A stretch of 64,000 nucleotides of DNA from Plantimonas leprariae (lineage in GTDB: Bacteria > Pseudomonadota > Alphaproteobacteria > Rhizobiales > Rhizobiaceae), in assembly GCF_008802405.1 (NCBI RefSeq), contig NZ_VZDO01000015.1:1-64000 (forward strand), in the 5' to 3' direction. Each line of letters begins with the position of its first letter. The stretch's first letter is position 1. A program made the position numbers and the translations under genes. Below are positions 1 through 64,000 of this stretch, in pieces. Under the pieces are notes generated by a model that saw only the letters and a list, made by a program, of their open reading frames with translations, did not search any database and was not told the origin of the DNA.

Positions 1-1645
<1,645 letters not shown>

Positions 1646-1646
<1 letters not shown>

Positions 1647-2797
1647 TGCGCCCCCCCATCGAATTCATCGATCTGAAGGCGCAGCAGCACCGGCTTGCTG
1701 GCGCGGTCCAGAAAGCGGCGCTGGCTGCGATCGAGAGCGCTCAGTACATCCTCGGCCCACAGGTAACGGAGTTCGAAGAAAAGCTCGCTGCGTTCTGCGG
1801 CGCCCGGCATGTCATCGGCACGGCCAACGGCACGGACGCGATCGGCATCTGCCTGATGACGCTCGGCGTGCGGCCGGGCGACGCGATCATTTGTCCCGCC
1901 TTCACCTTCGCCGCGACGGCAGAGGCGGTCGCTTGGCTCGGCGCGACGCCGATCTTCGTCGATATCGACGAGGACAGCTTCAACCTCGATCCGGCGCAAT
2001 TGCCGATCGCCCTGGATACCGCGAAGCGCGCCGGCCTGAAACCGCGCGCGGTGATCGCGGTAGATCTCTTCGGTCAGCCGGCCGACTACGACGCGATCGA
2101 GAACTTTTGCCGGAACGAGAAACTCGCCCTGATCTGCGATTCCGCCCAAGGATTCGGCGCGACATACAAGGGCCGCCGTACGGGGCAGATCGGCGACTTC
2201 ACCACTGCGAGCTTCTTTCCCGCCAAACCCCTCGGCTGTTACGGCGACGGCGGCGCGATCGTGACGAACAGCGATGAGAGTGCCGAGATCATTCGATCGC
2301 TCCGCTTCCACGGCAAAGGCGACGACAAGTACGAGCACGTGCGGATCGGCATGAATTCGCGCCTCGACACGATCCAGGCCGCGATCCTCATCGAGAAACT
2401 GGCGATCTTCGAGGACGAGATCGCGGCACGCCAAGCAGTCGCGAACCGCTACGATGCCGGCCTGCACGACGTGGTGAAAACCCCGTCCGTGATGCCCGAT
2501 TGCCGCTCGGTCTGGGCGCAGTACACGCTGCGGGTGGACCCCCGGCGTCGGAGTGCGCTGATGGCCGAACTGAAGAGCAAGGGGATTCCGACGGCCGTCT
2601 ACTATCCCAAGCCGCTGAACGAGCAGGAGGCCTACCGCCGCTTCCCGGTCGCCGGCAACGGGCTCCCCACCTCGACGCAGGCGGCGAGCGAGGTGTTGTC
2701 GCTACCAATGCACCCTTACCTGGACGCCGATACGCAGGACTACATCATCGAGAGCGTCCGCGAGGCGCTCCTCGGCCGGCAATCCATCGCGGTGTGA
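1646..2797 (+). CDS. wbpE: DegT/DnrJ/EryC1 PLP aminotransferase (WbpE/WlbC type)
   Basis: This 383-residue sugar aminotransferase has NGTDAI (61-66) for phosphate binding, DSAQ (165-168) for the pyridine nitrogen, and the Schiff-base lysine in SFFPAKPLGCYGDGG (K194). In this pathway it transfers an amino group from glutamate to the 3-keto intermediate, giving UDP-GlcNAc(3NH2)A, which WbpD then acetylates. The C-terminal part (PKPLNEQEAY, LSLPMHPYL) is typical of the family. The gene overlaps both neighbours by a few bases. With the upstream genes it completes UDP-GlcNAc(3NAc)A synthesis. No 2-epimerase (WbpI) gene is visible, so the sugar may stay in the gluco form or the epimerase may lie elsewhere. 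Confidence 0.87.
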
Positions 2798-3912
2798 GCG
2801 CTGGGCGCCGCATCGCCTATCTGTCGCTGGAAACACCGAAGCCGGGACAGGCGTCCGACACGCATGTCGGCGAGATCGCCGGAGAGCTTCGGCGGCTCGG
2901 ATACGCGGTCGAGCTTTTCGCGACCCGGCGCGGCGGCGCGAGCGGAAGTTCCAGCTACGCGGCGCGTCTCGCCGACTATGCCCGCGTCCAGATCGCTCTT
3001 GCCCGCCGCCTGCCGCGTTTCGATGTCGTCTACGTCCGTTCGCACTTCGCGGCCCTGCCGACCGCGATGATGGCTTCCCTGCGCGGCGTTCCCGTCGTGC
3101 ACGAGGTCAACGGCAAGCCCAACGACGTCGAAGTGACCTATCCCGCCCTTCGGCGGTTCGCCCCGTTGTTTCGCCGCTTGTACCGGCTGCAGTACCGGCG
3201 CGCGGCCGCGCTCGTCGCGGTGACCGAAGGATTGATGGATTGGGCGCGGACCTTCGCCGGGCATGATCGCGTCCTGCTGGTGACGAACGGCGCCAACACC
3301 GATCTCTTCCGTCCCGACGGCCCGGCAGCTTCGATGGAGCGGCACGTCGTCGTCTTCGTCGGGGGCCTCGTCGCTTGGCATGGCATCGATACGATGCTCG
3401 CGGCGTTGGGGGAGGACGACTGGCCGGACGAGGTGGACCTCCTCGTGGTGGGGGATGGAGTGGAGCGTGACAAGATCGAACGTTGTGCCAGCACCAAGCT
3501 CCGCTGGCTCGGCCGCCGGCCATACGACGAGATTCCGTCGCTCCTGCGGGCTGCGACGGCAGCGCTCTGCGTCATCGAGAATCCGGGCGGGCGATCGTCG
3601 TCCGGCGTCGCGCCCCTGAAGCTGTTCGAGGCGATGGCCTGCGGCGTCCCGGTCATCGTCAGCGACCTGCCGTTCCAGGCGGACATCGTACGGGCACGCG
3701 AAACCGGTCTGGTCGTGCCGCCGGGTGACCCGAAAGCGCTGGCACGGGCGGTGGCTTCCCTCGTCGGACGGCCCGAGGAAGCCGCGCGCCTGGGGCGGAA
3801 CGGTGCGGACTACGTCGCGCGGAAAGCGAGTTGGCGCATGCGCGCGGAGCAACTCGACGCGCTCTTCGAGGGGCTGCCGCAGGCGCGGGGCCGGTGGAGT
3901 GGATCATCGTGA
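2794..3912 (+). CDS. glycosyltransferase, GT4/group 1 family
   Basis: The protein has about 372 residues with a GT-B fold. The N-terminal domain shows RIAYLSLETPKPG followed by a nucleotide-sugar glycosyltransferase pattern (DVVYVRSHFAALPTAMMA, VVHEVNG). The C-terminal domain has VFVGGLVAWHGIDTML, VVGDGVERDKIE and the donor-binding PLKLFEAMACGVPVIVSDLP with the conserved glutamate of the EX7E region. I chose GTG 2794, which overlaps the stop of the aminotransferase gene. Upstream in-frame sequence runs antisense-free but lies inside the previous gene. The enzyme probably adds a sugar, perhaps the diacetamido uronic acid, to a lipid-linked glycan at the inner membrane. Donor and acceptor cannot be read from sequence. 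Confidence 0.85.
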   Translation: MSAGRRIAYLSLETPKPGQASDTHVGEIAGELRRLGYAVELFATRRGGASGSSSYAARLADYARVQIALARRLPRFDVVYVRSHFAALPTAMMASLRGVPVVHEVNGKPNDVEVTYPALRRFAPLFRRLYRLQYRRAAALVAVTEGLMDWARTFAGHDRVLLVTNGANTDLFRPDGPAASMERHVVVFVGGLVAWHGIDTMLAALGEDDWPDEVDLLVVGDGVERDKIERCASTKLRWLGRRPYDEIPSLLRAATAALCVIENPGGRSSSGVAPLKLFEAMACGVPVIVSDLPFQADIVRARETGLVVPPGDPKALARAVASLVGRPEEAARLGRNGADYVARKASWRMRAEQLDALFEGLPQARGRWSGSS

Positions 3913-5116
3913 GCGGGATGCGCTGCTTGCGGCTGACCCCGATTCCGCCTTGCCGTTGAAGGTCGCGGTTCTCTCGTTCAGCCCGATCGCCCGCGACGGG
4001 CGAGTGTTGCGCACCATAGGAGCGCTGCGCTCGCAAGGACACGATGTCACCGCACTCGGCTTCGGCTCCCGGCCTCCGCTCGACTGCGCCTTCATCGAAC
4101 TTCCGGCGCCGGGCGGTCCCATGCGCCATCGCGCCGGAATCGTCGCGACGCAGCTTCCTGCCAACGTCGCCCCCGATCTATCGGGCCGCTTGCACTTCAT
4201 GCTGCACTCGCACCGCGCGGCTCGCGATGCGCTGGTACACCTCCGGCCGCAGGTCGTGCATGCGAACGACTGGAAGGCGCTGCCTTCGGCGACCGCTCTG
4301 CAAGCGGTGAACGGTGCGGCGATCATCTATGACAGCCACGAATTCGCCGTCGAGGAACATGCCGACAATCGAGCGTGGCGCTTGGTATCGCAACGCCATA
4401 CGAAGGCGATCGAGGCGCGTTTCATTGGCCGGGCGAGGATCGTCACGACAGTCAGCGACGGCATCGCCGACGCGCTGCAGGCACTATACGATCTGGCGGA
4501 GCGGCCTTCGGTCATTCGCAATACGCCGTCGTTCGAGCGGGTCGATCCGGCGCCGGTGGACGCCCCGCTGCGTCTGCTGTTCCATGGGGTTCTCAAGCCC
4601 GGTCGCGGTATCGAAGCCTCGATTGGGGCGATGCGGCTTCTGCCAAACCACCATCTGATCCTGCGGGGCGAGGGGGCGCCGGCGTATCTGCGGCATCTCC
4701 GCGCGCTGGCGGGCTCTGTCGGGCTGGAAGAGCGGATCAGCTTCGAGCCTGCCGTCGAGCCCGCCGAAGTCGTCCGAGCCGCGAGCCGAAGCCATGTCGG
4801 GCTCTTCTGCGCACCGCTCGATACCCGGCACAACCGCTTCGCGATGCCGAACAAGGCGTTCGAATACATGATGGCGGGACTTGCGGTCGTCGCGACAGCC
4901 AATACCGAACTCGCGCATTTCCTGGACCGACATGGCTGCGGAGTCGTCGCCGACGCTTGTGCGCCGGAGGCGATCGCGAACGCCGTCGGTGATCTAGATG
5001 CAGTACGGCTTTCCCGCCTGCGTATGGGAGCCCTCCACGCCGCGGCTGAGAACTCCTGGGACCGGGAGCAGGAAAAGCTGGTGCGGATCATCGATCGCCT
5101 CCCGCATCCTTCGTAG
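3899..5116 (+). CDS. glycosyltransferase, GT4/group 1 family
   Basis: This is a second GT-B glycosyltransferase of about 405 residues. VAVLSFSPIARDGRVLRTIGAL starts the acceptor domain and IIYDSHEFAVEEHADNRAW is a typical linker-proximal motif. FHGVLKPGRGIEASIGAM opens the donor domain, and MPNKAFEYMMAGLAVVATANTEL carries the donor-contact glutamate. The start is uncertain. GTG 3899 overlaps the previous gene by 14 bases; TTG 3956 begins directly before the first beta strand (KVAVLSF) and is also possible. The gene ends 7 bases before the convergent end of the ABC ATPase gene and is the last gene of the polysaccharide operon. The product is probably a cytoplasmic, membrane-associated enzyme of unknown specificity. 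Confidence 0.8.
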   Translation: MDHRERDALLAADPDSALPLKVAVLSFSPIARDGRVLRTIGALRSQGHDVTALGFGSRPPLDCAFIELPAPGGPMRHRAGIVATQLPANVAPDLSGRLHFMLHSHRAARDALVHLRPQVVHANDWKALPSATALQAVNGAAIIYDSHEFAVEEHADNRAWRLVSQRHTKAIEARFIGRARIVTTVSDGIADALQALYDLAERPSVIRNTPSFERVDPAPVDAPLRLLFHGVLKPGRGIEASIGAMRLLPNHHLILRGEGAPAYLRHLRALAGSVGLEERISFEPAVEPAEVVRAASRSHVGLFCAPLDTRHNRFAMPNKAFEYMMAGLAVVATANTELAHFLDRHGCGVVADACAPEAIANAVGDLDAVRLSRLRMGALHAAAENSWDREQEKLVRIIDRLPHPS

Positions 5117-5123
5117 CGCGACC

Positions 5124-6725
5124 CTAGGCCCGGAAGGCCGCCTCGATCAGGCGCTGCGTGTACGGGTGTTCGGGGCGGGAGAGGACGGCTTCGGTGGGCC
5201 CGCGCTCGCGGACTTCGCCGTTCTGTATCACCACGACGTTGTGGCAGAGCGCCTTCACAACCTTCAGGTCATGGCTGATGAACAGGTAGGTGAGGCCGTA
5301 GCGCCGCTGGAGATCGCGCAGGAGTTCGATGATCTGCGCCTGCACCGAGAGATCGAGGGCGGAGGTCGGCTCGTCGAGGAGGACGAATTCCGGTCGTAGC
5401 ACCACCGCGCGGGCGATTGCGATGCGCTGGCGCTGGCCGCCGGAGAATTCGTGCGGGAAGCGGTTCAGGCAGTTCGGGTCGAGGTCGACGGCGGCGAGCG
5501 CCTCGCGCACCATCGTCTCGCGTTCGCGGCGGTCGCGCCCCATGCCGTTGACGATCAGCCCTTCCTCCACGAGGTCGCGCACCGACATGCGGGGGTTCAG
5601 CGAGGCGAAGGGGTCCTGGAACACGACCTGCAGCTTGGGCCTGAGCGGTCGCATCGCCGCCCTGTCTTTCCCTTCCAGATGCTCGCCCTGCCAAAGGATC
5701 TCGCCGCCGCGGGCGTTCAGGAGGCGCAGCATCGCCTTGCCGAGCGTCGACTTGCCGGAACCGGATTCGCCGACGATGCCGAGCGTCTCGCCGCGCCGCA
5801 CGTCGAGCGTGAGGTCGTTGACGGCGCGCAGCGAATGGGATTTCGAGCTGAACAGCCCGCCGGAGCGGATCTCGAAGAAGACGTCGAGGTTCCTCGCCTG
5901 CATCACGACAGGGGCGGCCTCGGTCAGCGGCTCCGGCACCCCGCGCGGCTCGGAGGCGAGAAGCTTCCTCGTATAGGCGTGGCGCGGGGCGGCGAACACG
6001 TCCTTCGTCGCGCCGCGCTCGACGATCTCGCCGCGCCGCATGACGCAGACCCGGTCCGAATGCCGCTCGACGATCCCGAGATCGTGGGTGATGAGGATCA
6101 TCCCCATGTTCCGCGACTTCTGGAGTTGCGAGAGGAGCGCCAGAATTTCCGCCTGAACCGTGACGTCGAGGGCAGTGGTCGGCTCGTCGGCGATGAGGAG
6201 GTCGGGCCCGTTGGCGATCGCCATCGCGATCATCACCCGCTGCCGCTGCCCGCCGGAGAGCTGGTGCGGATACTGCTGGAGGCGCATCTCGGGCTCCGGG
6301 ATGCGCACCTGCTTCAGAAGCTCGAGCGCCTCGGCGAGCGCCGCCTGCTTCTTCATCGGCCGGTGGGTGACGATCGCCTCGACGATCTGGTCGCCGATCC
6401 GGTAGAGCGGATTGAGCGAGCTCATCGGCTCCTGGAAGATCATCGCGATCCGCCCGCCGCGCACGGTCCGCATCTGCCGGTCCGACAGCTTGCCGAGATC
6501 GTGGCCGTCGAAACGGATCGCGCTCTCTTTCGAAAGCTTCGCGTTGGCGGCGAGGAGCCGCATGATCGCCCGCGAGGTGACGGACTTGCCGGAGCCCGAT
6601 TCTCCGACGATCGCCAGCGTCTCGCCGCGCGAAACGTAGAAGCTCGCGTCCCGTACCGCCGCCACCGCGCCGTCGTCGTGGGCGAAGGAAACGGAGAGGG
6701 CTTCGACCTCGAGGAGATGGGCCAT
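5124..6725 (-). CDS. alpha-galactoside ABC transporter, double ATP-binding subunit (AgpD-like; DppDF fusion)
   Basis: Two complete nucleotide-binding domains lie in 533 residues. The first has Walker A GESGSGKS at 41-48, LSGGQ at 156-160 and Walker B LLIADEP near 177-182. The second has GESGSGKST at 319-327, FSGGQ at 427-431 and VLLDEP near 448-453. A peptide-transporter (Opp/Dpp) C-terminal extension is present in both halves ([18 protein letters not shown]). This resembles YejF and other fused DppD-DppF subunits and would energise the two permeases encoded just upstream. It starts at ATG 6725, 11 bases after the upstream permease gene. A GH4 galactosidase heads the same operon, so alpha-galactosides are the likely substrate rather than peptides. 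Confidence 0.85.
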
Positions 6726-6736
6726 CGCTTGCGTCC

Positions 6737-7924
6737 TCAGGTCGAGTAGGGGTCGATCGCGTCGCGCAGCGCGTCGCCCAGCATGTTGAAGCCGAGCACG
6801 GCGACGAGGATCGCGCCGATCGGCACCAGGACCCACGGATAGGAGCCGAGCGTCTGGAGGTCGCTCGCGGCGTTGAGCAGCATGCCCCAGCTCACCAGGG
6901 GCGGGCGCACGCCGACGCCGAGGAAGGACAGGAAGCTTTCGAGAAGCACGATCGTCGGGATCATCAGGGTCGTCGAGACGATGACGTGGCCGAGGACGTT
7001 CGGCAAGATGTGCTTCAGGAGGATGCGCGGCGTCGAGGCGCCGATCGCCTCGGCCGCCGCGATGTAGTCGAGCCGGCTGACGAGCAGCGTCTTGCCGCGC
7101 ACCTCGCGCGCGAGCTGCGCCCAGCGCAGCGCCGAAAGGATCAGCCCGAGCCCGAAGAACACCACCAGCGCGTCGGTGTTGCGCGGGATCACCACGACGA
7201 GCGCGAAGTAGAGAGGGAGCTCCGGCAAAGCGAGCACGAACTCGACGACGCGCTGGATCCATTCGTCGCCGCGCCCGCCGAGATAGCCGGAGAGGATGCC
7301 GACCAGCGTTCCGACCGTGACCGAGATCGTCACCACCAGCGCCGCCATCAGCAGCGTCAGCCGCGAGCCGACGAGGAGGCGCGAGAGCATGTCGCGGCCG
7401 TCGCGGTCGGTGCCGAGGACGTGGAAGGAGCAGCCCTCCGGCGCGGCGAGGAGATGGCGCTCGAAGGAAAGGCCGAAGAAGGAGTAGCTCCAGCCCTTGC
7501 CGAGGAAGGCCGGCTGGCAGCGCGTCGCGGTGTCCACCGTCGGCACGAGCTGGAACGTGTTCGGATCGAGGTCGAAGGTGATCGGGTGGGTGAAGGGAAT
7601 GATGTGGAAGCCGTCCTCGGCGCGGAAGTTCAGGTCCTGCGGCGGCAGGTAGATCGCGTCGGCGTTCCGGGCGTTCGGGGCGTAGGGGCTGAGGAAGTCG
7701 GCGAAGAGCGCCGTCAGTATCAGGAGGGCGACGAGCGCCAGGCCGATCAGTCCCAGCGGATTGCGCCGGAACCTGCGCCAGACCAGCCCGGCATAGCTCC
7801 GCGAACGCACATTGGCCGCCGGCGCGGCGGCGTCGGCGAGGAGCGTATCCTCCTCGACGAGTTCCTTGGGGTGCAGGACCGCGTGGGCGTCGGTAAGCGT
7901 CGTCTTCGCGTCGAGCAGGGTCAT
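6737..7924 (-). CDS. alpha-galactoside ABC transporter permease (AgpC-like, DppC family)
   Basis: This 395-residue inner-membrane protein has a long hydrophilic N-terminus, then RRFRRNPLGLIGLALVALLILTALFADFLSPY, the usual DppC/OppC start. A roughly 90-residue periplasmic stretch follows, then the MetI-type core with the EAA loop EAIGASTPRILLKHILPNVLG and the family ending GFNMLGDALRDAIDP. It is longer than simple DppC (about 300) because of the extra periplasmic domain, a feature also known from YejE-type subunits. Its ATG overlaps the stop of the other permease gene (ATGA). It works with the neighbouring permease as the heterodimeric channel. Confidence 0.85.
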   Translation of the reverse strand: MTLLDAKTTLTDAHAVLHPKELVEEDTLLADAAAPAANVRSRSYAGLVWRRFRRNPLGLIGLALVALLILTALFADFLSPYAPNARNADAIYLPPQDLNFRAEDGFHIIPFTHPITFDLDPNTFQLVPTVDTATRCQPAFLGKGWSYSFFGLSFERHLLAAPEGCSFHVLGTDRDGRDMLSRLLVGSRLTLLMAALVVTISVTVGTLVGILSGYLGGRGDEWIQRVVEFVLALPELPLYFALVVVIPRNTDALVVFFGLGLILSALRWAQLAREVRGKTLLVSRLDYIAAAEAIGASTPRILLKHILPNVLGHVIVSTTLMIPTIVLLESFLSFLGVGVRPPLVSWGMLLNAASDLQTLGSYPWVLVPIGAILVAVLGFNMLGDALRDAIDPYST

Positions 7925-8931
7925 CAGGCGAAGGCTCCCTGCCGGATGCGGGGATCGAGGATGGCCAGCGCCACGTCGGCGAGGAAGTTGCCGATCACCA
8001 GGATCACCGACAGGATCATGAAGATCGAGGCGGTGACGTAGACGTCTTCGACGAGGAGCGACTGAAGCATCAGGGGGCCGATCGTCGGGATGGCGAGGAC
8101 GATCGCGGCTTCCAGCTCGCCTGAGACCATGTAGGGCATGATGAGGCCCTGGTTCATCACCAGCGGGTGGATGGCGTTCGGCACGGCGTGCTTCATCACC
8201 ACCTTGCGCTCGGGCAGGCCCTTGGCGCGGGCCGCCTCGATGAAGGGCTGGCGGAGCACGTCGAGAAGGTTGCCGCGCATGACGCGCAGGTTGTAGGCGA
8301 GGCCGCCGAAGGCGGCGATGAACACGATCGGCCAGACATGCCGCACGAGGTCCCAGAACTTTGCGAACGACCACGGCGCGAAGATGTACTGTGCCGAGAA
8401 CAGGGAGCCGATCGTCGCCGAGCGCCAGACGAAGGCGAGGAGGTAGAGGATCACCAGCGCCATGAAGAAGCGCGGGATCGTCATGCCGAGAAAGGCGAGC
8501 ACGGTCGCGGCGCGGTCGCCCCAGCGGTGCTGGTTGACGGCGGCGACGATGCCGAGGCCGCAGCCGATGACGGTGGCGAGGAGGTGGCAGGCGAGGGCGA
8601 TGCCGAGCGTCCACCAGATGCGCTCGCCGATGACGCTCATCGCCGGGCGGTTCTGCAGGAATGAAGGGCCGAAGTCGCCGCGCATGACGATGCCGCCGAC
8701 CCAGTTGGCGTATTGCACGGGTAGGGACGCATCGAGATGGAGGCGCTCGCGCGTCTGCTGCGCCAGCTTCTCGGCGTCCGCCTCGCCCATGCCGCCGCGG
8801 CTCATCGCCGTCGCCTTCACCGTGTCGGCGTAGTCGCCGGGCGGCGCCTGGATCAGCATGAACGACACGAGGCTCACCACGAAGACGAGGCCGAGCGCCG
8901 AGACGAAACGTCGGAACACGAAGGCGAGCAT
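7924..8931 (-). CDS. alpha-galactoside ABC transporter permease (AgpB-like, DppB family)
   Basis: The protein has 335 residues. The first membrane helix is LAFVFRRFVSALGLVFVVSLVSFMLIQ, followed by PPGDYADTV, as in DppB/OppB/YejB. The conserved LHLDASLPVQYANWVGGIVMRGDFG and the EAA loop EAARAKGLPERKVVMKHAVPNAIHPL contact the ATPase. The ending ILDPRIR is also typical. The gene follows the binding-protein gene after a 70-base gap that contains a perfect 12-bp stem-loop, and it overlaps the next permease gene. The operon headed by a GH4 gene suggests import of melibiose or raffinose. A true peptide substrate cannot be excluded from the permease alone. Confidence 0.86.
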   Translation of the reverse strand: MLAFVFRRFVSALGLVFVVSLVSFMLIQAPPGDYADTVKATAMSRGGMGEADAEKLAQQTRERLHLDASLPVQYANWVGGIVMRGDFGPSFLQNRPAMSVIGERIWWTLGIALACHLLATVIGCGLGIVAAVNQHRWGDRAATVLAFLGMTIPRFFMALVILYLLAFVWRSATIGSLFSAQYIFAPWSFAKFWDLVRHVWPIVFIAAFGGLAYNLRVMRGNLLDVLRQPFIEAARAKGLPERKVVMKHAVPNAIHPLVMNQGLIMPYMVSGELEAAIVLAIPTIGPLMLQSLLVEDVYVTASIFMILSVILVIGNFLADVALAILDPRIRQGAFA

Positions 8932-8957
8932 CGGGCGAGGCTCCCGGTTCGATGGGA

Positions 8958-8990
8958 CCGGCGCCGCCCAAGGGGAGGGGGCGGCGCCGG
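8958..8990 (-). terminator. perfect 12-bp stem-loop between binding-protein and permease genes
   Basis: Arms 8958-8969 and 8979-8990 are exact inverted repeats (CCGGCGCCGCCC against GGGCGGCGCCGG) around a 9-base loop. They fill the gap between the binding-protein stop and the permease start. No T-run follows on the minus strand, so it is unlikely to be an efficient intrinsic terminator. A role in protecting the upstream mRNA, or in partial termination, fits better. Confidence 0.55.
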
Positions 8991-9001
8991 CGGTGGCGCG
9001 G

Positions 9002-11056
9002 CTAGCGGATGCCGGGCAGCGTACCGGCGGCCAGCTCGGGCACCTTTCCTTGCTCGGCTCTGGGCACGAACAGGCGTTCGCGCATCGAGCCGTCCTCCCC
9101 CCAGCCGTAGGCGACGACCGGCGTGCCGGGCGGCACGTTGCGGAAGCGCTTGTTGACGAGGATCGCGGCCGGCACGGAAACCAGGCCGAACTGGTAGACG
9201 TTCTCGGTCTGCTTCCGGTTGAAGGCGCGCAGCAGCTCGTTGCGCTTGCCCGAGTCCGGCTCCGACTGGATCTGCCGCATGATCGCGACCAGCTCGGTCT
9301 CGAAGGGTAGGAGCTCCTGCGGCTTCTCCGGCGTGCCGCGATGCCATTCCGGCCGGTTGAAGGCCAGCGGCGCGAGGGCGTCGAGGTTCATGATCGGCGC
9401 CTGGACGAAGCGGTCGCCGCGCCGGATCACCCAGTCCCACTGGCAACTGTCGATGAGGTTCACCAGCTCGGTGCTGTTCGGCTGGAGGACGACGTTGATG
9501 CCGACCTCGCGCAGCATCGTCACCAGCGACTGGGCGAGGCTCGTGTCGGTCGGATAAAGCGTGTTGTAGGCGAGGTTGACGTCGAGGTTCTGCCCCGCGA
9601 GCGGGCCGCCCGCCGGCCAGTTGACGATGCCGTCGCCGTTCGTGTCGGCGAAGCCGAGCCTGGCGAGCGCGGCCTTCGCGCCCGGAAGGTCGTAAGGGTA
9701 GAACACCGTCATGTCGGGCGAGCCGAAATCGCTTTCGGGGTGGAGCCCGCCGGCGAAGGGGATCGCGAAGGGCCCGCGCACCAGCGACTGACCGAGCGCC
9801 TGTTTGTCGATCGCCTGCGTCACCACGCGGCGGAAGGTGCCGTCGCGGTTCAGCTTGCGGATCGCCATGTCTCGGTCCGAGCGCACGCCGCAAACGGTGG
9901 AGTAGTTCGGCAGCACGCTCCAATCGATCGAGCGCGGGCCCCAGATGACCTTGGTCGGGAAGTCCGGCGTCTGCGCCTGGCGCATGGATTCGAGGTAGAG
10001 GCTCGGATCCTCCAGATTGGCGTAGTCGGCCGACCCCGCGACGGTCTGGATCGTGCGGTCCTCCCAGGTGGAGAGCTTGTACTGCACCTCGTCGAGATAG
10101 GGGAGCTGGTTGCCCTTGTCGTCGACCTCGTAGAAGTACGGGTTGCGGCGCATCACCATGATCTGATTCGGCCGGTAGTCCGTCACGGTCCACGGCCCCA
10201 TCGTCACCCAGGGCGTCTTGTCGGGCGAAAGCGCGTCGGCGTAGCTCTGGTAGGTGGCGTCCTTGTTGTATTTCGGATGAAGGGGCTTCAGGACGTGCGC
10301 CGGGCCGGGGCACATCTTCTGGAAGCCCATCTGGTAGAGGGTGGTGACCGGAAAGGCCTGGCTGAACGTCCAGCGGATCGTGGCCTCGTCCACCTTCTCG
10401 AGCTTCGTGCCCTCGCCGTAGGCGCCGGGCCGGCCCCAGGTGGCGACGTTCGGATCGTTCATGTTGTCCTCCCAGAGGAACATGACGTCGTCCGCCGAGA
10501 ACGGCTGCCCGTCCGACCATTTCGCGCCCTTCAGGAGGTGCATGGTCAGCGAACGGCCGTCCTCGGACCATTCCCAGCCCGTCGCGAGCTGCGGCAGCGG
10601 CTCGGTGTCGCCGGGGTTGAGCATCCAGACCGGCGCGGTGCGCACGAGGCACTGGCTGACGATCTCCTCGACGCCGCCCCAGGCCATGACGTTGCCGGCG
10701 ACCCAGTTCCAGCCCTGCGGCCTCGCGCCCGAAACGTGGCGGATGACGCCGCCGTACTCGCCGGCGCCCTCGACGCTGGACGTGTCGATCACGAGCGGCG
10801 TTTCGGGCAGGCGGTCCTTCAAGGGCGGCAGCTTGCCGGCCTCGGCCAGCTTCGCGACCCATTCCGGCTCCCTGTAGGCCGACAGCTTTTCCGGGCGCGC
10901 CAGCCGGGCGCGGTCGATCTTCACGCCCTTTTCGGTCTGGAGGCTCTTGCCGACCGGCGCGGGCTCGGGGCCCTTCAGTTCCTGTGCGCCGCTGCCCGCC
11001 GTCAGCGCCGCCAGCGACAGGGCCGCGAAGGCGCAGGTCGAAAGCCATCTCGTCAT
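9002..11056 (-). CDS. agpA: alpha-galactoside ABC transporter periplasmic binding protein (AgpA-like, SBP family 5)
   Basis: This 684-residue protein has a Sec signal peptide (RWLSTCAFAALSLAALTAG, cleavage near AQE). The body is of the oligopeptide-binding family 5 type: GGVIRHVSG, PQLATGWEWSEDGRSLTMHLLKGAKWSDGQPFSADDVMFLWED and FNRKQTENVYQFGLV. The length exceeds DppA/OppA (about 530) and fits the large subgroup that includes Sinorhizobium AgpA, a peptide-like binding protein reported to bind alpha-galactosides. The gene lies 76 bases after a GH4 alpha-galactosidase gene and before the permease genes. Regulation is probably through the AraC protein and the conserved site upstream of the GH4 gene. 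A YejA-type peptide role is the alternative. Confidence 0.75.
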   Translation of the reverse strand: MTRWLSTCAFAALSLAALTAGSGAQELKGPEPAPVGKSLQTEKGVKIDRARLARPEKLSAYREPEWVAKLAEAGKLPPLKDRLPETPLVIDTSSVEGAGEYGGVIRHVSGARPQGWNWVAGNVMAWGGVEEIVSQCLVRTAPVWMLNPGDTEPLPQLATGWEWSEDGRSLTMHLLKGAKWSDGQPFSADDVMFLWEDNMNDPNVATWGRPGAYGEGTKLEKVDEATIRWTFSQAFPVTTLYQMGFQKMCPGPAHVLKPLHPKYNKDATYQSYADALSPDKTPWVTMGPWTVTDYRPNQIMVMRRNPYFYEVDDKGNQLPYLDEVQYKLSTWEDRTIQTVAGSADYANLEDPSLYLESMRQAQTPDFPTKVIWGPRSIDWSVLPNYSTVCGVRSDRDMAIRKLNRDGTFRRVVTQAIDKQALGQSLVRGPFAIPFAGGLHPESDFGSPDMTVFYPYDLPGAKAALARLGFADTNGDGIVNWPAGGPLAGQNLDVNLAYNTLYPTDTSLAQSLVTMLREVGINVVLQPNSTELVNLIDSCQWDWVIRRGDRFVQAPIMNLDALAPLAFNRPEWHRGTPEKPQELLPFETELVAIMRQIQSEPDSGKRNELLRAFNRKQTENVYQFGLVSVPAAILVNKRFRNVPPGTPVVAYGWGEDGSMRERLFVPRAEQGKVPELAAGTLPGIR

Positions 11057-11132
11057 CGTCGCATTCCTCCCGTCACGCCAAGCCGACGACGCCCGTTCTC
11101 CCGAAAGCGCCGTCGCCCGTTCTACCGATCGT

Positions 11133-12620
11133 TCAGGCGCCCGGACGCTGCCCGAGCGCGCCCATCGTCCGCTTCGCCGCCGTCGCCTCGCGCACCTCGT
11201 CCACCGAGCGTACCTCGCGCCGCGCCGCGCCGGCCCATTCCCGGGTCTTCACCGTGCCCTTCGCCAGCCGCTCGCGCGCGGCGGGGATCGCGTCGGCATA
11301 TTGCGGCAGCCATTCGCCTTGCGCCACCAGCATCTCGTCCACCATCTGCCAGACTTCGTCCGGCGAGCAGATCGCGCCGACCAGCGGGTCGTGCAGGACC
11401 GCGAGCTTCAGGAGTTCCACGTCGCCGGTGACCGCGGCGTTCATCGCCATGCGCTGGACGTCGACGGAGGCTTGGCAGGTCGCGGCGCAAGCCGGCGATA
11501 GCGTCAGGCCCGCCACCATGTTCAAGCCGAACCGGTCGACGAAGCCGGTCGACTCGACGATGCAGTCGGCGGGCAAGTTGGTGATCAGCCCCCGGTTCTT
11601 GACGTTGAAGTGGCCGCGATAGACGCGCCCCGTTTCTAGCGCCTCGATGATGTGGCTCGCGTGCTCGTCGGTGCGCTTGGCGGGATCCAGCGGCCGGCCC
11701 GCCTCTTCGAGAAAGGCCGGGAAATCCGTCTCGAACCAGTTCCGGCTTTCGGTGGAATAGCGGAGATACCCGCCGGTCTCGCCGTGGATCCAGTCCGACA
11801 TGTCGATCCAGCGCGAGATTTCGTCCGGCCGCTTGCGGTACCACGGCAGGTACTCGGACAGATGCCCGTTCGATTCGGTGGAATAGAAGCCGAAGCGCTT
11901 CAGGACGTCGATCCGCACCTTTTCCTGGTTGGCGAAGACCGGATGGCGCTCGAAGGCGGCGACCAGCTCGTCCTTTCCGATCCGCCGGCCGTTGTGGCGC
12001 AGATCCACGTACCAGGTCTGGTGGTTGATGCCGGTGCAGATGAAGTCGAGCTCGTTCCGGTCGACGCCGAGCGCGCTCGCGATCTGCCGCCAGCCGTTCT
12101 GGACGCCGTGGCAGAGGCCGATCGTATCCACCTTGCCGTGGTCGATCGCCGCCCAGGTGTTGATCGCCATCGGGTTGGCGTAGTTGAGCAGCCGCGCGCC
12201 GGGCTCGGCCACCTCGCTTATGTCGCGGCAGAAGTCGAGGATCGCCGGCACGTTGCGCTGGCCGTAGAGGATGCCGCCGGCGCAGATCGTGTCGCCGACG
12301 CACTGGTCGACGCCGTATTTCAGCGGGATGCGGATGTCGCTCGCATAGGCCTCCAGCCCGCCGATGCGCGAGCAGTTCATCACGTAGCGCGCGCCCTCCA
12401 GTGCCCGGCGGCGTTCCGTCGTGGCGCTGACCGTCGTCGGCAGCTCGTTCGCCTCGACGATGCGGCGGACGATCCGCTCCGCCATGGAGAGGTTCTGCGC
12501 GCTGATGTCGGTGAGGGCGATATGCGCGTCGCGGAGTTCCGGTACCGAGAGGATGTCCGACACGAGCTTCTTGGTGAAGCCGACGGACCCGGCGCCGATG
12601 ATGGCGATCTTCACGGACAT
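11133..12620 (-). CDS. melA: glycoside hydrolase family 4 alpha-galactosidase, rhizobial MelA type
   Basis: This 495-residue NAD- and Mn-dependent GH4 enzyme has the dinucleotide motif IIGAGSVGF (7-15), NYANPMAI (146-153), and the metal-site Cys-His in GLCHGVQNG (C170, H171) with a second histidine in GINHQTW (H200). GH4 enzymes cleave through oxidation at C3 and elimination. CHxVQ rather than CN(I/V)P points to alpha-galactosidase and not a phospho-glycosidase. It is cytoplasmic and would cleave melibiose or raffinose imported by the adjacent transporter. The second GH4 gene at 13704-15074 is clearly divergent from it. A 25-bp repeated site lies 123 bp before the ATG. Confidence 0.82.
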   Translation of the reverse strand: MSVKIAIIGAGSVGFTKKLVSDILSVPELRDAHIALTDISAQNLSMAERIVRRIVEANELPTTVSATTERRRALEGARYVMNCSRIGGLEAYASDIRIPLKYGVDQCVGDTICAGGILYGQRNVPAILDFCRDISEVAEPGARLLNYANPMAINTWAAIDHGKVDTIGLCHGVQNGWRQIASALGVDRNELDFICTGINHQTWYVDLRHNGRRIGKDELVAAFERHPVFANQEKVRIDVLKRFGFYSTESNGHLSEYLPWYRKRPDEISRWIDMSDWIHGETGGYLRYSTESRNWFETDFPAFLEEAGRPLDPAKRTDEHASHIIEALETGRVYRGHFNVKNRGLITNLPADCIVESTGFVDRFGLNMVAGLTLSPACAATCQASVDVQRMAMNAAVTGDVELLKLAVLHDPLVGAICSPDEVWQMVDEMLVAQGEWLPQYADAIPAARERLAKGTVKTREWAGAARREVRSVDEVREATAAKRTMGALGQRPGA

Positions 12621-12743
12621 CGCAGTTCCTCCATGCCGGCCGGCCTTCGCGCCGGCCGCGCGGGCGATGGGGCAAATCCGCTCGCCGCACGATCTCTCAT
12701 TGGCAGGTTATCGCGACGGCTTCCGCGCCCGATAGACGCAAAA

Positions 12744-12768
12744 CGTGCGAACAGGGGTAAAATCGTGC
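12744..12768 (-). promoter_or_regulatory. candidate AraC-type operator, copy 1 (upstream of melA)
   Basis: This 25-bp site reads on the plus strand CGTGCGAACAG, then G, then GGTAAAATCGTGC. It differs at one base from 15185-15209. It contains two direct CGTGC boxes whose starts are 20 bp apart, about two helical turns, as is usual for an AraC/XylS monomer pair. It lies 123 bp before the GH4 start and just after the araC-type gene. Confidence 0.7.
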
Positions 12769-12779
12769 TCGGCGTGCCG

Positions 12780-13685
12780 CTACCGGGATGGAGCGGCGGA
12801 ACCCGCATACATGCCGCTGGTGCGGAAGTCCGTCGGGCTTGTGCCGTAGGCGCGGCGGAATGCCTTGGCGAAGTAGTTCGGGTCCTCGAAGCCGCAGTCG
12901 TGCGCGATGGCCTTCACCGCCATGTCGCCGCTTTCGAGCAGGCGCGCGGCGCGCCGCATCCGTTCGTTCAGGACGAATTCGCCGGGCGAGATGCCTTCGG
13001 CCGCGGAGAAGAGGCGGGTGAAATGTGCGCGGCTGAAGCCGGCGATCTGCGCCAGTTCCTCCACCGGCAGCGCGTCCGCCAGATGCGAGCGCACGTGGCT
13101 CTTCACGGCTTCGAGCGCGTTGCCGACCGGGGAGGGCGCTCCCATGTCCCGGTTCGGTCCGAGGATGTCGTCGTAGAGCGCCATCTGCGCCGCATAGGCA
13201 TGGGCTGAGGCCTCGCCCGGCGTCGTGCCGCCGCCGTCCATCAGCTTCAGGCATTCGGCGGCGATGGCATCGACCGTGCGCGACGCCAGGCGGAAGACCG
13301 GACCGGCCTGCTCCTGCACGGCGCGGTGGATGCGCAGCGCCTCCTGACCGTACATCGAGATCCAGAAGAACTCCCAGCGCCCGCCGTCCGGCACGGTATA
13401 GACGTGGTCGGAAGGGATGATCACCAGCATGGTCTCGCCGGGACCGACCGCAAGGCTGCGGCCGCCGAGCGCGAGGCGCCCGGTCCCCGAGATCGTGTGC
13501 TGGAGCACGGTGAAGGGCGTCGAGCCGCGCCGGCGACCATCCCATCGATAGCCGGCGGGATCGGTGACGACGTCGTAGCCGGTCGAGGTCGGCATGGTGT
13601 GGAGCCGGTGGCGGCTCCGCGCCAGCGTCACGATCCGCATCGCCGAGCCGTGCGCCCGGAACCGCCGCAGGATCTCCCCGTCCAT
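12780..13685 (-). CDS. AraC-family transcriptional activator (AgpT-like)
   Basis: The protein has 301 residues. An N-terminal cupin-like sensor (about 30-150; HTISGTGRLALGG, VGPGETMLVIIPSDHVYTVPDGG) precedes an AraC double helix-turn-helix (about 200-295). The latter has LAQIAGFSRAHFTRLFSAAEGISPGEFVLNER and the signature GFEDPNYFAKAFRRAYGTSPTDFR. It is encoded 18 bases after the E. coli-type melA gene and upstream of the second GH4 gene. Sinorhizobium AgpT, an AraC-like activator of the melA-agp operon, is the obvious counterpart. It probably binds the two 25-bp sites at 12744 and 15185 in response to an alpha-galactoside. Confidence 0.85.
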   Translation of the reverse strand: MDGEILRRFRAHGSAMRIVTLARSRHRLHTMPTSTGYDVVTDPAGYRWDGRRRGSTPFTVLQHTISGTGRLALGGRSLAVGPGETMLVIIPSDHVYTVPDGGRWEFFWISMYGQEALRIHRAVQEQAGPVFRLASRTVDAIAAECLKLMDGGGTTPGEASAHAYAAQMALYDDILGPNRDMGAPSPVGNALEAVKSHVRSHLADALPVEELAQIAGFSRAHFTRLFSAAEGISPGEFVLNERMRRAARLLESGDMAVKAIAHDCGFEDPNYFAKAFRRAYGTSPTDFRTSGMYAGSAAPSR

Positions 13686-13703
13686 GCTCCCTTCGCCGCC
13701 GCG

Positions 13704-15074
13704 TCAGGCGGCGCGGCGATTCCCCGCCGGCCGCGCCCATTCGGGCACGAAATCGCCGTGCGCGGCGAGGAGGTCGGTGACGAGGTTCCAGATCTGGTCG
13801 AGGTCGAGCTCGGCCGCCGTATGCGGGTCGAGCATCGCGGCGTGGTAGATGTGCTCGGGCTTCTCCTGCACCAGCGCCGCGACGGTCAGTTCCTGCACGT
13901 TGATGTTGGTGCGCATCAGGGCGGTGAGTTGCGGCGGCAGCTCGCCGACCACCGTCGGCCGGATGCCGGACGCGTCGACGAGGCAGGCGACCTCGGCGGC
14001 GCAGTTCGCCGGCAGCGAGGCGATCGCGCCGTTGTTGCGCAGGTTGCCGTAGATCACCGAGGGCTCGCCGGTCCAGACCGAGTTGACGATCGACGAGGCG
14101 TATTCCTTCGAGGGCTTCACCTCGATCCGTGTCGCCGAGCGGTACTCGTCGGCTTGGGTTCGCCAGCGCGCGATCTGCTCGATGCAGCGCTTCGGATATT
14201 CGTCGAGCGGGATGCCGAACTTCTCGATGAGGTCCTCGCGCCCTTCCTTGATGAAGTAGGGCGTGTATTCGGCGAAATGCTCCGAGCTCTCGGTGACGAA
14301 ATAGCCGAGCCGCGCCATCATCTCGTAGCGTACCTTGTTCGGGCAGCGCGGATTCCAGCTCGAAGGCTTCGGGAAACGCCCCTCGCGATAGCCTTTCAGC
14401 AGCGCCGGGTAGAGGTTCTCGTAGGAGCCGTCCGGCTGGCGGTGCTCGAATTCGAGGAAGAAGGCCATGTGGTTGATGCCGGCCGCCCGGTAGCGGATGT
14501 CGTCGACGGGAATGTCGAGATCGCGCGCGAGCTCCGCGGCGGTGCCCTGTACCGAATGGCAGAGGCCGACCTGCCGGATCGCCGGGAACTTCTCGGCGAT
14601 CGCCCAGGTGTTGATCGCCATCGGGTTGACGTATTGGAGCAGGATCGCCTCCGGGCAGACTTCCAGCATGTCGGCGCAGATCGCCCAGAGATGCGGCACG
14701 GTGCGAAGCCCGCGCATGATGCCGCCGACACCCAGCGTGTCGGCGATGGTGTGGCGCAAGCCGTAGCGCTTCGGTACCTCGAAGTCGGTGACGGTCGCCG
14801 GCTCGTAGCCGCCGATCTGGAAGGCGACGACCACGAAGTTCGCGCCGTCCAGCGCCGCGCGGCGGTCGGTGAAGGTCTTGACGCTCGCCTCGACGCCGAG
14901 CGTCGCGATCAGCTTGCGCACGACGATCTCGCTCTCCTCCAGCCGGTGCGGATCGATGTCCATCAGCCGTATTTCGGTGCCGCCGAGCGCCGGCCGCTGC
15001 AGCACGTCGCCGATGATGTTCTTCATGAACACCGTCGAGCCCGCGCCGATGAAGGTGAGTTTCGGTCCGGCCAT
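13704..15074 (-). CDS. melA: glycoside hydrolase family 4 alpha-galactosidase, E. coli MelA type
   Basis: This 456-residue protein matches E. coli MelA closely from memory: FIGAGSTVF (8-16), NPMAINTWA (150-158), GLCHSVQGTA (C172, H173), GINHMAF (H202), GYFVTESSEHFAEYTPYFIK, WTGEPSVIYGNLRN and YHAAMLDPHTAAELDLDQIW. It is NAD/Mn-dependent, cytoplasmic, and hydrolyses melibiose-type alpha-1,6-galactosides. I chose ATG 15074, where the Rossmann motif begins at once; an in-frame ATG at 15146 would add 24 non-conserved residues and overrun the region before the operator. It lies first in the transcription order, ahead of the AraC gene, with its own copy of the repeated 25-bp site 110 bp upstream. 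Confidence 0.9.
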   Translation of the reverse strand: MAGPKLTFIGAGSTVFMKNIIGDVLQRPALGGTEIRLMDIDPHRLEESEIVVRKLIATLGVEASVKTFTDRRAALDGANFVVVAFQIGGYEPATVTDFEVPKRYGLRHTIADTLGVGGIMRGLRTVPHLWAICADMLEVCPEAILLQYVNPMAINTWAIAEKFPAIRQVGLCHSVQGTAAELARDLDIPVDDIRYRAAGINHMAFFLEFEHRQPDGSYENLYPALLKGYREGRFPKPSSWNPRCPNKVRYEMMARLGYFVTESSEHFAEYTPYFIKEGREDLIEKFGIPLDEYPKRCIEQIARWRTQADEYRSATRIEVKPSKEYASSIVNSVWTGEPSVIYGNLRNNGAIASLPANCAAEVACLVDASGIRPTVVGELPPQLTALMRTNINVQELTVAALVQEKPEHIYHAAMLDPHTAAELDLDQIWNLVTDLLAAHGDFVPEWARPAGNRRAA

Positions 15075-15184
15075 GGTCGTTCCCCGTGGAAGCCCGGCCT
15101 CGGATATCGGCCGGGCATCGGTGATTTTGTATCCTCGGGCACGCACTATAGCCGCGCTCGCGCTCTCAGGCCTACCCGGCTTTT

Positions 15185-15209
15185 CGTGCGAACAGCGGTA
15201 AAATCGTGC
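15185..15209 (-). promoter_or_regulatory. candidate AraC-type operator, copy 2 (upstream of E. coli-type melA)
   Basis: This site is identical to 12744-12768 at 24 of 25 positions, with C replacing G at the twelfth base. The two TCGTGCG boxes are 20 bp apart. It lies 110 bp before the GH4 start and immediately after the end of the neighbouring oxidoreductase gene, so conservation cannot come from coding constraint. Confidence 0.7.
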
Positions 15210-15215
15210 GCTCGC

Positions 15216-16460
15216 CTATCCGGCGACCGCGGGACGGATGAAGCCGAACGGTCCGGGGGACACGTGCGGCGCTTCGCCCGACATCAACTCGGCGAGGAGC
15301 CGGCCGCTCGCCGGCCCGAGCGTCAGGCCCTGGTGGCCGTGTCCGAAGTTGAACCAGAGCCCACTGTGACGCGGGGCCGGCCCGACCACCGGCAGCATGT
15401 CTGGCATGCAGGGCCGCGTGCCGAACCAGGGCTCCTTCTCGACCGGACCGCCCAGTTCGAGGAGTTCCGCCGCCGCAGCTTCGGCCCGCTGCAGTTGCGC
15501 GAGGGCAACCGGCGCGTCGCGCCCGGTCAGTTCCGCGCCGGTGGTGATCCTCAAGCCCTGCCGCATCTGCGCGAGGACGCAGCCGTTCGCCGCGTCCATC
15601 AGCGGGCGGCGAAGCGTCCGCTCGACCGTCCAGTGGCGATGGTAGCCGCGTTTCAGCACCATCGGCACGGAGTAGCCGAGCGGTTTCAGCACCTCCGGCG
15701 ACCAGGGCCCGAGCGCAACGACCGCCGCCTCGGCTCCGACGGCGCCGTCGCTCGTCCGGACGCTCCAGCCGGTCCGCGGCTTCGCCAGTGTCGAGGCGTC
15801 GCCGATCGCGACCGTGCCGCCGAGGCGGCGGAACAGCGCGGCGTAGCTCTCGACCAGCGCCCCCGGATCGCTTGACACCCAAGCGTCCGGCCAGAGGATC
15901 GCGCCGGCGCCCGCCGCCTTCAGCGCCGGCTCGGCGAGGCGAAGCTCATCCGGCGATTCGGTGACGAAGGCCACGCCGTAGTCCGAGCGCAGCCGCTCGG
16001 CCTCGCGAAGCGCCGCGTCCATCGCGGCAGCCGTGCGATGGAGCACGCGGTATCCGCCGGTCCGGACCAGCGCGCCGGCGCCGGCCGCCTCGATCAGGTC
16101 GCCGTGCTCGGCCGTCGCGCTCCGGATCAGCGTCGCGTAGGCGCTGGCGATCCGCCGGTGACGGCTTGGCGCGGAATGCCACCAGTAGCGCAGCAGCGCC
16201 CCGGCATGCAGCGGCAGGGCACGCGGATCGTAGCGCACGTCGTTCGTGCGCCCGGCGACGATCGCGAGGAGTGCCGGCCAGCTTCGCGGCATGGCGTAGG
16301 GCTCGACCGCCTCGCTCTGGACGATGCCGGCATTGCCGTAGCTGGTGGCGCGGCCGGGCGCCTGCCGGTCGACAAGCGCGACCTGCCAGCCGCGCCGCTG
16401 CAGGTGGAGGGCGCTCGACACGCCGACGGCGCCGGCGCCGAGAACAAGTGCGGTTCGCAT
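15216..16460 (-). CDS. FAD-dependent D-amino-acid dehydrogenase/glycine oxidase-like oxidoreductase (DadA family)
   Basis: This 414-residue protein has an N-terminal FAD-binding motif LVLGAGAVGVSSALHLQRRGW (about 5-25, with the acidic residue in LVDR) and ATSYGNAGIV, the DadA/DAO substrate-side signature. Its end, PVVGPAPRHSGLWFNFGHGHQGLTLGPASGRLLAELM, is the family's C-terminal FAD contact. DadA enzymes oxidise D-amino acids to 2-oxo acids and pass electrons to the respiratory chain. Substrate is unknown here, and no alanine racemase gene is adjacent. It shares direction with the galactoside genes but is separated from melA by the operator region, so it is likely a separate unit. Confidence 0.75.
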   Translation of the reverse strand: MRTALVLGAGAVGVSSALHLQRRGWQVALVDRQAPGRATSYGNAGIVQSEAVEPYAMPRSWPALLAIVAGRTNDVRYDPRALPLHAGALLRYWWHSAPSRHRRIASAYATLIRSATAEHGDLIEAAGAGALVRTGGYRVLHRTAAAMDAALREAERLRSDYGVAFVTESPDELRLAEPALKAAGAGAILWPDAWVSSDPGALVESYAALFRRLGGTVAIGDASTLAKPRTGWSVRTSDGAVGAEAAVVALGPWSPEVLKPLGYSVPMVLKRGYHRHWTVERTLRRPLMDAANGCVLAQMRQGLRITTGAELTGRDAPVALAQLQRAEAAAAELLELGGPVEKEPWFGTRPCMPDMLPVVGPAPRHSGLWFNFGHGHQGLTLGPASGRLLAELMSGEAPHVSPGPFGFIRPAVAG

Positions 16461-16715
16461 CGATCAGCTCGTAGCGCCAAGCATGGAGGGCCGCCAAGGG
16501 GAGAACCGCTTCAAGCGAAGCGCGTCCGCACCGTCGGCAGGAAGCGGAGCGGCACGCGACGAGCTAAGGCTGGACGGAGGCGTTTCGACATCGCGGCGGC
16601 AAAGGCATCCATCTTGTTCCCCGGTTAGGCAACGGCTCTTCCTCACGCCTTGTCGCTGTTGTCCGCAGGCTTTATTGAGACGGGGCTCAGCGTTGAACGG
16701 CAGGAGTTCCGGAAG

Positions 16716-17738
16716 ATGAAGCATCTCGGCGAAGCGGTCATCGAAGCCCAACGCTCGCTGATCCTGTCCGTCGTCGAGAAGCATGTCGGCAAGGGACAGT
16801 CCTACGTGCTGATGGACTTTCCGAACTACCAGAACATCGGCGACAGTGCGATCTGGCTCGGCATGGCGAAGGCGCTGCGGCAGGTGACCGGCAAGCTCCC
16901 GAGCTGGGTCGGATATACGCCGCGCGACGTCGAGATCGTGCGCGAGCGCTATCCGGGGCAGCCCGTCTTCATCTGCGGCGGCGGCAATTTCGGCGACGTC
17001 TGGCGCGGCAAGGACGACCTGCGCTACCGGCTGCTGGAAGCGCTGCCCGACCAGCGGATCGTGCAGATGCCGCAGGCCATCCAGTTCCGCGACCCCGAAT
17101 TCATCGAATACGCCAAGCGGCTCATCGGGGCTCACAAGGATTTCCATCTTCTGGTCAGGGACCATCGAAGCCTCGACTTCGCGAAAACCAATTTCGATTG
17201 CTCGGTCGGCCTGGCGCCGGACACCGCCTTCTTCATAGGCAAGATCGAACCGCTGCCGACGGAGCGCGTCGAGACGCTGTACCTGTTACGCGACGACCGC
17301 GAGGCCGGCATCGAGATCCCGGAAGCGAAGAAAGCCGTTCCCGGGCCGGTGCGGGACTGGATGGACTGCCCGACCACCGTAACCAGGAAGAGCGCCTCGT
17401 CGGTGCTGAAGGCGGTCGCGCACGGCGACTTCTCGTCGGCCGCTTGGCGGTCCCAGCATTACGAGGACGTTGCGAACCGCCGCGTCCAGTACGGCGTGAA
17501 GCTGCTGTCCGCCGGAAAACGCATCGTCACGAACCGCCTGCACATCCACATCGTTTCGACGCTGATGAACATCCCCCACGTCGCGCTCGACAATAACTAC
17601 GGCAAGATCCACGGCTATATCGATGCCTGGACAGCCGCGAGCCCGCTTGTGCGGAAGGCGAAGAACGACCAGGAAGTGCTGACCGGCCTGTCGGAGCTGC
17701 CCTACGTGGCGAACGGCGACTGGCGGAACGCCGCCTGA
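16716..17738 (+). CDS. polysaccharide pyruvyl transferase family protein
   Basis: This 340-residue cytoplasmic protein has family features DFPNYQNIGDSAIWLG, PVFICGGGNFGDVWRG, IVQMPQAIQFRD, VGLAPDTAFF and TNRLHIHIVSTLMNIPHVALDNNYGKIHGY. The last block contains the conserved Arg/His pair of ExoV/WcaK-type enzymes, which add ketal pyruvate from PEP to a glycan sugar. I chose ATG 16716 because AGGAG at 16702-16706 sits at the right spacing; an upstream TTG at 16650 has no such site. Pyruvylation of an exopolysaccharide is likely, given the flippase and glycosyltransferase genes in the region. Some family members are glycosyltransferase-like, so the reaction is inferred. Confidence 0.78.
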   Translation: MKHLGEAVIEAQRSLILSVVEKHVGKGQSYVLMDFPNYQNIGDSAIWLGMAKALRQVTGKLPSWVGYTPRDVEIVRERYPGQPVFICGGGNFGDVWRGKDDLRYRLLEALPDQRIVQMPQAIQFRDPEFIEYAKRLIGAHKDFHLLVRDHRSLDFAKTNFDCSVGLAPDTAFFIGKIEPLPTERVETLYLLRDDREAGIEIPEAKKAVPGPVRDWMDCPTTVTRKSASSVLKAVAHGDFSSAAWRSQHYEDVANRRVQYGVKLLSAGKRIVTNRLHIHIVSTLMNIPHVALDNNYGKIHGYIDAWTAASPLVRKAKNDQEVLTGLSELPYVANGDWRNAA

Positions 17739-17740
17739 CG

Positions 17741-17764
17741 CTCGGGTCGGCGAACCGATCCGAG
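17741..17764. terminator. stem-loop between convergent genes
   Basis: Arms 17741-17750 and 17755-17764 pair over 10 bp with one G-T pair around a CGAA loop, 2 bases after the pyruvyltransferase stop. There is no T-run on either side. It may act as a bidirectional 3'-end structure between the convergent genes, but evidence is limited to the fold. Confidence 0.35.
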
Positions 17765-17846
17765 CCGACGCCCACCCCGTTGAAGCGAGATCGCTGCCGC
17801 AGCGAATACGAAGCCGCGGAGACGGCGGCCGCTTCGCCGCGAACGC

Positions 17847-19355
17847 TCAGGCGACCGGGCTCGCCGCCGGCGGCCGGCGCCGCAGCTTCGAGGTGAGCTT
17901 GGCGAGGATGCGCTGGATCTCGGTCTCCGGCCCCTGCGGCCGCTTCGCCGCTGCCCAGAGCGCGACGTTCGCCGCGACGTAGGCGACGGCCCCGACCAGC
18001 ACCAGGAACGCCAGCTCCAGTCCGAGTTCCGGTCGGCTTTCCAGCTTGCCGAACAGGGTGGAGGTCGCGAGAACCACCGCCGCCATCAGCGCGACGCTGA
18101 CCAGCGCCCGGAAGTTGGCGGCAAGCTGCCGGCGGAGGCCGACCGCGATCAGCCGCTTCACGAGCAGCATGTTGACGAGCGTGGACAGGAGGCCGGTCAG
18201 GACGCGCGCGTAGACGAGGCCGGGCAGGCCGCCGAAATACAGGCCGGCGATGATGATCGGCATGCGCACGCACAGCATCTGCGTGTCGCGCATGAACAGG
18301 AGCTTCGTCCGGCCGAGCGCCATGCCGAGCGGCTGGACGAGGCTGCCCAGCGTCTGCAGCGCGAAGATGGAGGCCAGCGCCTGCACGATGAAGATGATCG
18401 GCACCCACTTCTCGCCGAGGACGCCGCGCACCAGCGGGTCGGCGACGACCGCCATGCCGATGCCGGCGGGGAGCGCCACGAATGTGACGAGCGCCTGTGC
18501 CCGCTGGTAGGCGTTGGCGAGCCGCTCGGGCGCGTGCCGCACGCTGGCGAAGCCCGGATAGATCGTCGCCGTCAGCGGCGCCGTCGCTTCGCGGGTGGGC
18601 AAGGTCGAGAAGGTGTTGCCGACCGTGTAGTGGCCGAGCGCCGTCGCGTCGACGAGCTTGCCGAGGACGAGGTATTCGAACCGCCAGTTCAGCGTGTTGA
18701 CGATCTGGCCGAGCGTCAGCCAGATCGAGAAGGAGAACAGGTCCTTCAGGTGGCGGAAGGTGATCTTCGGCAGGAAGGGCAGGATCGAGTAGGAAACGAC
18801 GACGTTGGTGATCTGGTAGGACAGGAGCCCCAGAACCAGCGCCCAGTAGCTGTGGTAGACGGCAGCGACGAACAGCGTCACGAGGAAGCCGACAAGCTTC
18901 TGCGAGACCGTCAGCACGAAGTCCTGCCAGAAGATGAGCTGGCGCTGCAGCATCACGCATCGCGGATTGGCGATGCCGCTGAGCACGAGGCTGAAGCTTA
19001 GCGCCAGCAGCACGTTGAAGAGGCGCGGATCGCCGTAATAGGCCGAAACGGGATAGGCGCTCGCGGCGAAGCCGCCGCCGAGCAGGAGACCGCGCAGCGT
19101 TCCGATGGTCCAGGCGGCACTGAAATGCTCTTCGGACAGGTTCTCCTGCCGGATGAGCGCCTGGTTGAGCGACAGTTCGGTGACGGAATTCACGATCGTG
19201 ATCAGGGTCGTGCCGATCGCGACGAGGCCGAAGTCGGCCGGCACGAGATACCAGGCGAGGATGATCGTGTTGAGGGCGGTCAGCGCGTTGACGATGGCGC
19301 GCGAGACGCTCAGCCAGACGCTGCCCTTGATGAGCCGTTGCGTGACGTTGCTCAT
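17847..19355 (-). CDS. oligosaccharide/exopolysaccharide flippase (Wzx-like, MOP superfamily)
   Basis: This 502-residue integral membrane protein has about 12-14 predicted helices. It begins with TQRLIKGSVWLSVSRAIVNALTALNTIILAWYLVPADFGLVAIGTTLI, the usual start of the polysaccharide transporter (RfbX/ExoT-like) family. It also has NPRCVMLQRQLIFWQDF and YTVGNTFSTLPTREATAPL, both common in ExoT/WzxC-type proteins. Such proteins move lipid-linked glycan units across the inner membrane. The C-terminal 40 residues are basic and cytoplasmic. It converges with the pyruvyltransferase gene and probably serves the same polymer as the GTs at 2794-5116, though they are 12 kb apart. Confidence 0.85.
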   Translation of the reverse strand: MSNVTQRLIKGSVWLSVSRAIVNALTALNTIILAWYLVPADFGLVAIGTTLITIVNSVTELSLNQALIRQENLSEEHFSAAWTIGTLRGLLLGGGFAASAYPVSAYYGDPRLFNVLLALSFSLVLSGIANPRCVMLQRQLIFWQDFVLTVSQKLVGFLVTLFVAAVYHSYWALVLGLLSYQITNVVVSYSILPFLPKITFRHLKDLFSFSIWLTLGQIVNTLNWRFEYLVLGKLVDATALGHYTVGNTFSTLPTREATAPLTATIYPGFASVRHAPERLANAYQRAQALVTFVALPAGIGMAVVADPLVRGVLGEKWVPIIFIVQALASIFALQTLGSLVQPLGMALGRTKLLFMRDTQMLCVRMPIIIAGLYFGGLPGLVYARVLTGLLSTLVNMLLVKRLIAVGLRRQLAANFRALVSVALMAAVVLATSTLFGKLESRPELGLELAFLVLVGAVAYVAANVALWAAAKRPQGPETEIQRILAKLTSKLRRRPPAASPVA

Positions 19356-19959
19356 GACGTCGTCGCTCCGGTCGCGCGAGGGGCCGCCGCAGCCGACAGC
19401 TCGCTTCGTCCCGCGGCGCGAGCGTCAGGAATGGCGGCTGTCTCGGTCATGGCCATGTCGGTGTTCGAGGAAGCGGGGGAAAACGAACGGGAAGCGCCGA
19501 CTGCCGGGTTCAAGAATTCGGATCTGAACACGACGAGCCCATGGCGGCATCGGGTCTTGAGCCGGATCGATGCCGCGTGCCGAAAGCGGGAACGTGCCGG
19601 AAACTGGCGAAGGAGCGATCATACCGTTCTTCGGTCGGTTGGAGGTCGCTCATTCCGCCCGACCCGTCAAGCGATAGTTTTGCACTGCACCAATGCGCTC
19701 GCGGCAGAGTGGACGGCGGGCTGACCGCTGGCTGGCGCCGGCCGCCTCCGAAGCGTGACCGCAGGCCGTGACCGGATCGGTCCCGCTCCACGCCCGCACT
19801 CCGCAGTGCCGGACGAAACCTGCGGCATCGCGCGCATAACAGCCTGTTTTTGCGCTTATTTAAGGCCTTGCCCCTACAACCGAAGCGCGCCGAGACACCG
19901 CTCGCCCGCGTTTCGCGGTTCCGAACGGCATGACGGCAGGAAGGCATAAGGGTGCCGGC
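19356..19959. other. 604-base intergenic region before the first type I secretion operon
   Basis: Short open frames occur on both strands but none shows a family motif or a good ribosome site, and the translations are rich in R, P and S, as expected from GC-rich noncoding DNA. The region must hold divergent promoters for the flippase gene (minus) and the ABC secretion gene (plus). A short AT-rich patch with GCTTATTTAA near 19854-19863 is the likeliest promoter area for the plus strand. No confident -35/-10 pair was found. Confidence 0.4.
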
Positions 19960-21732
19960 ATGAGCGGTTTGGTCACGTCCCCGGAAGGCGAAGCTCAAAG
20001 CGAGCTCCGCACCGCCCTGAAGCGCTGCACCTCCGCTCTTGTCGGCGTCGGATTGCTCAGCGGCATGCTGAACGTGCTCTATCTCACCGGCTCGTTCTTC
20101 ATGCTGGAGGTCTACGACCGCGTCCTGCCGAGCCGCAGCGTGCCGACGCTCGTCGGCCTCATCGTGATCGCGGGCATCCTCTACGCCTTTCAAGGCGTGA
20201 TCGATGTCATCCGCGGGCGCATCCTCAGCCGGATCGGCGGGGCGATCGACGAGGCGATCAGCCCGCGCGCCTTTCAGGCGATCACCCGGCTGCCGCTTCA
20301 AACGGCCAATGTCGATTCGACGCAAGGCTCGCGCGACCTCGATTCCGTTCGCGGCTTCATGTCGGGACTCGGCCCGACCGCCTTCTTCGATCTGCCCTGG
20401 ATGCCGCTCTATCTCGGCATCTGCTTCGCCTTCCACCCGGCGATCGGCTGGGCCGCCTTTCTCGGCGGCGTCGTCCTCATCGCCCTCACCATATTGACCG
20501 AGCGACTGACGAAGAACCTCGTCAAGCGTTCCACCGGCTTCGGCAGCCAGCGAAACAGCCTGTCGGAGGTCTACCGCCGCAACGCCGAGGTTCTGCGCGC
20601 GATGGGCATGGAAGGCCGCATGGGGCAGGCGTGGGGAAGCGTCAACTCGGCCTACAACGACGCCCAGCTCCGCGCCGCCGACGTCACGACCCTGCTCGGC
20701 TCGATCTCGAAGACCTTCCGCATGGTGCTGCAGTCAGCCGTTCTCGCGGTGGGCGCCTATCTCGTCATCAACCAGGAAGCGACGGGCGGCATCATCATCG
20801 CGAGCTCGATCCTCAGCTCGCGGGCGCTCGCGCCGATCGAGCTGGTGATCGGGCAATGGAAGAGCTTCGTCGGTGCGCGCCAGAGCTGGGCGAGGCTGGA
20901 GAGCATCCTCGCGGCGGTGCCGGCGGAAACGCAGACGCTCGACCTGCCCGAGCCGAAGCGCAGCCTGATCGTCGAGGACGTGACCATCGTCCCGCCCGGC
21001 AGCCGCACGATCTCGGTGCAGGACGTGACGCTGCAGCTCACCGCCGGCCAGGGGCTCGGCGTGATCGGCCCGAGCGCTTCCGGCAAGTCCTCGCTGATCC
21101 GGGCCATCGTCGGGGCCTGGACCCCGGTGCGCGGCGCCGTCCGGCTCGATGGAGCCGCGCTGCAGCAGTGGAGCCCCGAACGGCTCGGCGTCCATCTCGG
21201 CTATCTGCCGCAGGACGTGCAGCTCTTCGGCGGCACTATCGCGCAGAACATCGCGCGCTTCGACCCGGAGGCCACCGACCAGGCGGTGATCGCGGCGGCG
21301 CGGGCGGCCGGCGTCCACGACATGATCGTCCGGCTTCCTGAAGGCTACGCGACCAATGTCGGCGACGGCGGTCAGGCGCTTTCCGCCGGGCAGCGCCAGC
21401 GCGTCGGCCTCGCCCGCGCGCTCTACGGCGATCCCTTCCTCGTGGTCCTCGACGAGCCGAACTCCAATCTCGACGGCGAGGGCGAGGAAGCCCTGACGCA
21501 GGCGATCCTTTCCGTCCGCAAGCGCCAAGGCATCGTGGTGGTGGTGGCGCATCGCCCGACCGCCCTGGCCTCGCTCAATCTCGTGCTCGTCATGCGGGAA
21601 GGTCGCGCGCAGGCCTTCGGCCCGAAGGACGAGGTGCTCGGCAACGTCCTGCGCCCGGTGGCGAACGCCTCGCGCGAGCCGGCCGTGCCGGAACTGCCGG
21701 CCATGCAGCAGCAGCAGATGGGAGTCGCCTGA
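19960..21732 (+). CDS. type I secretion ABC transporter, permease/ATPase (PrtD/HlyB family), copy 1
   Basis: The protein has about 590 residues. An N-terminal transmembrane domain (about 30-330; NVLYLTGSFFMLEVYDRVLPSRSVPTLVGLIVIAG) is followed by a nucleotide-binding domain. The latter has Walker A GPSASGKSS near 370, LSAGQRQRVGLARAL, and Walker B FLVVLDEPNSNLD near 493. There is no N-terminal C39 peptidase domain, which is the PrtD/AprD subtype. ATG 19960 follows AAGGG at normal spacing; an in-frame ATG at 19930 is possible. The stop overlaps the ATG of the membrane-fusion gene. It powers export of an unfolded protein, plausibly the repeat protein encoded at 23502. Confidence 0.88.
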   Translation: MSGLVTSPEGEAQSELRTALKRCTSALVGVGLLSGMLNVLYLTGSFFMLEVYDRVLPSRSVPTLVGLIVIAGILYAFQGVIDVIRGRILSRIGGAIDEAISPRAFQAITRLPLQTANVDSTQGSRDLDSVRGFMSGLGPTAFFDLPWMPLYLGICFAFHPAIGWAAFLGGVVLIALTILTERLTKNLVKRSTGFGSQRNSLSEVYRRNAEVLRAMGMEGRMGQAWGSVNSAYNDAQLRAADVTTLLGSISKTFRMVLQSAVLAVGAYLVINQEATGGIIIASSILSSRALAPIELVIGQWKSFVGARQSWARLESILAAVPAETQTLDLPEPKRSLIVEDVTIVPPGSRTISVQDVTLQLTAGQGLGVIGPSASGKSSLIRAIVGAWTPVRGAVRLDGAALQQWSPERLGVHLGYLPQDVQLFGGTIAQNIARFDPEATDQAVIAAARAAGVHDMIVRLPEGYATNVGDGGQALSAGQRQRVGLARALYGDPFLVVLDEPNSNLDGEGEEALTQAILSVRKRQGIVVVVAHRPTALASLNLVLVMREGRAQAFGPKDEVLGNVLRPVANASREPAVPELPAMQQQQMGVA

Positions 21733-23042
21733 TGTCGTCGAACCAATCCGCCGGCTCGCTGGCCTCGATCAGCCGCCACCTGCGCTTCGGCCTGACGACC
21801 TCGATCGTCGTCGCCTTCGCCTTCGGGGCCTGGGCCTCGACCGCCAAGCTTTCCGGCGCGGTGATCGCGCATGGCACACTTGTGGTCGCCTCCAGCCTGA
21901 AGAAGATCCAGCATCCGACCGGCGGCGTCGTCGGCGAGCTTCTGGTGCGCGAGGGCGACAGCGTCCGCGCCGGTGACGTGCTCCTCAGACTCGACCCGAC
22001 GCAGGCGAAGGCCAGCCTGCAGATCGTGTCGAAGGAGATCGACGAACTCACCGCCCGGCAGGCGCGGGAGGAAGCCGAGCAGAGCGAGGCCGACGACGTG
22101 GCGTTTCCGGCCGACCTCGTCGCGAGGCAGGCCGAGCCGGCGGTCGGCCGGCTTCTCGCCGACGAACGCCGGCTCTTCCTGATCCGTCTCGAGGCGAGGG
22201 AGGGCGAGAAGGCCCAGCTCCGCCAGAAGGCCGAGGAGTCCCGGAAGGAGATCGACGGGCTGAACGAGCAGATCGCCGCGAAGGACCAGCAGCTCATCTA
22301 TATAGACAAGGAGTTGGCGGGCGTCCGCGAGCTCCTCGAGAAGCGGCTCGTTCAGTTCACCCGGGTCGCCGCGCTGGAGCGCGACAAGGCGGCGCTCCGC
22401 GGCGAGCGAGGCCAGTATAGCGCGGGCGTCGCGAGCGCGAACGGCCGGATCGCGGAAACCGAACTCGCGGTCCTGCAGGTCGACCACGCGCTGCGGACGG
22501 AAGTGGCGAAGGACCTCGCCGAAATCCGCGGACGGCTCGGCGAACTCCGCGAGCGACAGGTCGCCGCCGAGGACCAGCTCGCGCGGATCGATGTTCGCGC
22601 GCCGCAGGACGGCGTCGTCCACGAACTCGCGGTCCATACGGTCGGCGGCGTCGTCAGGGCCGGGGACACGATGATGGAGATCGTGCCGCAGGGCGACCAG
22701 CTGATCGTCGAGGCGAAGATCGCCCCGCAGGACGTCAACGACGTCCATATCGGTCAGGAGGCGGCGCTGCGGTTTTCCGGCCTGAACGCCCGCACGACCG
22801 CGGAGCTTCTCGGCAGCGTCAGCCGCGTTTCCCCTGACGTGGCGCAGGACGCGCGCACCGGTGCCAGCTACTACACGATCGACGTGACGCTCGCGCCGGA
22901 ACAGCTCGCGCGGCTCGACGGCGTCAAACCGGTGCCGGGTATGCCGGTGGAGGCTTTCGTCAAGACGCACGACCGCACGGCGCTGGCCTATCTGACGCAA
23001 CCCCTGGTCGAGCAGATCAACCGGGCGTTTCGCGAAAAATAG
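21732..23042 (+). CDS. type I secretion membrane-fusion protein (HlyD/PrtE family), copy 1
   Basis: The 436-residue protein has a short cytoplasmic start, one membrane helix (about 15-40) and a biotinyl-lipoyl motif (VIAHGTLVVASSLKKIQHPTGGVVGELLVREGDSVRAGDVLLRLDPTQ). A long alpha-hairpin coiled coil (about 95-270) follows. The second half-motif is IDVRAPQDGVVHELAVHTVGGVVRAGDTMMEIVP and the C-terminal beta barrel ends at GMPVEAFVKTHDRTALAYLTQPLVEQINRAFRE. It bridges the inner-membrane ABC protein to an outer-membrane TolC channel, which is not encoded in this window. It is translationally coupled to the ABC gene through TGATG. Confidence 0.9.
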   Translation: MSSNQSAGSLASISRHLRFGLTTSIVVAFAFGAWASTAKLSGAVIAHGTLVVASSLKKIQHPTGGVVGELLVREGDSVRAGDVLLRLDPTQAKASLQIVSKEIDELTARQAREEAEQSEADDVAFPADLVARQAEPAVGRLLADERRLFLIRLEAREGEKAQLRQKAEESRKEIDGLNEQIAAKDQQLIYIDKELAGVRELLEKRLVQFTRVAALERDKAALRGERGQYSAGVASANGRIAETELAVLQVDHALRTEVAKDLAEIRGRLGELRERQVAAEDQLARIDVRAPQDGVVHELAVHTVGGVVRAGDTMMEIVPQGDQLIVEAKIAPQDVNDVHIGQEAALRFSGLNARTTAELLGSVSRVSPDVAQDARTGASYYTIDVTLAPEQLARLDGVKPVPGMPVEAFVKTHDRTALAYLTQPLVEQINRAFREK

Positions 23043-23181
23043 CCCTGGATCAATCGAGGCTTAATCCCGGGCAATGTGCCCGTTCGAACGGCGCCGCAAC
23101 GTAATGCGCTGTCGTTCGACAACATTCCCGAGCGATTTCGCGATGGATCGACGAGGTTGAACGCTCACTAAGCTATTGAGA

Positions 23182-23276
23182 TGCTTATTCTGTAATCAGC
23201 AAAGAAAATTGTTGCGGTTTGTTATTTAAAGCGGGTTGTCTTTACTCCGCTTCGCTCCATGCTGCTTATTCCGTAA
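23182..23276. repeat. pair of 14-bp direct repeats, possible regulator sites
   Basis: Copies at 23182-23195 and 23263-23276 match at 13 of 14 bases (TGCTTATTC, T or C, GTAA). They lie in noncoding AT-rich DNA 226-320 bp before the start of the repeat-protein gene. The core GCTTATT also appears at 19854-19860, before the first secretion operon. Confidence 0.45.
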
Positions 23277-23330
23277 ACATTCGCACACATTTTATTTCAA
23301 TCGTTACGCGTCAGAAACAGTTTTTTACCG

Positions 23331-23358
23331 TTGACAAAGCGTTAAGTTGACGTTTAGA
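23331..23358 (+). promoter_or_regulatory. possible sigma-70 promoter for the secreted repeat protein
   Basis: A consensus -35 hexamer TTGACA (23331-23336) is followed after 16 bp by a weak -10 (TTTAGA, 23353-23358). This would give an untranslated leader of about 135 bases before ATG 23502. The -10 match is poor, so the call rests mainly on the -35 element and its AT-rich setting. Confidence 0.3.
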
Positions 23359-23501
23359 GAGCACTGGCTTCGGCGCAGTCTTCCGATAAAGCCGACGTGA
23401 AGTCGACGAAGCAGTGCGGATCGATTGGGTCGCGCAGCGCCGCAATGCGTCGCGCGGCCGTGAGTTCAGAAACGTCAACAACGGCTTCATGGAGAAGAGA
23501 G

Positions 23502-24392
23502 ATGGCTCTCACAGTTTCTTTCGGTAACGGCGGCAACTCGAAGGCGACCAACCTGACGGAGGCGAACCAGCTCTCCGGCGGCCAGGCGCTCAACGGCCAG
23601 ACCGTGACCACCACCGAAGGTCCCAACGGCACGAATCTTCCGGCTGGCACGGCCTCGGCCGGCGTCGCGCAGGTTTCGGGTCCGGGCAGCCTCTCGGGCA
23701 CCGGCGGCTCGGTCGCTTACGAGCACAACGCGGACGGCGCCTGGGACTTCGACGTCGTCGGCAAGTGGAACTCGGTCAAGAACGCCCAGGCGTCGCTGAC
23801 CGGCGACGCGCACGGCGAGGACGTGACCTTCACGGACTTCGTGCATGTCGACATCAACTTCGGCAACGCGACCACCGCTTCCGAGATCAACATCTTCGAC
23901 GTCAAGCGCGCCAACGTCACGACCGGCGTCGGCAACGACACCGTCAACATCACTCTGGCGACGAACAGCCAGGGCTGGGAGAACGTCGCCAACGTCAACG
24001 CGGGTGACGGCAACGACACGATCAAGATCAGCGCCGGTTCGGTTTCGGACAGCGCCAAGATCACCGACGGTCACTTCACGACCGCGATGATCGACGGCGG
24101 TGCCGGCAACGACACGATCGATCTTTCGGGTGTGAACCTGCTGGCGGCCACCGTCACGGGCGGCACGGGCAACAACACCGTCACCCTGGGTGCGGGCGCC
24201 GAGAAGGTCGTCTACACCGACGGCGAGTTCCTGACGGTGAACGGCTACGGCGCTGGCGACAGCCTGGACCTCGGCGGCAAGGTTGCCGGCGTCGACTACG
24301 ACATCCACATCGCCCGCAACGGCGACACTGTGTACGAGTTCGACAACGGCAAGATCACCTTCCACAACGGTTCGCCGATCATCGCCGCCTAA
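23502..24392 (+). CDS. secreted protein with GGxGNDT repeats, probable type I secretion substrate
   Basis: The 296-residue acidic protein is rich in G, N, D and T and has no Sec signal, cysteine or membrane segment. Its second half carries degenerate RTX-like units: GVGNDTVNI, NAGDGNDTIKI, DGGAGNDTIDL and TGGTGNNTVTL. It ends in a short hydrophobic tail (NGSPIIAA), as expected for a C-terminal type I export signal. The start at ATG 23502 is fixed by GGAGAAGAGA just upstream; in-frame sequence before it is not protein-like. It lies between two ABC/membrane-fusion pairs and has its own terminator. ExpE1/WgeA-like and PrtD-exported proteins are the nearest concept, but the first 150 residues are not recognised. 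It may be an adhesin or matrix protein. Confidence 0.8.
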   Translation: MALTVSFGNGGNSKATNLTEANQLSGGQALNGQTVTTTEGPNGTNLPAGTASAGVAQVSGPGSLSGTGGSVAYEHNADGAWDFDVVGKWNSVKNAQASLTGDAHGEDVTFTDFVHVDINFGNATTASEINIFDVKRANVTTGVGNDTVNITLATNSQGWENVANVNAGDGNDTIKISAGSVSDSAKITDGHFTTAMIDGGAGNDTIDLSGVNLLAATVTGGTGNNTVTLGAGAEKVVYTDGEFLTVNGYGAGDSLDLGGKVAGVDYDIHIARNGDTVYEFDNGKITFHNGSPIIAA

Positions 24393-24714
24393 CTTCGGCG
24401 ACGAGTGCAGCATGGAAGGGCCGCCCTCGGGCGGCCCTTTCTTTTTGGTGAAGTATTTCCGGTCTTGGCGGCCGCGTGACGAAACCAGGCCTCGACCGGG
24501 TCGGCGGAAACCGGATGATCTTTACCTAATCGAAAGAAATCGTGTGCGCGGCCTGTTGTGCTCTGCACACAAAAGCCGGAATCTTCGGTTGTTAGGCGTC
24601 AGCATCGTTGCGCAATCGGGATGCCTGTCGGGCTGACGCCTTCGACATGCCATCCATTTGCCGCGACGCGTCGATCTGCTTCGGCGCGCAGCGTGCGCGA
24701 ACAAAGGTTCGTCC
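24393..24714. other. 322-base intergenic region with terminator and second secretion promoter area
   Basis: The first 55 bases hold the stop-proximal spacer and a strong intrinsic terminator (24416-24446). The rest, including an AT-richer patch near 24520-24545, separates it from the second ABC secretion gene and should hold that gene's promoter. No convincing hexamer pair and no gene was seen. Confidence 0.5.
24416..24446 (+). terminator. intrinsic terminator after the secreted repeat protein gene
   Basis: A perfect GC-rich stem (AAGGGCCGCC paired with GGCGGCCCTT, 4-base loop) is followed by TTTCTTTTT. It lies 24 bases after the stop codon. This is the clearest Rho-independent terminator in the window and makes the repeat-protein gene a likely single-gene transcript. 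Confidence 0.9.
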
Positions 24715-26466
24715 GTGAGTCATCCCCAGGTTCAAAGGGCGCGAGCCAAGACGAACGAAGTCCGGCATGCGCTGTTCGCCTGCATGCCCTGGTTCGCCAG
24801 CGTCGCCGTCTTCTCGGCTGTCGTGAACATCCTCTACCTGACGAGTTCGGTCTATATGCTGCAGGTCTACGACCGCGTGCTGTCGAGCCGTTCCGTCTCG
24901 ACGCTGGTCGGCCTGTCGCTGCTGGCGCTTGCCGCCTACCTCCTGCAGGGCCAACTCGACGGGTTGCGCATGCGCATGCTGGCGCGGGTCGGCGCCAAGT
25001 TCGACGAGGCGTTGTCCCGCCGCGTCTTTCAACTCGTCGCCCGCCTGCCACTGATCGGCGCTCAGGGACCGGAGACCGCGGCGCCGTTGCGCGACCTCGA
25101 TCAGGTGCGTGGTTTCCTCGGCAGCCTCGGCCCGACGGCGTTCTTCGACATGCCGTTCTTGCCGATCTTCCTCGCCGCGACCTTCTTTCTGCACCCCTAC
25201 CTCGGCTGGCTGACGCTGTTCGGCGCCGTGTGCATCGTCACTTTGACGCTGCTTGCCGAGTCGCGCAGCAAGGAGCCGGTCAAGACCGCCGGGGAAACCG
25301 GCGCGCGGCGCCAGGCGCTGCTCGAATCCAGCCGCCGCAATGCCGAAGCCCTCGCCGCGCTCGGCATGCAGCCGACCTTCATGCAACGCTTCCTCGACAT
25401 CAACCGGTCCTTCGTCGCCGACTCGCTGCGCACGAGCGATGTTCTCGGCTCGCTCAACGCCTTCGCCAAGACCTTCCGTTTCATCCTGCAGTCGGCCTCG
25501 CTCGGGCTCGGCGCCTATCTGGCGGTGAACAACGAGATTTCCGGCGGCACGATCATCGCGGCGTCGATCCTGACATCGCGGGCGCTGGCGCCGATCGAGG
25601 TTGCGGTCGGCAACTGGAAGGGCTTCGTCGCCGCGCGGCTCGGCTACAGGAGGTTGTGCAACAATCTGGCGCTGGTGCCGGAGCCGGAAGCGCAGTTGAG
25701 CCTGCCGGCCGCGCACAAGCATGTCGAGGCCGAGCAACTCGTCGTCGCCGCCCCCGGCACGTCGCGCCCGCTGGTGGAAGGCGCGATGCTGCGGCTCGTC
25801 GCCGGCGACGGGCTCGGGCTCGTCGGCCCAACGGGTTCGGGCAAGTCGTCCCTCGCCCGCGCGCTCGTCGGCGTCTGGAGGCCGACGCACGGCACCGTGC
25901 GCATCGACGGCGCGACGCTCGACCAATGGGGCGAGAAACTCGGCCGGCAGGTCGGCTACCTGCCGCAGGATGTCGAACTGTTCGAGGGCACGATCGCGCA
26001 GAACATCGCCCGCTTCCTGCCGGAGGCCACCGACGAGGCGGTGATCAAGGCGGCACAGGCGGCCGAAGCGCACGACATGATCCTGCAGACGCCGCTCGGC
26101 TACGCGACGAAGCTCGGGGAAGGGGGAGCGTCGCTGTCCGGCGGCCAGCGCCAGCGGATCGGGCTCGCCCGTGCCCTGTTCGGCAATCCCTTTCTCGTCG
26201 TCCTCGACGAGCCCAATGCCAATCTCGACGGACGCGGCGACGAGGCGCTGGCGGCGGCGATCCTCGCCGTGCGCGATCGCGGCGGTATCGTGGTCGTGAT
26301 CACGCACCGGCCGTCCGGCCTCGCTTCCGTCAATAAGGTCGCGGTGATGAAGGACGGGCGCATCGTGATGAGCGGCCTGCGCGACGAAGTCATGCGGGCG
26401 ATGTCGACGACCGGCATCCAGAACACCCCTGCTCCTCAACCCATCAGCGGCGAGCGCGCGGCATGA
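24715..26466 (+). CDS. type I secretion ABC transporter, permease/ATPase (PrtD/HlyB family), copy 2
   Basis: The protein has about 583 residues and the same architecture as copy 1: LYLTSSVYMLQVYDRVLSSRSVSTLVGLSLLAL in the membrane domain, Walker A GPTGSGKSS near 372, [15 protein letters not shown], and Walker B FLVVLDEPNANLDGRGDEAL. Unlike copy 1 it keeps a canonical Walker A glycine and LSGGQ. GTG 24715 is chosen because AAAGG lies 7 bases upstream; an in-frame TTG at 24658 lacks a ribosome site. Its end overlaps the ATG of the second membrane-fusion gene (ATGA). The two ABC proteins are clearly paralogous but well diverged, so this is an old duplication or independent acquisition. Confidence 0.88.
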   Translation: MSHPQVQRARAKTNEVRHALFACMPWFASVAVFSAVVNILYLTSSVYMLQVYDRVLSSRSVSTLVGLSLLALAAYLLQGQLDGLRMRMLARVGAKFDEALSRRVFQLVARLPLIGAQGPETAAPLRDLDQVRGFLGSLGPTAFFDMPFLPIFLAATFFLHPYLGWLTLFGAVCIVTLTLLAESRSKEPVKTAGETGARRQALLESSRRNAEALAALGMQPTFMQRFLDINRSFVADSLRTSDVLGSLNAFAKTFRFILQSASLGLGAYLAVNNEISGGTIIAASILTSRALAPIEVAVGNWKGFVAARLGYRRLCNNLALVPEPEAQLSLPAAHKHVEAEQLVVAAPGTSRPLVEGAMLRLVAGDGLGLVGPTGSGKSSLARALVGVWRPTHGTVRIDGATLDQWGEKLGRQVGYLPQDVELFEGTIAQNIARFLPEATDEAVIKAAQAAEAHDMILQTPLGYATKLGEGGASLSGGQRQRIGLARALFGNPFLVVLDEPNANLDGRGDEALAAAILAVRDRGGIVVVITHRPSGLASVNKVAVMKDGRIVMSGLRDEVMRAMSTTGIQNTPAPQPISGERAA

Positions 26467-27809
26467 GCATCACCCAGCAGATCGCCGGACCGGTCCCGGC
26501 GCAGCCGCTCCGCGTGCCGGACCTGAACCGTTCGCTCTGGCGCCTCCAGCTCCGCGGGTTGATGACGATCGGCGTGTTCTTCGTCGGCTTCGGGCTCTGG
26601 TCGGTGAAGACCATCCTCATGGGCGCTGTCGCCGCGCCGGGGCAGTTCGTCGTCGCGAACGACGTGAAGAAGGTGCAGCACATGTCGGGCGGCGTCGTCA
26701 GCGAACTGCTCGTGCACGAGGGCAGCCATGTCGAGGCCGGACAGGTCGTGCTGCGACTCGATCCGACCGTCGCCCAGGCCAACCGCCAGATCGTCTCGAA
26801 GCAGATCGACGAAGCCGCCATCCGGCGAGCGCGCCTCGAAGCGGAACGCGACGGCAAGACCGCGCTCGTCGTTCCCGATACCCTCGCCTCGCGGGGCGGC
26901 GATCCGGGCGTCGCGAAGCTCGTCGCCTCCGAAGCGCATCTTCTCGACGTGCGCGAACAGGCGCTGGCCGGACGTCGCGGCCAGTTCCAAGAGCGGATCG
27001 AGCAGTCGCAGGACGAGATCACCGGCCTGAAGGCGCAGCTCGACAGCCGGCGCTACGAAGCCGAGATCCTGAAGCGCGAGGTGGAGACCGTCCGCGGCCT
27101 CTACGCCAAGAAGCTCGTCCAGTTCGCGCGGTTGAGCCAGGTGGAGCGCGACGCCGCGCGCACCGATGGTCAGATCGGAGCTCTCATCTCGCAGATCGCC
27201 GAGACCGAGGGCAAGATTTCCGAAACGAAGCTCCAGCTCATCCAGATCGGCGACGATCAGCGCGAATCGGCGATGACGGAGCTGCGCGAGATTCAGGCGA
27301 AGGAAGGAGAACTGACCGAGCGCCTGGTCGCGGCGGAGGATCAGTTGAAGCGCGTCGACCTGCAGGCGCCGGTTTCCGGCACGGTGCACGAGCTGGCGGT
27401 TCACACGGTGGGCGGTGTTCTCAGCCCAGGCCAGACGGCGATGGAGATCGTGCCGGTCGACGACGACCTGGAAGTCGAGGCGCGCATCGCGCCGACCGAC
27501 ATCGACCAGATCACGCAGGGGCAGCTGGCGCGGGTCAAGCTGCGCGCCGGCAACCAGCGCATGACGCCGGAACTGACCGGCCACGTCCAGCGGATCGCGG
27601 CAGACACCTCGAAGGACGAGCGCACCGGGGTCCAATTCTACACGATCCGCGTCGACGTCAGCCCAGAGGAACTGGCCAAGGCGGCGCCGCTGAAGGTCGT
27701 CGCCGGCATGCAGTCGGAAGTCTTCGTGGAGACCAGCGCCCGCACGCCGCTCGACTTCCTCCTGAAGCCGCTGAAGGATCAGCTCGACCGCACGTTCCGC
27801 GAACGCTGA
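26463..27809 (+). CDS. type I secretion membrane-fusion protein (HlyD/PrtE family), copy 2
   Basis: The 448-residue protein has one membrane helix (about 32-55), a lipoyl half (GQFVVANDVKKVQHMSGGVVSELLVHEGSHVEAGQVVLRLDPT), a long coiled-coil hairpin (about 100-290) and a second half VDLQAPVSGTVHELAVHTVGGVLSPGQTAMEIVP. The tail TPLDFLLKPLKDQLDRTFRER parallels the tail of copy 1. It pairs with the ABC protein encoded just upstream, whose stop it overlaps. No TolC-type gene follows; a strong stem-loop does. Whether this pair exports the same repeat protein as the first pair or a distant substrate cannot be told. Confidence 0.9.
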   Translation: MSITQQIAGPVPAQPLRVPDLNRSLWRLQLRGLMTIGVFFVGFGLWSVKTILMGAVAAPGQFVVANDVKKVQHMSGGVVSELLVHEGSHVEAGQVVLRLDPTVAQANRQIVSKQIDEAAIRRARLEAERDGKTALVVPDTLASRGGDPGVAKLVASEAHLLDVREQALAGRRGQFQERIEQSQDEITGLKAQLDSRRYEAEILKREVETVRGLYAKKLVQFARLSQVERDAARTDGQIGALISQIAETEGKISETKLQLIQIGDDQRESAMTELREIQAKEGELTERLVAAEDQLKRVDLQAPVSGTVHELAVHTVGGVLSPGQTAMEIVPVDDDLEVEARIAPTDIDQITQGQLARVKLRAGNQRMTPELTGHVQRIAADTSKDERTGVQFYTIRVDVSPEELAKAAPLKVVAGMQSEVFVETSARTPLDFLLKPLKDQLDRTFRER

Positions 27810-27830
27810 ACGACCCTAGCCCCCGGCAAT

Positions 27831-27859
27831 CCGGTCGCCTCGATCATGGAGGCGACCGG
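27831..27859 (+). terminator. perfect 11-bp stem-loop after the second secretion operon
   Basis: Arms 27831-27841 and 27849-27859 (CCGGTCGCCTC against GAGGCGACCGG) enclose a 7-base loop, 21 bases after the membrane-fusion stop. There is no T-run, so it is a terminator-like 3' structure rather than a classic intrinsic terminator. Confidence 0.5.
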
Positions 27860-27968
27860 TCGTCCGCGTGAGCGGGAAGGCCAAGCTTCAAGCCTCAATC
27901 GTCACCTGGAGCGAGATGTTGTTGCAGGAAAGGAACATGGGTGGCTGCGCAGTCCCGGCCGCGTAAAT

Positions 27969-27985
27969 ATGACTACGAAAATCAT
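27969..27985 (+). promoter_or_regulatory. candidate RirA/IRO iron-responsive box
   Basis: ATGA-N9-TCAT (27969-27985) contains the rhizobial iron-responsive operator core TGA-N9-TCA (27970-27984). It lies about 50 bp before the TonB receptor start in a locally AT-rich promoter region. RirA in rhizobia represses siderophore uptake through this type of element. Position and target gene type support it. Confidence 0.5.
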
Positions 27986-28032
27986 GTTATTGGCTCTATG
28001 CGTCCTTCGACACGAGTTCGAGGGGCGTTCCG

Positions 28033-30231
28033 ATGGCTGCAAGTCCGTTCTTTCCACCACGTAGGAGCGTCTTCCTGTGCTGCGTGCTCGGTCTGGTTCC
28101 GGCCTCGGCGGGCGCGCAGGATGTCATCGATCTCGATACGGTGAACGTCAGGACCGACGGACCGGCGACAGCGGCGGCGGCGGCGGCGAACGGGCGGCAG
28201 GACACCAACGCCGCCGCCCGCTCCGGCGCGACGGAAGGCAACGGCACCGGGCCGGTGAACGGCTACGTCGCGAAGGTCACGACGACCGGCTCGAAGACCT
28301 CGACGCCGATCATCGAGATCCCTCAGACGATCTCGGTGGTGACGCAGGACCAGCTCGAGGACCGCGCCGTGCAGAACCTCGGCGAGGCGCTGAGCTACAC
28401 GCCCGGCATCGTCACCCAGCCGTTCGGCAACGACCCGCGCTTCTTCGCGCCGATCATCCGCGGCTTCAATTCGACCTACAGCATCTACCTCAACAACTTC
28501 CGCTTCAGCCGCGATTTCGGTGCGATCGCCTTCGAGCCCTACGGACAGGAGCGCATCGAGGTCATCAAGGGGCCCGCCTCGGTACTCTATGGGCAAGACG
28601 AGCCGGGCGGCATCGTCAACCTCGTCCAGAAGCGCCCGACGGGCACGCAGTTCGGCGAGGTCGGCGGCGAGATCGGCACGGACGACCGCTACGTCGCGAA
28701 GTTCGACCTTGGCGGCGTCCTCAGCGATGTCGTCTCCTACCGCCTGACCGGCCTCGGCCGTCTCGCGGACGAGCAGCAGGACTTCACCGACGACAAGCGC
28801 TTCTACATCGCTCCGACGCTGACGATCTCGCCCGACGCCGATACGTCGCTGACCATCCTGTCCAGCGTCCAGTACGACGCCGGCACTTCGCCGCTCGGTC
28901 TGCCGCAGCTCGGCACTCTCGACGACAACCCGCTCGGCGAGATTCCGCGCAGCCGCTATGTCGGCGACCCGGACTTCAACGGCAACGACTCGACGCTCGG
29001 CACCGTTGGGTACGAGTTCCGTCACCGCTTCAACGATACGTTCGAATTCCGGCAGAACGTCCAGTACGTTTCGTACGACTCGGACTACAACAACTTCTTC
29101 TTCCTCGGCCTTCTCGCCGACAACCGGACGGCGACGCGCCTCTATAACGTCCAGTCGGAGAAGTACGACGGCCTCGGCATCGACAATCAGTTCGAATCGA
29201 AATTCGAGACCGGGCCGCTTGAGCATACGACGCTGATCGGCCTCGACTATCGCAACAACGAGCAGTGGCGCTCGTCCAACTTCAGCGGCAGCCTGACGAC
29301 GATCGACGTGTTCGATCCGGTCTATGGCGGCTTCGACTACGATCCGGGTCCGGCGAGCGTCACCGATACAAGGCTGCAACAGCTCGGCGTCTACGCGCAG
29401 GACCAGATCAAGCTCGGCGGTCTCGTCACGACGCTGAGCCTCAGGCAGGATTTCGCCGAGAACGAGAACGAGCGGACCAGCGACAGCCGGAATTACGACA
29501 AGCTCACCGGCCGCGTCGGCGCACTCTACCTCTTCGATAGCGGCATCGCGCCTTATGTCAGCTACTCCACCTCGTTCAACCCGACCGCCGGCGCGAACGA
29601 TTCGCAGGAACTCCTGAAGCCGACCGAGGGCGAGCAGGTCGAAGGCGGCGTGAAGTATCAGCCGCCGGGCTCGAACGCCCTCGTCACGGCCAGCGTCTTC
29701 GAGGTGACGAAGACCAACATCGTCAATACCGAATTCACCGCTGCCGGCCCGGTGATCACCCAGGTGGGCGAGGCTCGCTCGCGCGGGTTCGAACTCGAGG
29801 CCAATGCCAGCCTGGTGGAAGGCTTGGATCTGGTCGCGGCCTACACCTATACCGACACCGAGGTCCGGGACAGCATCCGGCCGGAACTGATCGGACGGAA
29901 CCTGATCAACGTGCCGAACAACGCCGCTTCGCTCTGGTTGAACTACACGGTGCAGCCGAACGCGCTGGGGCCGAACCTCGCGTGGCTGGAGGGCGTCTCG
30001 CTCGGCGGCGGCGTGCGCTACCTCGGCGATCGCTATGCTAACGACATCAACACGATCGAGCTCTCGGACACGACGGTCTTCGACGCCGCGCTTCGCTACG
30101 AGAAGAACAACTTCAAGGCGGCGCTGAACGTCAGCAACCTGACCGACAAGCGTTACGTTTCGAGCTGCAGCTTCGGCTGCTTCTTCGGCGACGGCCGCAA
30201 GGTGATCGGGAGCCTTTCCTACAAGTGGTGA
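28033..30231 (+). CDS. TonB-dependent siderophore receptor (FhuA/FoxA/FhuE-like)
   Basis: The 732-residue outer-membrane protein has a signal peptide (about 1-28, SVFLCCVLGLVPASAGAQ), a TonB-box region near DVIDLDTVNV and a low-complexity linker (A/N/G-rich, 40-75). A plug domain follows (IIEIPQTISVVTQDQLEDRAVQNLGEALSYTPGI and GFNSTYSIYLNN, to VIKGPASVLYGQDEPGGIVNLVQKRPT). The 22-strand barrel ends in the aromatic SYKW. IPQTISVVT and GPASVLYGQ are signatures of the siderophore receptor subfamily. GAGGGGCG precedes the start. It heads the FhuC-D-B uptake operon, whose first gene overlaps its stop, and a candidate iron box lies upstream. A ferric hydroxamate is the likely ligand. Confidence 0.9.
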   Translation: MAASPFFPPRRSVFLCCVLGLVPASAGAQDVIDLDTVNVRTDGPATAAAAAANGRQDTNAAARSGATEGNGTGPVNGYVAKVTTTGSKTSTPIIEIPQTISVVTQDQLEDRAVQNLGEALSYTPGIVTQPFGNDPRFFAPIIRGFNSTYSIYLNNFRFSRDFGAIAFEPYGQERIEVIKGPASVLYGQDEPGGIVNLVQKRPTGTQFGEVGGEIGTDDRYVAKFDLGGVLSDVVSYRLTGLGRLADEQQDFTDDKRFYIAPTLTISPDADTSLTILSSVQYDAGTSPLGLPQLGTLDDNPLGEIPRSRYVGDPDFNGNDSTLGTVGYEFRHRFNDTFEFRQNVQYVSYDSDYNNFFFLGLLADNRTATRLYNVQSEKYDGLGIDNQFESKFETGPLEHTTLIGLDYRNNEQWRSSNFSGSLTTIDVFDPVYGGFDYDPGPASVTDTRLQQLGVYAQDQIKLGGLVTTLSLRQDFAENENERTSDSRNYDKLTGRVGALYLFDSGIAPYVSYSTSFNPTAGANDSQELLKPTEGEQVEGGVKYQPPGSNALVTASVFEVTKTNIVNTEFTAAGPVITQVGEARSRGFELEANASLVEGLDLVAAYTYTDTEVRDSIRPELIGRNLINVPNNAASLWLNYTVQPNALGPNLAWLEGVSLGGGVRYLGDRYANDINTIELSDTTVFDAALRYEKNNFKAALNVSNLTDKRYVSSCSFGCFFGDGRKVIGSLSYKW

Positions 30232-31034
30232 GCAGCATCCCGGCGGGGACGGGCGACGGCCTGCCCCTGTTCGAGCTTCGCGGCGTCTCGTTCCAGGCGG
30301 CGGGGCGTACCATCCTCCATCCGGTGGACCTGACGCTGGAAACCGGGCGCATCACCGGGTTGATCGGTCCGAACGGCTCCGGCAAGTCGACGCTGGTGAA
30401 GCTCCTGGCGCGGCAGGCGGTGCCGGCTGCGGGAACCATCCGCTTCGGCGGCCGCGATATCGGGGAGGGCTCGGCGCGCGACTTCGTCCGCCGGCTCGCC
30501 TACCTGCCGCAGTTCCTGCCCGCCGCCGACGGGATGACGGTCGAGGAGTTCGTCCGGCTGGGGCGCTTCCCGTGGCACGGCACCTTCGGCCGGTTCTCGG
30601 ACGAGGATCGCGCCAAGGTCGCGGCGGCGATGGATGCCTGCGCCGTGACCGGGTTCCGCGAGCGGCTGGTCGACACCCTGTCCGGCGGCGAGCGCCAGCG
30701 CGTCGCGCTCGCCACGATGCTGGCGCAGGACGCGTGCTGCCTCGTCCTCGACGAGCCGACTTCGGCGCTCGACATCGCCCATCAGGCCGAGATGCTGGCC
30801 ATGCTCGGAACGATCGCGCGGGAGCGTGCCTTGAGCGTCGTCATCGTGCTCCACGACATCAACATGGCCGCACGCCTGTGCGACCGTCTGGTCGCGCTCG
30901 GGGGAGGGCGCGTCGTCGCCGACGCCGAACCGGCAGGGATCATGCGGCCGGACGTCCTCATGAAGATCTACGGCATCGGCATGCGCATCTTCACGCCGCC
31001 GGAAGGCGGCGCGCCGATCGGGTACGTGACTTGA
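30225..31034 (+). CDS. fhuC: ferric hydroxamate ABC transporter ATP-binding protein (FhuC-like)
   Basis: The 269-residue ATPase has Walker A GPNGSGKST (48-56), LSGGERQRV, Walker [13 protein letters not shown] and H-loop VIVLHDIN, all typical of the FecE/FhuC/BtuD iron-chelate subfamily. The start is GTG 30225 or the adjacent GTG 30228; either overlaps the receptor stop, so translation is coupled. It would drive import through the FhuB permease encoded two genes downstream. The tail DVLMKIYGIGMRIFTPPEGGAPI is usual for FhuC-like subunits. Confidence 0.9.
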   Translation: MVSSIPAGTGDGLPLFELRGVSFQAAGRTILHPVDLTLETGRITGLIGPNGSGKSTLVKLLARQAVPAAGTIRFGGRDIGEGSARDFVRRLAYLPQFLPAADGMTVEEFVRLGRFPWHGTFGRFSDEDRAKVAAAMDACAVTGFRERLVDTLSGGERQRVALATMLAQDACCLVLDEPTSALDIAHQAEMLAMLGTIARERALSVVIVLHDINMAARLCDRLVALGGGRVVADAEPAGIMRPDVLMKIYGIGMRIFTPPEGGAPIGYVT

Positions 31035-31915
31035 GCGGAGGCCGCGGCATCACGCGACGCGGCTTCGTCGCGGGCGCGGCCGCCGCGTTGGCGGCTCCCG
31101 ACCCTTCCGCGGCCGCAGCGACGGTTTCCCGTGCGGCGGTCGTCGACTGGGCGCTCGTCGAAACCAGCCTCGCGCTCGAGGTCGCGCCGCTGGCGGCGGT
31201 GGAACTCGTGCTCTACCGCCGTCTTGTCGTCGAGCCGGCCGTGCCGGCGGGCGTGATCGACCTCGGCCTGCGCGGCTCCATCGATTTCGAACTCCTGGCG
31301 TCGACGCGGCCGGACCGCATCTACCGCTCCAACTTCAGCGCCTGGGCCGCAGCCCAGCTCGAACGGATCGCGCCGGTCCGCGACCTCACCATCTTCCGGC
31401 GCGGCGAGAAGCCGTTCGCCCGGGCGGAGGAAGCGATGCGCGCGATGGCGGCCGATTACGGCGTGCCGGCCCGCGCCGAGGCCTACATCGCCGCGACCGC
31501 CACGGAACTGCTGCGCCTGTCCCGCGCGCTCGAGCGCTGGACGGATCGGCCGGTGCTGATCGCCAATCTCGGCGACGCCCGCCATTTCCGGACCTTCGGC
31601 GAAGACTCGATGTTCGGCGAGGTGGCAGCGCGGCTCGGATTCCGCAACGCCTGGGGGCCGCGCACCAGCTACAGTGCGACGGCACCGGTCGGCATCGAAG
31701 CCCTGGCGGGTATGCCCGAAGCGATCGTCGTGCTCGTCGGGCCGATCCCGCCGGAAGCGCGGCAGGCCTTGCCGGCGAGCGCGCTCTGGCAGGCCATGCC
31801 GCAGGTCGCCGCCGGCCGCGTGCTCACCATCGATCCGGTGAATGCCTTCGGCGGATTGCCGGCCGGCCGCCGCTTCGCCCGGCTCTTCGCCGAAGCGCTG
31901 GAACGCCGCGCTTGA
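31031..31915 (+). CDS. fhuD: ferric siderophore periplasmic binding protein (FhuD-like), Tat-type signal
   Basis: The protein has about 294 residues. TTG 31031 overlaps the FhuC stop (TTGA) and gives a short N-terminus with a twin-arginine motif (GITRRGFVAGAAAALAAP). This matches the family, in which FhuD proteins are often Tat-exported or lipoprotein-anchored. The mature part has the PBP class III layout: VVDWALVETSLAL, DLGLRGSIDFELLASTRPDRIY, VLIANLGDARHFRTFGEDSMFGEVAARLGFRNAW and VLTIDPVNAFGGLPAGRRFARL. The frame stays open far upstream inside fhuC, but that part is out of context. It captures the ferri-hydroxamate and delivers it to the fused permease. Confidence 0.87.
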   Translation: MSGGRGITRRGFVAGAAAALAAPDPSAAAATVSRAAVVDWALVETSLALEVAPLAAVELVLYRRLVVEPAVPAGVIDLGLRGSIDFELLASTRPDRIYRSNFSAWAAAQLERIAPVRDLTIFRRGEKPFARAEEAMRAMAADYGVPARAEAYIAATATELLRLSRALERWTDRPVLIANLGDARHFRTFGEDSMFGEVAARLGFRNAWGPRTSYSATAPVGIEALAGMPEAIVVLVGPIPPEARQALPASALWQAMPQVAAGRVLTIDPVNAFGGLPAGRRFARLFAEALERRA

Positions 31916-33873
31916 TCGCATCGCATCCCCGACGTCCCCCGGTTCTGGCCTTCGGGGCCGCAGCGCTGCTCGCCGTCGCCCTGTTCGGGTTCCAGGTCGG
32001 GTCGCATTGGCCGGCGGAAGGCGACACGCTCGCCCGCATCGTCCTTCTCGACAGCGTCCTGCCGCGGGGCGCGGTCGCGCTTCTTGCCGGGGCTGCGCTC
32101 GGCCTCGCGGGCGCGCTGCTGCAGCGGGTGCTGCGCAATCCCATCGCCGATTCATCGACGCTCGGCGTGGCGGCGGGGGCGCAGCTCGCCATGGTGCTGG
32201 CGACGGTCTACGCGCCAGTGCTGATGGAGCGGGCGCGCGAGCCGACCGCCTTCGCCGGAGGTGCCGCCGCGCTTCTCCTCATTCTCGCGCTGTCGCGTCG
32301 GCGCGACTTCGAGCCGGTGACGGTGGCGCTCTGTGGCATGCTCGTGTCGCTCGTCGCCGCCTCGCTGTCGGCGACGGTGATCCTCGCGAACGGCGACTAC
32401 ATGATGTCGCTGTTCATCTGGGGCGGTGGTTCGCTGGAACAGCTCGGCTGGGACGTCTCCTTCACGCTCGGCCTTCGCCTTCTCGCCGGCGGCCTCGTCG
32501 CCGCCGCGCTCATCCGCCCGTTGACGCTGCTCGGCTTCGAGGACGAGCGGGCGCGCTCGCTCGGGCTCGGCGTCGCCGGCATGCGGCTGCTGCTCCTCGG
32601 TCTCGCCGTGGTCCTGTCGACCAGCGTCGTCGCTTATGTCGGGGTCATCGGCTTCGTTGGGCTCGCGGCTCCGAACCTCGCGCGTCTTGCCGGCGCGCGG
32701 ACTCCTAAGGCGGTGCTCCTCGCCGCGCCGCTCGTCGGCGCGCTGCTGCTGCTCCTCACCGACGGCGCGGTGCAGGCGCTGTCCTTCGGCGGCACGGAAA
32801 TTCTGCCGACCGGCGCGGCGACGGCGCTGATTGGCGGCCCGATCCTCTTGTGGATGCTGCCCCGGCTCCACGCGGTTTCGCGCGCGCCGACCGCGCCCGC
32901 CGCTTCGCCTCGCCGGCAACGCGCTCCGCGGCTGGTGCTGGCCGGGCTCGCTCTCGCGTTGCTGCTCGTCTCCACGTTGGCGCTGCTGTTCGGGCCCGGC
33001 CCGGACGCTTGGCAGCTCGCCACCGGTGCCGCGTTCGATCTCGTCGCCCCGTGGCGCTGGCCGCGCATCCTCGCCGCCGCCTCGGCCGGGGTTATGCTGT
33101 CCGCCGCGGGCTTCGCGCTGCAGCGGGTCAGCGGCAACCCGCTGGCGAGTCCGGAAGTGCTCGGCGTCTCGTCCGGCTCCGGCCTCGGCCTCGCCGCGGT
33201 GCTGCTGCTTCTCCCTGATGCGGGCATCGAAGCCCGCACGCTCGGCGCGGCGGCCGGGGCTGGGGTGGCGCTCGCCGTGGTGCTCGGGCTTGCCGCGCGG
33301 CGCAACTTCGGTCCCGAGCGCCTGCTGCTCGGCGGCATCGCCATCGGCTCGCTGAGCGGCGCCGCCGTCACCACGGTGATCGCACGGGGCGGGCCCGAAG
33401 GCGCCGAACTCCTGAATTGGCTGAGCGGCTCGACGCAGCGCCTCGGCCCGGCGGATGCGCTCACGGCGGCGGCGCTCGCCGTCCTCCTCGCGGCGCCCCT
33501 GCCGTTCCTGTCGCGCTGGCTGGCCCTCCTGCCGCTCGGACCCCCCTTCGCGGGCGGGCTCGGCCTGTCGCCGCGCCTCGCCGGCGGCACGCTGGCACTG
33601 CTCGCGGCGCTTCTGTCCGCCGTCGCCTCGCTGACGGTCGGCCCCCTGTCCTTCGTCGGGCTGATGGCGCCGCACATGGCGCGGCTCGCCGGCTTCGCGC
33701 GGCCCGCCGGGCAGTTCGCCGCCAGCGTCCTGATCGGGGCGCTCCTGATGGTCTTCGCCGACTGGATGGCGCGGACGCTGACCGCGCCCTACCAACTGCC
33801 GCTCGGGCTTTTCGCCTCGCTCGTCGGCGGTCCCTACATGGTCTGGCTGCTCGGCCGCGCGCCGCGCCGCTAG
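31912..33873 (+). CDS. fhuB: ferric hydroxamate ABC transporter permease, fused two-domain FhuB
   Basis: At 653 residues it holds two BtuC/FecCD-type domains of about 10 helices each, the classical double-length FhuB form. The first half has LLQRVLRNPIADSSTLGVAAGAQL and GVIGFVGLAAPNLARL. The second has LQRVSGNPLASPEVLGVSSGSGLGL and VGPLSFVGLMAPHMARLAGF. These are the same two conserved blocks in each half. The first G-P-rich block lines the pathway and the APN/APH block forms the ATPase contact. TTG 31912 overlaps the binding-protein stop (TTGA). It ends the uptake operon; the following GH5-like gene converges on it. Confidence 0.92.
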   Translation: MIASHPRRPPVLAFGAAALLAVALFGFQVGSHWPAEGDTLARIVLLDSVLPRGAVALLAGAALGLAGALLQRVLRNPIADSSTLGVAAGAQLAMVLATVYAPVLMERAREPTAFAGGAAALLLILALSRRRDFEPVTVALCGMLVSLVAASLSATVILANGDYMMSLFIWGGGSLEQLGWDVSFTLGLRLLAGGLVAAALIRPLTLLGFEDERARSLGLGVAGMRLLLLGLAVVLSTSVVAYVGVIGFVGLAAPNLARLAGARTPKAVLLAAPLVGALLLLLTDGAVQALSFGGTEILPTGAATALIGGPILLWMLPRLHAVSRAPTAPAASPRRQRAPRLVLAGLALALLLVSTLALLFGPGPDAWQLATGAAFDLVAPWRWPRILAAASAGVMLSAAGFALQRVSGNPLASPEVLGVSSGSGLGLAAVLLLLPDAGIEARTLGAAAGAGVALAVVLGLAARRNFGPERLLLGGIAIGSLSGAAVTTVIARGGPEGAELLNWLSGSTQRLGPADALTAAALAVLLAAPLPFLSRWLALLPLGPPFAGGLGLSPRLAGGTLALLAALLSAVASLTVGPLSFVGLMAPHMARLAGFARPAGQFAASVLIGALLMVFADWMARTLTAPYQLPLGLFASLVGGPYMVWLLGRAPRR

Positions 33874-33880
33874 CGGCCGC

Positions 33881-35017
33881 TCATCGAGCTGCTTCGTCGC
33901 GCATCCGGCGGAAGAGGGCCGCCTCCGCTTGCGCGTAGGGCGTGCCGTCGGTTTGGAGGAGGTCGTGGAACCAGACCGGCGGCTCCTCCCGGTCGTAGGG
34001 GCGCTTCCAGCTATTCCAGGGAAACCTCGTCTGCGTCGCCCCGTCGACGAGGCCCCAGTTGATCATGCCGACCCGCTCGCGTTGCCCAATCGGCAGGATC
34101 GCCTCCGGCGTCGAGCCCTCCGTGCGCGCCATCCACTCGGTGCAGAGAATCGGCCGCCCGTAGGGCCGCAGCTCCGCGATCCGCTTCTCGAAGGAGGCCG
34201 GCTTCTCGTAGTTGTGGAAGCTGACGATGTCGGATTCGGCGAGCTGCGTCCGCTGCATCGGCGTCAGCGCGGGCGAGTCCGGATGCCAGTCCGGTCCCTG
34301 CCAAAGCGCGCTCGTCAGCGGCTGGATCGGCTTCTGCCCGCGCGCCCAGGCAAAGGCCTTCGGTAGCAGCGCCTCGATCCGCGCCGCTTCGCCGGGCAAC
34401 TGCTTGTCGTTGTAGGAGCCGCCGCCCGGATTGTCCGGCTCGTTCCAGACGTCCCAGGCGAGGACGCGGCGATCGTTCGCGAAGGCGCCGACGATGCCCT
34501 CGACATAGGCCCGGAGATGCGCTTCGCGCGCGGGATTCACAAGATCCTGGCGGCCGGGGCTCTGTACCCAGCCGGAATTGTGGACGCCGGGCACCGGCTT
34601 GCGCTGGTACCCAAGCACCGGATCGGGATCCCAGCAACTGTCGAAGAGGACGAGGATCGGCCGGATGCCGTGGCGCTCGGCGATGCCGAGAAACCGGTCG
34701 ACCCGCCCGGTGAAGCCGGCCGCGTCCTGTTCCCACAGGAGGTCGTGCAGATAGACGCGCACCGTGTTCATGCCGAACTTGTCGTGCGCCCAGCCGAGTT
34801 CTCGGTCGATCAGGTCCGGATCGAACGTGTCGGCCTGGAACATCGCGAGCTGATTGATCGCATTCGAGGCGATGTAGTTCGCGCCGCTCGTCCAAGGCTG
34901 CGCGTCGTACCATTCGGCCGCCTTCGCCGCGCTCCAGCGCTGCGCTGCGGGTGCCACCGCTCCCGTCGCTGCAAGGGCGAGGACAGCGAGAAAGGGGAGG
35001 GCCAGACGGTGCAACAT
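33881..35017 (-). CDS. secreted GH5-like glycoside hydrolase (cellulase/mannanase clan A)
   Basis: The 378-residue protein has a Sec signal peptide (MLHRLALPFLAVLALAATGA, about 1-24). Clan GH-A features are MNTVRVYLHD (83-92), the acid/base glutamate in AWDVWNEPDN (E193), and the nucleophile in RPILCTEWMAR (E294). A histidine before the second strand is in SFHNYEKP. The start ATG 35017 sits directly before the signal peptide; upstream in-frame codons are not needed. GH5 enzymes cleave beta-linked polysaccharides such as glucan, mannan or xylan. It is divergent from the arabinofuranosidase operon and may help release plant-wall oligosaccharides. The exact GH5 subfamily, and even GH5 versus a neighbouring clan-A family, is unsure. 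Confidence 0.75.
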   Translation of the reverse strand: MLHRLALPFLAVLALAATGAVAPAAQRWSAAKAAEWYDAQPWTSGANYIASNAINQLAMFQADTFDPDLIDRELGWAHDKFGMNTVRVYLHDLLWEQDAAGFTGRVDRFLGIAERHGIRPILVLFDSCWDPDPVLGYQRKPVPGVHNSGWVQSPGRQDLVNPAREAHLRAYVEGIVGAFANDRRVLAWDVWNEPDNPGGGSYNDKQLPGEAARIEALLPKAFAWARGQKPIQPLTSALWQGPDWHPDSPALTPMQRTQLAESDIVSFHNYEKPASFEKRIAELRPYGRPILCTEWMARTEGSTPEAILPIGQRERVGMINWGLVDGATQTRFPWNSWKRPYDREEPPVWFHDLLQTDGTPYAQAEAALFRRMRDEAAR

Positions 35018-35132
35018 GACGCCTTTCGGATGCGCGACGAGGCCAAGGGGTAGCGCCCGTCGCCGGCTCGGCAAGGGGCGAGAGCCGGCACTTGCCTCAT
35101 GTTGCGGCGCGATATGCAATTGTTGCGCGAGA

Positions 35133-35145
35133 CGCGAATTTCGCG
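35133..35145. promoter_or_regulatory. 13-bp palindrome in the divergent GH5/GH51 promoter region
   Basis: CGCGAA-T-TTCGCG is a perfect palindrome between the divergent GH5-like and GH51 genes. It directly abuts a TTGACG (35146-35151) that could be a -35 element for GH51, with TATTAC (35171-35176) as a weak -10. It is a candidate operator for the GntR protein encoded at 40965 or a global regulator. Confidence 0.4.
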
Positions 35146-35208
35146 TTGACGGCATCCGCCATAGCCGGTCTATTACTCTGACAAATACGGGATCGGGAGG
35201 CCTCGTTC

Positions 35209-36729
35209 GTGCGCATATCAGTGACCGTCCACCGCGACCTCGCGGTGAGCCGGATCGACGACCGTCTGTATTCCGCCTTCATCGAGCATATGGGCCGGGC
35301 CATCTACTCCGGCATCTACGAGCCCGGCCACCCCCAAGCCGACGCGAACGGCTTCCGGCAGGACGTCATGCGCTTCGTGCGCGAGCTGAAGATCCCGGCG
35401 ATCCGCTATCCCGGCGGCAATTTCGTTTCCGCCTACAATTGGGAGGACGGCATCGGGCCGAAGGAGAGCCGCCCGGTGCGCCTCGACCTCGCCTGGCGCT
35501 CGAAGGAAACCAATCAGGTCGGCATCAACGAGTTCGCGATCTGGGCGAAGGACGCAGGCATCGACATGATGCTCGCCGTCAATCTCGGTACGCGGGGCCT
35601 CGCCGACGCGCGCAACTTCGTCGAATACGTCAACCATCCGGGCGGCACCTACTGGTCGGACCTCCGGCGCGAGCACGGCGTTTCCGAGCCCTACGATGTC
35701 GGCATGTGGTGCCTCGGCAACGAGATGGACGGGCCTTGGCAGACGGGCCACAAGGAGGCGAAGGAATACGGCCGCCTCGCCGACGAGACGGCGAAGGCGC
35801 TGCGCATCCTGGCGCCGAAGGCCGACCTCATCGTCTGCGGCTCCTCCAACGACCAGATGCCGACCTATCCCGCCTGGGAGCGGGAGGTGCTGGAGGAGTG
35901 CTACGACAACGTCGACTACATCTCGCTGCATAAGTATTTCGGCAATTCGAGCCGCGACACGCTGAACTATTTCGCTAAGGTCGAGGAGACCGGGCGCTAC
36001 ATCCAGGCCATCGCCGGCACGATCGACTACGTGAAGGCGAAGAAGCGCTCGAAGAAGGACGTCTATATCTGCTTCGACGAATGGAACGTCTGGTACCACA
36101 ACCGCGAGGAGGACTCGAAGCGCTGGCGGACCTGGGACTGGCCGGAAGCACCGCACCTTCTGGAAGAGGACTACAACTTCGAGGACGCGCTCTTCGTCGC
36201 CTGCCTCCTGAACGAGTTCATCAGGCGTTCCGACCGGGTGCGCATCGCCTGCATCGCCCAGCTCGTCAACGTCATCGCGCCGATCCGGGCGGAACGGGGC
36301 GGACCGGCCTGGCGGCAGACGATCTACTGGCCCTACCAGCTCGCCTCGCTCCACGGGCGCGGCCAGGCGCTCCGGGTCGGCGTCGACGGGCCGACTTATG
36401 ACAGCCTCGTCGCCGACGACGTGTCCTATCTCGACGTCTCGGCCGTGCACGACGACAAGGAGGATGTCGTCACGCTCTTCGTGGTCAATCGCCACCTGAC
36501 GGAGAGCGCCGAGCTCGACATCCATCTCGGCGGCTTCGGCGACGTCAGGCTGGTCGACCATCGGGTCATGGCCGGCCACGATCTGCGCGCCACCAACGGC
36601 CCGGACAAACCGGACGCGATCACGCCGCAACCGGGCTCGGGCGTCGGCGTCGAGGACGGGCGCGTGCGCGGCTCGCTCGCCGCTCTGTCCTACCACGTCG
36701 TCCGCGTCGCGGTGGCCTCCGCTCGATGA
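35209..36729 (+). CDS. alpha-L-arabinofuranosidase, GH51
   Basis: The 506-residue cytoplasmic enzyme has no signal peptide. GH51 features are FIEHMGRAIYSGIYEPGHP (25-43), RYPGGNFVSAYNWEDGIGP (66-84), the acid/base glutamate in CLGNEMDGPWQTGH (E172), HKYFGN, and the nucleophile in CFDEWNVWYH (E291). The C-terminal beta domain ends with SYHVVRVAV-type strands. It removes terminal L-arabinofuranosyl units from arabino-oligosaccharides imported by the next genes. GTG 35209 is preceded by GGGAGG at 8 bases. Its end overlaps the ATG of the ATPase gene. Adjacent importer and GntR genes make a coherent arabinoside operon. Confidence 0.93.
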   Translation: MRISVTVHRDLAVSRIDDRLYSAFIEHMGRAIYSGIYEPGHPQADANGFRQDVMRFVRELKIPAIRYPGGNFVSAYNWEDGIGPKESRPVRLDLAWRSKETNQVGINEFAIWAKDAGIDMMLAVNLGTRGLADARNFVEYVNHPGGTYWSDLRREHGVSEPYDVGMWCLGNEMDGPWQTGHKEAKEYGRLADETAKALRILAPKADLIVCGSSNDQMPTYPAWEREVLEECYDNVDYISLHKYFGNSSRDTLNYFAKVEETGRYIQAIAGTIDYVKAKKRSKKDVYICFDEWNVWYHNREEDSKRWRTWDWPEAPHLLEEDYNFEDALFVACLLNEFIRRSDRVRIACIAQLVNVIAPIRAERGGPAWRQTIYWPYQLASLHGRGQALRVGVDGPTYDSLVADDVSYLDVSAVHDDKEDVVTLFVVNRHLTESAELDIHLGGFGDVRLVDHRVMAGHDLRATNGPDKPDAITPQPGSGVGVEDGRVRGSLAALSYHVVRVAVASAR

Positions 36730-37850
36730 GCACCGCGGCGGCGGCGAAGGCGACGCGGGCCGCAGCGGGCGGCGTGAAACTCGCTGACGCCCGCAAGAGC
36801 TTCGGCGACCACGAGGTGATCCACGGCGTGTCGCTCGGCATCGAGCCGGGCGAGTTCTGCGTCTTCGTCGGGCCGTCCGGCTGCGGCAAGTCCACGCTGC
36901 TCCGGATGATCGCGGGGCTGGAGACGATGTCGGCCGGCCGGGTCGAGATCGCCGGGCGCGACGTCACCGAGGTCGAGCCGGCGCAGCGCGGCGTCGCGAT
37001 GGTGTTCCAGAGCTACGCGCTCTACCCGCACCTCACCGTCTTCGACAACATGGCCTTCTCGCTGCAGATCGCCCGCCGGCCGAAGGTCGAGATCCGCACG
37101 AAGGTCGCGGAAGCCGCGCGCATCCTGCGCCTCACCGATCATCTGACGAAACGTCCCAGCCAGCTTTCCGGCGGCCAGCGCCAGCGCGTCGCGATCGGCC
37201 GCGCCATCGTGCGCGAGCCGAAGGTCTTCCTGTTCGATGAGCCACTCTCGAACCTCGACGCCGAGCTCCGCGTCCAGATGCGCCTCGAACTCGCCCGGCT
37301 CCACAAGGAGATCGGCGCGACGATGATCTACGTCACCCACGATCAGGTAGAGGCCATGACCATGGCCGACCGCATCGTCGTGCTGGAAGCGGGCGTCGTG
37401 CGGCAGGTCGGGCGGCCGCTCGAACTCTACGAGAACCCGGACGACCGCTTCGTCGCCGGCTTCATCGGTTCGCCCGCCATGAACTTCTTCGCCGGCACGG
37501 TGGAGTCCACCGACGCATCCGGCGTGCTCGTGCGGATGGAAGCCGCGCCCGAGCACCCGGTGCCCGTGCCGCTCGCCGAAAGCCGGCCGGTGGCCGGGAC
37601 GCAAGTTCTCGTCGGCATCCGCCCAGAACACGTCGAGGTTGTCGCGGGCGAGGGGCTGCCGGCGCGCGAGGAACTGACGGAAGCGCTCGGCAGCGTGTCC
37701 TTCGTCCACGCGAGGTTTGCGAACGGCCATCCGGTCCTCGTCGAACGGCGCGGCGAAGCACCGCTCGGGACCGCCGACGCGACCTTCAACCTCGCCTTCC
37801 GGCGGGACAAGACGCTGCTCTTCGACGCCGCCGGGAAACGGCTTCGCTGA
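36726..37850 (+). CDS. CUT1 sugar ABC transporter ATP-binding protein (UgpC/MsmK/MalK family)
   Basis: The 374-residue ATPase has Walker A GPSGCGKST (49-57), [35 protein letters not shown] with the signature and Walker B, and H-loop VTHDQVEAMTMADRI. The MalK-type C-terminal OB-fold regulatory domain (about 240-370; GSPAMNFFAGTV, VGIRPEHVEV) is present. It overlaps the GH51 stop by 4 bases and probably energises the importer encoded next. The N-terminal 20 residues are an Ala-rich extension not usual in the family. A 6-bp hairpin (37854-37868) separates it from the binding-protein gene. Confidence 0.9.
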   Translation: MSTAAAAKATRAAAGGVKLADARKSFGDHEVIHGVSLGIEPGEFCVFVGPSGCGKSTLLRMIAGLETMSAGRVEIAGRDVTEVEPAQRGVAMVFQSYALYPHLTVFDNMAFSLQIARRPKVEIRTKVAEAARILRLTDHLTKRPSQLSGGQRQRVAIGRAIVREPKVFLFDEPLSNLDAELRVQMRLELARLHKEIGATMIYVTHDQVEAMTMADRIVVLEAGVVRQVGRPLELYENPDDRFVAGFIGSPAMNFFAGTVESTDASGVLVRMEAAPEHPVPVPLAESRPVAGTQVLVGIRPEHVEVVAGEGLPAREELTEALGSVSFVHARFANGHPVLVERRGEAPLGTADATFNLAFRRDKTLLFDAAGKRLR

Positions 37851-37888
37851 AAACGGGCGCATCGCCCGCCTGTCATGGGAGGATCGAC

Positions 37889-39172
37889 ATGAAACACATT
37901 CTGAAGACCCTGGCCGTCGCGTCCGGGCTTCTCGTCGGGGCCGCGACCGCGAGCTTCGCCGCGACCGAGATCACCTGGTGGGACTTCCTGTCGGGCGGCG
38001 ACGGCGTGCGCATGAAGGCGCTGATCGCCGACTTCAACAAGGAGCACCCGGACATCCACATCAACGCGACGACCTCGGAATGGGGCGAGCCCTTCTACAC
38101 GAAGGTGCGCACCTCCGCCGCGGTCGGCCAGCAGCCGGACGTGATGACCTTCCACCTGTCGCGCGTGCCGCTCGCGGTGAAGGAGGGCGTCCTGTCCGAC
38201 ATCACGGACGAGGACCTGGCGAATGCCGGCCTCTCCAAGAGCGATTACTTCCCCCGCGCGCTGGAATCGGCGACCGAGGGCGGCAAGCTGAAGGCCGTGC
38301 CCTTCGACGTCCACGCGCTCGTCCTCTACTACAACAAGGACCTCCTCTCGAAGGCGGGCCTGCTCGGGCCCGACGGCAAGCCGCAGGGCATCGGCACGAT
38401 CGACGAGTTCAACGCCGCGCTCGCCAAATTGAAGGAGCAGGGCGTCGAGACCCCGGTCTCGTTCCAGACCGGCGGCGAGGGCGGCACCTGGCGCGTGTTC
38501 TACACGCTGCTCGCGCAGCAGGGCGGCAAGTTCATGGACGGCAACAAGGTGCTCGACGGCGACAACGCCGCGAAGGCGCAGAAGGCGCTTGCCGTGATGA
38601 CCGACTGGGTGTCGAAGGGCTTCGCCCCGCAGCAGGCCGAGTACGAGGCCTCCGTCGCGCTGTTCAGCTCGGGCAAGTCCGCCTTCCAGCTTAACGGCGT
38701 CTGGGAAGTGCCGACCTATACCGATCTCGCCGAGAAGAAGCAGCTCGGCTTCGAATGGGGCGCGATCCAGGTTCCGGCCTGGATGGGGCAACAGGCGACC
38801 TGGGCCGACTCGCACTCCTTCGCCATCCCGCAGAGCCCGCAGGGCTCGATCACCGGCGAGAAGCGGAAAGCCGTGATGACCGTCATCGGCTGGATGAATA
38901 AGCACTCGATCCGCTGGGCGAACGCCGGCCACATCCCGGCCTACAAGCCGGTCGCCGACAGCGACGAGTTCAAGAAGATGGAGCCGAACGCCACCTATTC
39001 GGTGCTGGCCGAAACCGCGGTCTACGATCCGCGCTCCAACATCGCCGGGGTCGGCGGCCCGATCTACGACGCGGCGCTGAACATCATGTCGCCGGCGATC
39101 AACGGCTTCATGACGCCGGAAGAGGCGGTGACGCAGATGCAGGAGTCGCTCGGCCAGCTCGCCGCGAACTGA
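37889..39172 (+). CDS. CUT1 sugar ABC transporter periplasmic binding protein (family 1)
   Basis: The 427-residue protein has a signal peptide (MKHILKTLAVASGLLVGAATASFA). The family 1 fold shows TEITWWDFLSGGDGVRMKALIADFNKEHPDIHINATTSEWGEPFYTKVRTSAAVGQQPDV, then LVLYYNKDLLSKAGL and GKSAFQLNGVWEV. GGGAGG lies just before the ATG. Because it follows GH51, it should bind arabino-oligosaccharides or L-arabinofuranosides. A perfect 11-bp stem-loop separates it from the first permease gene. Other oligosaccharides are possible. Confidence 0.87.
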   Translation: MKHILKTLAVASGLLVGAATASFAATEITWWDFLSGGDGVRMKALIADFNKEHPDIHINATTSEWGEPFYTKVRTSAAVGQQPDVMTFHLSRVPLAVKEGVLSDITDEDLANAGLSKSDYFPRALESATEGGKLKAVPFDVHALVLYYNKDLLSKAGLLGPDGKPQGIGTIDEFNAALAKLKEQGVETPVSFQTGGEGGTWRVFYTLLAQQGGKFMDGNKVLDGDNAAKAQKALAVMTDWVSKGFAPQQAEYEASVALFSSGKSAFQLNGVWEVPTYTDLAEKKQLGFEWGAIQVPAWMGQQATWADSHSFAIPQSPQGSITGEKRKAVMTVIGWMNKHSIRWANAGHIPAYKPVADSDEFKKMEPNATYSVLAETAVYDPRSNIAGVGGPIYDAALNIMSPAINGFMTPEEAVTQMQESLGQLAAN

Positions 39173-39186
39173 GCCTTCGACGCTTC

Positions 39187-39214
39187 CCGGCCGCCCCCTC
39201 CGCGGGGCGGCCGG
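39187..39214 (+). terminator. perfect 11-bp stem-loop between binding-protein and permease genes
   Basis: Arms 39187-39197 and 39204-39214 (CCGGCCGCCCC against GGGGCGGCCGG) enclose a 6-base loop in the 82-base gap. No T-run follows. Position and form match the structure at 8958-8990 in the galactoside operon, which suggests a shared role in raising binding-protein mRNA. Confidence 0.55.
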
Positions 39215-39254
39215 TCTCGCCGCCGCCCCGACGAACGTTGCCGAGTTCCCGCCC

Positions 39255-40136
39255 ATGCGAACCTTCTCGCGGCGAAGGCAGACGCTGATCGCCTACAGCC
39301 TCGTCCTGCCGTTCCTCGCCTGCTTCGTGGTGTTCTTCCTCTACCCGGCGGCGTCCGTGGTCGAGCTGTCGTTCCAGAACGCCGCGATGGTCGGCGAGCG
39401 GACCTTCGCCGGGCTCGACAACTACCGCCGCCTCTTCGCCGACAAGCTGTTCTTCACCGCGCTTTGGAACAACGGCTACTTCATCCTGCTGACGGTGATC
39501 CCGACGACGCTGATCGCGCTCGGTATCGCGTTGATGGTCAGCCGCCTGTCGGGCTGGGTGCAGAGCGCCGTGCTCGTCGTGTTCTTCCTCCCCTACGTCC
39601 TACCGGTCTCGGTCGTCACCGAAATCTGGGCCTGGATGCTCGACTTCCAGTTCGGCATCCTCCAGCCGGTGATCGCCTTCTTCACCGGTAAATCGGTGGC
39701 GGTGTTCAAGAACCCGTACTGGGCGCTCCCGACGGTGGCCGTCGTCACGATCTGGTGGACCAACGGCTTTAACGTGCTCCTCCTCATCGCGGGCCTCCGC
39801 AACATTCCGAAGGAGCTCTACGAGTCCGCCGCGCTCGACGGGGCCTCGTCCTGGCAGCGCTTCCGGCGCGTGACCTGGCCGCTGCTCTGGCCGGTGACGG
39901 CGCTCGTCCTGACCCTGCAGCTCATCCTGCAGCTCAAGCTCTTCGACCAGGTCTTCCTTCTCACCAAGGGCGGGCCGTTCAACTCCTCCTACGTGCTGAT
40001 CCTCCTGATCTACCGCGAGGCCTTCCAGCTCAACCATATCGGTTACGCCGCCGCGATCTCGGTCGTGCTCGTCCTCGTGATCGCGGTCGCCTCGGTCTTC
40101 CAGTTCCAGCTTCTGCGTCTGGGAGGCCGCCGATGA
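39255..40136 (+). CDS. CUT1 sugar ABC transporter permease (MalF/UgpA family)
   Basis: The 293-residue protein has six predicted helices. It starts with AYSLVLPFLACFVVFFLYPAASVVELSF, then NYRRLFAD, the usual MalF-like periplasmic motif. The EAA loop is YESAALDGASSWQRFRRVTWPLLWPV, contacting the ATPase. It overlaps the partner permease gene by 4 bases (ATGA). The two form the membrane channel for the sugar bound by the protein encoded upstream. Confidence 0.88.
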   Translation: MRTFSRRRQTLIAYSLVLPFLACFVVFFLYPAASVVELSFQNAAMVGERTFAGLDNYRRLFADKLFFTALWNNGYFILLTVIPTTLIALGIALMVSRLSGWVQSAVLVVFFLPYVLPVSVVTEIWAWMLDFQFGILQPVIAFFTGKSVAVFKNPYWALPTVAVVTIWWTNGFNVLLLIAGLRNIPKELYESAALDGASSWQRFRRVTWPLLWPVTALVLTLQLILQLKLFDQVFLLTKGGPFNSSYVLILLIYREAFQLNHIGYAAAISVVLVLVIAVASVFQFQLLRLGGRR

Positions 40137-40960
40137 ACATCGCCTCGCGCCGCGAACGCATCCTCCTCACCGCGATCACGGTGATCGCGGCGGCGATCTG
40201 GTTCTTTCCGCTCTACTGGGCGCTGATCACCTCGTTCCGCTCGGAGCACAACGTCGTCGGCAATTCGGGCCTGTTCCTTACGGAGTTCAACCCGGCCGCC
40301 TATGTCAGCGCCTTCCTGAACACCAAGATCCTGACTTGGTACGTGAACTCGATCGTGACGGCGCTCGCGATCACGGTGATCGTCATCACCTTCGGCATGA
40401 TGTGCGCCTATGCGCTGTCGCAACTCCGCTTTCCCGGCCGCCGCCTGCTCTACGGCGCGATCCTCGTCTCGTTCATGGTGCCGATCCAGGCCGTGGTGGT
40501 GTCGCAGTTCATCCTGATGAACGATCTCGGCTTCATCAACACCTGGGCCGGCGTCATCCTCGGCCAGCTCATCGTTCCGGTCGTGGTGATCGTGTTCAAG
40601 CAGTTCTTCGACGCCGTGCCGAAGGAGATGCGCGAGGCCGTGGTGCTGGACGGCGGCGGCGAGTACACGCTGCTGTTCCGCCTCTACCTGCCCTTGAACA
40701 AGGGCATCGCGGTGGCGCTGGCGATCATCACCTTCATTCAGGCGTGGAACAGCTTCCTCTGGCCATTCCTCGTCACGACCTCCGACGAGGTGATGACGAT
40801 CCCCGTCGGCATCACGCAGGTCCACGACGCCTTCGGCGTGCAGTATGCGCGGCTGATGGCCGTGGCGCTCCTCGGCGCGCTGCCGGTGGTCGCCGCCTAT
40901 CTCCTGTTCCAGCGCCGCGTCACCGACGCCGTGATGCTGAGCTCCGGCATCAAGGGCTGA
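40133..40960 (+). CDS. CUT1 sugar ABC transporter permease (MalG/UgpE family)
   Basis: The 275-residue protein starts with LLTAITVIAAAIWFFPLYWALITSFRSE, typical of MalG. It has the EAA loop MREAVVLDGGGEYTLLFRLYLPLNKGIAVALAII and ends in the usual short tail VTDAVMLSSGIKG. It is the second half of the permease dimer. The GntR gene follows after 4 bases, so the regulator is co-transcribed with the importer. Confidence 0.88.
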   Translation: MNIASRRERILLTAITVIAAAIWFFPLYWALITSFRSEHNVVGNSGLFLTEFNPAAYVSAFLNTKILTWYVNSIVTALAITVIVITFGMMCAYALSQLRFPGRRLLYGAILVSFMVPIQAVVVSQFILMNDLGFINTWAGVILGQLIVPVVVIVFKQFFDAVPKEMREAVVLDGGGEYTLLFRLYLPLNKGIAVALAIITFIQAWNSFLWPFLVTTSDEVMTIPVGITQVHDAFGVQYARLMAVALLGALPVVAAYLLFQRRVTDAVMLSSGIKG

Positions 40961-40964
40961 GGGT

Positions 40965-41699
40965 TTGGGCGAAGGGCGGCGGATCAGCGGCGGCGTCGCG
41001 CACCGGCTCGGCACCGCGATCGTCACCGGCCGCCTCTCGCCGGGCACGCTGCTCGACGGCGAGATCGAGGCGAGCAACAAGCTCGCCGTGTCGCGCGGCG
41101 CCTATCGCGAAGCGTTGCGCGTGCTCGCCGCCAAGGGCCTCGTCGAAAGCCGTACCAAGACCGGCACGCGGGTGACGCCCCGCAGCCGCTGGCGGCTGCT
41201 CGACCCGGACGTGCTCGGCTGGTTCTTCGAGACCGCGGAGCCGGACATCGCGTTCATCCGCGCCCTGTTCGAACTCCGGCAGATCGTCGAGCCGAGCGCC
41301 GCCGCGCTCGCAGCCGAACGGCGCGGGGCTCAGGATCTAGCCCGGCTGAAGGCCGCCGTCGATGCGATGGAGCGTTTCACCTTCGCCGACGAGCGCGGCC
41401 GACAGGCCGACCGGACCTTCCACGACGCGATCCTCCGGGCGACCGGCAACGAGATCCTCGCCAATCTCGGCGACGGCATCGGCGCGGCGGTGCGCTGGAC
41501 GACGCTGTTCAAGGCCCGCTTCGCCCTCGCGCCGCGCGATCCGGTGCCGGAGCATCGCGGCGTGTTCGATGCGATCGCGGCGGGCGACGGCGCGGAAGCA
41601 CGGGCGCGGATGGCGGCGCTGGTCGACGCGGCGCAGGCCGACATCGAGGCCGCCTTCGCCGCCGCGCCGGCGGCGGGGGTCGCTCAGGCGATCATGTAG
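40965..41699 (+). CDS. GntR-family (FadR subfamily) transcriptional regulator
   Basis: The 244-residue protein has an N-terminal winged helix (about 10-75; AHRLGTAIVTGRLSPGTLLDGEIEASNKLAVSRGAYREALRVLAAKGLVESRTKTGTRV) with the GntR wing. It also has an all-helical FCD ligand domain (about 95-230; IVEPSAAALAA, DRTFHDAILRATGN, EHRGVFDAIAAGDGAEARARM). The metal-site Asp and His residues of FCD proteins are present. Start TTG 40965 lies 4 bases after the permease stop. As the last gene of the arabinofuranoside operon it probably controls that operon. It overlaps the convergent SDR gene by 16 bases. Confidence 0.85.
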   Translation: MGEGRRISGGVAHRLGTAIVTGRLSPGTLLDGEIEASNKLAVSRGAYREALRVLAAKGLVESRTKTGTRVTPRSRWRLLDPDVLGWFFETAEPDIAFIRALFELRQIVEPSAAALAAERRGAQDLARLKAAVDAMERFTFADERGRQADRTFHDAILRATGNEILANLGDGIGAAVRWTTLFKARFALAPRDPVPEHRGVFDAIAAGDGAEARARMAALVDAAQADIEAAFAAAPAAGVAQAIM

Positions 41700-42409
41700 C
41701 CGCCATCGATCGGCATCGAAAGGCCGTTCACCATCGCCGCCTCGTCGCTGAGGAGGAACAGGATCACCTCCGCGACGTCGTCCGGGTCGGCGAAGCGGCC
41801 GACCGGGATGCGGCCCATCATGCCGGCCGCCTTCACCGGATCGCTCCAGGCCTTCACCGCCATCGGCGTCAGCGTCACGGTCGGATGGACGCCGTTGACG
41901 CGGATGCCCTTCGGCGCAAGCTCCTTCGCCATCACGCGGGTCAGGCCGTCGAGCCCGGCCTTCGAGGCGCAGTAGGCCGCATGGTCCGGAATGCCGACAA
42001 AGGCGGCGACGCTCGAGACGTTGACGATCGCGCCCTTCGCGCCTCGTCCCAGCGTCTCGCGCGCGTATTCCTGCGCGACGATCATCGGAGCCCTGGTGTT
42101 GACGGCGTGGAGGAGGTCGAAGGCCTCGACCGTCACGTCGAGGAAGGACTGGAGTTCGGTCGTGCCGGCGCAGTTGACGAGAAGGTCGGCAGGGAGCGCC
42201 CGGCGCGCGGCCTCGCGCGTCGCCTCCGCGTCGGCGAGGTCGACCGCGATCCCCTCGCAGCCGGCTTCCGCCTTCAGCGTATCGAGGTCGGCTTGCGAGC
42301 GCGTCAGCGCGACCACCGTTGCGCCGCGCTTCGCCAGCATCAGCGCCGTCGCGCGGCCGATGCCCTTGCCGGCGCCGGTGACCACGACCCGCTTGCCCGT
42401 GAAATCCAT
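41684..42409 (-). CDS. SDR oxidoreductase, L-xylulose reductase/DCXR-like
   Basis: The 241-residue classical SDR has TGAGKGIG (11-18) and the catalytic triad S133, Y146, K150 in NVSSVAAFVGIPDHAAYCASK. The sequence DFTGKRVVVTGAGKGIGRATALML, NPTV-like VHPTVTLTPMAVKAWSDPVKA, MMGRIPVGRFADPDDVAEVILFLLSDEAA and LSMPIDGGYMIA is strikingly like mammalian dicarbonyl/L-xylulose reductase. That enzyme interconverts L-xylulose and xylitol with NADP. NCAG replaces the usual NNAG. It is the last gene of the polyol importer operon and probably acts on a polyol or ketose imported by it. Confidence 0.82.
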   Translation of the reverse strand: MDFTGKRVVVTGAGKGIGRATALMLAKRGATVVALTRSQADLDTLKAEAGCEGIAVDLADAEATREAARRALPADLLVNCAGTTELQSFLDVTVEAFDLLHAVNTRAPMIVAQEYARETLGRGAKGAIVNVSSVAAFVGIPDHAAYCASKAGLDGLTRVMAKELAPKGIRVNGVHPTVTLTPMAVKAWSDPVKAAGMMGRIPVGRFADPDDVAEVILFLLSDEAAMVNGLSMPIDGGYMIA

Positions 42410-42437
42410 GCTCGTTCCCTTTTCTCGTGCACCGCCT

Positions 42438-43502
42438 CTAGAGCCGCGCCGCGCTCTTGCCGTCGAAGATGTGGGCGCGGCGCGGATCGATGCGGAACAG
42501 CACTTCCTCGCCCGGCCGGACCGCGAGGCGGTCCTTCACCACCGCGTCGATCGTGTCGTCGCCGAGCTTGGCGAAGACCTGCGTTTCCGAGCCGGTCGGC
42601 TCCAGCACCGAGACGCGCACCGGCACGCCGCCGTCGCCGATGTCGATGTGCTCCGGCCGGATGCCGTAGATCACCGGCTGGCCGTTCTCGCTGACGCTGG
42701 CGTCGCCCACGGGAAGCCGCGCGCCGCTGGAGGAGACGAAGCTCCGCCGGCCGTCCGCCGCCTCGATCCGCCCCTTGATGAAGTTCATCGCCGGCGAGCC
42801 GATGAAGCCGGCGACGAAGGTGTTGGCCGGATTGTCGTAGAGGTCGAGCGGCGCGCCGATCTGCTCGACCCGGCCGTCCTTCATCACGACGATCTTGTCG
42901 GCCATGGTCATCGCCTCGATCTGATCGTGCGTGACGTAGACGATCGTCGTCTTCAGCCGCTGGTGCAGTTCCTTGATCTCGACCCGCATGGCGACGCGCA
43001 GCTTCGCGTCGAGGTTCGACAAGGGCTCGTCGAACAGGAAGACCTTCGGTTCCCGCACGATGGCGCGGCCCATCGCGACGCGCTGGCGCTGGCCGCCGGA
43101 AAGCTGCTTCGGGAAGCGGTCGAGCAGCTTCTTCAAGTCGAGGATCTCGGCGGCCCGGCCGACCTTCTCGTCGATCTCCGCTTTCGGCCGCCCCTTGATC
43201 TTCAGCGAGAAACCCATGTTGTCGCGCACCGTCTTATGCGGGTAGAGCGCGTAGGACTGGAACACCATCGCGATGTCGCGTTCCTTCGGCGGCACGTCGT
43301 TGACGACGCGCCCGCCGATCTCGATCTTGCCGCCGGAGATCGCCTCCAGCCCGGCGATCATCCGGAGCAGCGTCGACTTCCCGCAGCCGGACGGGCCGAC
43401 CAGCACGACGAACTCGCCGTCGCGGATGTCGATGTCGACGCCGTGGATGACCTGTGCGCCGCCATAGGCCTTGACGACGTTCCTGACGCTGACCTCAGCC
43501 AT
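42438..43502 (-). CDS. CUT1 polyol/sugar ABC transporter ATP-binding protein (UgpC/MalK family)
   Basis: The 354-residue protein has Walker A GPSGCGKST (36-44), [35 protein letters not shown] with the signature and Walker B, H-loop VTHDQIEAMTMADKI, and a C-terminal regulatory domain (GSPAMNFIKGRIE, YGIRPEHIDIG). It lies in the operon whose binding protein starts at 47072. The gene is separated from the DUF2160-like gene by 40 bases and from the SDR gene by 28. It energises uptake, probably of a polyol. Confidence 0.9.
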   Translation of the reverse strand: MAEVSVRNVVKAYGGAQVIHGVDIDIRDGEFVVLVGPSGCGKSTLLRMIAGLEAISGGKIEIGGRVVNDVPPKERDIAMVFQSYALYPHKTVRDNMGFSLKIKGRPKAEIDEKVGRAAEILDLKKLLDRFPKQLSGGQRQRVAMGRAIVREPKVFLFDEPLSNLDAKLRVAMRVEIKELHQRLKTTIVYVTHDQIEAMTMADKIVVMKDGRVEQIGAPLDLYDNPANTFVAGFIGSPAMNFIKGRIEAADGRRSFVSSSGARLPVGDASVSENGQPVIYGIRPEHIDIGDGGVPVRVSVLEPTGSETQVFAKLGDDTIDAVVKDRLAVRPGEEVLFRIDPRRAHIFDGKSAARL

Positions 43503-43542
43503 CGCGGTTCTCTCCTCCTGCGGCAGTTCCGCCCATCGCTCG

Positions 43543-43785
43543 CTACCCCTTCCAGACGATCAGCACGAGAAGGAGCAGCGAGAGCAGGTGCGCGCCGGTG
43601 AGCGGGATCGCCTTCTCCAGGAAGCGCATCCAGAGAAGCTCGATCGCGACGAACAGGTAGATGCCGATGAACAGGCGATCGAACCAGTTCGTGACGATCG
43701 GCAGGAAGCCCTGCCGGACGGGCCGCGCCTCGACGAGGCGGGCCTCCTCGTCGGCGGCGTCGAGATCGACGAGCTGGTCCGCCAT
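43543..43785 (-). CDS. small two-helix membrane protein, DUF2160-like, of the polyol ABC operon
   Basis: The 80-residue protein has an acidic N-terminus, RQGFLPIVTNWFDRLFIG, and two hydrophobic helices (about 38-55 and 63-79) ending in WKG. The pattern R-x-GFLPI-x-T-x3-DRLFIG recalls DUF2160 proteins, encoded in glycerol and sugar-alcohol ABC operons of alphaproteobacteria. Its function is unknown; it may be an accessory membrane subunit. It lies 4 bases after the MalG-like permease gene and before the ATPase gene, with the same direction. The homology call rests on remembered motifs. Confidence 0.65.
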   Translation of the reverse strand: MADQLVDLDAADEEARLVEARPVRQGFLPIVTNWFDRLFIGIYLFVAIELLWMRFLEKAIPLTGAHLLSLLLLVLIVWKG

Positions 43786-43789
43786 CGCG

Positions 43790-44626
43790 CTACTCCTTGA
43801 CCGCGCCGAAGGTGAGGCCGGCCACGATGTGCCGCTGCACCACGGCGAAGATCACGAGCGCCGGGATGAGGGTGATGATGGCGATCGAGGCCATCGTGCC
43901 CCATTCGGTGCCGGTCGTGGTGACGTATTCGGAGAGACCCGTGGTGATGGTGCGGGCGTTGAAGCTTGTCAGCGTCGCGGCGAGCAGGAACTCGTTCCAG
44001 GCGAAGACCCAGGTGAGGATCAGCGTGACGGCGAGGCCCGGCCGCGCCAGGGGGAAGATCACTTCCGCGATGACCTGCCAGGTCGAGGAGCCGTCCACCG
44101 TCGCCGCCTCGTCGAGCTCCTTCGGAATGCCCTCGATGGTCGGCCGGAGCGTCCAGATCGCGAAGGGCAGGTTGAAGGTGCAATAGAGCAGGATCATGCC
44201 GATCCGCGTGTCGTAGAGCTTCCACTCGCCGATCGTGAAGACCTGCGTGAACAGGAGGAAGAACGGCAGCAGGAACACCGCGGCCGGGGCCATGCGGTTG
44301 GTGATCGTCCAGAAGAAGATGTTCTCCTTGCCGCCGAGATCGTAGCGGGAGAGGGCGTAGCAGGCCATGAAGGCGAGGGTCGTCACCAGGACGGCGTTGC
44401 CGGTCGAGATGATGATCGAGTTCATCATGTAGCGCCGCAGCGTCTCGTTGGTCAGCACCTTGGCGTAGTTGTCCCAGTAGACGGTGTCGAGGAACAGGCT
44501 CGGCGTCGTGAAGAGGTCGACGGCCGGTTTCACCGAGACGACGAACAGCCAGTAGATCGGAAAGAGGGTCGCGAGGCTGAGGAGGATCCACAGGCCGATC
44601 GCGAGGAGCGGACGGTCGCGGCGCAT
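43790..44626 (-). CDS. CUT1 polyol/sugar ABC transporter permease (MalG family)
   Basis: The 278-residue protein has a first helix [28 protein letters not shown], an EAA loop [33 protein letters not shown] and a short tail [16 protein letters not shown] 44626 overlaps the partner permease stop (ATGA). An open frame extends far upstream but lies inside the partner gene out of frame and is not protein-like. It works with the MalF-like subunit. Confidence 0.88.
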
Positions 44627-45507
44627 CACGCTTCTCCCTTTCGGGCCCGCGGGGCGACGAGCCCGACATAGAGCGCCCAGCACATCACGAGGGTCAGGTA
44701 GAGGACGATGATCGAGATCGCCGAGCCGTAGCCGTAGTCGGTCTTCGGGAAGACCACTTTCCAGATATGGAGGCCGACATAGCGGGTGGCGGCGCCCGGG
44801 CCGCCGCCGGTCAGCATCCAGACCTCGTCGACGGTGCGCAGCGCGTCCATCATGCGGATGAAGACGGTGGCAAGGATCGCCGGACGGATCATCGGCAGCG
44901 TGATGTGCCAGAAGATTTGCCAGCGGCTCGCGCCGTCGATCTCGGCCTGCTCGAACGGCTCCTTCGGCAGCGAGACGAGGGCGGCGAGCAGCGTCAGCGT
45001 CACGAGCGGCGTCCAGTGCCAGACGTCCATGACGACGGTGAGCAGGAAGGCCGCGTTCGGGTCGCGGCCGATGTTCATGTCGTAGCCGAACCAGTTGTTC
45101 AGGTAATAGGGGATGATGCCGATCGAGGGCGTCGTCATCAGCCGCCAGACCGAGCCGACGACGATGGGCGCCACGATCAGCGGCAGCGTGTGGATGGTGC
45201 GGAAGAAGCCCTTGCCCGGGAACTCGCGCATGAAGAGCTGCGCCAGGAAATAGCCGAGCACCACCTCGCTGAACACGGCGAAGAGCGCGAACTCCAGCGT
45301 GTACCGGATCGAATTCAGGAACTCCCCGTCGAAGACGAGACGGCGGAAGTTCCGCGCCCCGCGGAACATCATGTCCGGACTCGCGCCGAACGGGTTCCAC
45401 TGGTGGAACGAGACGTAGAGCACGTAGAGGAACGGCAGGATGCCGAAGACGCCGAGGATCAGGATCGTCGGGGCGAGCAGCAGCCACCCCACCTTGTTGG
45501 AACGCAT
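44626..45507 (-). CDS. CUT1 polyol/sugar ABC transporter permease (MalF family)
   Basis: The 293-residue protein has helices starting at [36 protein letters not shown]. It has [24 protein letters not shown], the common MalF-type loop, and the EAA loop [33 protein letters not shown]. It follows the binding-protein gene after 131 bases that contain two palindromes, one of them 16 bp. It shares 4 bases with the MalG-like gene. Confidence 0.88.
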
Positions 45508-45590
45508 GTGAACCGCCCTCGACGAGACTTCGGTCGCGGCCTGGAAGCCGCGGGCGTTCGCGGGACGAGCCTGACGCCTTCCCCGCGAAC

Positions 45591-45618
45591 GGCGGTCCGG
45601 ACCGCCCGCGACGCGGGC
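45591..45618 (-). terminator. two palindromes between polyol binding-protein and permease genes
   Basis: GGCGGTCCGGACCGCC (45591-45606) is a perfect 16-bp palindrome. GCCCGC-GAC-GCGGGC (45604-45618) is a 6-bp stem with a 3-base loop that overlaps it. Both lie in the binding-protein/permease gap. This is the third such structure in the window at the same kind of junction. Confidence 0.45.
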
Positions 45619-45638
45619 GATCCGGCCGGGCGCCGACG

Positions 45639-47072
45639 TTACTGGCGGTAGCCGAGGTTGGTCAGTTCGTCTTCCGCCGCGGCTGCCATCTTGTCGAGCC
45701 CCTCGTCCGGCGCGACCTCGCCGGTGAGGATCTGGTAGAAGATCGGGGCGGTTGCCTCGCGCACCTGGGCGTGGAACGGGTAGGGCGGGGCGCCGGCGAA
45801 CAGCTTCCCGTCGTCCTTCAGCATGGTGTAGTAGCCGCCGAGTTCCTGATCCATCTTCTTGACGCCGGGATCGTCGTAGGTCGCGGTATTGGTGATGCGG
45901 GGCGCCGCGACGGCCCAGCCGCTCTGCACCGAATCCTGCCCGATATACTGCAGGAAGAGCAGCGCGGCCTCCTTGTTCTTGGAGGTGACGGGCAGGCCGA
46001 AGGCACCGCCGTCGTAGTAGCCGATGTAACCCTTGCCGTTTTCGGCATCCTCCATCACGCCGGGTTCCACCGGCGGCAGTGCGACGCCCACCTTGCCGAC
46101 CACTTTCGACTTCGAGGGGTCGGAGGCGATCCAGGCGGCGTTCTCGCCATAGACGAGGCCTTGTGCGGCGCGGCCGGCGGCGAAGGTGGTCGCGACCTCC
46201 GTCCAGGTCGAGGACGCGGATTCCGGCGGCGCGATGTCGCGCAGGTGCAGCCAGTATTTCAGCGCGGCCTTGGCCTTGTCCGAGTTCATCTGGCCGCCGT
46301 TCGCGACGGAAGCAGCGTAGTTGTTGTTGGCGTCGATGCCCCAGTTGTAGACGCCGAAGGTCGGCGCGACGGACTCGAAGAACTCGTACCAGGAGGCCGG
46401 GTGGCCGGTATGGGCCTGCGCCGTCGTGCCCCAGAGGTCGCCGCCGTGGTCCTTACCCCACTTGGTGAAGAACTCCGCGATCTGCGTGTAGTCCTCGTGG
46501 GTCTTCGCCGGGGCGAGATCCTTGCCGGTTTCCTTCTTGAACGCTTCCTTCGCCGCCGCGTCGTCGAACAGGTCTTTCCGATAGAGGTAGACCTTGATGA
46601 AGGCCTCCATTGGCACGCCGAAGAGGTCGCCGTCCTTGTTCTTGAAGTAGTTGGCGAAGGTCGTGAAATGCGACTCGTCGAAATCCGGGGCCTTCAGCGA
46701 CGCATCGTCCTTCAGCGACTTGGTGACGTCGACCAGGAAGTTGCGGGCGAGATAGGCGTAGATGATGTCTTGCTCGATATAGACCATGTCGTAGATGCCG
46801 GTCTTGGCCTCCATGTCCTTGATGGCCTTGTCGTACATCTGGTCCCAGGACGTGGTCTCGATCTCGACCTTGATGCCGGTCTTCTTCTCGAACTCCGGCG
46901 CCAGCACGTCCTTGATGTAGTTGGACGGCGGCGTGCTCTCCGTCACGCCGTGCAGGGTCACGCCCTTGTATTTCGCGCCCGCGTCCGACCAGAAGTCGGC
47001 CCGCGCCGGCGCGGCGCTCGCCATGAGGCCCACCACGAGGGCAGCCAGACTCAACCCAATCGCTCGTCTCAT
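45639..47072 (-). CDS. CUT1 polyol/sugar ABC transporter periplasmic binding protein
   Basis: The 477-residue protein has a signal peptide ([25 protein letters not shown]). The fold is family 1: [67 protein letters not shown], then [16 protein letters not shown] and [26 protein letters not shown]. The size (about 470) fits the group used for sugar alcohols and larger sugars. ATG 47072 is preceded by GGGGAGG at 8 bases on the minus strand. It is the first gene of the importer operon and is divergent from the epimerase gene. Adjacent galactitol- and ribitol-type dehydrogenases suggest a polyol ligand. Confidence 0.87.
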
Positions 47073-47245
47073 GCTCTTTCCTCCCCTGATCCCCCGATCC
47101 TGCCGGAGCGGGCCATGATCCTTCACCGGTTTCACCGCCGGCACGCGGCGGCGAAAGCTCCTCCTCCAAGGAGCCCGGAACGGCGCTGCCCGTCGAGCGA
47201 CGGCAGGCCTCGTGCGATTCGTGTAACCCGGATTGAGAATGGAAA

Positions 47246-47257
47246 CAACATTTGTTG
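47246..47257. promoter_or_regulatory. palindrome CAACA-TT-TGTTG, candidate operator near the importer promoter
   Basis: This 12-bp perfect inverted repeat lies in the AT-richer part of the divergent region, 174 bp before the binding-protein start. It shares TTTGTTG with 47397-47415. The ROK regulator encoded at 48343 is the likely ligand. Confidence 0.4.
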
Positions 47258-47396
47258 CTCGACCACTCAAATTGTGCGGCGCGGGATAGTTCGCGGCGGG
47301 ATGTCGGACACCTTCAACCGATCGAACCCACGGTCTCCGCGGCGCGCGCGTTCTTCAGTGGCATCTCCACTTGACAGCCGAACGGTTCGAGGACCT

Positions 47397-47415
47397 TTGT
47401 TGGCGCAACCAACAA
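47397..47415. promoter_or_regulatory. palindrome TTGTTGG-N5-CCAACAA, candidate operator near the epimerase promoter
   Basis: The 7-bp arms are perfect. It lies 25 bp before the epimerase ATG and 20 bp after TTGACA at 47371, so a bound repressor would cover the -10 and start region. The TTTGTTG core also appears at 47251-47257. Confidence 0.45.
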
Positions 47416-47440
47416 TAACGAGAATCGGGGGGTCCGCATC

Positions 47441-48325
47441 ATGCGCCGGCTCGGCATTCATTCGTTCGTCTGGACGGGCGGCAGCACGCAAGGCGAACTC
47501 GAACGGGCGATGGAAAGCTCGGCCGAGTGCGGCTTCAAGCTGATCGAACTCGCCTATCTCCGCCCCGACAAGTTCGATCTGGACAGCCTCGCCCGGCGCG
47601 CGAAGTCGCTCGACCTCGACATCGCGGTGACGATGGGCTTGACGCCCGATGCCGACGTCTCCAGCGAGGACGCGGCCGCGGTGAAGCGCGGCGAGGACCT
47701 GCTCGCCGGCGTGGTGAAGGCCGTGCGCGACATCGGCGGCGTGACGCTCGGCGGCATCCTCTATTCCGCCCACGGCAAGTACGCCGCGCTGCCGACCGAA
47801 GGCGGGCGGCGCAACAGCGTCCAGGCGATCGCCAAGACAGCCGAACTCGCGAAGGCCGCCGGGATCGACCTCGTTCTGGAGGTGGTGAACCGGTTCGAGA
47901 CCAATCTCCTGAACACCACCGCGCAAGGGCTCGCCTTCATCGAGGCGACAGGATCGGATGCGGTGCGGCTCCATCTCGACACGTTCCACATGAACATCGA
48001 GGAGGCGAACCCGGCCGCCGCTATCCGGCTCGCCGGCGACAGGATCGGCTATTTCCATATCGGCGAGAGCAATCGCGGCTATCTCGGCGACGGCACGATC
48101 GGCTTCGACGCGATCTTCGATGCGCTGCTCGACATCGACTACCGCCGCGACATCACCTTCGAGTCCTTCTCCGGCGCGGTGGTGGACGAATCGCTGTCGC
48201 TCGCCTGCGCCATCTGGCGCGACACCTGGACGGACAGCCTGCCGCTGGCCCGCCACGCCAAGGCGTTCATCGAGCTGAAGCGGGACGAAGCCGCGCGTCG
48301 CCAGGCGACCGTCGCGCGGCCTTAA
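47441..48325 (+). CDS. ketose 3-epimerase-like enzyme (D-tagatose/D-psicose 3-epimerase family)
   Basis: The 294-residue TIM-barrel protein of the AP endonuclease 2 superfamily has the full metal and catalytic set of the DTE/DPE family. These are E147 in LVLEVVNRFE, D180 in HLDTFHMNIEE, H206 in YFHIGESNRG and E241 in FESFSG. NRFE-x-N and DTFHMNIEE are characteristic of true ketose 3-epimerases. The enzyme would interconvert C3 epimers of a free ketose (for example tagatose/sorbose or psicose/fructose). It heads the plus-strand arm with a kinase and two polyol dehydrogenases. Hydroxypyruvate isomerase-like proteins are a weaker alternative. Confidence 0.87.
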   Translation: MRRLGIHSFVWTGGSTQGELERAMESSAECGFKLIELAYLRPDKFDLDSLARRAKSLDLDIAVTMGLTPDADVSSEDAAAVKRGEDLLAGVVKAVRDIGGVTLGGILYSAHGKYAALPTEGGRRNSVQAIAKTAELAKAAGIDLVLEVVNRFETNLLNTTAQGLAFIEATGSDAVRLHLDTFHMNIEEANPAAAIRLAGDRIGYFHIGESNRGYLGDGTIGFDAIFDALLDIDYRRDITFESFSGAVVDESLSLACAIWRDTWTDSLPLARHAKAFIELKRDEAARRQATVARP

Positions 48326-48342
48326 GTCTTCGGAGCGTCGGC

Positions 48343-49605
48343 ATGAGCGACCTCGCGTCGATCGCGAGTTCCCCACGGCGGGTGCGGCAGTCGAACGAGG
48401 TGGCGGCGCTCCGGGCGCTGCTGCAGTTCGGATCGCTCAGCCGCGCCGAGCTTGCCCGCAAGCTGCGGCTCAACCGCTCCTCGTCCGGCCATATCATCGC
48501 GGGCCTCACCGCCGACGGCCTCGTGCGCGAAGTCGCCGCCGACGCGTCGCCGGAGCGGCCGGGGCGGCTGCGCGCCGGGCGACCGGGCATCCTCTTGCAG
48601 CTCGTCCCGGAAGCGAGCTTCTTTCTCGGCGTCGAGATCGGCGTCGAGCATATCAGCGTGGTGGAACTCGACCTCGCGGCGGTCGCGGTCTCGACCAGCG
48701 TCGAGCCGCTGGACGGCCCGTCGATCGGCGTCGAGGCGGCGGTGGAGCGTGCCGTGCGCCAGGCGTTCCAGGCCATACCGGAGGAGCGCTGGCACCGCTG
48801 CGAGGGCGTCGGCGTCTCGGTTCCGGCGCAGATGAACCGGCACGGCTTCGTCACCGTCGCGCCGCTGCTCGGCTGGCGCGAACTCTACCCGGCCGAGATC
48901 GTCCGGCAGGCGCTGCCGATCCGGGTGCCGGTGCTCGCCGAGAACGACGCCAACGCCTTCGCCATCGGCGCCGGCTACGGCCGTCCGTCCAGCGAAACGG
49001 GCGTCACCCTGTTCATCGTGCTCGAAAGCGGCGTCGGCGGCGGCATCATCGTCGACGGGACCCTCCTGCGCGGCGCGCACGGACTAGCGGGCGAGATCGG
49101 TCATCTGAACATCGGCGATGGATCGTGGCGCTCGCTCGAACAGGCGATCGGCCTGGAGGCCATCGTGCGCGCCTGTCGCGAGGGCGGCGGCTCGGGGCGC
49201 TTCGGCGATTTCGTCGCGGACGTCCGCGACCGCGTGCCGAGCGCCGTCGCCATCGCGGAAAGCTGGGCGCGGGCGCTCGCCTTCGGTCTCGCGCAGACCT
49301 GCCGCGTCGTCGATCCGGACCGGGTCGTGCTCGGCGGCTCCGTCGCGGCGCTCTATCCGCTGGTCGCGGCGCGGGTCACGGCGCATATGCAGGAGTTCCA
49401 GGCCTCGACCTTCCCGACGCCGCGGATCACCGTCAACGAGGATGCCGCGTCCGGCGCCGCCTTCGGCGCGGCCTGCATGATGCACCGCCGCTACTTCTCG
49501 CTCGAAAGCCAGCGCTTTGCGGAAGGAGGCGCCGACGAGGATGACGAAGGATCGGCAGGGGTGGGCGGGGGCCGAGACCAGCCCTATCCTGCTTCGGCCG
49601 CGTAA
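48343..49605 (+). CDS. ROK-family transcriptional regulator without the zinc cysteine motif
   Basis: The 420-residue protein has an N-terminal MarR-like winged helix (about 18-85; [36 protein letters not shown]) and an ROK/hexokinase-fold domain. The latter shows [52 protein letters not shown] and [14 protein letters not shown]. The CxCGxxGC zinc motif that normally follows GEIGH in Mlc/NagC-type proteins is absent. Here GEIGH is followed by [16 protein letters not shown]. The C-terminal 35 residues are acidic, then Gly-rich, and unusual. It lies 17 bases after the epimerase gene and probably represses the divergent polyol genes through the TTGTTG palindromes. Confidence 0.83.
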
Positions 49606-49772
49606 TATGTTGTCGGTCCATACAATGGCGGTTAGCTTCCGCCCGGGACCGTGGGCGATTCGTCGCCGGCCGCACGTCGCATGCGGCGGAAGAGGCGCCG
49701 CGGCGGGATCGCGAACCGGCGAGGGAGGACGAGCGGGAATGGATATGCTTGCCGTTGCCGGGGAGGCGGGCC

Positions 49773-50756
49773 GTGACTGAGCGGCCACCTATCGCGCCGG
49801 ATGCGCTCGGCCCGACCGTGGTGATCGGCGAGATCCTCGTCGAGATCATGGCGACGACGCGGGGCGAGGGCTTCCGCCAGCCGATCGGGCTCGTCGGCCC
49901 GTTCCCGAGCGGCGCGCCGGCGATCTTCGTCGACCAGTGCGCGCGGATCGGCGGTTCGGTCGGGATGGTCGCATGCGTCGGCGACGACGATTTCGGCCGT
50001 CTCAACGTCGAGCGGCTGCGTGCGGCCGGCGCGGACGTATCCGCCGTCGCAGTCAGCCCGGACTATCCGACCGGCAGCGCCTTCGTGCGCTATCGCACGG
50101 ATGGATCGCGAGACTTCGTCTACAACATCGCGAAGTCGGCGGCGGCGCTGATCGCGGCGACCCCGGCGGCCGAGGCGCTCTTCGCCCGGGCCGGCCACTT
50201 GCACGTGATGGGCACGGCCTTCGCCATTCCGGGCGCGTGGGAGATCACCGAAGAGGCCTTAAGGGCGGTGCGGGCGCGGGGCGGCAGCGTCTCGTTCGAT
50301 CCGAACCTGCGCAAGGAACTCCTCGCGCAGGGGCAGACGGCGGCGCGCTTCGCGCAACTGATCGACAGCGCCGACTTGCTTCTCCCCTCCGGCGACGAGC
50401 TGTTCGTCGCGGCCGGCGTCGACCGCGAGGCGGAGGCCGTCGCGGCGCTGTTCCGGCGCGGCGTCGCCGAGATCGTGCTGAAGCGCGGCGCAGAGGGCTC
50501 CAGCGTCTTCCAGGCCGGCGGCGGGCGCTTCGACGCGCCCGCCTTCGCGGTGGAGGAGGTCGATCCGACCGGGGCCGGCGACTGCTTCGGCGGCGCCTAC
50601 GTCGCCTGTCGCCGCCTCGGCCTCCAGCCGGCGCAAGCGCTCGAATACGCCAACGCCGCCGGGGCACGGAACGTCTCGGTGCTGGGCCCGATGGAAGGCA
50701 CGGGCACCCGCTCCGAACTGGACGACTTCATCGCGCGAACGCCGCGCGTCGCCTGA
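49773..50756 (+). CDS. PfkB-family sugar kinase
   Basis: The 327-residue protein has a first PfkB signature region ([39 protein letters not shown]) and the second signature with the catalytic Asp in [22 protein letters not shown] (near 262-283). The length is as usual. GTG 49773 has GGGAGG 6 bases upstream; an in-frame TTG at 49749 lacks one. In this context it would phosphorylate the ketose made by the dehydrogenases and epimerase, as tagatose or fructose kinases do. Ribokinase or KDG kinase specificity cannot be excluded. Confidence 0.85.
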
Positions 50757-50805
50757 GTCCGGCCGAGCCGGGGCGGGACGTGATCATTCGAAACGGGAGG
50801 ACTCC

Positions 50806-51534
50806 ATGAGCGGCAAACTTTCGGGCAAGGTCGTGGCGATCACCGGCGCGGCGTCCGGCATCGGCCTCGCCTGCGCCAGGGAATGCCTGGAAGCCGGCGC
50901 GCGCGTCGTCCTGGTGGACCGCGCCGCGGGTGAACTCGAGAAGCTGCGTGCCGAACTCGGGCAGAACGCCATTCCGGTCGTGGTCGACCTCCTCGACCCG
51001 GCGAGCGTCGCGACGATGATGCCGCAGATCCTGGAGAAGGCCGGGCAGCTCGACGTCTTCCACGCCAATGCCGGCTCCTATATCGGCGGCGACCTCCTCG
51101 ACAGCCATCCGGACGACTGGGACCGGATGCTCCAGCTCAACGTCAACGCCGTGTTCCGCACCGTCCACGCCGTCCTGCCGCACATGGTCGAGCGCCGCAC
51201 CGGCGACGTCGTCGTCACCAGCTCGGTCGCCGGACACGAGCCGATCCACTGGGAGCCGATCTACACGGCCTCGAAGAACGCGGTCTACGCCTTCGTCCAC
51301 GCCACTCGCCGCCAGTTCGCCAAGCACGGCGTCCGCGTCGGCATGGTGTCGCCCGGCCCGGTGATGACCGCGCTCGTGCAGGACTGGCCGAAGGAAAACC
51401 TCGACCGGGCGATCGCCGCCGGCAACCTGATGGACGCGAAGGAGGTGGCCGAGGCGGTGCTGTTCATGCTGACGCGCACGCGCAACGTCACCATCCGCGA
51501 CGTCGTGATCCTGCCGGCGGGCTTCGACGTCTGA
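50806..51534 (+). CDS. rbtD: SDR polyol dehydrogenase, ribitol 2-dehydrogenase (RbtD)-like
   Basis: The 242-residue SDR has TGAASGIG (13-20) and the triad S139/140, Y153, K157. It is very close to Klebsiella ribitol dehydrogenase from memory: DVFHANAGSYIGGDLLDSHPDDWDRMLQLNVNAVFRTVHAVLPHM, WEPIYTASKNAVYAFVHATRRQ and FMLTRTRNVTIRDVVILP. HANAG replaces NNAG, which is an RbtD feature. The enzyme oxidises a polyol to a 2-ketose with NAD. Ribitol to D-ribulose is the known reaction, but a hexitol is possible in this galactitol-type cluster. GGGAGG precedes the ATG. It lies between the PfkB kinase and the next SDR genes. Confidence 0.85.
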   Translation: MSGKLSGKVVAITGAASGIGLACARECLEAGARVVLVDRAAGELEKLRAELGQNAIPVVVDLLDPASVATMMPQILEKAGQLDVFHANAGSYIGGDLLDSHPDDWDRMLQLNVNAVFRTVHAVLPHMVERRTGDVVVTSSVAGHEPIHWEPIYTASKNAVYAFVHATRRQFAKHGVRVGMVSPGPVMTALVQDWPKENLDRAIAAGNLMDAKEVAEAVLFMLTRTRNVTIRDVVILPAGFDV

Positions 51535-51579
51535 GGGCTGCCGCGACTTGCGGGAATGAACATGGAACGGGAGGATCAT

Positions 51580-52353
51580 ATGCCGACGAAACGGTTTCAG
51601 GTGGACGGGCAGGTGGCGGTGGTGACCGGCGGCGGTCGGGGCATCGGCCTCGCGAGCGCGGAGGCGCTGGCGGAGGCGGGCGCACGCCTCGTCCTGATCG
51701 AGCCGCAGGCGGACGCCGGCGAGGCGGGGCGCGCGGCGCTGGAGGCGAAGGGCTTCGAGGCGGAGGCGCTTGTCGGCGACGTCACGTCCTCGGCGCGGAT
51801 GACCGAGATCGCCGACATGCTTGCCGCGCGCGGCACGCCGGCGACGATCCTCGTCAACAATGCGGGAATCGGCGAGACCGGCTTCTCCTCGCAGGACGTC
51901 GAGGACGCGCATTGGCTGCGGACGATGAACGTCAACGTCAACGGCGTGTTCTGGTGCTCGCGCGCCTTCGGCCGTCACATGCTGGCGGCGAAACGCGGCG
52001 CGATCGTCAATCTCGGCTCGATGTCCGGCACGATCTGCAACCGGCCGCAGCCGCAGACGCCCTACAACGTCTCGAAGGCGGCCGTGCACCACATGACGCG
52101 CTCGATGGCGGCGGAATGGGCGCCGCACGGCGTGCGCGTCAACGCCGTCGCGCCGACCTATATCGAGACGCCGATGGTGCTGGCGAACCCGGCCAATGCC
52201 GACCGCATCCCGATCTGGCTGAACGATACGCCGATGGGGCGCATGGGGCAGGCAGAGGAGGTGGCGAACGCCGTCCTGTTCCTCGCCTCCGACGCCGCGA
52301 GCCTGATCACCGGCGCGATCGTGCCCGTCGACGGCGGCTTCACCTGCTGGTGA
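51580..52353 (+). CDS. SDR polyol dehydrogenase, galactitol dehydrogenase (GatDH)-like
   Basis: The 257-residue SDR has TGGGRGIG (16-23) and the catalytic S147, Y162, K166. It resembles Rhodobacter galactitol dehydrogenase strongly from memory: MNVNVNGVFWCSRAFGRHML, GAIVNLGSMSGTICNRPQPQTPYNVSKAAVHHMTRSMAAEWA, DTPMGRMGQAEEVANAVLFLASDAASLITGAIVPVDGGFT. That enzyme oxidises galactitol to tagatose and acts on other polyols. ATG 51580 has GGGAGG 5 bases upstream; an earlier in-frame ATG at 51556 is less well placed. It is the last gene of the plus-strand polyol arm and converges on the next ABC ATPase gene. Confidence 0.85.
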   Translation: MPTKRFQVDGQVAVVTGGGRGIGLASAEALAEAGARLVLIEPQADAGEAGRAALEAKGFEAEALVGDVTSSARMTEIADMLAARGTPATILVNNAGIGETGFSSQDVEDAHWLRTMNVNVNGVFWCSRAFGRHMLAAKRGAIVNLGSMSGTICNRPQPQTPYNVSKAAVHHMTRSMAAEWAPHGVRVNAVAPTYIETPMVLANPANADRIPIWLNDTPMGRMGQAEEVANAVLFLASDAASLITGAIVPVDGGFTCW

Positions 52354-52364
52354 GCCGGTAGCCC

Positions 52365-53102
52365 CTAGAGGAGGCTCGCCTCGACGAGCGTCCTCGAATA
52401 GTCGGCATGGGTGCGCCCGGCGCGAAGATCGTCCCGGGTCAGCTCGTCGACGAAGACGCCGTCCCGCATGACGAGGGCGCGGTCGCACATGTGCGCGATC
52501 ACCGCGAGGTCGTGACTGACGAGTACGCAGGTGAGCTCCCGCTCGTCGCGAAGGTCGGCAAGGACGTTCAGCACCTCCGCCTGCACCGACACGTCGAGCG
52601 CCGAGGTCGGCTCGTCGAGAAGGAGGATCGGCGGCTCCAGCATCAGCGCCCGCGCGATCGCGACGCGCTGGCGCTGGCCGCCGGAGAGCTCGTGCGGAAA
52701 GCGCTCGGCGAAACCGGCCGGCAAGCCGACCTGGGTCAGCGCCGGTCCGACGCGGTCCCAGCCCGGCCCACGCCCCATCGCCCGGATCGGCTCGGCGAGG
52801 ACGCGCCCGATGCGGTGGCGCGGATGGATCGAGCCGTAGGGATCCTGGAACACCATCTGCGCCAGCGCGAGCTCGTCGCGGGCGCGCTCCCGGCCGACCG
52901 GCCGGCCGTCGAACGCGATGCCGCCCTCCCAGTGCCGGTCGAGCCCGGCGAGCGAGCGCAGCACCGTGGACTTGCCGCAGCCGGACTCGCCGACGATGCC
53001 GAGCGTCTCGCCTTTCGCCACCGCGAAGGATACGCCCTTCACCACGTCCCGCCGCGCGACGCCCGTGCCGAAGGCGACGCGGAGGTCCCGGACCTCGATC
53101 AT
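52365..53102 (-). CDS. peptide-type ABC transporter ATP-binding protein (DppF/OppF-like)
   Basis: The 245-residue ATPase has Walker A GESGCGKST near 37-45, [32 protein letters not shown] with the signature and Walker B, and H-loop VSHDLAVI. Its Q-loop MVFQDPYGSIHPRHRIGRVLAEP is the DppF style. It lacks the long C-terminal oligopeptide-binding extension, so it is a short member. It forms a heterodimer with the DppD-like protein encoded immediately upstream, whose stop it overlaps by 4 bases. It is the last gene of the operon. Confidence 0.87.
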   Translation of the reverse strand: MIEVRDLRVAFGTGVARRDVVKGVSFAVAKGETLGIVGESGCGKSTVLRSLAGLDRHWEGGIAFDGRPVGRERARDELALAQMVFQDPYGSIHPRHRIGRVLAEPIRAMGRGPGWDRVGPALTQVGLPAGFAERFPHELSGGQRQRVAIARALMLEPPILLLDEPTSALDVSVQAEVLNVLADLRDERELTCVLVSHDLAVIAHMCDRALVMRDGVFVDELTRDDLRAGRTHADYSRTLVEASLL

Positions 53103-53941
53103 GCGTCCTCCATCGCGGCCGCGATCGCCTGCCGGTCGAGCGTCTGCAGCCGGCGCACCGGCCGGCGGGGATCCGGCATCGCCGCGATGAGGCCGCGCGT
53201 ATAGGGGTGGCGGGCGTCTTCGAGCCGCGTCAGCTCCTCGACCGCCCGGCCGCCGTACATCACGATGATCCGCTGGCAGAAGGCCGCCACCATGCGGATG
53301 TCGTGGCTGATCAGGATCAGCCCGGCTTCCTGCTCGCGCACCAGCTCGTCGAGGAGCTTCAGGACGTCGCCGCGCACCGAGACGTCGAGCGCCGAGGTCG
53401 GCTCGTCGGCGATGACGAGGCGCGGGCGGGCGAGCAGCATCATCGCGATCATCACGCGCTGGCCCATCCCCCCGGAAATCTGGTGCGGGTAGAGCGCCAT
53501 CGTGCGCCGGACGTCGGCGATGCGCACGCGCTCCAGCATCGCGGCCGCGCGCTCGCGGGCCTCGCGCGGGTTCGCCTTCCCGTGCAGGCGTGCTGCTTCC
53601 GCGACCTGCGCGCCGACGGTCACGACCGGGTTCAGCGAATAGCGCGGGTCCTGCATGATCAGCGACATGCGCCCGCCGCGAAGGCCGCGCATCCGCCGCT
53701 CGCTTTGCCCGAGCAGCGGCTCGCCCTCGAAGTCGAGCGTGCCGGCCTCGACGCGCGCGGAGGCGGGAAGGAGGCGCATCACGGCGCGGCCGAGCGTCGA
53801 CTTGCCGGAGCCGGATTCCCCGACGATGCCGAGCCGCTCGGCCCCGAGATCGAAGCCGACTCCCCTCACCGCCGGGACGCCGGCCCGGCCGAAGCGCACC
53901 GTCAGGTCGCGAACGCGAAGGATCGGTTCAGCCGCGGGCAT
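53099..53941 (-). CDS. peptide-type ABC transporter ATP-binding protein (DppD/OppD-like)
   Basis: The 280-residue ATPase has Walker [10 protein letters not shown] near 37-45, the signature in the variant form [32 protein letters not shown], and H-loop ISHDIRMV. The tail HPYTRGLIAAMPDPRRPVRRLQTLDRQA is the shortened oligopeptide/dipeptide domain. ISGGMGQR is common in DppD-type subunits. It overlaps the permease gene upstream by 14 bases and the DppF-like gene downstream by 4. Context suggests a sugar acid or its oligomers rather than peptides. Confidence 0.87.
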   Translation of the reverse strand: MPAAEPILRVRDLTVRFGRAGVPAVRGVGFDLGAERLGIVGESGSGKSTLGRAVMRLLPASARVEAGTLDFEGEPLLGQSERRMRGLRGGRMSLIMQDPRYSLNPVVTVGAQVAEAARLHGKANPREARERAAAMLERVRIADVRRTMALYPHQISGGMGQRVMIAMMLLARPRLVIADEPTSALDVSVRGDVLKLLDELVREQEAGLILISHDIRMVAAFCQRIIVMYGGRAVEELTRLEDARHPYTRGLIAAMPDPRRPVRRLQTLDRQAIAAAMEDA

Positions 53942-54833
53942 GGCGGGGGTCCAGGATGTCGCGCATGGCGTCGCCGGCGAGATTGAAGGCGAGGCTGGTG
54001 ACGAGGATCGCGACGCCCGGCATCACCGCGATCCACCAGGAATCCAGCATGAACTTGCGCCCGTTCGAGATCATCGCGCCCCATTCGGGGGCGGGCGGCT
54101 GCGCGCCGAGGCCGAGGAAGCCGAGCGCCGCGGCGGTGAGGATGATGCCCGCCATGTTCAGCGTCAGCCGCACCACGACGGAGGGCACGCACATCGGCGC
54201 GATGTAGCGCACGAGGAGCCGCCAGGGCGACGCGCCGTAGAGCCGGGCGGCCGCGACATAGTCGGCGTTCCGCACGATCAGCGTCTCGGCCCGCGCCAGG
54301 CGGGCGATCGGCGGCCAGCCGGTCAGCGAGATCGCAACGATCGCGGTCTCGAGCCCCGCGCCCAGCGCCGCCGCGAAGGCGAGCGCCAGGATCAGCGACG
54401 GGAAGGACAGGACGATGTCGGTGAAGCGCATCAGGATCGCGTCCGTCCAGCCGCCGACGAAGCCGGCGACGATGCCGATCAGCAGCCCGACCGGGCCGAC
54501 GATCAGCGAGACGGCGAGCACGGTCTGGATGGTGATCCGCGTGCCGTAGATCAGCCGGGACAGGATATCGCGGCCGAACTCGTCCGTGCCAGCCCAGTGC
54601 TGCCAGCCCGGCGGCTGCTGCGCGCCGGCGAGATTCTGCGCGACCGGGTCGTAGGGCGCGATCAGCGGCGCCAGGATCGCGACCACGACGAGGAGCGCGA
54701 GGATGGCGAAGCCGAACAGGCCGAGCGGCTCGGCGGCGAGCTTGGCGAGCATGCCCTTCAAGCTGCCGGCGAGGCGAGGCGCGCTCGTCGCCGGCTCGGC
54801 CGCGTGCGCGGGGAGGGTGTCCTCGACGGTCAT
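53928..54833 (-). CDS. peptide-type ABC transporter permease (DppC/OppC-like)
   Basis: The 301-residue protein starts with a short cytoplasmic region, then LGLFGFAILALLVVVAILAPLIAPYDPVAQNLAGA, the usual DppC N-terminal helix and periplasmic turn. The MetI core has HWAGTDEFGRDILSRLIYGTR, a hallmark of the family, and ARADYVAAARLYGASPWRLLVRYIAPMC-type EAA spacing. It ends SLAFNLAGDAMRDILDPR. It overlaps the DppD-like gene by 14 bases and the DppB-like gene by 4. Confidence 0.88.
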   Translation of the reverse strand: MTVEDTLPAHAAEPATSAPRLAGSLKGMLAKLAAEPLGLFGFAILALLVVVAILAPLIAPYDPVAQNLAGAQQPPGWQHWAGTDEFGRDILSRLIYGTRITIQTVLAVSLIVGPVGLLIGIVAGFVGGWTDAILMRFTDIVLSFPSLILALAFAAALGAGLETAIVAISLTGWPPIARLARAETLIVRNADYVAAARLYGASPWRLLVRYIAPMCVPSVVVRLTLNMAGIILTAAALGFLGLGAQPPAPEWGAMISNGRKFMLDSWWIAVMPGVAILVTSLAFNLAGDAMRDILDPRHARG

Positions 54834-55858
54834 GCCCGCACCTCGCGGGTGCGTGGGTCGAGAACGAGGTAGGCGAGGTCGGACAGGAAGTTGAGAGCCA
54901 TGAAGATGACGCCGATCACGAGGGTTCCGGCGAGGATCGCGTTCATGTCGCCGATCATCAGCGCGTTGGTCATGTACTGGCCGATGCCGGGCCAGGAGAA
55001 CACGATCTCGGTGACGACCGCGCCTTCGAGCAGCGCGCCGTAGGAGATGGCGAGGACGGTGACGAGCTGCACGGCGATGTTCGGCGCGAGATGCCGGAGA
55101 ATGATGCGCCCGTTCGAGGCCCCCTTGGCCCGCGCCGCGACGACGTAGTCCTGGTTGAGCTGTTCCAGCGTGAAGGCGCGCGTCATCCGCGTGATGTAGG
55201 CCATCGCCGAATAGGCGAGGATCGAGGCCGGCAGGATGATGTGGTGGACGGCGTTCCAGAAGGTCTCCGTGTCGCCGGCGAGCAGGCTGTCGACGAGGAG
55301 GAGGCCCGTCCGCGGCTCGACGAGGCCTTCGAGATAGACGTCGACCCGGCCGGGGCCGCCGACCCAGTTCAGCGTCGCGTAGAAGATCACGAGGCCGACG
55401 ATGCCGAACCAGAAGACCGGGATCGAGTGGCCGACGAGGGCGACGACACGCGCCGTCCGGTCGATCCAGGTGTCGCGGAAGAAGGCGGCAAGCATGCCGA
55501 GCGGCACGCCGATCAGCGTCGACAGGATGATCGCGAGCGTCGCGACCTCCAGCGTCGCCGGGAAGGCCTCGCCGAGGTCCTTCGTCACCGGGTTGCCGGT
55601 CAGGATCGCGGTGCCGAGGTCGCCGTGAAGGAGCGAGGTCAGGTAGATCCAGAACTGCTGCAGGAGCGGCAGGTCGAGCCCGAGGCGCGCCCGCATCGCC
55701 GCGTAGGCGGCGGGGTCGGCGAGTTCTCCCACCACCGCGCCCACCGGATCGGCCGGCAGGACTCGGCCGATCACGAAGGTGAAGACGAGGAGCACGAACA
55801 GGCTGACCAGAAGCTGGCCGATCCGCTTGGCGAGCTCCGCGCCGGTGAACTCACGCAT
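54830..55858 (-). CDS. peptide-type ABC transporter permease (DppB/OppB-like)
   Basis: The 342-residue protein has AKRIGQLLVSLFVLLVFTFVIGRVLPADPVGAVVGELADPAAYAAMRARLGLDLPLLQQFWIYLTSLLHGDLG, the full DppB N-terminal signature. Its EAA loop is YVVAARAKGASNGRIILRHLAPNIAVQLVTV and its end LSDLAYLVLDPRTREV. It follows the binding-protein gene after only 15 bases, without the stem-loop seen at similar junctions of the other importers. Confidence 0.88.
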   Translation of the reverse strand: MREFTGAELAKRIGQLLVSLFVLLVFTFVIGRVLPADPVGAVVGELADPAAYAAMRARLGLDLPLLQQFWIYLTSLLHGDLGTAILTGNPVTKDLGEAFPATLEVATLAIILSTLIGVPLGMLAAFFRDTWIDRTARVVALVGHSIPVFWFGIVGLVIFYATLNWVGGPGRVDVYLEGLVEPRTGLLLVDSLLAGDTETFWNAVHHIILPASILAYSAMAYITRMTRAFTLEQLNQDYVVAARAKGASNGRIILRHLAPNIAVQLVTVLAISYGALLEGAVVTEIVFSWPGIGQYMTNALMIGDMNAILAGTLVIGVIFMALNFLSDLAYLVLDPRTREVRA

Positions 55859-55873
55859 GACGGGCCGCCGGGC

Positions 55874-57487
55874 TCACTCGGCCGCCTTCGTGACCTTGTC
55901 GAGCCGCGTCAACTGCTGCGGATCGCCGACATAGCCTGCGACGCGGGCACTGACGACGATCGGCTCGAAGCGCTCGAAAAGCGGCAGGACCGCCGGCTTC
56001 GAGGCGACGAACTTCTCCTGCAGCTCCTTCGTCATCGCGGCGCGCTTCGCGTCGTCGCGCTCGCGGTTCGCGGCTTCGCGCAGACTGTTCAGCTCCGGGA
56101 TGTCCCAGGCCGAGCGCCAGACAAAGTTGCCGGCGTTGTTGGCTTCCAGGCGGTTGTCCGGGTTGTTGGTGAAGTTGTCGAGCGCGCCGAGCGCGGTCGG
56201 CGTCAGCGGGCTCGCCTGCGGGATCAGGAGATCGAAGTTGCGGGCGCGGTGCGCCGCGACGATGTCGGAGCCGTTGCCCTGCTGGATCGAGACCTTGATG
56301 CCGATCTGGGCAAGGTTCGCTTGGATCGCCGTCGCCATGTCGACGCGCGGGTTCTGCGCGATGGTCTTCAACGTCAGCGAGAAGCCGCCCGGATAGCCGG
56401 CGTCGGCCAGGAGCTTCTTCGCCTTCTCCGGCTGGAACGACCAGTCCGGGTTCGGGATCGCGCCCTGCCAGTCCTCCGGCACCGGCACGTTGCGGGCGCG
56501 ACCGTAGGGCCCGACGATCGAATCCGCGATACCCTTGTAGTCGATGCCGTAGGCGATCGCCTCGCGCACTTCCGGCTTCGACAGGGGTTCCTTGCCGGCG
56601 TTCATCGACAGAACGTAGAAGCCGCCGGTCTTGACCTCCTCGATCCGGAAGCCCGGCTTGTTCTCGAAGGTCTTCACGTCGGAAGCGGTCAGCGCGTTGG
56701 CGATGTCGATGTCGCCGCGCTCCAGCATCAGGCGGGCCGCCTGGCTTTCCGGCGCGTGCCGCATGATGATGCGGCGCATCGCCGGCTTACCGCCCCAGTA
56801 GTCGCCGTTCGCCTCCATCAGGATGATGTCGTTCGGCCGCCAGCGCGCCAGCGTATAGGGGCCGGAGCCGGCGGCGTTGGTGCGCAGCCAGGCGTTGCCG
56901 TAGTCGTCGCCGGTGGCGTTGCCCTTCACCTCTTCGCTGTCGACCACGCTCGCGACGCCGTAGGCCAGCCGGTAGAGCAGGGCGTCGGGCACCACCTTGT
57001 CCGTCATCTCGATGCGGAAGGTCCGGTCGTCCGGGGCGGACACCATCTTCTCGATATTGTCGGCGTCGTAGCCGGCGCTCTTCATGTAGGCCGAGGAGGA
57101 CTGGTTCAGCTTCATCAGCCGGACGAGCGAGTAGACGACGTCCTTCGCCGTCACCGGATTGCCGGAGGCGAACGTCGCCTCGCGCAGGCGGAAGGTGATG
57201 CCCTTGTCGTCGACCTGCCAGCTTTCCGCGAGTTGCGGCTTGATCTTGTTGCCGTCGGCGGTATCGACGGTGACGAGCCGGTCGTAGAGGTTGGCGATCA
57301 CCTCCTGCGATTTCGGCTCGGTCGCCTGCTGCGGATCGAGCGACAGGACCTGCGCCAGCGAGGTGCCGATCACCAACTGGTCGGCGGGCGTTTCGGCGAG
57401 CGCGGGCGCGCCGGCACCGAGCGGCATCGCGGCTGCGAATCCGGCTGCGATGCCGGCCGCGGCCAGGCGCGAACGAAAGCTCTTCAT
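55874..57487 (-). CDS. peptide-type ABC transporter periplasmic binding protein (SBP family 5)
   Basis: The 537-residue protein has a signal peptide (MKSFRSRLAAAGIAAGFAAAM, cleaved near ALAE). The fold is DppA/OppA: GTSLAQVLSLDPQQATEPKSQEVIANLYDRLV, PQLAESWQVDDKGITFRLREATFASGNPVTAKDVVYSLVR and YGIDYKGIADSIVG. ATG 57487 has GGGAGG 4 bases upstream on the minus strand; earlier in-frame codons overlap the divergent promoter. The gene is divergent from a FadR-type regulator and close to UxuA- and KdgD-type dehydratases. The ligand is therefore more likely a uronate or aldarate derivative than a peptide, but this is inference. Confidence 0.83.
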   Translation of the reverse strand: MKSFRSRLAAAGIAAGFAAAMPLGAGAPALAETPADQLVIGTSLAQVLSLDPQQATEPKSQEVIANLYDRLVTVDTADGNKIKPQLAESWQVDDKGITFRLREATFASGNPVTAKDVVYSLVRLMKLNQSSSAYMKSAGYDADNIEKMVSAPDDRTFRIEMTDKVVPDALLYRLAYGVASVVDSEEVKGNATGDDYGNAWLRTNAAGSGPYTLARWRPNDIILMEANGDYWGGKPAMRRIIMRHAPESQAARLMLERGDIDIANALTASDVKTFENKPGFRIEEVKTGGFYVLSMNAGKEPLSKPEVREAIAYGIDYKGIADSIVGPYGRARNVPVPEDWQGAIPNPDWSFQPEKAKKLLADAGYPGGFSLTLKTIAQNPRVDMATAIQANLAQIGIKVSIQQGNGSDIVAAHRARNFDLLIPQASPLTPTALGALDNFTNNPDNRLEANNAGNFVWRSAWDIPELNSLREAANRERDDAKRAAMTKELQEKFVASKPAVLPLFERFEPIVVSARVAGYVGDPQQLTRLDKVTKAAE

Positions 57488-57537
57488 GCAACCTCCCGAA
57501 GCGTGTAAGCTGTCGTTGTGTGACGACACTCGTACGT

Positions 57538-57546
57538 CATATTATG
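57538..57546. promoter_or_regulatory. small palindrome CATA-T-TATG in the divergent GntR/binding-protein region
   Basis: This AT-rich palindrome lies about 50 bp before the binding-protein start and 40 bp before the regulator start. GTCATA, found here at 57536-57541, also occurs in the inverted repeat at 58347-58364. A FadR-type operator shared by both sites is possible. Confidence 0.3.
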
Positions 57547-57585
57547 TTTGCGCCAAATCCGTGCCTTTGCAAGAGGGGCGTCGAA

Positions 57586-58320
57586 TTGCTGGACGGAACG
57601 AACGATGGAGAAGCTGGAGGCAGCGGCCCGAAACGGCGGCCGCGCCTGTCGCAGACGCTGGTGGACGACCTGCGCCGCCGCATCGAGGCCGGGACGCTCG
57701 TCGCCGGCGCGCGCTTGCCGACGGAGGGCCAACTCGAAGCGCAGTTCGGCGTCAGCCGAACCGTGGTGCGCGAGGCGGTGGCCGAACTCCGGGCGGCCGG
57801 GCTGGTGACCCCGATGCAGGGAAAGGGCGTCTTCGTCGCCGAACAGCCCTTCGCGCTGTCGGTCCCTCTGACGCCGAGCGAAGCGCGCAACATCCCGCAG
57901 ACCTTGGAAATGCTGGAGTTTCGCATCGCAGTCGAGACCGAAGCCGCGGCGATCGCCGCCTATCGGCGCTCGGCTGAAGAGGAGGATGCGATCCGCACCG
58001 CGAACGCCCGGATGGCCGAGCGGATCGAGGCCGGGGAGCCGACCGCGGACAGCGATTTCGCCTTCCACGTGGCCATCGCCACCGCCACCAGCAACCGTTT
58101 CTTCACCGAGGTGCTCGGCCGCTTCGGGCCGCGCGCCATCCCGCGCAGCCAGTTCCCGACGCTGCCGGGCGCCAACGATCCGCAATACATGCTGGCCGTC
58201 CTCGCCGAACACGAGCACATCCTCGACGCGATCGCCGATCAGGAGCCGGAGGCCGCACGGGCGGCGATGCGCCAGCATCTCGTCGGCAGTCAGCGGCGAT
58301 ATCGGCAACTGGCGCGATAA
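57586..58320 (+). CDS. GntR-family (FadR subfamily) transcriptional regulator
   Basis: The protein has about 244 residues. The N-terminal winged helix (about 15-85; QTLVDDLRRRIEAGTLVAGARLPTEGQLEAQFGVSRTVVREAVAELRAAGLVTPMQGKGVFV) is canonical GntR. The FCD domain (about 105-235) shows LEMLEFRIAVETEAAAIAA, DSDFAFHVAIATATSNRFF and EHEHILDAIADQEPEAARAAM, with the Asp and three His of the metal site. The start is uncertain. TTG 57586 has AGAGGGG upstream; ATG 57544 or GTG 57520 are in frame but fall in the operator region. It probably senses a sugar acid and controls the flanking importer and dehydratase genes. Confidence 0.82.
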   Translation: MLDGTNDGEAGGSGPKRRPRLSQTLVDDLRRRIEAGTLVAGARLPTEGQLEAQFGVSRTVVREAVAELRAAGLVTPMQGKGVFVAEQPFALSVPLTPSEARNIPQTLEMLEFRIAVETEAAAIAAYRRSAEEEDAIRTANARMAERIEAGEPTADSDFAFHVAIATATSNRFFTEVLGRFGPRAIPRSQFPTLPGANDPQYMLAVLAEHEHILDAIADQEPEAARAAMRQHLVGSQRRYRQLAR

Positions 58321-58346
58321 GGCTCGACAAGCGTCAAAAATTCATA

Positions 58347-58364
58347 CTATGTCATACTTCATAG
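58347..58364 (+). promoter_or_regulatory. inverted repeat CTATG-N8-CATAG before the dehydratase gene
   Basis: The arms 58347-58351 and 58360-58364 are exact inverted repeats in an AT-rich 57-base gap between the regulator and dehydratase genes, 13 bases before the ATG. The segment also contains GTCATAC, resembling FadR-family (UxuR-like) half sites. A repressor here would block the dehydratase mRNA. Confidence 0.45.
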
Positions 58365-58377
58365 CAGGAGGTTGGGC

Positions 58378-60292
<1,915 letters not shown>

Positions 60293-60307
60293 AGCGGCGA
60301 CGCGACG

Positions 60308-60709
60308 ATGCCGGAAAGCCGAAGCACCTTCTCGCATTCGCGCGCCGATTTCGGGCCGGATTTCGCGTTCGGCGTCGCCACCGCCGCCCACCAGATCGAG
60401 GGCGGCTGGACGGACGGGTGCGGCGCGTCGATCTGGGACCCGTTCGCCGCGACGCCCGGCAACGTGCGGAACGGCTCGACCGCAGCGACCGCCTGCGATC
60501 ACTACCACCGCTGGAAGGAGGACCTCGACCTCGTCCGCGACGCCGGCTTCGAAGCCTACCGCTTCTCCTTCGCCTGGACGCTCGTCGACAACTTCGAATG
60601 GGCCGAAGGTTTCGCGCCGAAGTTCGGCCTCGTCGGCATGGATCCCGAGACGCTGGATCGCCTGCCGAAGGAAAGCTGGCACGCTTTCCGGACCATGCTG
60701 GCCCGCTGA
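60308..60709 (+). pseudogene. GH1 beta-glycosidase remnant with a large in-frame internal deletion
   Basis: The 133-residue frame joins two distant parts of a GH1 enzyme. Residues 1-97 are the N-terminus (DFAFGVATAAHQIEGGWTDGCGASIWD, ACDHYHRWKEDLDLVRDAGFEAYRFSFAW). Residues 98-133 are the extreme C-terminus (TLVDNFEWAEGFAPKFGLVGMD, RLPKESWHAFRTMLAR). A normal GH1 protein has about 440-450 residues, so roughly 310 are missing, including the NEP acid/base and TENG nucleophile motifs. The junction falls at FAW, which occurs in both intact regions, so recombination between two TTCGCCTGG copies (remaining copy 60569-60577) would explain it. The frame is kept, but the protein cannot be catalytic. 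It follows kdgD by 15 bases. Confidence 0.85.
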
Positions 60710-60849
60710 GGGAAAGACGACGCGGACCGGCATCCGCAGTCGCGAAGAGTGCGCCGGCGAGACCGGATGCCGCGGCGGTCGGGGTGCAAAAGCCGCCCGC
60801 CGCCCCATCTAGGGAGGCCCTCCCGTTCCGCCGCCTCCCAAGGTTCCGC

Positions 60850-61863
60850 ATGATCGTTGCCCAAGCCGAAACTACCGCCACCGATCCCGCCGCCGTCGAT
60901 GCGCTCGCCGCCCAGGCGCCGAAGACGGTGGATCAGGCGGTGCGCGTCGATCCGGCCTTCGTTCTGTCGAAGGTCGAGTCCTGGGTGGTCGGCGCGCAGC
61001 AGCTCCTGCCGAACATCCTCGTCGCGCTCGTCGTCTTCGCGCTCTTCTTCGCCGTCGCCTGGGCCGTGCAGCGCAGCCTCGCGGCCTGGGCCGACAAGCA
61101 CGGCCGCTCCAATCTCGGCGACGTGCTCGGCTCCTTCCTGAAATGGCTTGTCCTGACGGTCGGCCTCCTCCTGTCGCTCACCATCGTCATTCCCTCGCTC
61201 AATCCCGGTGATCTCATCGCCGGCCTCGGCATCGGTTCGGTGGCGATCGGCTTCGCGTTCAAGGATATTCTGCAGAACTGGCTGGCTGGCCTCCTCATCC
61301 TCATCCAGCGGCCGTTCGACGTCGGCGACCAGATCATCCTCAACGATTTCGAGGGCACGGTGGAGTGGATCGAGACACGCGCGACGATCATTACCACCTT
61401 CGACGGGCGGCGCGTCATCCTGCCGAACGCCGACGTCTATTCCAGCGCGGTGATGGTCAACACCGCCTATCGCGTCCGCCGTTCGCAATACGATGTCGGC
61501 ATCGGCTACGGCGACGACCTCGACGAGGCGCGGCGCGTGATCGTCGAAGCCGTCCGGCAGGTCGAAGGGGTCGACAAGGAGAAACCGCCGGAAACGCTGG
61601 TCTGGGATCTGGCCGCTTCCAGCGTCAACATCCGCGTCCGCTGGTGGACGGATTCGAAGCGCGCCAATACCCTCGTCGTGAAGAGCGCCGTGATGCTGGC
61701 GATCAAGCAGGCGCTGGATGCCGCCGGCATCGACATGCCCTATCCGACGCAGGTGACGCTGTTCCACAACCAGACCGAAGACGCCGACCGCGACCGCCTC
61801 CGCCACCGCGAAGGCTGGCCGGCACCGCGCGAGGGGAACGGGGCCGCGTCTTCGCGGCAGTAG
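60850..61863 (+). CDS. mechanosensitive channel of small conductance (MscS) family protein
   Basis: The 337-residue protein has a short N-terminus and three helices (about 50-75, 85-105, 112-135). The pore-helix and upper-vestibule signature is IAGLGIGSVAIGFAFKDILQNWLAGLLILIQRPFDVGDQIILNDFEGTVEWIETRATIITTFDGRRVILPNADVYSS. The cytoplasmic beta and alpha/beta domains end in IDMPYPTQVTLFHNQ. It releases osmolytes on hypo-osmotic shock at the inner membrane. The N-terminal AQAETTATDP part may belong to a periplasmic tail. The ATG at 60850 is the first in-frame codon that leaves the family part intact. Confidence 0.9.
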   Translation: MIVAQAETTATDPAAVDALAAQAPKTVDQAVRVDPAFVLSKVESWVVGAQQLLPNILVALVVFALFFAVAWAVQRSLAAWADKHGRSNLGDVLGSFLKWLVLTVGLLLSLTIVIPSLNPGDLIAGLGIGSVAIGFAFKDILQNWLAGLLILIQRPFDVGDQIILNDFEGTVEWIETRATIITTFDGRRVILPNADVYSSAVMVNTAYRVRRSQYDVGIGYGDDLDEARRVIVEAVRQVEGVDKEKPPETLVWDLAASSVNIRVRWWTDSKRANTLVVKSAVMLAIKQALDAAGIDMPYPTQVTLFHNQTEDADRDRLRHREGWPAPREGNGAASSRQ

Positions 61864-62026
61864 CGTCACACAAGCTCCGTCGTTGCTCCGACGCGCGACG
61901 CTTGTGCGGGCGATGATTTTCACCTCACGAAAACGGGAACGGTATATGCGCAGAAGCCTTTCCGGTCTGTGACCCATAAGCGCGCCGGCGTGTGTCGAGC
62001 CGCCGGTGCCAGCAGGAACGAGCTTC

Positions 62027-62968
62027 ATGTCGGATACGACCTATCATCCCGCCGCCGTCCGCGAGCCCGCGACGGTGGCGCCCGCCTACGCCGTGCCGCC
62101 GCGGCGCGTCTCGTGGGGGGCGATCATCGCGGGGGCGATCATCACCTTCGTGGTGCAGATCATGCTCGGCCTGCTCGGCATCGGCATCGGCCTTTCGACC
62201 GTCGATCCGGCCGGCAACGGCGCCCCGACCCTGTCCACCCTCGGCACGAGCACCGGCATCTGGGCCATCGTCACCGTCCTGATCGCGACCTTCATCGGCG
62301 GCTACTCGGCGGCGCGGCTGTCCGGCGTGTTGACGCGCGGCGAGAGCGTCCTCCACGGCGTCGTCACCTGGGCGACCTCGACGCTCCTGATCGTCTATCT
62401 CCTGACCAGCGGCGCCGGCTCGATCATCTCCGGCACGTTGGGTACGGTCGGCTCGTCGTTCAGCGCCATCGGCAGCGCAGTGCAGGCGGTCGCGCCGAAT
62501 TCGCTGGCCGGCCTGCCGGAGGGGCTGCAGAACCAGGCGCGCGATCTTCTCCGCCGCGGCGAGCAACAGGGTCAGCAGGCCGTGAACCAGGCGCAACAAC
62601 AAGGTCAGCAGGCTGCCGATCAGGCCCGGCAGGCGACCGGCGAGCCGGACCTGACCCGTGCCATTCCGGAGATCGTGCGCGGGTTGGCCCCCAACGCCAC
62701 GCCCGAGCAGCGGCAGGCGGCAGTGACCGTGGTCTCGCAGCAGGCCGGCATCCCGCAGCAGGAAGCCGAACAGCGTCTCCAGCAGTTCCAGGGCCAGTAC
62801 AACCAGGCGCTGGACCAGGTGAAGCAGACGGCCGACGCCTCCGCAAAGAACGTTTCCACCGCCGCCTTCGCCGGCTTCGTGGCGCTGCTCGTCGGCGTCA
62901 TCGTCGCGGCGATCGGCGGGGCGGCCGGCCGCCCGCGTCTGCCCGCGACTCATCGAGTGACTGCGTAA
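62027..62968 (+). CDS. membrane protein with Q-rich periplasmic/cytoplasmic segment, function unknown
   Basis: The 313-residue protein has about four hydrophobic segments (RVSWGAIIAGAIITFVVQIMLGLLGIGIGLSTV near 25-58, ATFIGGYSAARLSGV, TWATSTLLIVYLLTSGAGSI, and AAFAGFVALLVGVIVAAIGGAAG at the C-terminus). A Gln-rich helical stretch (about 175-210; GEQQGQQAVNQAQQQGQQAADQARQ) and a second amphipathic helix lie between them. Similar proteins in rhizobia are often labelled PhnA-like or TIGR04086-like, without a known role. Start ATG 62027 is preceded by AGGA. A strong stem-loop follows the gene. Confidence 0.6.
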   Translation: MSDTTYHPAAVREPATVAPAYAVPPRRVSWGAIIAGAIITFVVQIMLGLLGIGIGLSTVDPAGNGAPTLSTLGTSTGIWAIVTVLIATFIGGYSAARLSGVLTRGESVLHGVVTWATSTLLIVYLLTSGAGSIISGTLGTVGSSFSAIGSAVQAVAPNSLAGLPEGLQNQARDLLRRGEQQGQQAVNQAQQQGQQAADQARQATGEPDLTRAIPEIVRGLAPNATPEQRQAAVTVVSQQAGIPQQEAEQRLQQFQGQYNQALDQVKQTADASAKNVSTAAFAGFVALLVGVIVAAIGGAAGRPRLPATHRVTA

Positions 62969-62988
62969 ACCACCGATTTCACATCTGA

Positions 62989-63021
62989 AAAGGCCGGGGC
63001 GGCGCTGTCGCCCCGGCCTTT
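62989..63021 (+). terminator. strong stem-loop terminator after the Q-rich membrane protein gene
   Basis: Arms 62989-63000 and 63010-63021 (AAAGGCCGGGGC against GCCCCGGCCTTT) form a perfect 12-bp stem around a 9-base loop. The stem begins with A's and ends with T's, so a transcript ends in a short U-tract. It sits 20 bases after the stop. Confidence 0.75.
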
Positions 63022-63158
63022 CGCGTGTCCGGGCGGGTCGAACCGGCAATTGCGGGCAACACGCAAATGGTGTCCCGGAAGCCACACTCGCGATCCGTTA
63101 TCATTTCGTTAACACGGTTTTATTTGCTCACTAATCTCAATGCCCGCAATGGTAGCTC

Positions 63159-63353
63159 ATGCTCGCTGCGGAACAGCAACTCGCGGAAACCTTCGCCCGC
63201 ATGGCCTGCGAGGTGCTGATCGGGCAGGTCGGCGTCGAGCAGGCCTATCGCGAAATCTCGGCCCTGTTCGCCGCGGCGGACGAGGATCTCCGCCAGATGT
63301 ACATGGAGATCATCGCGGTGATGGAGTTGGTGCGGTCCGGCGCGCGCGGCTGA
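63159..63353 (+). CDS. small helical protein, function unknown
   Basis: The 64-residue acidic protein is entirely helical by composition (MLAAEQQLAETFARMACEVL, GVEQAYREISALFAAADEDL, MYMEIIAVMELVRSG) and has no signal or membrane segment. I do not recognise a family. The upstream 40-50 bases are AT-rich and could hold a promoter, but no clear ribosome site precedes ATG 63159. It stands between a strong terminator and the next oxidoreductase gene. It could be a small regulator or a toxin/antitoxin-size protein, but no partner is seen. Confidence 0.45.
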   Translation: MLAAEQQLAETFARMACEVLIGQVGVEQAYREISALFAAADEDLRQMYMEIIAVMELVRSGARG

Positions 63354-63468
63354 TCGCCCGAACGAAAATACCGCCGGCTCGGTGCTTTCGTCTCGTTCGA
63401 AGGTTGACCCGGCCGCCTCGTCCCCAACATTCCGACCCGACCGGCGCAACGGGAGGGGAGCGGCCGAG

Positions 63469-64000
63469 ATGCCGAAATTTGCCGTCGTGGGGCTCGACCA
63501 CGGCCATGCCTTCGACCACGTCAAGGGGCTGATCGCCGCCGGGGCGGAATTCGCCGGCTACTGCCCGCAGACGACCGTCCCGGCCCTGCTGGAGCGGTTT
63601 CGCGAGACCTATCCCGAGGCGCCGGAACTCGATCGCGACCGCATCTTCGACGACCCGTCGATCGGCATCGTCTGCATCTCGGCGGTGCCGCGCGAGCGCG
63701 CCGGCCTCGCCTGCCGCGCGATGCGGGCGGGCAAGGACGCGATGCTCGACAAGCCGGGCGTCACCACGGCGGCGCAGCTCGACGAGGTGAAGCGCACCGT
63801 CGCCGAGACCGGCCGTATCTTCTCCGTCTGCTTCTCGGAGCGTCACGGCGTGCGCTCGGCGGTGAAGGCCGGGAAACTCGTGGCGGAGGGCGCGATCGGC
63901 CGGGTGATCCAGACGATCGGCATGGGGCCGCACCGCCTGCAACTGCCGACCCGGCCGGACTGGTTCTTCGACCCGGACGCCTTCGGCGGCATCATCGTCG
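63469..64000 (+). CDS. Gfo/Idh/MocA family oxidoreductase, N-terminal part (runs off the window)
   Basis: About 177 residues are present. They begin with FAVVGLDHGHAFDHVKGLIAAGAEFAGYCPQTTVPALLERF, a Rossmann-fold start in which the usual GxG is replaced by GLDHGH, known from a subgroup. AMLDKPGVTTAAQLDEV replaces the EKP motif with DKPG. The rest continues into the substrate domain (CFSERHGVRSAV, PDWFFDPDAFGGIIV). GGGAGGGG lies upstream of ATG 63469. These enzymes oxidise or reduce sugars and inositols with NAD(P). Substrate is unknown and the neighbours beyond the edge would be informative. Confidence 0.75.
   Translation, partial: MPKFAVVGLDHGHAFDHVKGLIAAGAEFAGYCPQTTVPALLERFRETYPEAPELDRDRIFDDPSIGIVCISAVPRERAGLACRAMRAGKDAMLDKPGVTTAAQLDEVKRTVAETGRIFSVCFSERHGVRSAVKAGKLVAEGAIGRVIQTIGMGPHRLQLPTRPDWFFDPDAFGGIIV

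Follow-up and report, generated by a model that had tools for sequence, protein, structure and literature searches.

AraC (araI1-I2) and RhaS operators consist of two direct-repeat half-sites by or over the −35 region, with an AraC half-site spacing of 21 bp versus 20 bp at the sites described here. E. coli MelR is an AraC-family activator of α-galactoside genes, and its site sequence differs from that of AgpT. PMC4514859 describes operators of the same build for MtlR (Pseudomonas) and XylS, with two direct-repeat half-sites adjoining or overlapping the −35 region; it also reports a strong distal and a weak proximal half-site for MelR, RhaS, and MtlR, as at the AgpT sites. At E. coli melAB, according to the same source, the upstream MelR half-site is stronger than the downstream one, as in the DNA analysed here (PMC4514859). 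The AgpT half-site sequence differs from the AraC, RhaS, XylS, and MtlR operators.

The AgpT/melA-agp locus on pSymB of S. meliloti combines GH4 and family-5 ABC transporter genes with an AraC-type activator, a composition shared by the window, a 64,000-nucleotide stretch of the Plantimonas leprariae genome. Induction of PmelA in S. meliloti requires AgpT, and this AgpT-activated promoter has served both as a galactoside biosensor and in studies of physiology (PMC4254191). PMC11387232 gives the genes neighbouring agpT (SM_b21649). No description of an AgpT operator was met among the open-access papers listed by the searches; the original 1998 and 2000 papers may contain one. The S. meliloti start-site paper names neither agpA nor agpT nor SMb21648 in its main text, where the single "mela" match is an author name. 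The type of switch is known, and the exact site is apparently undescribed.

An operator of the kind found in the window, GCACAGAATTACCCATGAAAGCACA, is located between agpT and melA on pSymB of S. meliloti strain R14. One operator was found in S. meliloti, where agpT is divergent from melA and the annotated agpT start codon falls within the operator, whereas the window carries agaL2-agpT and melA-agpABCD in the same direction, two operators, and an agpT start free of overlap. We propose, with a probability of about 0.88, that the two window sites are operators of AgpT, the putative AraC-type activator encoded between them, and that they define a two-operon α-galactoside regulon in which operator 2 would serve agaL2-agpT and operator 1 melA-agpABCD.

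Gene content of the locus

The locus is a rhizobial agp/mel α-galactoside system, for uptake and degradation of raffinose-type sugars, with all genes on the minus strand. The melA-like α-galactosidase GH4_1 (495 aa; 11133–12620) and the agaL2-like α-galactosidase GH4_2 (456 aa; 13704–15074) both exceed the cut-off of the α-galactosidase model NF011657 (569 and 667 versus 486). The transporter genes encode an AgpA-like solute-binding protein (684 aa; 9002–11056; SBP_bac_5, 180.8 bits), an AgpB-like permease (7924–8931; BPD_transp_1), an AgpC-like permease (6737–7800; OppC_N and BPD_transp_1; 5′ end approximate, within an open frame at 6737–8971), and an AgpD-like double ABC ATPase (5124–7262), whose ABC domains begin at frame residue 181 and whose true start is probably further in.

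The AraC/XylS-family regulator (301 aa; 12780–13685) is composed of an N-terminal ligand-binding and dimerisation domain of the sugar-responsive branch (AraC_binding, 57 bits; cut-off 21.1) and a C-terminal double helix-turn-helix (HTH_18, 85.9 bits, residues 211–289; HTH_AraC, 80.3 bits in two stretches; both above cut-off). Among the best 40 of 244 records, AraC proteins from the S. meliloti and S. medicae megaplasmids share 54–55% identity with it over residues 1–301. Their genes lie near a LacI gene and a family-5 binding protein gene, the same neighbourhood as that of agpT SM_b21649. Judged by its sequence, the window AraC protein is an AgpT homologue. Pfam was searched with 18 open frames lying between 73 and 24392; 15 matched, and the AraC protein was the sole regulator among them.

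Two near-identical sites upstream of the GH4 genes

The operator 1 core, GCACGATTTTACCCCTGTTCGCACG (12768–12744, minus strand, in the gene direction), precedes GH4_1 and the agp transporter genes, and the operator 2 core, GCACGATTTTACCGCTGTTCGCACG (15209–15185, minus strand), precedes GH4_2 and agpT. The initial annotation had reported 24 of 25 identical bases between the two, which a recount reproduces, as well as gaps of 123 and 110 nt to the GH4_1 and GH4_2 start codons, which also hold. Operator 1 lies 11 nt past the stop codon of the AraC gene and operator 2 lies 6 nt past that of a DAO-family gene. Both sites contain the two GCACG/CGTGC boxes noted earlier, with starts 20 bp apart.

The full 25-mer, allowing up to three mismatches, occurs exactly twice in the 4.77-Mb genome, at operators 1 and 2. 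The same two sites are the only matches in the 64-kb window to the 13-base half-site pattern GCAYRNNWTYACC. The genome scan originally suggested, CGTGCGAAC-N11-TCGTGC, yields no exact match because the true gap is 10; with the gap corrected, CGTGCGAAC-N10-TCGTGC has exact matches only at the two GH4 operators, and one further genome match at one mismatch. At up to three mismatches this split pattern was discarded as a regulon scan, with 332 genome matches versus 179 for the reversed control. First-order Markov simulation of the window, run 40 times, never produced a 25-mer pair with at most one mismatch. The real sequence contains 135 overlapping pair positions; the groups other than the operators fall within open frames, ABC-type ATPase frames and both GH4 genes among them, and resemble paralogous coding sequence.

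With two almost identical copies separated by 2.4 kb, a 25-bp interspersed repeat or the remnant of a mobile element might be suspected. We reject this reading, which has next to no likelihood, since the genome contains only two copies; both are positioned alike with respect to GH4 genes, and an Rfam search of the window for regulatory RNA returned no match.

The likeness could instead reflect descent rather than function, if the move of agaL2 to the front was accompanied by duplication of an operator-bearing stretch. The spacer between the half-sites, variable among relatives, is identical in both window copies, and the other genomes with two operators (Aureimonas jatrophae and Rhizobium sp. 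C1 and C4) have dissimilar copies, as a recent copy would predict. However, the identity ends sharply at 25 bp: the copies agree at 24/25 positions inside, 16/50 upstream, and 5/20 downstream. The 20 bp on the downstream side are instead shared with the orthologous promoter of genome G398 (15/20 and 11/20). We therefore regard recent copying as an unlikely explanation of the identity; it may account for how the sites arose without competing with AgpT binding.

Half-sites and promoter anatomy

Comparison of 31 representatives (less than 70% identical) out of 67 promoters suggests that each operator is built from two half-sites of roughly 17 bp, repeated directly at a spacing of 20 bp: a strong distal half-site, GCACGATTTTACC, and a weaker proximal one opening with the same GCACG. 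The 25-bp unit originally delineated is real as a core; as a functional unit it is too short because the promoter-proximal half-site reaches ~12 bp further towards each gene. In operator 1 the core (12744–12768) comprises the distal half-site GCACGATTTTACCCCTG, a 3-bp spacer, and the first 5 bp of the proximal half-site. The full proximal half-site, GCACGTTTTGCGTCTAT (12732–12748, minus strand), is kept at the orthologous G398 promoter and recognisable in A. jatrophae. Its counterpart in operator 2, GCACGAAAAGCCGGGTA (15173–15189, minus strand), is degenerate and partly kept in G398 and A. jatrophae (CCCCGCTAGG), the A. jatrophae sites being more degenerate still.

The promoter comparison places a −10-like hexamer at offset 55–58, a position compatible with overlap between the proximal half-site and a −35 box, and reveals no recognisable −35 box. 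For operator 1 the predicted hexamer is GATAAC (12707–12712, minus strand), 36 bp after the proximal half-site begins; relatives carry CATAAT, CATACT, or GCTAGC in this place. For the agaL2-agpT promoter the candidate is CTATAG (15146–15151, minus strand), ~2 bp farther away than at operator 1.

Candidates for a third half-site of the TTTTACCC type lie downstream of several promoters (in the window, L080, L122, and S. meliloti). That of the window, ATACAAAATCACCG (15119–15132, minus strand), downstream of promoter 2, is a lead only, as 2 of 300 mononucleotide shuffles score equally well. With 300 shuffles per region, values of at most 0.01 were obtained in the forward orientation in L210, win_2, L080, and L122 and in the reverse orientation in L054; most regions exceed 0.01, the spacing varies, and related loci do not count as independent cases.

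Conservation of the site with agpT

The degenerate direct repeat GCACAnAATTACCC-N6-GCACA is present at the 5′ end of agpT, on the opposite strand and facing the GH4 gene, in 52 of the 55 AgpT-bearing genomes of the order, as a single repeat compared with the two site copies of the window genome. In 53 of 55, an exact match lies no more than 18 bp from the AgpT match, the 20-bp spacing being fixed by the pattern, and the remaining two (L054 and L204) have the site with one mismatch. A melA-like GH4 gene lies across the site from agpT in all 54 AgpT genomes besides that of the window. The divergent agpT-melA pair with one shared operator is the usual arrangement and not a required one: the window and Rhizobium sp. 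C1 and C4 depart from it.

In Rhizobium sp. C1 and C4, agpT is located ~137 and 54 kb from agaL2 on the same contig, and on a different contig from melA. Each genome has only two complete pattern matches, which precede agaL2 and melA, and the separate agpT genes carry a lone distal half-site with no proximal partner. Where the locus of an agaL2-type GH4 gene has no AgpT, the site is missing from 72 of 74 upstream regions (best match with 4–6 mismatches); the two that have it are those of C1 and C4.

AgpT is by far the best candidate regulator, predicted to act like a class II AraC activator, because the site is conserved with agpT across the order and complete sites precede GH4 genes where agpT lies elsewhere. 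The earlier assignment of the sites to the local AraC protein gains support from this conservation, from the unlinked C1 and C4 agpT genes, and from the 72/74 control, which together make AgpT the probable regulator. If the sites were instead bound by some other regulator unlinked to them (LacI, GntR, or a further AraC protein), AgpT would be a mere neighbour, and in S. meliloti a LacI gene does adjoin agpT. The direct repeat found here differs from the palindromes that LacI and GntR proteins usually recognise; the site accompanies agpT in 53 of 55 genomes, it precedes GH4 genes in two genomes with agpT elsewhere, and the AraC protein is the only regulator in the searched part of the window. 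An unlinked regulator is accordingly quite improbable.

In divergent loci the distal half-site overlaps the agpT reading frame, which is open across it in the 40 loci with a readable N-terminus (of 61 tried). The motif could therefore be conserved solely as coding sequence for the AgpT N-terminus (G-N-S/F-V-L), a reading with which the lone half-site at the separate agpT genes of C1 and C4 also agrees. Yet the sites of the window, G398, A. jatrophae, and the C1 and C4 GH4 promoters lie away from the agpT start, free of overlap, and still have two halves with unchanged spacing, though degenerate ones in A. jatrophae, and the proximal half falls outside the conserved N-terminal codons. Coding alone is a most improbable explanation. 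Even so, coding or another role may underlie some of the conservation seen at agpT, because the distal half overlaps the agpT frame and the C1 and C4 agpT genes keep that half alone.

The degenerate pattern also occurs at 44 places in 40 of the 342 genomes without AgpT and at 8 further places in AgpT genomes; these 52 extra places exceed the 11 matches of the reversed control. The one place inspected belongs to G336, which is from the same family and lacks AgpT; the 7.5 kb examined there contain no agp gene. Two single-mismatch genome matches (L173 and L174) lie inside long open frames and were dropped.

Proposed mode of activation

Returning to AgpT as activator, we infer that it binds at both operators. 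An AgpT dimer would hold the distal half-site; on binding of an α-galactoside, presumably melibiose or raffinose, for example, its second subunit would take the proximal half-site, the end of which would occupy the position of a −35 box. AgpT would then recruit RNA polymerase to the predicted −10 element ~36 bp past the proximal half-site start. Because agpT follows agaL2, with which it is probably co-transcribed, activation would also increase the amount of AgpT itself, a putative positive autoregulation. The analysis supplies a specific, testable candidate for the AgpT binding site and makes the regulon predictable in many Hyphomicrobiales.

Evolution of the operators

One operator tracks the galactosidase genes through several rearrangements. 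A tentative scenario, which we would not favour on present evidence, is concerted evolution of the two AgpT operators, both with one another and with their regulator. The ancestral operator would have held the start region of agpT, tying together operator sequence, regulator N-terminus, and autoregulation; movement of agpT behind agaL2 in this lineage would have released this constraint and allowed the GCACG-type operator. Within each of two species of the genus, the operator copies are 24/25 and 25/25 identical, yet comparison of one species with the other shows the same two changes, at positions 15 and 17, in both copies. The GH4 genes and agpT of the window are collinear with the two operators, in an order shared with A. 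jatrophae and G398, and the DNA flanking the operators is conserved only between orthologous promoters.

The agp locus and its regulator

On the minus strand of the window, the agp locus reads as a DAO-family oxidase gene (16460-15216), predicted operator 2 (15185-15209), an agaL2-like GH4 gene (GH4_2, 15074-13704), an AraC-type gene placed 18 bp behind it (13685-12780), predicted operator 1 (12744-12768), a melA-like GH4 gene (GH4_1, 12620-11133), a family-5 binding protein gene (11056-9002), and permease genes with a double ABC ATPase gene down to 5124. Both GH4 proteins score above the NCBIfam threshold of NF011657, an alpha-galactosidase subfamily. Polysaccharide-type genes (DegT aminotransferase, glycosyltransferase, pyruvyl transferase, and flippase) and an ABC exporter/HlyD pair flank the locus (1646-5116 and 16650-23042).

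The AraC protein shares 54-55% identity over residues 1-301 with megaplasmid AraC proteins of S. meliloti and S. medicae (among the 40 best of 244 records), whose neighbourhood includes a LacI gene and a family-5 binding protein, as given for agpT SM_b21649. According to PMC4254191, S. meliloti AgpT is an AraC-like activator needed for PmelA induction, and raffinose and melibiose assimilation needs melA and downstream genes.

Anatomy of the paired predicted operators

Re-reading bore out the initial annotation of paired 25-mers (GCACGATTTTACCCCTGTTCGCACG and GCACGATTTTACCGCTGTTCGCACG) identical at 24/25 positions and placed 123 and 110 nt ahead of the GH4 start codons; they begin 11 and 6 nt past the stop codons of the preceding genes. 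Its split pattern for a genome scan, a first box and TCGTGC separated by N11, gave 0 matches as written, while the exact N10 form returned two. The 25-mer itself has two matches at ≤3 mismatches in the whole 4.77-Mb genome, and both operators are the sole exact matches of the 13-base half-site pattern in the 64-kb window. The conserved 25 bp run from the distal half-site through a spacer into the promoter-side, proximal half-site, of which they take in the first box.

Alignment of 67 promoters anchored on the site, reduced to 31 representatives <70% identical (L067 and L221 are apparently one locus), yielded the consensus AGCACAaAATTACCC.T.a.aGCACaA.ct..CTCTa (capitals ≥70%, small letters ≥50%), in which the 20-bp spacing of the half-sites is set by the anchor template, so that the alignment is no independent proof of it. 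Across the representatives the distal half is more conserved than the proximal half, and PMC4514859 reports for MelR, RhaS, and MtlR that the upstream half-site is strong and the downstream one weak. The proximal half ends near the expected -35 position, no -35 box is recognisable in the aligned promoters, and a weak -10-like signal (CATAAT, CATACT, GCTAGC, or GATAAC) lies 55-58 bp past the first site base. The sites of Aureimonas jatrophae (L061), with 7 and 8 mismatches to the window 25-mer and the lowest alignment scores, are the most degenerate among galactosidase-promoter sites with AgpT alongside. An extra half-site-like element (TTTTACCC/AATCACC), possibly a looping or auxiliary site, occurs 3' of the promoter, upstream of GH4 starts, in the window (15119-15132), L080, L122, and S. 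meliloti L141, and is not general.

The site accompanies agpT across the order

AgpT is encoded at E ≤ 1e-40 in 55 of the 397 genomes of the order, and the pattern GCAYRNNWTYACCNNNNNNNGCAYR has 106 matches in 93 of the 397. A match lies ≤18 bp from the AgpT match in 53/55 AgpT genomes; 52 of these have it on the opposite strand at the agpT 5' end, the exception being the window's genome with its two copies. The two genomes without an exact match (G087 and G121; loci L054 and L204) hold the site at one mismatch, and a melA-like GH4 gene occupies its far side in all 54 AgpT genomes besides the window's. Away from agpT, the AgpT genomes hold 8 further matches, and 40 of the 342 AgpT-less genomes hold 44, against a lower count (11) for the reversed-pattern control; we take these matches, without proof, as mostly coding background. 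The one such match inspected, in AgpT-less G336, has no agp gene nearby. Separately, the pattern recurs as GCACAATTTTACCGGCCCGGGCATG or near variants in four AgpT-less genomes of one genus (G239, G273, G302, and G343).

Among the best 80 of 500 agaL2-like loci, 6 contain AgpT, and the site lies upstream of agaL2 in 5 of them (L061 at 1 mismatch); in the sixth, L067, it precedes the melA-like gene instead. It is absent from the 300 bp upstream of agaL2 in 72 of the 74 loci without AgpT (best 4-6 mismatches), the remaining two, both with the site, being those of Rhizobium sp. C1 and C4. In 70 of these 74 loci agaL2 has an AgpA-like match upstream of it on its own strand, and it is therefore likely to be an internal or final gene.

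Possible coding constraint at the agpT start

In the divergent arrangement the agpT start region falls inside the distal half-site (e.g., L141 around 9001, and L032-L060), and the operator doubles as code for AgpT residues G-N-S/F-V-L; coding constraint could therefore mimic operator-like conservation. The AgpT N-terminus is readable in 40 of 61 divergent loci and unreadable in 21. The agpT frame is open through the distal half in 40/40 readable loci, 25 of which have an ATG at one fixed within-site position (26/40 for any ATG), the same ATG at which the S. meliloti R14 CDS annotation starts.

As the whole explanation, coding constraint is excluded by sites away from the agpT start in the window, its same-genus relative G398, and A. 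jatrophae, and by the unlinked GH4 sites of Rhizobium sp. C1 and C4. In C1 and C4, agaL2 and agpT lie ~137 and ~54 kb apart on the same contig, melA is on a different contig from agpT, and each genome has just two matches of the complete pattern, upstream of the agaL2-like and the melA-like GH4 gene. Their agpT start bears a single exact distal half-site that lacks a proximal partner and stands 3 mismatches away from the full pattern; it may be either a coding remnant or an autoregulatory half-site. The C4 agpT (L240) adjoins an apparent Lrp-type regulator gene and a hydrogenase small-subunit gene, judged by reading the DNA.

Proposed mode of activation

By analogy with the named relatives and from the operator anatomy, an AgpT dimer would sit on the distal half, fill the proximal half in an inducer-dependent manner, and touch polymerase at a promoter without a good -35. 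Operator 1 would serve to activate melA-agpABCD and operator 2 agaL2-agpT; since agpT follows agaL2 by 18 bp, positive autoregulation is predicted in the window. In divergent loci, AgpT bound to the site would lie across the start region of its own gene, and its synthesis could be limited or blocked. In its mode of action the proposed system matches known activators of the AraC family, and a homologue of the regulator has been characterised; the operator itself, its distribution, and the two-operator layout seem new, no published description of an AgpT operator having been found in the literature searched, a scope that leaves two primary papers outside.

Evolution of the two copies

Among 394 family genomes, the 25-mer (≤3 mismatches) is present only in the window's genome and G398 (locus L232), with two copies each; their AgpT proteins are 85% identical. 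Both G398 copies are GCACGATTTTACCCTTCTTCGCACG, mutually identical, and differ from both window copies at two shared positions, plus one position that is unusual in the window's second copy. Between-copy identity ends at 25 bp in both genomes: over the next 20 bp the window's two promoters agree at 5/20 positions, while 15/20 and 11/20 are conserved with the corresponding G398 promoters, flanking DNA being conserved between orthologous promoters only. The shared two-position change in both copies, seen here in two species, could stem from short-tract conversion or from an adaptation of both copies to AgpT. A. jatrophae and Rhizobium sp. C1 and C4 likewise have two operators each, with dissimilar copies.
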